A DNA stretch of 21,862 nt from a virus, in the IMG/VR virus record IMGVR_UViG_3300028800_000335, positions 1 through 21,862 of that record; one strand, written 5' to 3'. Under the pieces are notes generated by a model. That model was not told the DNA's origin, did no database searches, and saw nothing but the letters and a program-made list of their open reading frames with translations. Numbering within the stretch: position 1 is the first letter of the stretch; each line of letters begins with the position of its first letter. Shown piece by piece: positions 1-21,862 of this stretch. Made by a program: the position numbers and the translations under genes.

Positions 1-26
1 TCGTCGATCACTAACGGAGAAGAACC

Positions 27-476
27 ATGCAGATCATGATTACCAATGGCGGGCCGCATCCCGCCGACAAATGGGCCGAGGTGACGACCGAAGCCATCCT
101 CGACCTTATTCAGGTTGCCAGCGATTCCGACACGCCGGAAGCCGCTGCGGCGCGCAAGGCCAAGCGCGACCTGCGGCCGGTGCTGTTCGACATCCTCAAT
201 GACGCGCACGCCCTGGTGCAGGGCCATGAGCGCGGCGAACTGGCGTCCAAGGGACTTGCCCGCTGCAAGGCAAACCTTGCCGATGCCGACGCGGTGCATT
301 CGCCCGGAGTCATGAAGAAGATCAAGACGGCGCTGGCCGCCACGCCATTCAAGGATCACTTCGCCAAGCCGGAGGTGATCGCGGTGATCCGCACCATCGT
401 CGGCCAGCACATCGCCAACAACATGCACACCGAGCGGTGCTGGCACCAAGACCGCACCGCCAAAGCAGGAGCCTAA
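27..476 (+). CDS. Hypothetical phage protein, 149 aa
   Basis: I do not recognise this protein. It is soluble and mixed-charge, with no signal peptide or membrane segment, and looks largely alpha-helical (an AEVTTEAILDLIQ helix near residue 16 and Ala/Lys-rich helices later). The C-terminal tail holds several His residues and one Cys (HTERCWHQD). The start at ATG 27 is chosen for a good ribosome site (GGAGAAG, 16-22); a second in-frame ATG at 36 is less well placed. Bases 3-14 read as three codons plus TAA, probably the end of an upstream gene, so this is an internal operon member. It ends 3 bases before the next start, suggesting co-translation with the structural gene that follows. A virion or assembly role is inferred from position only. 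Confidence 0.8.
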   Translation: MQIMITNGGPHPADKWAEVTTEAILDLIQVASDSDTPEAAAARKAKRDLRPVLFDILNDAHALVQGHERGELASKGLARCKANLADADAVHSPGVMKKIKTALAATPFKDHFAKPEVIAVIRTIVGQHIANNMHTERCWHQDRTAKAGA

Positions 477-479
477 GCC

Positions 480-1139
480 ATGGCCGGTATCACCACCGCA
501 ATGTGTGACAGTTACAAGCGCGACCTGATGTCGGGCTTGCACTGTCACAATCAAAGCCGCACCCACACCGGCACCACCACCAACGGCGGCTTTCAAGTCA
601 CCGGCGTTTCGTCGCTGACGGGCCTTGCGGTCGGAGCCAAGCTGTCCGGCACCAATATTCCGGCGGGCGCGGTGATCGCCTCGATCGATTCGTCGAACTC
701 GTACACCATGTCGAAATCCGCGACCGGAGCAGGCACACCGACCATTACCAGCGTCGGCGACACCTTCATGATCGCGCTGTTCAAGGTCGGCGTGGCAGGA
801 ACCTATAGCCGCACCACCACGAACTATTCCGACATGACCGGCAATTCGGACGAGACCAGCGGCACCGGCTATACCGCAGGCGGTCAGGCGCTGACCAATG
901 TGGACCCATCGCTCGATACCGGCACCGCGATCACCGATTTCTCGCCGGACCCGACATGGACCTCGGCGTCGTTCTCGACCATCGGCTGCATGATCTACAA
1001 TGCCACCCGGCGCGGCCCGATCGTAAATCAGGCAACTTCGGTGCATGACTTCGCTGGCACGCAGACGGTTTCCTCCGGCACCTTCACCGCCGTGATGCCG
1101 GTTGCGGCGGCAGCTACCGCCATTCTGCGCATCGCCTGA
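480..1139 (+). CDS. Phage structural protein with inserted beta-rich module, 219 aa
   Basis: The framework (KRDLMSGLH at residues ~13-21, then DTFMIALF at ~94-101, then GTGYTAGGQAL at ~127-137) matches a small phage structural protein I know from many siphovirus and podovirus clusters; its exact role is not established. Between the LH and DTF strands sits an extra Gly/Thr/Ser-rich segment, residues ~32-93, with the pattern TGVSSLTGLAVGAKLSGTNI followed by PAG. This is a short beta unit common as a decoration in phage tail proteins. A related unit is found inside the collar protein at 8419-9804. The start ATG 480 has AGGAG about 10 bases upstream. The TGA overlaps the next ATG (TGATG), indicating translational coupling. 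Likely a virion surface or tail component; the specific role is uncertain. Confidence 0.85.
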   Translation: MAGITTAMCDSYKRDLMSGLHCHNQSRTHTGTTTNGGFQVTGVSSLTGLAVGAKLSGTNIPAGAVIASIDSSNSYTMSKSATGAGTPTITSVGDTFMIALFKVGVAGTYSRTTTNYSDMTGNSDETSGTGYTAGGQALTNVDPSLDTGTAITDFSPDPTWTSASFSTIGCMIYNATRRGPIVNQATSVHDFAGTQTVSSGTFTAVMPVAAAATAILRIA

Positions 1140-1792
1140 TGTCGAATACATTCTACGATGCCGTCCGCTTTACGGCGGCGTCGGCAGGCACCGGAGATTT
1201 CGTCGTCAACACGGCGGTGCAGGGTTTCCGCACGCCAGCCGCCGCTGGTGTCCCCAATAGCGCGAGTGTGTCGCTGCGCGCCGAAAGCGCCGATCTATCG
1301 GAGTGGGAAGAAAGCCAGTCGGTTTACACATCGTCTGGCACCAGCTTTACCCGCGTCGTCACCGCGAACCATTTGGGCACCACGGCAAAGGTCAATTTTA
1401 CTGCACCTCCGCAGGTTGCCATTGTGCTGGCGTCGAGCGACATCGCGGATGCCGGAAAATTCAGCACAGGGACGGTGCCAACCGCAAGACTTCCAGTTGG
1501 CACTAGCCCAAACGATATAGTTCAGCTCGACGGCAGCGGTAAACTCCCTGCCGTTGATGGATCTGCGCTGACTAATATCTCAATACCAGGAGGATCGAAT
1601 ATAGGTGCCTACATTTTTGGGAATCGGACGGGCGGCTCTACGGCATCATTTGGCTCAACGTATGCTGGCAGCTCAGTACAGATTTTTGGTTATCCATCGG
1701 GGTCTTCAGGCGAGACACTATCTGGAACTTGGATGTGTCAGGGATATATTGCAGCATCGGGAGACGTTACAATTTTTAAAAGGATCGCGTAA
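1139..1792 (+). CDS. Tail-fibre-like protein with receptor-tip type C-terminus, 217 aa
   Basis: The central part (residues ~105-150) contains the linker style typical of phage tail fibres: DAGKFSTGTVPTARLP followed by a DGSGKLPAVDG motif. The C-terminus (LSGTWMCQGYIAASGDVT, then FKRIA) resembles the common distal-tip ending of the form GTWrCmGy...lwxRI seen in many fibre proteins. It would therefore act at the virion surface in host recognition. The start overlaps the stop of the preceding gene (TGATG), so it is probably translated by coupling. Base composition drops within the gene: the first half is GC-rich like its neighbours, but from about 1500 onward it is visibly AT-richer, continuing into the next gene. 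This suggests the distal half was exchanged as a module. Family is inferred from motifs only; receptor unknown. Confidence 0.75.
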   Translation: MSNTFYDAVRFTAASAGTGDFVVNTAVQGFRTPAAAGVPNSASVSLRAESADLSEWEESQSVYTSSGTSFTRVVTANHLGTTAKVNFTAPPQVAIVLASSDIADAGKFSTGTVPTARLPVGTSPNDIVQLDGSGKLPAVDGSALTNISIPGGSNIGAYIFGNRTGGSTASFGSTYAGSSVQIFGYPSGSSGETLSGTWMCQGYIAASGDVTIFKRIA

Positions 1793-2212
1793 ATGGCCGT
1801 TGCAATCTCAAATCTGCGATATGCAGATGCCGGTAACACGACCATCGACATGGACGTATCAGGGTGGATCGATGGTGAAACGATCCCGTTTACTTATCAC
1901 CCTAATGACACTGAACCTTTGTCAGTCGCCGTAAGAGAATTGCTCGCGAACGCGAACTATACAATTTCTCCTTATAAATATGTCCCCGTTGTTTATGTTG
2001 TTTCTCCGATGCAGGCGCGGATCGCGCTATTGAATGCCGGGCTGCTCGACACAATTCAGTCAGCTATCGACGCCAAGGGTGGCGCGATCAAAATTAAGTG
2101 GGAATACGCCACTGAAATTCGCAGCGATGACGCTGATCTCATCGCAGTTGCGACGGATATTGGGATTGCCGATCAAATACCTGCGCTGTTTCAAGCCGCG
2201 AAGTCTATATAA
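1793..2212 (+). CDS. Small fibre-associated phage protein, 139 aa
   Basis: The C-terminal half (ARIALLNAGLLDTIQSAI at residues ~75-92, then IKWEYATEIRSDDADLIAVA) matches a short protein type often encoded directly after tail-fibre genes, where it may help fibre folding or attachment; that role is not proven. The N-terminal half (ISNLRYADAGNTTIDMDVSG) looks beta-rich. The start ATG 1793 directly follows the TAA of the fibre gene and has AAAGG about 9 bases upstream. GC content over 1561-1980, which spans the boundary with the fibre gene, is about 46% by hand count, against roughly 60-65% in most of the window. The two genes therefore look like one transferred cassette. No membrane segments are seen. 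Confidence 0.75.
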   Translation: MAVAISNLRYADAGNTTIDMDVSGWIDGETIPFTYHPNDTEPLSVAVRELLANANYTISPYKYVPVVYVVSPMQARIALLNAGLLDTIQSAIDAKGGAIKIKWEYATEIRSDDADLIAVATDIGIADQIPALFQAAKSI

Positions 2213-2222
2213 GGCATAAGTC

Positions 2223-3245
2223 ATGGCGATCGGCACGCAGGCGATTGGCGTCCTTGCGATCACGCAGCTTGCCAATGTTGGCGGATCGCAGAACGGCCAA
2301 GGCTCCCTTGTTGGCGTTTCGGCCACCGGCGGCGCGGGATCGTTCGTCAAGACGATCGACAAGATTATTCCCGGCGTATCGGCGCAGGGCTTTGCCGGAG
2401 CATTCACGCCAAGCGTGGCGATTCTTGTTATCGGAGCGGGTGCCACCGGACAGGCTGGATCGCCTGCGGATTCCGGGGCGCAGGGGCTGGTCGGCGTTTC
2501 GGCAACCGGCCTGTCGGGCCAGTTCATCCCGGCTGTCTCCGTCACCGTTCCGGGTGTCGGCGGCATCAGCGGCATCGGCTCTTTCATCGGAAGCGGGGCC
2601 AAGGGCATCACCGGCGTATCGGCACAAGGGTTTGCCGGTGGCGTGCTGCCACACGTCTACGCCTTCATCGATGGCGTTGGTGGCGCGGGCGAGGCTGGAT
2701 CGCCATTCAATTCGCAGACCAGCGCCATCCCCGGCGTCGGCGCGACAGGATTTGCAGGCGTTTTCACCCCATGGGTGCAAGCGCAATTCCATGGCGTGCA
2801 GGCAGTCGGTTATGCCGGTGAATTCATCGGCAACCCCGGCGGCAATTTCGAGGGTGTCGAGGGCCACGGTTACGCGGGCATCATCACCGTCACGATCTCC
2901 GGCGGCGGCACGTCCTCGGCAGCCACCGGCGACGGCGACAAGCCGCGCCGCCGTGATCCGCGCTACAAGCCGGGCTTCGAGCGCATCAAGAAGGTTCCGG
3001 AGCGCAAGGTTGTCATCAAAGACACCAAGCTCATTCCGCCGGATGATTTCGCCAATGCGCCACTGGTGCCGCGCGATCCGGTGGAGCCGCCGGAATTCGT
3101 CAGCGATGACGAAGGCTACCTCGACCTGCAAGGCCGCATCTTCGATGCGCAGGACATGACCGACATCGATCGGTTGTTGGCCGAACACGATCTGGACGAG
3201 CAGGATTTGGGCGATGTCCTCGACATCCTCGCTCTGATGGACTGA
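2223..3245 (+). CDS. Glycine-rich 20-residue-repeat virion protein, 340 aa
   Basis: Residues 31-220 are ten consecutive 20-residue units, each opening with a GVxAxGxAGx motif (GVSATGGAGS, GVSAQGFAGA, GVGATGFAGV, GVQAVGYAGE and so on), with no insertions or deletions. A degenerate eleventh unit precedes them near residue 9. Similar GVsAtG-type repeats are known in phage fibre and appendage proteins, where they are expected to stack into an elongated beta structure. From about residue 225 the protein changes character: a basic Arg/Lys stretch (KPRRRDPRYKPGFERIKK), then an acidic helical tail (MTDIDRLLAEHDLDEQDL) that could mediate attachment or assembly. A fibre, spike or decoration role is inferred. 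The start follows the previous gene by 10 bases with a modest AAGG site. Confidence 0.8.
   Translation: MAIGTQAIGVLAITQLANVGGSQNGQGSLVGVSATGGAGSFVKTIDKIIPGVSAQGFAGAFTPSVAILVIGAGATGQAGSPADSGAQGLVGVSATGLSGQFIPAVSVTVPGVGGISGIGSFIGSGAKGITGVSAQGFAGGVLPHVYAFIDGVGGAGEAGSPFNSQTSAIPGVGATGFAGVFTPWVQAQFHGVQAVGYAGEFIGNPGGNFEGVEGHGYAGIITVTISGGGTSSAATGDGDKPRRRDPRYKPGFERIKKVPERKVVIKDTKLIPPDDFANAPLVPRDPVEPPEFVSDDEGYLDLQGRIFDAQDMTDIDRLLAEHDLDEQDLGDVLDILALMD
2313..2882 (+). repeat. Ten-copy, 60-bp-period coding repeat
   Basis: This segment encodes the ten 20-residue units of the glycine-rich protein. The period is exactly 60 bp throughout. Units alternate between two types: those with a Pro two residues after the motif's aromatic residue (FTP, FIP, VLP, FTP at residues 61, 101, 141, 181) and those without. 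This gives a 120-bp double period. A 240-bp higher period is also visible: GGCTGGATCGCC occurs at 2453 and again at 2693. DNA identity between units is low overall, so the array is old. Confidence 0.85.
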
Positions 3246-3258
3246 CACACAAGGATTC

Positions 3259-3648
3259 ATGGGCATGGACGGCGGAATCGAGCATATCGCTCGGGCGCAC
3301 ACGGTTGCGCTCGGCATGGACGTAGAACTGCAACTCGACAGGTCAGCGCAGCGCGGCTTTCAGCCGGTGCTGGTGATGCTGCGCGATGCGCGCGAGCGCG
3401 CGGTGGCCGCGATGACGCAACTGGTGATCTGCGATCCAACGGATTCGCTGTCGATCCGCAGGTTGCAGATGGAGATCGCGGTATTCGACGACATGGTGAA
3501 TTCTTGCCGGGCCATCGTGGCGCGCGGGCGCGAGGTCGAACGCATCGTGTCGGAAGAAGAACGAGCCGAGATCAACGATCTCATCATGAACAATCCGCAA
3601 TGGGCAACCGCCGAAATTTCCGGCGCAACAGGAGTAAACGACCGATGA
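3259..3648 (+). CDS. Small helical phage protein before the scaffold gene, 129 aa
   Basis: This is a short, mostly alpha-helical protein (RSAQRGFQPVLVMLRDARERA at residues ~28-48; SIRRLQMEIAVFDDMV at ~64-79; SEEERAEINDLIMNN near 97-111). No named family is recognised. ATG 3259 is preferred because AAGGA lies 5 bases upstream; ATG 3265 is an in-frame alternative. The ATGA overlap with the next gene (3645-3648) implies coupling to the scaffold-like gene, so a role in head assembly or the portal/connector region is plausible. That is inference from position. There is no signal peptide or membrane segment. Confidence 0.8.
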   Translation: MGMDGGIEHIARAHTVALGMDVELQLDRSAQRGFQPVLVMLRDARERAVAAMTQLVICDPTDSLSIRRLQMEIAVFDDMVNSCRAIVARGREVERIVSEEERAEINDLIMNNPQWATAEISGATGVNDR

Positions 3649-4883
3649 CCAAGATGACGGAGAAAGAGATTGCCGAGGCCAATGAGCAGCGGCAGGTTCA
3701 TGACGAAAACGCCGCAGCCCGCGATGGCGTCGAGGATAGCGCCGAGAACGATCTCGCGCCGCGCGGCGATCAGGAGCCGCCGTCTCCAGGCGAGGACGGC
3801 CTTGAGCGCCGCGAAACCATCCGCATGTCGCCGGGCGATGCTGCCCGCGCCGAAATGGCGAAGAAATTCCGCCGCGCGGATTCGGTGCCGTTCAATGGCA
3901 ATCCGAACGACCCGGAAATGCTGTACGGCGATGTCGCCCGCGAGACGCTGGTGCCGGAGGATAACGAGCCGGAGAATATCAGCGGCGAGGACCGCGAGCC
4001 TGCACCGCAGGCCCAGCAGCCGCCGCAGAAGCGCAAGATCAAGGTGCGCGGTCAGGAAATCGAACTGACCGACGATGAAATTCTTGAACGTGCCGCCAAG
4101 GTCACGGCGGCCGACAGCTATCTCGAAGAAGCCCGCGAGCTTCTGCGCGATGCGAAAACCATTAAGGCCGAGCGTGCTGGCCGGGATCGTCAACACCCCG
4201 ACGAGCAATCAAGCACGCAAGACGACGAGCAGGAACTCGAACCGCCGCAGGATCAACGCCGCCCTGTTGATACTAAGAGCGTGGTCGAGAAAATCCAGTT
4301 CGGCGACCCCGAAGAAGCCGCCCAAGACCTCGATGAACTGATCGAGCGAAAGGCCGGTGAACGGGCCGACAATGCGCAACTGAAACGGGTCATGGATAAT
4401 GATCTGGCGAAGTCGCAGAAGGCTCTGAAAGACTTCGTGGCCGCGAATCCCGAGTTGGACGCCGATCGACTGTCGGCGACCGCGATTGAGAACATCCTCT
4501 ACGACATCTATCGTGAGGAAATTCTATCGCTCGGGCAGGTGGACGCCGACAAAATCCCGAAAAACCCGCAGGAGCTTGCCTATTGGCACCGCTTCTACCG
4601 GGTCAACGGGCATCAGGTTTCCGATTTCGCCAAGGCCATCAATACGGCCAAAGAGCGTTTCGAGGCTTGGCGCGGCAAACCCGCCACTCCACAGCAACCC
4701 CGCAAGGCACCGACAGGTCGCGTTGAGGTCAACGTCGATCGGTCCCAGCGCCGTGCGGCTATCCCAAATCAACCCGAGCGCGCCGTCGCCCCTCGTCCCG
4801 CAGCCACCCAGCAGCAGACTCCCAAGTCCCGCTCTGACGTGATTGCGCAGATGAAGAAGGCACGCGGTCAGATCACCGCTTAA
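3645..4883 (+). CDS. Probable capsid scaffolding protein, 412 aa
   Basis: It is a highly charged, Glu/Gln/Asp-rich, low-complexity protein with predicted coiled helices, placed immediately upstream of the major capsid gene. That is the usual place and composition of a phage scaffolding protein, which directs procapsid assembly and is then lost. A short folded segment lies around KRKIKVRGQEIELTDDEIL (residues ~128-146), a pattern common in scaffold-like proteins before N4-gp56-type capsids. A helical region containing YWHRFYRVNG (near 310) follows, and the C-terminal tail is basic and Gln/Pro-rich, ending in SRSDVIAQMKKARGQITA, a likely capsid-binding tail. ATG 3645 overlaps the previous stop and has CAGGAG upstream; an upstream in-frame extension to 3504 is shadow sequence of the preceding gene. 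The call rests on context and composition. Confidence 0.75.
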   Translation: MTKMTEKEIAEANEQRQVHDENAAARDGVEDSAENDLAPRGDQEPPSPGEDGLERRETIRMSPGDAARAEMAKKFRRADSVPFNGNPNDPEMLYGDVARETLVPEDNEPENISGEDREPAPQAQQPPQKRKIKVRGQEIELTDDEILERAAKVTAADSYLEEARELLRDAKTIKAERAGRDRQHPDEQSSTQDDEQELEPPQDQRRPVDTKSVVEKIQFGDPEEAAQDLDELIERKAGERADNAQLKRVMDNDLAKSQKALKDFVAANPELDADRLSATAIENILYDIYREEILSLGQVDADKIPKNPQELAYWHRFYRVNGHQVSDFAKAINTAKERFEAWRGKPATPQQPRKAPTGRVEVNVDRSQRRAAIPNQPERAVAPRPAATQQQTPKSRSDVIAQMKKARGQITA

Positions 4884-4915
4884 CCGTCGCGCTCTCCCAC
4901 GAAAGGAATCCACCC

Positions 4916-5908
4916 ATGACTGGTCAAGTTTGGGCCGTTGCAGCCGAAGGTGGCTACATGTATTCGGACGAATTGTCCGACATCATGCGCCAGCAGGTGC
5001 AGCCGCTCACCAAGTTCCGGCAGCTTTGCGATGCGCAGGACGGCTCCCAGAAGGGCCTGAATCGCGGCGACAAGTTCAACTGGAACGTCTACTCCAATGT
5101 CGGCTCGCAGGGCCGCCGCCTGTCGGAAAATCAGGTCATGCCTGAAACCGGCTTCACCATCGTTCAGCACCAGTTGATGGTCACGGAGGCTGGCAACAGC
5201 GTCCCGTACACCGGCAAGCTGACCGATCTCGCCAAGCAGGATGTCATCAGCATCATCGACAAGACGTTGAAGGATGACGCCCGCAAGTATTTCGACATCG
5301 AGGCGTTCCTCCAGTTCAACCGCACGCCGTTGCGTGCGGCCCCGACCGGCGGCAACTCCACCACGTCGATCACGCTGGACACCAACGGCACCGCGTCGGT
5401 GACGAACAATCTGGCGCTCAACACCGGCCATGTGAAGGCCATGGGTGACACGATGAAGGAACGGAACATTCCGCCCTACATCGTGGATGACTATATCTCG
5501 GTCAGCCACCCCTCGACCTTCCGCGCGCTCAAGAACTCGTTGGAGGCGATCCACCAGTACACCGAGACTGGTCTGGCTCACATCTTCAACGGCGAGATCG
5601 GGCGCTATGAATCGTTCCGCTTCATCGAGCAGAACTTCATCCCGAAGGGCGGCGCTGCGGATTCGACCACGTTCGATCCGTGGAGCCAGACGGCCGATGC
5701 CTGGAACAACGGCCTGTCCTCGTGGGCGTTCTTCATGGGCGGCGACACCGTGACGGAAGCGGTGTGCATCCCCGAGGAAATCCGGGCCAAGCTGCCGGGC
5801 GATTACGGTCGTTCGCGCGGCATCGCGTGGTACTACCTCGGCGGCTTCGGCCTCGTCCATGATGATGCGCTCAACGCGCGCGTCATCAAGTGGGACTCGG
5901 CGGCGTAA
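4916..5908 (+). CDS. Major capsid protein, N4-gp56 family
   Basis: At 330 residues the length fits the N4-gp56 capsid family (HK97 fold). Recognisable family features are the N-terminal YSDELSDIMRQQVQPLTKFR (residues 15-34), the charged GLNRGDKFNWN segment (~47-57), the AGNSVPYTGKLTDLAKQDV region (~92-110), and the signature HPSTFRALKNSLEAI (198-212) followed by NGEIGRYESFRFIEQ (225-239). It would form the icosahedral shell after scaffold-directed assembly. Codon use is strongly biased to G/C-ending codons, as expected of the most highly made virion protein. The start ATG 4916 has GAAAGGAA about 8 bases upstream. A shorter loop (GGNSTTSITLDTNGTASVT, ~145-163) looks like a surface-exposed insertion. 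Confidence 0.92.
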   Translation: MTGQVWAVAAEGGYMYSDELSDIMRQQVQPLTKFRQLCDAQDGSQKGLNRGDKFNWNVYSNVGSQGRRLSENQVMPETGFTIVQHQLMVTEAGNSVPYTGKLTDLAKQDVISIIDKTLKDDARKYFDIEAFLQFNRTPLRAAPTGGNSTTSITLDTNGTASVTNNLALNTGHVKAMGDTMKERNIPPYIVDDYISVSHPSTFRALKNSLEAIHQYTETGLAHIFNGEIGRYESFRFIEQNFIPKGGAADSTTFDPWSQTADAWNNGLSSWAFFMGGDTVTEAVCIPEEIRAKLPGDYGRSRGIAWYYLGGFGLVHDDALNARVIKWDSAA

Positions 5909-5936
5909 CCGGCACAGCCAGAAAGGAAACACGCAA

Positions 5937-6398
5937 ATGTCCTACGATACCCCCCAGCGTGAGGAATACTTCCTCCCGTCATCTGCCTTTGGTGCCACCA
6001 CCGAAACGCAGACGCTCATCGGGCCTCCGGGCAAGAAGGGCCTTGTGCGCGACATCATCACCGACCTGTCGGCTGATGCTGTCGGCACCACCACCGTGCC
6101 GGAAATCAATGTCGGCAACGCTTCCGGTGACTATTCCTACGCGCGTCACCGTCTCGGCACGTCCGCGACGGCTGGCAACACGGCTGCTGGCACGCCCTAC
6201 CGGGCGCGTCAGTTGACGCAGAACGCGCAGGGCCGCACCGGCGGCACGCCGCCGGTGCTGAGTGATTTCGCGGGCCACGTCGCCCTCGAAACCGCTTACA
6301 TTCCGGCCGACACCGCGTTCGTCGTCACCCGCAAGGCTGGCGTCGGCGGCACCCCGGCAGGCACCGGCCGCACCATCGTTATCGTCGATTGGTTCTAA
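5937..6398 (+). CDS. Small capsid-associated (possible decoration) protein, 153 aa
   Basis: It lies 28 bases after the capsid gene and starts at ATG 5937 with AGAAAGGAAA upstream, the same ribosome site style as the capsid gene. The protein is beta-rich, Thr/Gly/Ala-rich and lacks Cys (SADAVGTTTVPEINVGNA near 50-68; a C-terminal GTGRTIVIVDWF strand). A compact beta protein in this position is often a head-stabilising or decoration protein, but I see no diagnostic motif. The 5859 in-frame upstream ATG would add an Arg/Ser-rich shadow of the capsid reading frame and is rejected. An intrinsic terminator follows 28 bases after the stop, so this is the last gene of the head block. Confidence 0.8.
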   Translation: MSYDTPQREEYFLPSSAFGATTETQTLIGPPGKKGLVRDIITDLSADAVGTTTVPEINVGNASGDYSYARHRLGTSATAGNTAAGTPYRARQLTQNAQGRTGGTPPVLSDFAGHVALETAYIPADTAFVVTRKAGVGGTPAGTGRTIVIVDWF

Positions 6399-6426
6399 GC
6401 CTTTCGACCTGACGCCCACCACCACC

Positions 6427-6460
6427 AAGGCCCCGGCGCAATCCGGGGCCTTTCCTTTCT
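6427..6460 (+). terminator. Intrinsic terminator after the head gene block
   Basis: A perfect GC stem (GGCCCCGG at 6429-6436 with CCGGGGCC at 6443-6450, extended by AA/TT) encloses the loop CGCAAT and is followed by TTTCCTTTCT. This is a standard Rho-independent terminator placed 28 bases after the capsid-associated gene. It probably lowers transcription into the tail genes relative to capsid. Confidence 0.8.
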
Positions 6461-6480
6461 CCCAACCCGAGGACGGTTCG

Positions 6481-6708
6481 ATGTCCTATTTTCCGTATGG
6501 AGGCTCCTACCCGGAGCCGAAGCGTAACGAGCCGGTCTGCGTCAAGCCTGTGAACCCGTTGCCGGACAATAAAATGTCCAACAGCACCGGGGATGCAGGG
6601 CAGGACGGCTACTCGGTTCTCTCGCGCGCCAGCCGTTTCGACGGTCGGCGTCCACTCATCGGCGGCCGACAAGAGATTGAAGGCCCCAATCTTGCCCTGG
6701 AGGAATAA
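6481..6708 (+). CDS. Hypothetical protein, 75 aa
   Basis: I do not recognise this short protein. It is hydrophilic with an aromatic-rich N-terminus (MSYFPYGGSYPEPKR) and a polar Gly/Ser/Asn middle, and is probably unstructured or a small attachment peptide. ATG 6481 has a GAGGA site 6 bases upstream. A longer in-frame opening back to 6262 crosses the previous gene and the terminator and is not credible. It ends 2 bases before the next start and lies in a block of three small unknown genes between head and adaptor genes, a position where small head-completion proteins are usual. Function is not assigned. Confidence 0.65.
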   Translation: MSYFPYGGSYPEPKRNEPVCVKPVNPLPDNKMSNSTGDAGQDGYSVLSRASRFDGRRPLIGGRQEIEGPNLALEE

Positions 6709-6710
6709 TC

Positions 6711-6926
6711 ATGGCGAGCGGTTCCAAGACCAACTCTGTGTTCACGTCTGGCGGCATGGGCGACGGCAAGTCGTCCGGCATCAAGCGGGATGGCAAGATC
6801 ATGTCTGCCTTCCCGCAGGATAACGTCCACGGCGTCGATCTGCCGAATGAGCGTGGCGGCTCTTTCGGTGGCTCCGACACCAACCTTTCGCACTCCCTCA
6901 AGGGTGCGAGCGCGGTGCAGAAGTAA
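6711..6926 (+). CDS. Hypothetical Gly/Ser-rich protein, 71 aa
   Basis: This is a small polar protein rich in Gly, Ser, Asp and Lys (GGMGDGKSSGIKRDGK at residues 14-29; RGGSFGGSDTNLSHSL near 48-63), with no hydrophobic core long enough for a membrane segment. It is likely disordered or a linker-type virion peptide. ATG 6711 follows a strong TGGAGGAATA ribosome site and begins 2 bases after the previous stop, supporting a real co-translated gene despite its size. No family is recognised. Confidence 0.65.
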   Translation: MASGSKTNSVFTSGGMGDGKSSGIKRDGKIMSAFPQDNVHGVDLPNERGGSFGGSDTNLSHSLKGASAVQK

Positions 6927-6957
6927 GCATCGCGTCAACAAACAGGAGAAGAACCTC

Positions 6958-7476
6958 ATGGCGAAAACTTTCCAGACCATCCGCGTCGATCGCTCCCGCG
7001 ATCACGCGACCATTCACGGCGAACGCGGCCCCGACGATCCGCACCGCACAGCCTTTTTCCTTCAAGACGGCCTGTATTTCGATGCTGGCGGCGCTCTCAT
7101 TCCCGAGCTTGTGCCGCCGGAGTTGAAAGCCAAGGTCGAGAAGAAGCTGTGCAAGCTGAACGGCGGCAAGATGCCCGACGAAACGCCGCAGGCCGCGCCT
7201 GCTGGCGAGAACGATCCCGCGTCCAGCGTGGACGATGCCGGTAAAGGTAATGAGGCTGATGGCGACGATGACGACAAGTCGTCCGATGACATCAACCTTG
7301 AAGCATGGTTGACGGGAAGCGCGAACTATCAATGGTTCGCGATCTCCAAGGCGATCCGTGAGCGTTTCAAGAAGAACGTCTCGAAGGCTGAGGACGCGGT
7401 TGTGTTCTTGGTCGGGGATCAGAAGATTGTCGGCCTCGATCAGGTCGCCGACAAGTTCAAGCCTTACCTCTCCTGA
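6958..7476 (+). CDS. Hypothetical two-domain phage protein with acidic linker, 172 aa
   Basis: There are two folded parts: residues 1-75 (MAKTFQTIRVDRSRDHATIH, then FFLQDGLYFDAGG) and residues 115-172 (INLEAWLTGSANYQWFAISK, then VVFLVGDQKIVGL). They are joined by an extremely acidic linker at ~90-112 containing ADGDDDDKSSDD. Start ATG 6958 has AGGAGAAG 7 bases upstream; the longer frame from 6790 overlaps the preceding gene out of frame and is rejected. The gene sits directly before the adaptor-like gene and is followed within 8 bases by a stable hairpin, so it may end a transcript. No family is recognised; head-tail joining is a guess from position. Confidence 0.75.
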   Translation: MAKTFQTIRVDRSRDHATIHGERGPDDPHRTAFFLQDGLYFDAGGALIPELVPPELKAKVEKKLCKLNGGKMPDETPQAAPAGENDPASSVDDAGKGNEADGDDDDKSSDDINLEAWLTGSANYQWFAISKAIRERFKKNVSKAEDAVVFLVGDQKIVGLDQVADKFKPYLS

Positions 7477-7483
7477 TGGATCA

Positions 7484-7515
7484 GGGATGCCGCCTACGGG
7501 CGGCATCCCGCTTTC
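7484..7515 (+). terminator. Very stable hairpin with cUACGg tetraloop (terminator or RNA-processing site)
   Basis: GGGATGCCGC (7484-7493) pairs perfectly with GCGGCATCCC (7500-7509). With one more C-G pair it closes a UACG tetraloop, a member of the exceptionally stable cUNCGg class. Only CTTTCC follows, so as a terminator it has a weak U tract. It begins 8 bases after one stop codon and ends 19 bases before the adaptor gene start. It could terminate, attenuate or protect mRNA ends. Confidence 0.65.
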
Positions 7516-7528
7516 CGGGGCAATCAAC

Positions 7529-8419
7529 ATGGTCATGAATTACACGAGCCTGCTGGCCGACAAGGGCCAGCCGGGATCGATCGCGACGTGGGTGGGCTAT
7601 AAAAAGCTCGATCTGCCGACCATTCTCGATGAAGCGCAGTCGCTGCTCTATTCGATGTTGCGCGTGCGGCAGATGCGCACCGAATGGACGTTCGGCATGA
7701 GCGCCGGGCAAAGCGAGATCGCCCTGCCTGACCGTTTCCTTGATCCGATGGGGCCGATTCTCGCCATTGGCCTCAACCAAAAGATCGTTCACCGGCCGCA
7801 GAACGAGATCGAGCGCCACCGGATGTATGACAACACCCTGTCCGGCGCACTCGATGATGATCCGATCACCACCACGGCGAATTCCTCGCTGGCAACCGTC
7901 AGGATCACCGCACACGGACTGACGCAAGGATCGAGCATCACCATCGACGGGCTTGCCGCAGTCGGCGGCCTGACCCTCAATGGCACCTATCCGGTGGCGT
8001 CGATTACCAATTCCAACACGCTTGTGATCGATGCGGGGACGCCCGCCACATCGGCGGCGAGCGGTGGCGGCGATGATGCTACCTACACCGCGAATCTTTT
8101 GATCGCATCCATCCCGCAACTGTTCTCGGTCTGGGATGAGGCGATCAAGTTCGATTATGCTTTCGAGACCGCGCAGACGTGCAAGCTGCTGTATTACCGC
8201 TCCCCGGCGCTGCTTTCATCCTCCAATCAGACGAATTGGTTGACCGCGCGTTATCCGCGCCTGCTGCGCACCGCATGTCAGGCTGCGGCGGCAGATTTCA
8301 TGAAAGACACCGAGGAATACACCAAGGCAGTCGGTGCTCTGCAAAGCCTCATTCAATCCACCGCCGCAGAAGATGATCTGATGTATCGCGGCAGCGACAT
8401 CATGACGGAGACGCCCTAA
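7529..8419 (+). CDS. Head-tail adaptor-like protein (SU10 type) with inserted beta domain, 296 aa
   Basis: The N-terminal ~100 residues have the layout of phage adaptor/connector proteins found between portal and tail: an early helix (DLPTILDEAQSLLYSMLRVR, ~28-47), then GQSEIALPDRFLDPMGPI (60-77). The C-terminal helices (YPRLLRTACQAAAADFM near 244-260) fit the same family. Residues ~112-190 are an insertion resembling the small FCCH-type beta domain: ITAHGLTQGSSITIDGL, then GGLTLNGTYPV, ending in a GGGDDATY turn. A relative of this domain occurs in the nozzle-like protein at 9905-11692. The start is ATG 7529; ATG 7535 is possible, as both have only a weak CGGGG site, perhaps because of the upstream hairpin. 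The stop overlaps the next ATG (TAATG). Family is assigned from pattern memory. Confidence 0.72.
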   Translation: MVMNYTSLLADKGQPGSIATWVGYKKLDLPTILDEAQSLLYSMLRVRQMRTEWTFGMSAGQSEIALPDRFLDPMGPILAIGLNQKIVHRPQNEIERHRMYDNTLSGALDDDPITTTANSSLATVRITAHGLTQGSSITIDGLAAVGGLTLNGTYPVASITNSNTLVIDAGTPATSAASGGGDDATYTANLLIASIPQLFSVWDEAIKFDYAFETAQTCKLLYYRSPALLSSSNQTNWLTARYPRLLRTACQAAAADFMKDTEEYTKAVGALQSLIQSTAAEDDLMYRGSDIMTETP

Positions 8420-9804
8420 TGGCCCTCGATATCTATTCCTCCATCCTCGGCTTGTTGTTGCAGGCCACCGGCAACAACAACAATTCGTGGGGCGATAACG
8501 CCAACAATTCGGTGTTCAAGGTGCTGGAGCGCGCGGTTGCCGGTGTCGCCACCCGCACCGTCACCGGCGGCACGCTCGATTTGTCAGCGTCCGCCCCGCC
8601 ATCCGCTATGACGCAGGCGATCGATGCCATTCAGCTATTCGGCGGCACGCTCACTTCCGATCAAACCGTGGAGGTGCCGAACCTGTCGAAGGTCTGGCTG
8701 GTCGGCAATGCCACCTCCGGGGCGTTCGATCTGGCGTTCAAGACGCCAAGCGGCACGATTTCGGAAGCGATTCCGCAGGGCGGTTGGGCTTTCGTCTATT
8801 GCGATGGCGACAACAACATCAATGTCGGACTGTCCACGGCGCTGCGTGATGTGCAATGGCTGGGTGCCGATGGCACGATCTCGGCTCCCGGCCTGTCGTT
8901 CGCCGCCGAGCCGACAGTCGGCTTTCGCCGGGTCGATACCGGAAAGGTCGCATTGACCATCGGCGGCGTCGATATCGCGACGTTCTCGGCAACTGGCGTT
9001 GATGTCGGAACGGGTCTCGTTCTTTCCGTGGGCGGCGCGGCCGTTGTGCCGCCTGGAACGGAAGTCGATACAGCCTCCATTCGCGCGCCGACCGGATGGT
9101 ACATGGAGTATGGTCAGGCCGTATCGCGGTCGGGCGACCTTCCGCTGATGAACGCCATCACCGAGGCATTCACCGCCAACACCAACGGCACCACCACACT
9201 CTCGAATGTCTCAAGCGATTTGCGGAATCTTGGTCTTGAAGGCTCTATTCTGGAGGGTGTCGGTATTCAAACCGGCACAACCATCGTATCCGTCGATTCC
9301 GCTTCGCAAATCACCATGTCGCTGGCGGCCACCAATACGGCAACCGGCGGCGCTGTTCGCGCGTTCCCGTTCGGAAATGGCGATGGTTCGACCACCTTCA
9401 ACGTGCCGGATGGGCGCGGTGTCGCCTATGCGGGGCGCGATAATATGGGCGGCACCGCCGCTGGTCGCATCACCTCGGCCGGGTCCGGCGTCGATGGATT
9501 GCGGCTCAAGACCATTGGTGGCACGCAGAACATCACCCTCTCAGTAAACAATCTGCCGCCATATACTCCGCAGATTTCAGTTGCATCTGCCTATGAAGGC
9601 CAGTTGACCATCACTGGCGCACCAAGTTCGTTTGCTACCGGGTCCGGTGACGCCGCTCATCCTGCGATGGTGTCTAACGGGACTTCGACCTACTCGCTCC
9701 CCGCCATCACAAATACGGTGACGGCTACTGCGCAGGGAGGCACATCAGCACCATTCTCCAGCGTGCAGCCGACCGCTATCCGCAACAAGATCATCAAACG
9801 CTGA
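8419..9804 (+). CDS. Tail collar/tip protein with interrupted collar domain, 461 aa
   Basis: The C-terminal half holds a phage tail-collar domain: GWYMEYGQAVSRSGDLPLMN (residues 226-245), then FGNGDGSTTFNVPDGRGVAY (318-337) and DNMGGTAAGRI. In ordinary collar domains these two parts are nearly adjacent. Here a beta unit (~251-315, including GSILEGVGIQTGTTIVSVDS) is inserted between them. The N-terminal part (1-150: NNNNSWGDNANNSVFKVLER) resembles proteins that line up along fibre or base structures, with a beta-rich middle (ADGTISAPGLSFAAE). The protein would be exposed on the virion and involved in host binding. The start overlaps the adaptor gene stop. A 100-base gap with two hairpins follows, suggesting transcription ends or is reduced here. 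Confidence 0.82.
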   Translation: MALDIYSSILGLLLQATGNNNNSWGDNANNSVFKVLERAVAGVATRTVTGGTLDLSASAPPSAMTQAIDAIQLFGGTLTSDQTVEVPNLSKVWLVGNATSGAFDLAFKTPSGTISEAIPQGGWAFVYCDGDNNINVGLSTALRDVQWLGADGTISAPGLSFAAEPTVGFRRVDTGKVALTIGGVDIATFSATGVDVGTGLVLSVGGAAVVPPGTEVDTASIRAPTGWYMEYGQAVSRSGDLPLMNAITEAFTANTNGTTTLSNVSSDLRNLGLEGSILEGVGIQTGTTIVSVDSASQITMSLAATNTATGGAVRAFPFGNGDGSTTFNVPDGRGVAYAGRDNMGGTAAGRITSAGSGVDGLRLKTIGGTQNITLSVNNLPPYTPQISVASAYEGQLTITGAPSSFATGSGDAAHPAMVSNGTSTYSLPAITNTVTATAQGGTSAPFSSVQPTAIRNKIIKR

Positions 9805-9814
9805 ACATGCAGCT

Positions 9815-9835
9815 ACGCCAGCGCCCATCTGGCGT
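9815..9835 (+). other. Small hairpin in the 9805-9904 intergenic gap
   Basis: ACGCCAG (9815-9821) pairs perfectly with CTGGCGT (9829-9835) around a 7-base loop. It lies 11 bases after the collar gene stop and just upstream of a larger hairpin. No T run follows, so alone it is not a terminator; it may stabilise the 3' end of the message. No gene is seen in this 100-base gap. Confidence 0.45.
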
Positions 9836-9841
9836 CGGGTG

Positions 9842-9890
9842 CGCCGCCGCCATCGTTCCTTCTCCGGCGGTGGCGGCGGCGTGTTCCATT
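9842..9890 (+). terminator. GC-rich hairpin, probable terminator after the collar gene
   Basis: CGCCGCCGCCA (9842-9852) pairs with TGGCGGCGGCG (9871-9881), eleven perfect pairs with a few possible inner pairs. It is followed by TGTTCCATTATT, a modest T-rich tail. Position just after a large gene and before a separate ribosome site supports partial termination. The weak U tract lowers confidence. Confidence 0.55.
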
Positions 9891-9904
9891 ATTGAGCAAG
9901 TTCA

Positions 9905-11692
9905 ATGGCAAAACTGACACCTCTTGCGATCACCCCGTTGCCCGGCGTAGTCCTGACGGAATCTGGACGGATCGCCGAAGGGCGCTGGATCGCATCGAGC
10001 AACATCCGCTTTGTGCAGAAACGCCCGCAAAAGATCGGCGGCTGGGAGCAGGCATATGACGATCCGACCGATGGCGTGCCGCGCGCGATGCACGCTTGGC
10101 GCGACAATCAGACCAATCCCTACAATGCCGCTGGCACCTACAAGAAGCTCTATGTCTACGACCGCGACCTTGAGCGCAACGACATCACGCCGTTTCGCGA
10201 CACCGGCACGCTCGGCAATGATCCCTTCACGGTAACGAACGGCTCAAATATCGTCACGGTCGAAGATGTCGGCCACAACCTCAACGCTGGCGATACAGTC
10301 TATTTTTCAGGCGCAACCGAGGTTGGCGGCATCACGCCGAACGGAACATTTGTCGTCGCCACCAGCATCGACGCGGATCACTACACGTTCCTGTTCAGCG
10401 CAAATGCAACATCGGACGCCACTGGCGGCGGCAACGCCGTGGCGTATCAGTATGAAATTCCAATCGGTGTCGAGCTTGGCGCTTTCGGTTATGGCTGGGG
10501 CATTGGCGGCTGGGGCCTCGGTACATGGGGCGCCGCGCGATCGACTTCGACAGTGGCGATCGAGCCTCGCATCTGGTCGCTCGATCATTTCGGCCAGTTA
10601 CTGATCGCGGCCTATAATGGCGGCAGCGTCTATCAGTTCGATCCGTCCGTGGCGAAGCCATGGGGCCGCGCAACGCGCGTGGATGCCAGCGCGCCGGATA
10701 ATGTCCGCGCGGTGTTTGTGACCCCGGAACGCTTCATCATGGCGCTACTGGATGGAATGCAAGTCGCATGGCCGAGCCAGGGCACCATCAATGACTGGAC
10801 GCCATCGCTGACCAACACCGCGAACGTCCGCACCTTGACGGAAGGCACAAAGCTGGTGGCCGGTCGCGTGCTGGCTGACTTTGTGTCGCTGATCTGGACC
10901 GATGCGGCGCTGTATCGCTTTCAGTACACCGGATCGACCTATGTTTATAACTCGTCGATGGTGGCAAAGGATTGCGGCCTGATCGCACCTGGCGCGACCG
11001 TCACCGCAGGCGGTGTCGCCTTCTGGATGGGGCAGGATAATTTCTGGATGTATGACGGCACCGTGCACCCGATCCCGAATGTCGAGGACATCCGCAAGGC
11101 GGTGTTCGACGAACTGAGCGTCAATAACGGCTATCAATGCACGGCGGTCTATAATCCGCAGCATAATGAGGTGTGGTTCTTCTACACCATCAACGGCGAG
11201 ACCTCGCCAACCAAGGGCGTGATCTATTCGATCGACAACCAATGCTGGTCGCCATTGCCGTTTGGGCGCGTGTCCGGCACGCATTTCACCCAAGGCGACA
11301 CCCGGCCCTATATGGGCCTCGACACCGGATACATCGTGCAGCATGAGATCGGCAACGATGCTGATGGCGATCCGCTGCCATACTCGCTGACGCTGGCACC
11401 TTATGCGATGAGCGAAGGCTTGGTGCATATGGATGTCGAGTACCTGATCCCTGATTTCAAGGACCAGATCGGCAACATCGAGATCACGGTCGATACTTGG
11501 AATGTTCTCAACGATTCGGCCAAAGAGGATTCCGAAACGGAAAGCATCGCGCCGGTGGATTCCGGCAACATCGATTTCCGCGTGTCTGGCCGCTATCTCG
11601 GGATGACGCTCTCGTGTGACGAACCCGGCTGTTATTTCCGCTTCGGAAAACCAGCCGCCTTCATCAAGCCGAGCGGCCAGCGTTCACCATAA
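9905..11692 (+). CDS. P22 gp10/nozzle-like tail protein, 595 aa
   Basis: The N-terminus (GRIAEGRWIASSNIRFVQKR near residues 21-40, PQKIGGWEQ) and the many regularly spaced aromatic strands (FGQLLIAAYNGGSVYQFD ~239-256; VAFWMGQDNFWMYDGTVHPI ~370-389; NEVWFFYTINGE; NQCWSPLPFGR) match the beta-propeller tail hub or nozzle proteins of podoviruses, such as P22 gp10 and relatives, which close the tail channel and hold packaged DNA. Residues ~104-182 are a small FCCH-like beta domain (GNDPFTVTNGSN, GHNLNAGDTVYFSG, ending TGGGNAVAYQY). A Gly/Trp-rich loop (YGWGIGGWGLGTWG) follows. ATG 9905 has only a weak TTGAGCAAG site. Assignment is from layout memory; the identity of the exact hub component is uncertain. 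Confidence 0.75.
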   Translation: MAKLTPLAITPLPGVVLTESGRIAEGRWIASSNIRFVQKRPQKIGGWEQAYDDPTDGVPRAMHAWRDNQTNPYNAAGTYKKLYVYDRDLERNDITPFRDTGTLGNDPFTVTNGSNIVTVEDVGHNLNAGDTVYFSGATEVGGITPNGTFVVATSIDADHYTFLFSANATSDATGGGNAVAYQYEIPIGVELGAFGYGWGIGGWGLGTWGAARSTSTVAIEPRIWSLDHFGQLLIAAYNGGSVYQFDPSVAKPWGRATRVDASAPDNVRAVFVTPERFIMALLDGMQVAWPSQGTINDWTPSLTNTANVRTLTEGTKLVAGRVLADFVSLIWTDAALYRFQYTGSTYVYNSSMVAKDCGLIAPGATVTAGGVAFWMGQDNFWMYDGTVHPIPNVEDIRKAVFDELSVNNGYQCTAVYNPQHNEVWFFYTINGETSPTKGVIYSIDNQCWSPLPFGRVSGTHFTQGDTRPYMGLDTGYIVQHEIGNDADGDPLPYSLTLAPYAMSEGLVHMDVEYLIPDFKDQIGNIEITVDTWNVLNDSAKEDSETESIAPVDSGNIDFRVSGRYLGMTLSCDEPGCYFRFGKPAAFIKPSGQRSP

Positions 11693-11701
11693 AGGTCCAT
11701 C

Positions 11702-11947
11702 ATGCGCCGCATTTCCATCAACACCGGCGCGGTCAAGGATCGCGCCGTCGCTGCGATTCTGGAGGAAATCCAGAAGGCGTCGGCCGACGAAAATATCATC
11801 GACATCGCCGCCGCCTTTACCATCGAGGGCGATTACACAGAGACGAGGACACTCAATGTCGGCACATCGACGCTCGAAGAAACGCAAGCATTCATCGCAA
11901 CGCTCATCGGCGACCTCAAGCGCGGCGGCTCCAACCGCTCAACCTGA
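11702..11947 (+). CDS. Hypothetical helical protein, 81 aa
   Basis: This small soluble protein has an N-terminal helix (VKDRAVAAILEEIQKASADE, residues ~11-30), a beta-like middle (AAAFTIEGDYTETRTLNVG) and a C-terminal helix (TLEETQAFIATLIGDLKRGG). No family is recognised. ATG 11702 starts 10 bases after the nozzle-like gene, with AAAGG upstream. The stop is followed within 5 bases by a GTG start for the acetyltransferase gene. Codon use matches the neighbours. The overlapping frame starting at 11856 encodes Ser/Arg-rich shadow sequence and is not believed to be an extension of the next gene. Possible small tail or ejection component by position. Confidence 0.75.
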   Translation: MRRISINTGAVKDRAVAAILEEIQKASADENIIDIAAAFTIEGDYTETRTLNVGTSTLEETQAFIATLIGDLKRGGSNRST

Positions 11948-11951
11948 CAAC

Positions 11952-12386
11952 GTGGTGCCGCTCAATGTACCGGTGATCCGCTATGCGAAAACCGAGCAGG
12001 ACATGACGGCGATCCACCAGTTTCTGCTGCAATACGCCAAGCCCGCGCTGCGCTGCGAGGTCGATTTCGTCAAGAGCTTGCGCGAGGTGATGCGGGTGTG
12101 CAGCGAGAATGTCGGCATCATGTGCTTTGTGAACGGCGAACTGGTCGGCACGTTCGGCGTCATCGATGCGACATGGTGGTACGGCGATGGCACATTCCTG
12201 ACCGACCGCTGGGATTTCACCAAGCCGGAATTCTACAATCGCGGGATCGGCGATCTGATGCTCGACGAGGCCAAGAAGATCGCCGACGCCGCCGGAATCG
12301 AACTCATCCACCAGGGCAAAATACGCGGTGAAAAGCGGGGCGTTCCTCGCATGATGCCTCGCGTTCACCTGCCCGAATCTGCTTAA
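11952..12386 (+). CDS. GNAT-like acetyltransferase, 144 aa
   Basis: The order of elements fits the GNAT fold: an opening strand (VPVIRYAKTEQDM, residues 6-18), helices (AIHQFLLQYA), the central strand pair GIMCFVNGELVGTFGVIDAT (55-74), then the region before the acetyl-CoA loop, where YNRGIGDLMLDEAKKIADAAG (95-115) stands in for the usual Q/RxxGxG/A-containing helix. Acyl-CoA-binding residues are therefore partly conserved, and the substrate is unknown. Phages carry such genes in structural clusters, and they may modify virion or host proteins. Starts are ambiguous: GTG 11952 (chosen because the first GNAT strand is kept and the gene begins right after the previous stop) or ATG 12003, with AGCAGG 3 bases upstream. 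ATG 11856 adds a non-protein-like Arg/Ser stretch. Confidence 0.68.
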   Translation: MVPLNVPVIRYAKTEQDMTAIHQFLLQYAKPALRCEVDFVKSLREVMRVCSENVGIMCFVNGELVGTFGVIDATWWYGDGTFLTDRWDFTKPEFYNRGIGDLMLDEAKKIADAAGIELIHQGKIRGEKRGVPRMMPRVHLPESA

Positions 12387-12403
12387 TAGAACAGGGGGTC
12401 GCC

Positions 12404-13312
12404 ATGTGCTTCGGCATGGAAAAATCCAAGGAAGTCCAGACGACATCGCAGACCAATCCTGCGGTGGCTGCGGCTGCGTCCACCAATCTGACCAACACCT
12501 CGGGCCTGACCTCGAACCTGCCCTCGAACAACACCTACGGGACGCAGTATGGCGGCAATCTGACCGCCTCGCTCTCGCCGGGCCAGCAGGGCACCATCGA
12601 CGCGGCCACCGGGATCGCCAATAACGGGACCGGCGATGCCGCCTCCAGCCTGATCGGCCAGTACGCCGGGGCCGGGCCTCAGTCGGTGACGGCGGGCACC
12701 ATCGCGGACGGCATGTCGCCCTACATGAACCAGTACATCATGCAGGCGCTGGCTCCGCAGTTGCAGCAGATGGACATTCAGGACGCCAAGACGCGGGCGG
12801 CCACCAATGCGACGGCGACCGGCTCGGGCGCGTTCGGTGATGCCCGTACCGGCATCGAGCAAGGCACCAACTCGTTCCTGTCGAACGTCGCCCGCGAGGG
12901 CTTGATCGGCAATGCCTACAATTCGGCCTTCAACACCGCGATCGGCGCGAGCGCGCAGGATCAGGCCAATAGCCTGTCGGCACAGAATGCCAATGCCGGT
13001 TATGCCGAGACGGCGCTGGGCCGCGCACTCGGGGGCGCGCAGGCCCTGCAAGGCTTGCAGACGCAGCAGTTGGGCGCGCAGACCTCGGCCAATGCGCTCA
13101 ATCAGCAGGACACCGCGCAGCAGCAGGCGGCGCTCACGGCGGCCTACAACAACTGGCTACAGGCGCAGCAGTCCGGCTTGCAGGCACTCACCGGCGCGAA
13201 CCAGACGGTCGCGACCGGCGCGCAGGCGTTCCCGGCCTCGACCACGCAGACCACCTCGCAACCGAACAACTCCGGCTTTTCCTTGGCCGGGGCGCTGCTC
13301 GGCGCACTCTAA
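12404..13312 (+). CDS. Ala/Gln-rich probable internal virion (ejection) protein, 302 aa
   Basis: After a short polar N-terminus (MCFGMEKSKEVQTTSQTNPA), the protein is dominated by Ala, Gln, Asn, Gly and Thr, with long predicted helices (YMNQYIMQALAPQLQQMDIQ near 106-125; ALGGAQALQGLQTQQLGAQT near 208-227). Such composition is typical of podoviral internal virion proteins that are ejected with the genome and of pilot-type proteins. The C-terminal GFSLAGALLGAL is hydrophobic and glycine-rich and could touch membranes. ATG 12404 has a strong AGGGGGT site; ATG 12416 is an in-frame alternative. Its neighbours are another low-complexity protein and the giant polyvalent protein, so the three may form one ejected set. 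The role is inferred from composition and order. Confidence 0.7.
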   Translation: MCFGMEKSKEVQTTSQTNPAVAAAASTNLTNTSGLTSNLPSNNTYGTQYGGNLTASLSPGQQGTIDAATGIANNGTGDAASSLIGQYAGAGPQSVTAGTIADGMSPYMNQYIMQALAPQLQQMDIQDAKTRAATNATATGSGAFGDARTGIEQGTNSFLSNVAREGLIGNAYNSAFNTAIGASAQDQANSLSAQNANAGYAETALGRALGGAQALQGLQTQQLGAQTSANALNQQDTAQQQAALTAAYNNWLQAQQSGLQALTGANQTVATGAQAFPASTTQTTSQPNNSGFSLAGALLGAL

Positions 13313-13324
13313 GGGGGGCCGACC

Positions 13325-14458
13325 ATGGGACTTTTCGATTGGCTATCAGAGGGCTTGGGCAGCCTTTCTGTCGATGGCTCATCCATGATGGGGCAGCCGA
13401 AGCCGCCGCAGGTGGATACCGTGCTGCCGCAGCAGAGCGCGCCGCCGTTGCAGCCGCCGCAGGCTCCCGATTCTCCCTATGCCGCCATGCCCGGCGGTGG
13501 ACCGGACGGCAACCCCTCCCCGGTCCCGCTCCCGCAACCCCGCCCTCCCGGTGCGGACGCGGGAGCTTCCTTGCCGCCATTGCCGACCGGCAATGTGCCG
13601 GACGCACCGGCCCCGATGGATGCCGGGCAGTCCCCGACCGACATTTCGGCGCAATCGGTTGCGCCCGTCCCGATGCCGCCCGGCACACCGCCCGGCGGCG
13701 GCCTGCCCATGCCCGGCGCGCCGCAACAGCAGCCGACCGGCAGCAGCTTCCTTGGCCGGGCGCTCGGCCTCTCCCCCCAGGACGATCACACTTTTCGCGC
13801 TAAACTCGGCGCTGGCCTGAAATCGGTCGGCGACAATTACACCAAGCCCGGCTTGGCGGCGTTCGCTGGCAGCGCCGGTGCCTCGATCAAGGGCGGTACC
13901 GATGCCGAGGACAAGCTGTTCGATCAGCGCAACAAGGCGCTCTCGAACATGATCGCGGCCAAGGCCAAGGGCAATACCGAGGAATACACCAAGGCGCAGG
14001 CGGCCTATCTTCGCGCCAAGATCGAGATCGAGCGCAGGAAGGCGGCCGACCCGAATGCCGCCAAGGGCGCGATGACGCCGGAGCAGCGCATGGTCACGGT
14101 GCAGAAGCTCATCAACGGCGATCAGCAGATTCGCGCGCAGCGTGATCTGTTGCGCACCGCCATTCTGCCGAAGGACAAGCAGGCCGCCGAGGCCAAGCTC
14201 AACGCGCTGGTCGATAGCAAGAAGAAGGAATTCGAGGACCGGCTGACACCCGGCTCGCAGACCAACCCGCTCAAGCCGACCTCGATGGAGGATGCCAAGG
14301 GCTATCAGCCCGGCCAGTTCTTCATCAACCCGGCGGACGGCAAGCTCTATCGCTACAAGGGCGCGCCGGACAAGGCGACATCGGCCACCCCTGATGATGC
14401 CGAGGGTATGGCGATGAATGCCTATCGCACCAACGCCGCAGGCGAAAAGGACGAGTAA
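13325..14458 (+). CDS. Pro-rich/helical probable internal virion protein, 377 aa
   Basis: It starts with an amphipathic segment (MGLFDWLSEGLGSLSVDG), then a long Pro/Gly/Ala-rich disordered region (residues ~24-140), then a folded helical part (FRAKLGAGLKSVGDNYTKPG, and later a charged stretch near DPNAAKGAMTPEQRMVTVQK). It ends with a short module resembling structural 'FFINPADGKLYRYKG' segments (near 337-351). Composition and position between the Ala/Gln-rich protein and the polyvalent protein suggest an ejected or internal tail component. ATG 13325 follows an AAGGGGGG site by 6 bases, and the stop abuts the start of the next gene (TAA then ATG with no gap), indicating co-translation. No family name is assigned. 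Confidence 0.72.
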   Translation: MGLFDWLSEGLGSLSVDGSSMMGQPKPPQVDTVLPQQSAPPLQPPQAPDSPYAAMPGGGPDGNPSPVPLPQPRPPGADAGASLPPLPTGNVPDAPAPMDAGQSPTDISAQSVAPVPMPPGTPPGGGLPMPGAPQQQPTGSSFLGRALGLSPQDDHTFRAKLGAGLKSVGDNYTKPGLAAFAGSAGASIKGGTDAEDKLFDQRNKALSNMIAAKAKGNTEEYTKAQAAYLRAKIEIERRKAADPNAAKGAMTPEQRMVTVQKLINGDQQIRAQRDLLRTAILPKDKQAAEAKLNALVDSKKKEFEDRLTPGSQTNPLKPTSMEDAKGYQPGQFFINPADGKLYRYKGAPDKATSATPDDAEGMAMNAYRTNAAGEKDE

Positions 14459-17400
14459 ATGCCGTTCGACGAGTCAATCCTGGGCGGCTCGGTGCCGTTC
14501 GACCCCAACGAGGCGGTCCAGAACGCGATCAATGAACTGTCCGATCAGCCGCGCGGCACCTCGGTGGACCCGAACATCGCGGTCGATCGCGCGGCGCGCA
14601 AGCTGCTGCAACCGCGCGCGCCGGATGTTGTTGCGCCGGAATCGAAGTATTCCCGCGCCGCCCGGCCGGACCTGTCGTCGCTTGGCGAGCCGGTCGATGT
14701 GGCTGCGCCGGAGGCTGCCGACACCGGCAGCAAGGCAACCAAGCCGGACCTGTCGTCATTGGGCGAGCCGGTCGAGCCGCCAAGCATGGGCGTTGGCGGT
14801 CATGCGGCGGCGTTCGGCAAGGGCATCGTGCAGGGCGCGATCGGGGGCACCGGCGACATCGTGAAGGGCGCGGCGGTTGCTGGCAACGCGCTCAATCCCG
14901 ATCCGTCGCTCGAAGAAGTCTATGCCGCCTCCGGCATTGACCCGCGCACCATCGCCGACAGCCGGGAAGCGTTGGAAGCCCGTCAAGGGCCTACCCCGGT
15001 ATCGCAAAACCCGCTCTACAAGGCGGGTGAAGCCACCCGGAAATTCGGCGAACGGCTCGCGCCGATGTCGCCCGCCGAGAAGGATTCGATTGCAGGCAGG
15101 GTCGGTCAGGGTCTCGGCACCGTTGCACCATATTTGGTCGGCGGTGCCGCGCTCGGCCCCGAAGGAGCGATTCTCGCGGCTACCTTTGGTGGCGCTGCGC
15201 AATCCGCCGGTGCGACCTACGCCGACGCCATCAGCAAGGGAGCCAGCGAAGATGATGCGATGAAAGCCGCCGGGCTGTCGTCGCTGGTCGGTGCTGCTGG
15301 CAACGCAATCCCCATGGGCGCGATCTTCCAACCGATCGAGAAGATCGCGGGCGTGGCGATCAAGTCGCGCGCGGTCAACATCATGGCGGAAGCCGCCAAA
15401 TCCGGCATCGTGTTCGGTTCGATCGGCGAGGCACAGGAATATCTGGGCCAGCAGATCGCCAAGCAGTTCTACGATCCGAAGGCGGGATATGATCTCGACA
15501 CCAAGCGCGTCATCGCCTCGCTGATTACCGGCGGCATTCTCGGCGGCTCGCACGCCGCGTTCGGCCGAGGAGAGCCGGAGAAGGCCCCTGACAATGCGCT
15601 GCCGCCACCGGACAATGCGGGCATGTCCGGCCAAGGTCCGAATCCGTCCGGTCCCGACACCGGGCCGCGCTCCGATCAGTCCGGCGTAGGCTCCCGCAAG
15701 CTCGCCGACATCCTGCGGCACTATGGCTATTCTGATGCCGACATTGCCGGGATGAGCCACGCGCAGATGCGCGACACCGTGATGGCGGAAATGCGCGGCG
15801 AGTCCCGCGCCAAGCCGTCCGGCGATCAAGAAAACCCCACCGAACAACCGACTGCAAAGACTGCCGAAAAGAAGCCCGCATCAAATGACGATCAGGAATA
15901 TTCGATCCTGCGTCAGGGCGGCTATTCCGACGAGAATATCCGCGACATGTCGGCATCGCAGCGCAAGAGCGAGGCCGATTATTACCGCAACGATCTCGGC
16001 ATTGATGTTGCCGAGGCGGTGAAGCGTTATCCGCGCCCGGCCGAGCAATCGCAGCCATCCGCCACGGAGACAACCACCACAGAGACGTTGAAGCGGCGCG
16101 GCTATACCGATGACGATCTCGCCGGAATGTCGGCCGACGATCAGCGCAAGGCGATGATCGACAATGTGCAGCCGCAGGGCGATCTGTACGAGCGCGCCAA
16201 GAAAATCGTGGTCGGCGACAACAACGGATCAACCAGCTATTTGCAGCGCAAGCTCGGGCTTGGATACAAGCAGGCCGCCGATCTGATGACGCGCATGGAG
16301 CGCGAGGGCATCGTCAGCGCGCCGGATCAGAAGGGTGGCCGCGCCATCGTCCAGGCGACCGGCGATCGCGCCGCGCCGATCAAGGCCGCGACCGCTGACG
16401 ATGTGATCCGTGCCAGCGAGCAGGTCGCCGAGCCGACCACGGCGCAGGCTGAGGCCGAAAACTACAAGCACGGCCACCTCGACATCGAACCGCTTGGCCT
16501 GACGGGAAAGAACAATATCTCGATCGAGACTGGCGTGGGCCAGACCCGCAAGGGTGTGGATGCGGATGGCAAGGAATGGTCTGTGCAGATGCCGGTCGCC
16601 TATGGCCGCATCAAGGGCACCAAGGGTGCGGACGGCGAACCGCTCGACATCTTCATCGGCCCCAATCCGACCTCGAACCATGTGTTCATGGTCGATCAGC
16701 ATCATCCCGGCGGCGGCGGTTTCGACGAACACAAGATTCTCGCAGGTTTCGTCAATCCGCGCGCGGCGCTGAAAGCCTACAAGGATTCTTACACGGACGG
16801 CGCTGGCGACCGCATCGGCGGCGTCACCGCGATCACCGCCGACGAATTCAAAACCTGGCTGAAATCCGGCGACCACACCGCGCCTTACGCGAAAAAAGAG
16901 CCGGTTTCCTCGACCCATGGCGAGGAAACCGGCTCCAACACGCCCTTTACTGAGGCAGACGCCGCAACGTCTGTCCCGAAGGAAGCCACGCAGGAGGGGG
17001 CAACTCCATCGACGGCTTCCAAGACCCAAACGCCGGTCAACGAAACCAGTTCCGGCATCGAAGGCGAAATTATATCGCCTGCAAGGGTCTACGCAGAGCC
17101 TGCGGAAGAACACCACCAGCAGATCGAGGCGGTGCTGGGGCAGGATTATGACCGTGTGCTGCCCGCCGATACTGCGCGCGCGGCCGAAATCCTCGCCGAC
17201 AACCCCGATATGCCGCCCGCGATCGCTTTCCAGCACGCGGTGATCGAGAACGCCGTCGTAGGCGGCTATCTGACCGAACAGGAGGCGAAAGACGCCTATG
17301 GCCCCGAAGTCCAAGAGATACTGGAACCCGTCAGCGAAGGGACACCTCGCAGCGGCGGCGACCTTGAACAAGAACGCGCCGAATCTGCACAAGAGCGCGC

Positions 17401-20400
17401 CGGTGATGCAGAAGAAGCTGGCGTCGTTTCGCGCGGCGGCGAAACTGGCGAAGGCACCGAAGGTCCATCAACCAAGCCCGGTCAAGGCGCAGTCGATCAC
17501 CAGTCCGACACCGGACGCGGCACCGCCGACAAATCCGACACCGGCGGTGAAACCAAACCCGGCCCCGTCAAATCTGAAACTAAAACCGCCGCCGAAGCTA
17601 TAGGGGCTGAAAATGCTCGACATCGCTTTGCCGTCTTGCGCGCCACCAACGAACGCTGGCGCGAGCTTGTCGATACAACGATTGACCAGACGCATCCCGG
17701 CGACATCTTCACGGCTGTTCGTCTCAACCTGACAAACGGGTCTCTCTCGCTCAAAGAAGCGCGCAATCTGCTGCAAGCGATCGAAGAAGAAGAAATCCCG
17801 AAGGAAGAATCCATCGACATTCTGGCCCGCAGCAAGATCGAGAAGCTGCAAGGTGGCTATACGGTGGCATTCCCCCACAAGGATGAACACCAAGAAGGTC
17901 GGATGTGGGCTACGATTGTCGGCATCGAGGACGGTTATCTGCGCAAAAACGGCGACCCTACGCCGAAGCTGCGCAAGCTGATTGAAAATCCTCCTGCGCC
18001 ATTGCCGGAGCCGAGCCGCATCGAGGACGCTGGCGAGAAGATCGGCGGCGCGCGCAAGGATCAGTGGGCCGGTCGCGGCCTGACCATGGACGATCTCGAC
18101 GGCATGACGGGTGCCGAGATCGACAAGCATGTGACCAAGCACAATGTCTGGCAGAAGCCGGACTATGTGCAGGCGGTCGCTGAGGGCGTCGATCCGGGGG
18201 CCGCTGCGCTCATCAAGCGGATGTATGACGGCATCGCGGTCAAGCCGACGCCGGACAAGTATGGCCGGGTCGATCATTCCGAACTGCGCAAGCGATATAT
18301 CGCGGCTCTCAATGCGGTGCGCGAGGTGGCCGCCGAGGTCAAGACCGTGCGCGACGTGCGCGATCTCGACGATCGTGTCACCGCCAAGCTGTCCCGCGAG
18401 GGCATCGTCGATGCCTGGGATGCGATCAATTCGATCAAAAAGGCAGGAGCGCGGACCTCGCCGCTCTATGTCTCCGGCCGCGACATCCGCGCCGCCGAGC
18501 GCATGGTGGCGGAAGGCTTCCCGCAGGCCGAGCCGTGGACGCGGCTGTTTCAGGTGGGAGAGATTTTCGACAAGGACAATCCGTTCGGTGTTCGCCGCAA
18601 GAACGGCGGCCTTATCAGCCGTCACAAAACGCGCGAAGAAGCCGAAGCCGCTGCGAAGGCCGCCTACGAGGCGATGCCGGATGAACGCAAGAAGGGCGGC
18701 GAAGAACCGAAGCGCCCGCACCTCGATAGCGTCGAGCGATCCGGCCCCGACTATCGCAAGGGCAAGGATGTCGGCTCCGAGGACTTCATCAAGGATTTCG
18801 GCTTTCGGGGCGTCGAGTTCGGAAATTGGGTCGCTGGCGACGAGCGGCAGAAGGTGGTCAACCTCGCCTATGATGCGCTGCATGATTTGGCGCGGGCGCT
18901 GAATCTGCCTGCCAAGGCGATGTCGCTGGATGGCACCTTGGCGGTGGCGTTCGGCGCGCGCGGCAAGGGTGGCCGGGCAGCGGCGCATTATGAACCAGAC
19001 CGCACCGTCATCAACATGACCAAGCTGTCCGGCGCAGGATCGCTGGCGCATGAATGGGCGCACGCGCTTGACCATTATCTCGGCGAGACGCACAGCCAGA
19101 ATCCGTACAAGGGCAGCGTGCAGTCGCTGACCGGCTGGCGCGATACGCCCGCCAATCCGCAGACGCATTATCGGTTCGGCAAGTTCGAGAGCGCCAACAA
19201 GGCGCTCCCGCTCAAACTGCGCGTGGCCGCCAACCGGCTGATGGACACCCTGTTCGGCGTCGAGGAAGCCGATCATGCTGCCGAGGATCGCATCCGCAAG
19301 CAGATCGAGGCAAAAAAATCCGGCATTAAGAGTTGGGCCGATCAGGTCAACCGCATCAAGGAGCGGATGAAAACCGGCGGCTCGCGTCAGGGCTTGAAGC
19401 AGGCCGAGGATCAGGTCGAAATTTGGGGGCGCAATCTCAAGGCGCTGGAACGCCAGCTTGAGGAAGGCATCGTCAAGAAAACGGTGGCATCGAATTTCGT
19501 CAAGGAAGCCACCAAGCTCTCCGGTACCACCGGCGACTATTGGCGGCGTCCGAACGAACTGTTCGCACGCTCCTTTGAAGCCTATGTGTTCGACAAGATC
19601 GCCGCCGAAGGCTTTGCCTCGCAATATCTCGTCCAGGGCGTCGAACAGGATCGCTATGGCGCGGGCTTCAAGGGCAATCCCTATCCGGTCGGCTCCGAGC
19701 GCGAGGCGATCAATGCCGCCTATGACCGGCTGTTTCGCGCGCTGGCGACCGCCGAAGGCAAACACGGCCAGGGCACCCGCATTCAGGGCGCGGAAGGCGA
19801 GCCGGAGCCGGTCGAGACCGTCACCAAGGTTGTGCGCCCGCAGGCGCAGCCAAGTCCGCGCGAGGAACAGAAAGCCGTTGAGACTGCCGGTCTGCGGGCT
19901 GGCGGCCTTGGCGGGGTGTTTCAGGCCCGCCTCGAACAGGGTGGCGATTTCCCGAACATTCTGGCCGCCCGCAAGATGGCGAAAGAGGCCGGGTTCACCG
20001 AGGACGCCAAAGAGGTCGAGGAATGGATGGAGGCCGCCGTGGTGCGCACCGCACGCGGCGACATCGCCACCTCGCGCACGCCGCAGACCGCCTACAAGGC
20101 GCTGGTCAACCTCTACAGCCGTCAGCCGAAACTCGGCACCCGCACCTCAACCAGCGTTCGGGATCAGGCGTATTCCACGCCGGTGCCGCTGGCCTATCTG
20201 GCCTCGAAACTGGCCGGGATTACTGAAAACACCAGCGTGTTTGAGCCGACCGCTGGCAACGGCGCGCTGTTGATCGATGCCAACCCGCAGCGCACGCTCG
20301 CCAATGAAATGAATGATGCCCGCGCTGCGCAACTGCGCGATCAGGGCTTCCCGACGACGATCAAGGATGCGTCGGAAAAGGGCGCGTTCTCCAAGATTCC

Positions 20401-21772
20401 GCCGCGCGATGTGGTGGTCGCCAACCCGCCGTTCGGACCCGTCAAGGAAGGCACCGAGACCAAGGTGTTCGACATGTCGGACATCCAGCCCGGCTACAAA
20501 ACCGGCCAGATTGACCATGTGATCGCCCTGCGTGCCCTTGGTGTCATGAAGGATGACGGTCGCGCGGTGCTGCTGCTGGGTGGTATCAACAAGATGGCGG
20601 CCTCGGAAAAGGCCCGATCTGACGCCTACAATGCCAAGGATAAGCGCGAATTCTACAAGGTCTTGTACGACAATTACGGTGTCACCGACCATTTCACGGT
20701 GGCGGGCGAGCTTTACGAACGGCAGGGCGCAGGCTGGCCGGTCGATGTGGTGGTAATCGAGGGCCGGAAAAGGTCCCAGCGGGCCTTGCCTGCGGTCGAT
20801 GTGCCTCGTATCTATTCATCCTGGGACGATCTTGGAGGGGTTCTCGATGGTCTACGACCCGAAAGTGCAAGCGATGCTCGACCGGCTGTCGGCGAGACTG
20901 GTGGCGCTCCTGAAACAGGAGCCGGACTGGAAAGCGACGGCGAACGAGGTGTCGGACGCGATGGACGCGACCAATCCGGCGTGGGACAGCCCGGAGGCGT
21001 TCGCGCAAAGCGTGGAGCCGCAACTGCGGAAACTGGCGAGCGCGGCGCTGGAACGGGGATTCAATCCGGCGGACGTGACCAGCCCGCTCGATCTGGTGAA
21101 CAACCTGCTGCCGAGCGATCATCACATGGATTGACCGACGATCTCGACAGCATCCTCAATGATGCGGTCGAGGCGGCGTATGGCGAGAAGCCGAAGGCTG
21201 TTCAATCCGACGAGCGCGGACAGCCGATCATCGGCACTGGCACGGTGTTGCGCACCATTAGTGGGCGCGAGACCTCTCCGGCACCCAAGATCGACGGCGA
21301 GAACAATCGCAAGATCATCAATAGCGTTGCGCGCATGGATGCGTGGCTGCTCGATGAGGCTCGCAAAGAGGTTGCTGGGAACGATTACCAGACCACCCTT
21401 CTCAAGGGCATCGATCCGAAAAGCATGTCGCAGTCTGATCGCGATACGGTCAACTCGCTATTGTTCGGCGATCCAGACGGCCCGCGTCCATCGGACGTGA
21501 TCCGTGCTGAAACCAACAAGCGCCCTACGCCAGAGGTGGCAAAGTCGGCCGCCAAGAACGCGGTTGAGGGTGCCGATGCGGCGTTCGATGCCCTGCACAA
21601 GCTGTTCGGAGGCAACAAGGCATCCTCCGGCTTCACCTTCGATGAAGAAACCTACGCCAAGGCCAAGCCGCTGTTCGAGAAGGCAGCGGGTAAATTCCGC
21701 GATGCGTGGGGCGACATCCGTGAGCTTGCCAAGCGGATGGTGGCGCATATGCGCGACACCCTCAAATGGTAG
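14459..21772 (+). CDS. Giant polyvalent protein, 2437 aa (winged helix, pyrophosphatase-like, LPD1-zincin, N6-MTase-like)
   Basis: Layout: residues ~110-370 are Gly/Ala-rich with membrane-active helices, as in injected phage proteins. Motifs of the form GYxDxxIxxMS start at 423, 488, 548 and, degenerate, at 1207. Residues ~574-631 resemble the FtsK gamma winged helix (STSYLQRKLGLGYKQAADLM). Residues ~668-803 are an InPase-like domain (GTKGADGEPLDIFIG at 720-734). LPD1 follows (FGFRGVEFGNWV, 1447-1458), with the zincin motif HEWAH at 1531-1535, a coiled coil at ~1600-1675, and a likely third zinc ligand E1707 in FARSFEAYV. Residues ~1875-2120 form an N6-adenine-MTase-like domain (FEPTAGNGALL, 1928-1938; NPPFGP, 1989-1994). 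The last ~210 residues are helical. Such proteins combine several effector domains delivered on infection. Linkers 947-1048 and 2130-2226 are overprinted by +1-frame ORFs. The end is a TAG whose frame stays open beyond it. Confidence 0.88.
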   Translation: MPFDESILGGSVPFDPNEAVQNAINELSDQPRGTSVDPNIAVDRAARKLLQPRAPDVVAPESKYSRAARPDLSSLGEPVDVAAPEAADTGSKATKPDLSSLGEPVEPPSMGVGGHAAAFGKGIVQGAIGGTGDIVKGAAVAGNALNPDPSLEEVYAASGIDPRTIADSREALEARQGPTPVSQNPLYKAGEATRKFGERLAPMSPAEKDSIAGRVGQGLGTVAPYLVGGAALGPEGAILAATFGGAAQSAGATYADAISKGASEDDAMKAAGLSSLVGAAGNAIPMGAIFQPIEKIAGVAIKSRAVNIMAEAAKSGIVFGSIGEAQEYLGQQIAKQFYDPKAGYDLDTKRVIASLITGGILGGSHAAFGRGEPEKAPDNALPPPDNAGMSGQGPNPSGPDTGPRSDQSGVGSRKLADILRHYGYSDADIAGMSHAQMRDTVMAEMRGESRAKPSGDQENPTEQPTAKTAEKKPASNDDQEYSILRQGGYSDENIRDMSASQRKSEADYYRNDLGIDVAEAVKRYPRPAEQSQPSATETTTTETLKRRGYTDDDLAGMSADDQRKAMIDNVQPQGDLYERAKKIVVGDNNGSTSYLQRKLGLGYKQAADLMTRMEREGIVSAPDQKGGRAIVQATGDRAAPIKAATADDVIRASEQVAEPTTAQAEAENYKHGHLDIEPLGLTGKNNISIETGVGQTRKGVDADGKEWSVQMPVAYGRIKGTKGADGEPLDIFIGPNPTSNHVFMVDQHHPGGGGFDEHKILAGFVNPRAALKAYKDSYTDGAGDRIGGVTAITADEFKTWLKSGDHTAPYAKKEPVSSTHGEETGSNTPFTEADAATSVPKEATQEGATPSTASKTQTPVNETSSGIEGEIISPARVYAEPAEEHHQQIEAVLGQDYDRVLPADTARAAEILADNPDMPPAIAFQHAVIENAVVGGYLTEQEAKDAYGPEVQEILEPVSEGTPRSGGDLEQERAESAQERAGDAEEAGVVSRGGETGEGTEGPSTKPGQGAVDHQSDTGRGTADKSDTGGETKPGPVKSETKTAAEAIGAENARHRFAVLRATNERWRELVDTTIDQTHPGDIFTAVRLNLTNGSLSLKEARNLLQAIEEEEIPKEESIDILARSKIEKLQGGYTVAFPHKDEHQEGRMWATIVGIEDGYLRKNGDPTPKLRKLIENPPAPLPEPSRIEDAGEKIGGARKDQWAGRGLTMDDLDGMTGAEIDKHVTKHNVWQKPDYVQAVAEGVDPGAAALIKRMYDGIAVKPTPDKYGRVDHSELRKRYIAALNAVREVAAEVKTVRDVRDLDDRVTAKLSREGIVDAWDAINSIKKAGARTSPLYVSGRDIRAAERMVAEGFPQAEPWTRLFQVGEIFDKDNPFGVRRKNGGLISRHKTREEAEAAAKAAYEAMPDERKKGGEEPKRPHLDSVERSGPDYRKGKDVGSEDFIKDFGFRGVEFGNWVAGDERQKVVNLAYDALHDLARALNLPAKAMSLDGTLAVAFGARGKGGRAAAHYEPDRTVINMTKLSGAGSLAHEWAHALDHYLGETHSQNPYKGSVQSLTGWRDTPANPQTHYRFGKFESANKALPLKLRVAANRLMDTLFGVEEADHAAEDRIRKQIEAKKSGIKSWADQVNRIKERMKTGGSRQGLKQAEDQVEIWGRNLKALERQLEEGIVKKTVASNFVKEATKLSGTTGDYWRRPNELFARSFEAYVFDKIAAEGFASQYLVQGVEQDRYGAGFKGNPYPVGSEREAINAAYDRLFRALATAEGKHGQGTRIQGAEGEPEPVETVTKVVRPQAQPSPREEQKAVETAGLRAGGLGGVFQARLEQGGDFPNILAARKMAKEAGFTEDAKEVEEWMEAAVVRTARGDIATSRTPQTAYKALVNLYSRQPKLGTRTSTSVRDQAYSTPVPLAYLASKLAGITENTSVFEPTAGNGALLIDANPQRTLANEMNDARAAQLRDQGFPTTIKDASEKGAFSKIPPRDVVVANPPFGPVKEGTETKVFDMSDIQPGYKTGQIDHVIALRALGVMKDDGRAVLLLGGINKMAASEKARSDAYNAKDKREFYKVLYDNYGVTDHFTVAGELYERQGAGWPVDVVVIEGRKRSQRALPAVDVPRIYSSWDDLGGVLDGLRPESASDARPAVGETGGAPETGAGLESDGERGVGRDGRDQSGVGQPGGVRAKRGAATAETGERGAGTGIQSGGRDQPARSGEQPAAERSSHGLTDDLDSILNDAVEAAYGEKPKAVQSDERGQPIIGTGTVLRTISGRETSPAPKIDGENNRKIINSVARMDAWLLDEARKEVAGNDYQTTLLKGIDPKSMSQSDRDTVNSLLFGDPDGPRPSDVIRAETNKRPTPEVAKSAAKNAVEGADAAFDALHKLFGGNKASSGFTFDEETYAKAKPLFEKAAGKFRDAWGDIRELAKRMVAHMRDTLKW
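14665..14775 (+). repeat. 33-bp direct repeat, two copies 78 bp apart
   Basis: Bases 14665-14697 and 14743-14775 match at 30 of 33 positions by hand count. Both encode PDLSSLGEPV (residues 70-79 and 96-105 of the polyvalent protein). This looks like a recent in-frame duplication in its disordered N-terminal tail, possibly a short docking peptide in two copies. Confidence 0.8.
15704..16156 (+). repeat. Three diverged GY-D-I/L-MS modules in the polyvalent protein
   Basis: The three units are LRHYGYSDADIAGMSHAQMR, LRQGGYSDENIRDMSASQRK and LKRRGYTDDDLAGMSADDQR, starting near residues 419, 484 and 544 (spacing 65 and 60). They share L-x3-GY-[ST]-D-x2-[IL]-x2-MS. A fourth, weaker copy (RGLTMDDLDGMTGAEI) lies far downstream near residue 1206. 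The pattern suggests small two-helix modules, possibly nucleic-acid or protein docking units. They are protein-level repeats; the DNA is diverged. Confidence 0.75.
16892..16935 (-). terminator. Perfect minus-strand intrinsic terminator inside the polyvalent gene
   Basis: GAGCCGGTTTCCTCG (16898-16912) and CGAGGAAACCGGCTC (16921-16935) form a perfect 15-bp stem with an 8-base loop. Six A residues precede it on the + strand (16892-16897), so on the minus strand the stem is followed by U6: a complete Rho-independent terminator. On the + strand no T run follows. It encodes EPVSSTHGEETGS (residues 814-826), immediately after the pyrophosphatase-like domain. Confidence 0.75.
17280..17285 (+). promoter_or_regulatory. 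Ribosome site AGGAGG inside the polyvalent gene
   Basis: A full consensus AGGAGG lies 12 bases before ATG 17298, the start of the +1-frame overprinted ORF. Spacing is longer than optimal, but the match is perfect. Confidence 0.5.
17298..17603 (+). CDS. Overprinted small basic/Pro-rich protein, 101 aa (+1 frame, nested)
   Basis: This ORF lies entirely inside the polyvalent gene, in the +1 frame, over its low-complexity linker (residues 947-1048). It begins MAPKSKRYWNPSAKGHLAAA and continues as a Lys/Ala-rich helical part (PVMQKKLASFRAAAKLAK near 35-52), then a Pro-rich tail ending PPPKL, so the protein is strongly basic. Evidence that it is real: an upstream AGGAGG; and third-position GC by hand count of about 75% in this frame, against about 54% in the polyvalent frame over the same bases, while elsewhere the polyvalent frame is high (75% in a 40-codon stretch of the methyltransferase region). 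The host frame here is a Glu/Gly/Thr filler sequence. It could still be an accident of composition; function unknown, possibly nucleic-acid binding. Confidence 0.5.
   Translation: MAPKSKRYWNPSAKGHLAAAATLNKNAPNLHKSAPVMQKKLASFRAAAKLAKAPKVHQPSPVKAQSITSPTPDAAPPTNPTPAVKPNPAPSNLKLKPPPKL
20834..20840 (+). promoter_or_regulatory. Strong ribosome site GGAGGGG inside the polyvalent gene
   Basis: GGAGGGG ends 6 bases before ATG 20847 of the nested ORF, ideal match and spacing. In the polyvalent frame it merely encodes the LGGV linker, so its placement is best explained by the nested start. Confidence 0.6.
20847..21134 (+). CDS. Overprinted small helical protein, 95 aa (+1 frame, nested)
   Basis: This ORF lies wholly within the polyvalent gene in the +1 frame, over linker residues 2130-2226. 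The product (MVYDPKVQAMLDRLSARLVA at the N-terminus; PQLRKLASAALERGFNPADV near 62-81) reads as a normal balanced-charge helical protein. The polyvalent frame here is Gly/Glu/Arg/Ala filler. Third-position GC, counted by hand, is 79 of 95 (83%) in the nested frame and about 42% in the polyvalent frame, whereas in the flanking methyltransferase region the polyvalent frame is about 75%. So selection on codon use has moved to the nested frame. A strong GGAGGGG site is correctly spaced. No family is recognised. It would be expressed late with the polyvalent gene; its partner or function is unknown. Confidence 0.65.
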   Translation: MVYDPKVQAMLDRLSARLVALLKQEPDWKATANEVSDAMDATNPAWDSPEAFAQSVEPQLRKLASAALERGFNPADVTSPLDLVNNLLPSDHHMD

Positions 21773-21862
21773 CGCGAAACCATGGAGCAGGCGCTCCCGT
21801 ATCTGAAACGCTTCATGGAGGAATTCCGTGGCGAGAAGGTCCAAGAAGCCAAAGCCGATCAG
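21773..21862 (+). other. Open in-frame continuation of the polyvalent protein after TAG
   Basis: After the TAG at 21770-21772 the same frame reads through to the window end without another stop: RETMEQALPYLKRFMEEF and onward, 30 codons. It continues the helical character of the C-terminal domain (RELAKRMVAHMRDTLKW before the stop). ATG 21782 in this frame has no ribosome site. It may be a read-through tail, a remnant after an amber mutation, or an unrelated open stretch. Confidence 0.5.
21828..21862 (+). CDS. Start of a further gene (partial, GTG start)
   Basis: GTG 21828 has GGAGG (21817-21821) at an ideal 6-base spacing and opens with VARRSKKPKPI, a basic start typical of small phage proteins. 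It is in the +1 frame relative to the polyvalent gene, as are the two nested ORFs. Only 35 bases are visible, so product and reality are uncertain. Confidence 0.4.
   Translation, partial: MARRSKKPKPI

Follow-up and report, generated by a model that had tools for sequence, protein, structure and literature searches.

The window analysed here, a record of 21,862 bases from a virus infecting soil bacteria, carries upstream of its capsid gene an open frame in which a unit of 20 residues is repeated ten times, and this raises the question what kind of phage protein is built in this way and how it varies between relatives. A literature search, with bioRxiv text outside its scope, found no description of a 20-residue repeat of this kind.

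A 20-residue repeat in strict register

The gene and its parts are as follows.

2223..3245, plus strand: repeat gene of 340 amino acids, an open frame of which related contigs have homologues at the same slot
2223..2312, plus strand: N-terminal 30 residues with a diverged GFDALGRLALGQ-type motif, the window copy being a loose match read by eye
2313..2912, plus strand: ten units of 20 residues (residues 31-230), with family consensus GVAGTGVAGSLTPSVSAGLT
2371-2383 and 2611-2623, plus strand: exact match of 13 bases at the start of units 2 and 6
2452-2464 and 2692-2704, plus strand: exact match of 13 bases in units 3 and 7, likewise 240 bases apart
2898..3242, plus strand: conserved C-terminal tail with SGGG, a basic stretch, GxExIKK, a Pro-rich linker and a C-terminal helix, recognised by matches of its own profile

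The 20-residue repeat in the window protein is genuine. Units start at residues 31, 51 and so on to 211, all nine spacings are exactly 20, and a unit-finding profile, itself trained on the window units, placed ten out of ten in this protein. Residue identity at lags of 20, 40, 60, 80 and 100 was 0.276, 0.337, 0.271, 0.327 and 0.269 (z 7.7, 10.4, 6.9, 8.6 and 6.0), with an autocorrelation peak at every multiple of 20, and in 2000 shuffles the best identity at any lag from 1 to 100 was 0.225, so that none reached the values observed at lags 20-100. The first-pass annotation of this DNA, which described ten units without indel from residue 31 onward, is thus borne out on this point; the end that it gave at residue 220 leaves only nine and a half units, since the tenth (211-230) runs into the terminal SGGG. 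A long frame on the opposite strand (2205-3317, minus strand) overlies the gene and was taken to be a by-product of GC-rich codons.

At the DNA level the repeat copies are old. Identity between units averages 42-47% in the window, Tandem Repeats Finder found no array in the repeat stretch, and the longest inexact DNA match of all, 42 nt at 74%, lies between stretches spaced 180 bases, not 240 bases, apart. Features common to units 80 residues apart had been described earlier, and these are real (QAGSP and EAGSP at residues 77-81 and 157-161, and the DNA identity at 2453 and 2693), but a separate 80-residue period finds no support when the order of the window units is permuted (period four, p 0.13 for protein and 0.13 for DNA).

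An alternation of P-containing and P-free units, with a 40-residue period, had also been proposed. In the window, P occurs at unit position 13 in units 2, 4, 6 and 8 only, and unit-order permutation gives p 0.032-0.033 for period two over the whole unit and 0.016 for positions 10-20; the alternation is weak, however, and P is also present at positions 11, 15 or 20 in units 1, 3, 4, 7 and 9. As a rule for the family, strict two-unit alternation was rejected after tests on nine proteins and a test without the conserved C-terminal units, and a two-faced arrangement throughout the family does not hold either: p was 0.038 in L012, 0.058 in L007 and 0.21-0.80 in six others, that is, non-significant in six of the nine. 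A preference for V or I at position 15, found post hoc among six features tried, follows parity counted from the C-terminus (30 of 43 odd units, 11 of 46 even ones); it falls to p 0.085 when the last four units are left out, and so mainly reflects the conserved C-terminal units.

Unit numbers and interchangeable modules

Relatives were gathered through the neighbouring capsid protein (40 loci) and a capsid alignment (the best 80 of 266), and homologues of the repeat gene were located in the same place of those loci by tblastn and a profile of the C-terminal tail. This profile gave 18 matches among 2506 distinct frames from 122 loci (the window included in both), one of which, in L084, looks spurious. 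In 12 proteins of related phages that carry the repeat type of the window (type A), 104 units were placed, with 6-17 recognised units per protein: ten in the window, nine in one protein, seven in five, six in three, and 15 and 17 in the others; L070, added later, has eight. The highest-scoring relative, L012, is the one with nine. Type-A unit counts thus differ by single units, and the idea that the array grew by four units at a time is unsupported by these counts (6, 7, 8, 9, 10, 15 and 17) and by the permutation test. By eye, one can make out a degenerate seventh unit, with SGGGG at its end, in L018 and in the second of the two L019 copies; L019 has two type-A genes, at 1491-2906 and 5615-6421, with 15 and 6-7 units and unlike C-terminal ends.

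Irregular unit lengths among relatives would speak against a regular unit, and here the outcome was mixed but mostly in favour of regularity: of 92 type-A spacings, 70 are 20 residues and 13 are 21, while the nine others comprise four of 22 and one each of 17, 18, 23, 24 and 52. Unit positions 4, 6 and 8 are nearly invariant G, G and A (0.90, 0.98 and 0.92 of 98 units) and positions 11, 15 and 19 are mostly hydrophobic, a pattern that packed strands would be expected to show. In each of the nine proteins compared, the last unit passes into SGGG; this unit is strongly conserved in place, with 12.3 of 20 residues identical between proteins as against 6.7 with other units; the four units next to it are conserved in place only slightly.

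The position of the gene can be followed beyond the type-A proteins with the help of the next gene downstream.

3259..3648, plus strand: 129-aa gene directly downstream of the slot, which serves as its marker and has no significant PHROG or Pfam family

Frames similar to this marker numbered 73 in 93 distinct loci, and just upstream of 68 of them lies a frame of at least 100 aa. These slot frames were chosen mechanically, as the longest frame of at least 100 aa ending near the marker, and the 68 include wrong ones (L052, probably L022) as well as 16 of at least 680 aa, several of which are portal genes with no slot gene between. The GFDALGRLALGQ-type N-terminal motif is present in its strict form in 11 of the 68 and in a looser form in 2 more.

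The slot is a variable position ahead of the putative scaffold and capsid genes, with similar ends and a middle that is interchangeable and variable in length. In L016/L017, L049 and L055 the same N-terminal motif and C-terminal tail enclose other middle sequences. The unexpected part is this modularity, with several sequence types that have the same 20-residue period: besides type A, repeats of unlike sequence have their best lag at 20 in L023, L078, L097, L098 and L111 (z 8.8-14.8). Other periods occur in L028 (23), in L074, L077, L079, L083 and L084 (33-34), in L101 (37) and in L043 (40). The lag measure gave no significant period for L006 and L016, yet L006 has five units at a spacing of 20-21. 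A profile comparison of type A with the repeat type of L097/L098, the one pair of types compared, found no similarity and gives no support to homology of these two, which may still share a distant ancestor.

Whole modules have been replaced between closely related contigs. From the boundary of repeat and tail, within the slot gene, L097 and L098 are 98.9% identical over 7,527 bases; before this boundary they have little in common, apart from a match of 130 bases (68%) in the repeats. For L096 the shared stretch begins 92 bases later; this contig is 99.7% identical to L097 over 6,445 bases and has a third, different repeat type of about 23 residues by eye. These three are metagenome contigs with a low-complexity charged coil as shared tail, so that the trio could contain a misassembly; as they stand, near-identical downstream DNA is joined to three different modules of N-terminus plus repeat. 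L018 and L019, metagenome contigs to which the same caveat applies, have 90.7% identity that sets in at about residue 115 of the slot gene, inside the repeat array, and upstream of the gene they have no DNA match. Beside the slot gene of L098 lies a 282-aa frame (1-849, minus strand) that is glycosyltransferase-like by eye only.

Neighbouring genes, phage type and probable host

The other genes that bear on the setting of the slot are given below.

27..476, plus strand: 149-aa gene travelling with the cassette; a homologue with 31% identity lies next to the repeat gene in prophage L126
480..1139, plus strand: 219-aa gene travelling with the cassette (phrog_644, 7e-05), 58% identical over 126 aa in L126
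1139..1792, plus strand: 217-aa fibre-type protein; annotated tail fibre proteins of HMO-2011 and HTVC309P match its residues 116-147 at about 74-78% identity
1793..2212, plus strand: 139-aa gene (phrog_6034); in L097 a similar gene separates the slot gene from a glycine-rich fibre gene
3648..4883, plus strand (exact start uncertain; the open-frame list gives 3504-4883): putative scaffold gene, so named from its position alone, with identities of about 42-51% across the 11 loci compared
4916..5908, plus strand: major capsid protein (Pfam Phage_capsid_3, 2e-05; phrog_1357, 2e-14)
7529..8419, plus strand: SU10-type adaptor protein, which marks the phage type (Pfam SU10_adaptor, 1.4e-12)
8419-9804: collar-domain protein
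9905..11692, plus strand: virion structural protein, nozzle-like by position (phrog_3287, 2e-47)

By its adaptor the window phage is SU10-like, a phage of the short-tailed kind. In SU10, trimeric fibres sit on adaptor and nozzle, the long fibres docking on the adaptor, and the fibre genes gp12, gp13 and gp16 are numbered after the capsid gene gp9 (PMC9509320). The window phage resembles it in having an adaptor of this type and differs in that its repeat gene precedes the capsid gene; since the collar-domain protein (8419-9804) occupies a position like that of the SU10 fibre genes, the repeat gene is additional to the SU10-like set.

The slot is linked to genes of fibre type on its upstream side. 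The 217-aa neighbour has the similarity to tail fibre proteins listed above and no Pfam match, and in L097 a Gly_rich_2 protein (3.1e-10, with tail-fibre PHROG matches) is encoded two genes upstream of the slot gene. In one case there is a fusion: in L126, a prophage of the genus Bradyrhizobium, a frame of 623 residues contains Gly_rich_2, a domain type typical of tail fibres, at 119-360 (2.1e-14), followed by eleven type-A repeats (ten by pattern, with one spacing of 40 read as two). The frame opens inside the preceding gene, so that the start of the L126 gene is uncertain. It is preceded by homologues of two window genes (27..476 and 480..1139), in a phage of which the capsid family differs from that of the window.

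Bradyrhizobium or a near relative is a likely host of the window phage. A search for the repeat in 265 Bradyrhizobium genomes gave two matches, L124/L126 and L125, the latter of which did not look like a repeat protein, and relatives of the capsid gene were found in two Bradyrhizobium records (L046 and L047), the same 2 of the 265 genomes of the genus. The host is no better than likely because the slot of these two capsid-bearing records contains short frames without significant repeats.

A probable fibre shaft and its alternatives

Structure prediction was done with AlphaFold on single chains, for the whole protein with 10 sequences and for a 7-unit stretch with a 12-row in-register alignment. 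Confidence was low (mean pLDDT 39.5 and 41.7), and since both models are poor they show no fold. Strands recur in both every 20 residues, at about unit positions 19-7 and 11-15, and the only helix in the whole-protein model, at 299-339, is its best-predicted part. The earlier proposal that strict register means one regular turn per unit agrees with these strands, but at such pLDDT values they do not discriminate between a solenoid and a multi-chain fibre.

We consider it probable, at roughly 0.6, that the window protein forms an oligomeric shaft of beta repeats in a fibre of the adsorption apparatus. The repeat itself, the variation in unit number, the shared ends, the replacement of modules, and the linkage and single fusion to fibre-type genes are shown here; that the protein belongs to the virion, is oligomeric and acts as a shaft in host adsorption is what we infer. 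Each unit of 20 residues would form two beta-strands (at about positions 19-7 and 11-15) with turns at the conserved glycines between them, and many units in series would give a shaft that is thin and stiff. The conserved ends of the protein, its C-terminal tail and short N-terminal motif, would fit it to the particle or to the assembly process, the length of the shaft would depend on the number of repeats, which would change as units are gained or lost within the array, and the N-terminal half with the whole repeat module would be swapped between phages by recombination at or near the boundary of repeat and tail. A fibre is supported by where the slot lies, with fibre-type genes on one side and the putative scaffold and capsid genes on the other, and by the fusion of the type-A repeat behind Gly_rich_2 in L126, as well as by the exact register, the recurrence of the unit in related proteins, the 20-residue period of the sequence-unlike repeats and the three modules of L096-L098. 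Against it count the slot proteins of L029, L095 and L110, which have no clear repeats and no significant period, and the fact that the window protein has no database match to a known fibre family. Searches of Pfam, PHROG and NCBIfam gave no family match, and those of annotated phage records no direct relative at E 1e-5; at E 10 there were two weak matches, L002 and L003, which by eye have a GVSATG-type core and a similar N-terminus in common.

A protein of the head side, the C-terminal helix of which binds portal, scaffold or capsid while the repeat module serves as head decoration or head fibre, is possible but rather improbable; it overlaps with the fibre shaft and differs from it solely in location. 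In its favour, the 129-aa, putative scaffold and capsid genes follow directly after the repeat gene, the contigs L096-L098, which share those genes and differ upstream, have almost the same C-terminal tail, and capsid fibres are described for an Agrobacterium phage (PMC12796354). However, the location of a gene is not enough to assign its product to the head, and in L126 the repeats come after a domain of adhesin type, in a phage whose head is different.

The strict-register repeat could also be a monomeric beta-solenoid with one coil per unit, a short rod that acts as adhesin or spacer; at 4.8 A per coil, ten units would give a rod of about 5 nm. Perfect register, a regular strand pattern per unit and easy gain or loss of single units would all suit such a fold. 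Monomeric solenoids are often predicted better than was the case here, where two AlphaFold runs, one of them with the 12-row in-register alignment, gave no confident model, whereas obligate oligomers folded as one chain are not; the fibre shaft is favoured, and the solenoid is unlikely. Least credible is Gly/Ala-rich low-complexity filler that lacks a defined fold and owes its register to nothing but recent duplication. Such filler would match the composition and the low predicted confidence throughout the repeats but not the diverged DNA copies, the register that never slipped in the window or the same 20-residue spacing in sequence-unlike modules.

The shaft of the adenovirus fibre is a trimeric triple beta-spiral. 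With the 17 residues per 15 A of this geometry (PMC7565637), a beta-spiral of ten units would be about 18 nm long. The proposed shaft would resemble such structures in having short two-strand repeats, of which the number sets the fibre length, and differs in an unlike sequence, a 20-residue unit and a trimer state that is only supposed. The strands every 20 residues, seen in a model of no more than pLDDT 42, and the near-invariant glycines would be compatible with a two-strand unit that has a conserved turn residue. A search of the PDB revealed no sequence relation to solved triple beta-spiral members (no match below E 0.09 by sequence or E 4.3 by profile, both best matches being enzymes). The delta fibre of Orsay virus (beta-bracelet) is likewise a viral fibre shaft built of repeats; it is carried on the capsid and is a pentamer with an N-terminal coiled coil and eight residues per repeat, a five-residue strand and a three-residue loop (PMC7565637). 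For repeats that are unrelated and phage-specific there is a precedent in the tail fibres of pelagiphages, which have a constant N-terminal domain of T7 type and a variable C-terminus, whereas in the slot proteins the C-terminal tail is the more constant part (PMC3909814). No Pfam family for a T7-type N-terminal attachment domain was found in the window protein, and none above the cut-off in nine slot relatives.

The end that varies in well-known fibres is the C-terminal tip. The conserved C-terminal end of the slot proteins means that, if they are fibres, polarity or tip is not of the textbook kind. It is conceivable, and in our opinion doubtful, that the slot is a diversity hot spot for shafts rather than tips, with a constant C-terminal docking tail, a swapped outward N-terminus and shaft, reversed polarity, and a shared constraint that is geometric rather than due to recent descent; since repeats of unlike sequence share exactly 20 residues, the constraint would lie in one repeat height and a common oligomeric fold or dock. 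This would amount to a shaft-exchanging fibre system of reversed polarity. If the fibre shaft is right, the slot proteins would make up a phage fibre family that has no name as yet, with chain ends, repeat type and repeat number each varying on their own. Fibre length could then be studied apart from specificity, and the occurrence at a single gene position of several 20-residue beta repeats of unlike sequence would provide a natural test of the extent to which geometry, as against sequence, determines the length of a repeat.

Two observations concern large proteins elsewhere in these phages. A third of the window record is taken up by a single frame of 2437 aa (14459-21772). It encodes a polyvalent phage protein of large size in which domains of inorganic pyrophosphatase, FtsK gamma, LPD1 and, weakly, N6-methylase were recognised, and in L018 (12596-14515) a long Gly-Pro run (GPGPGP...) lies within a large phage protein.
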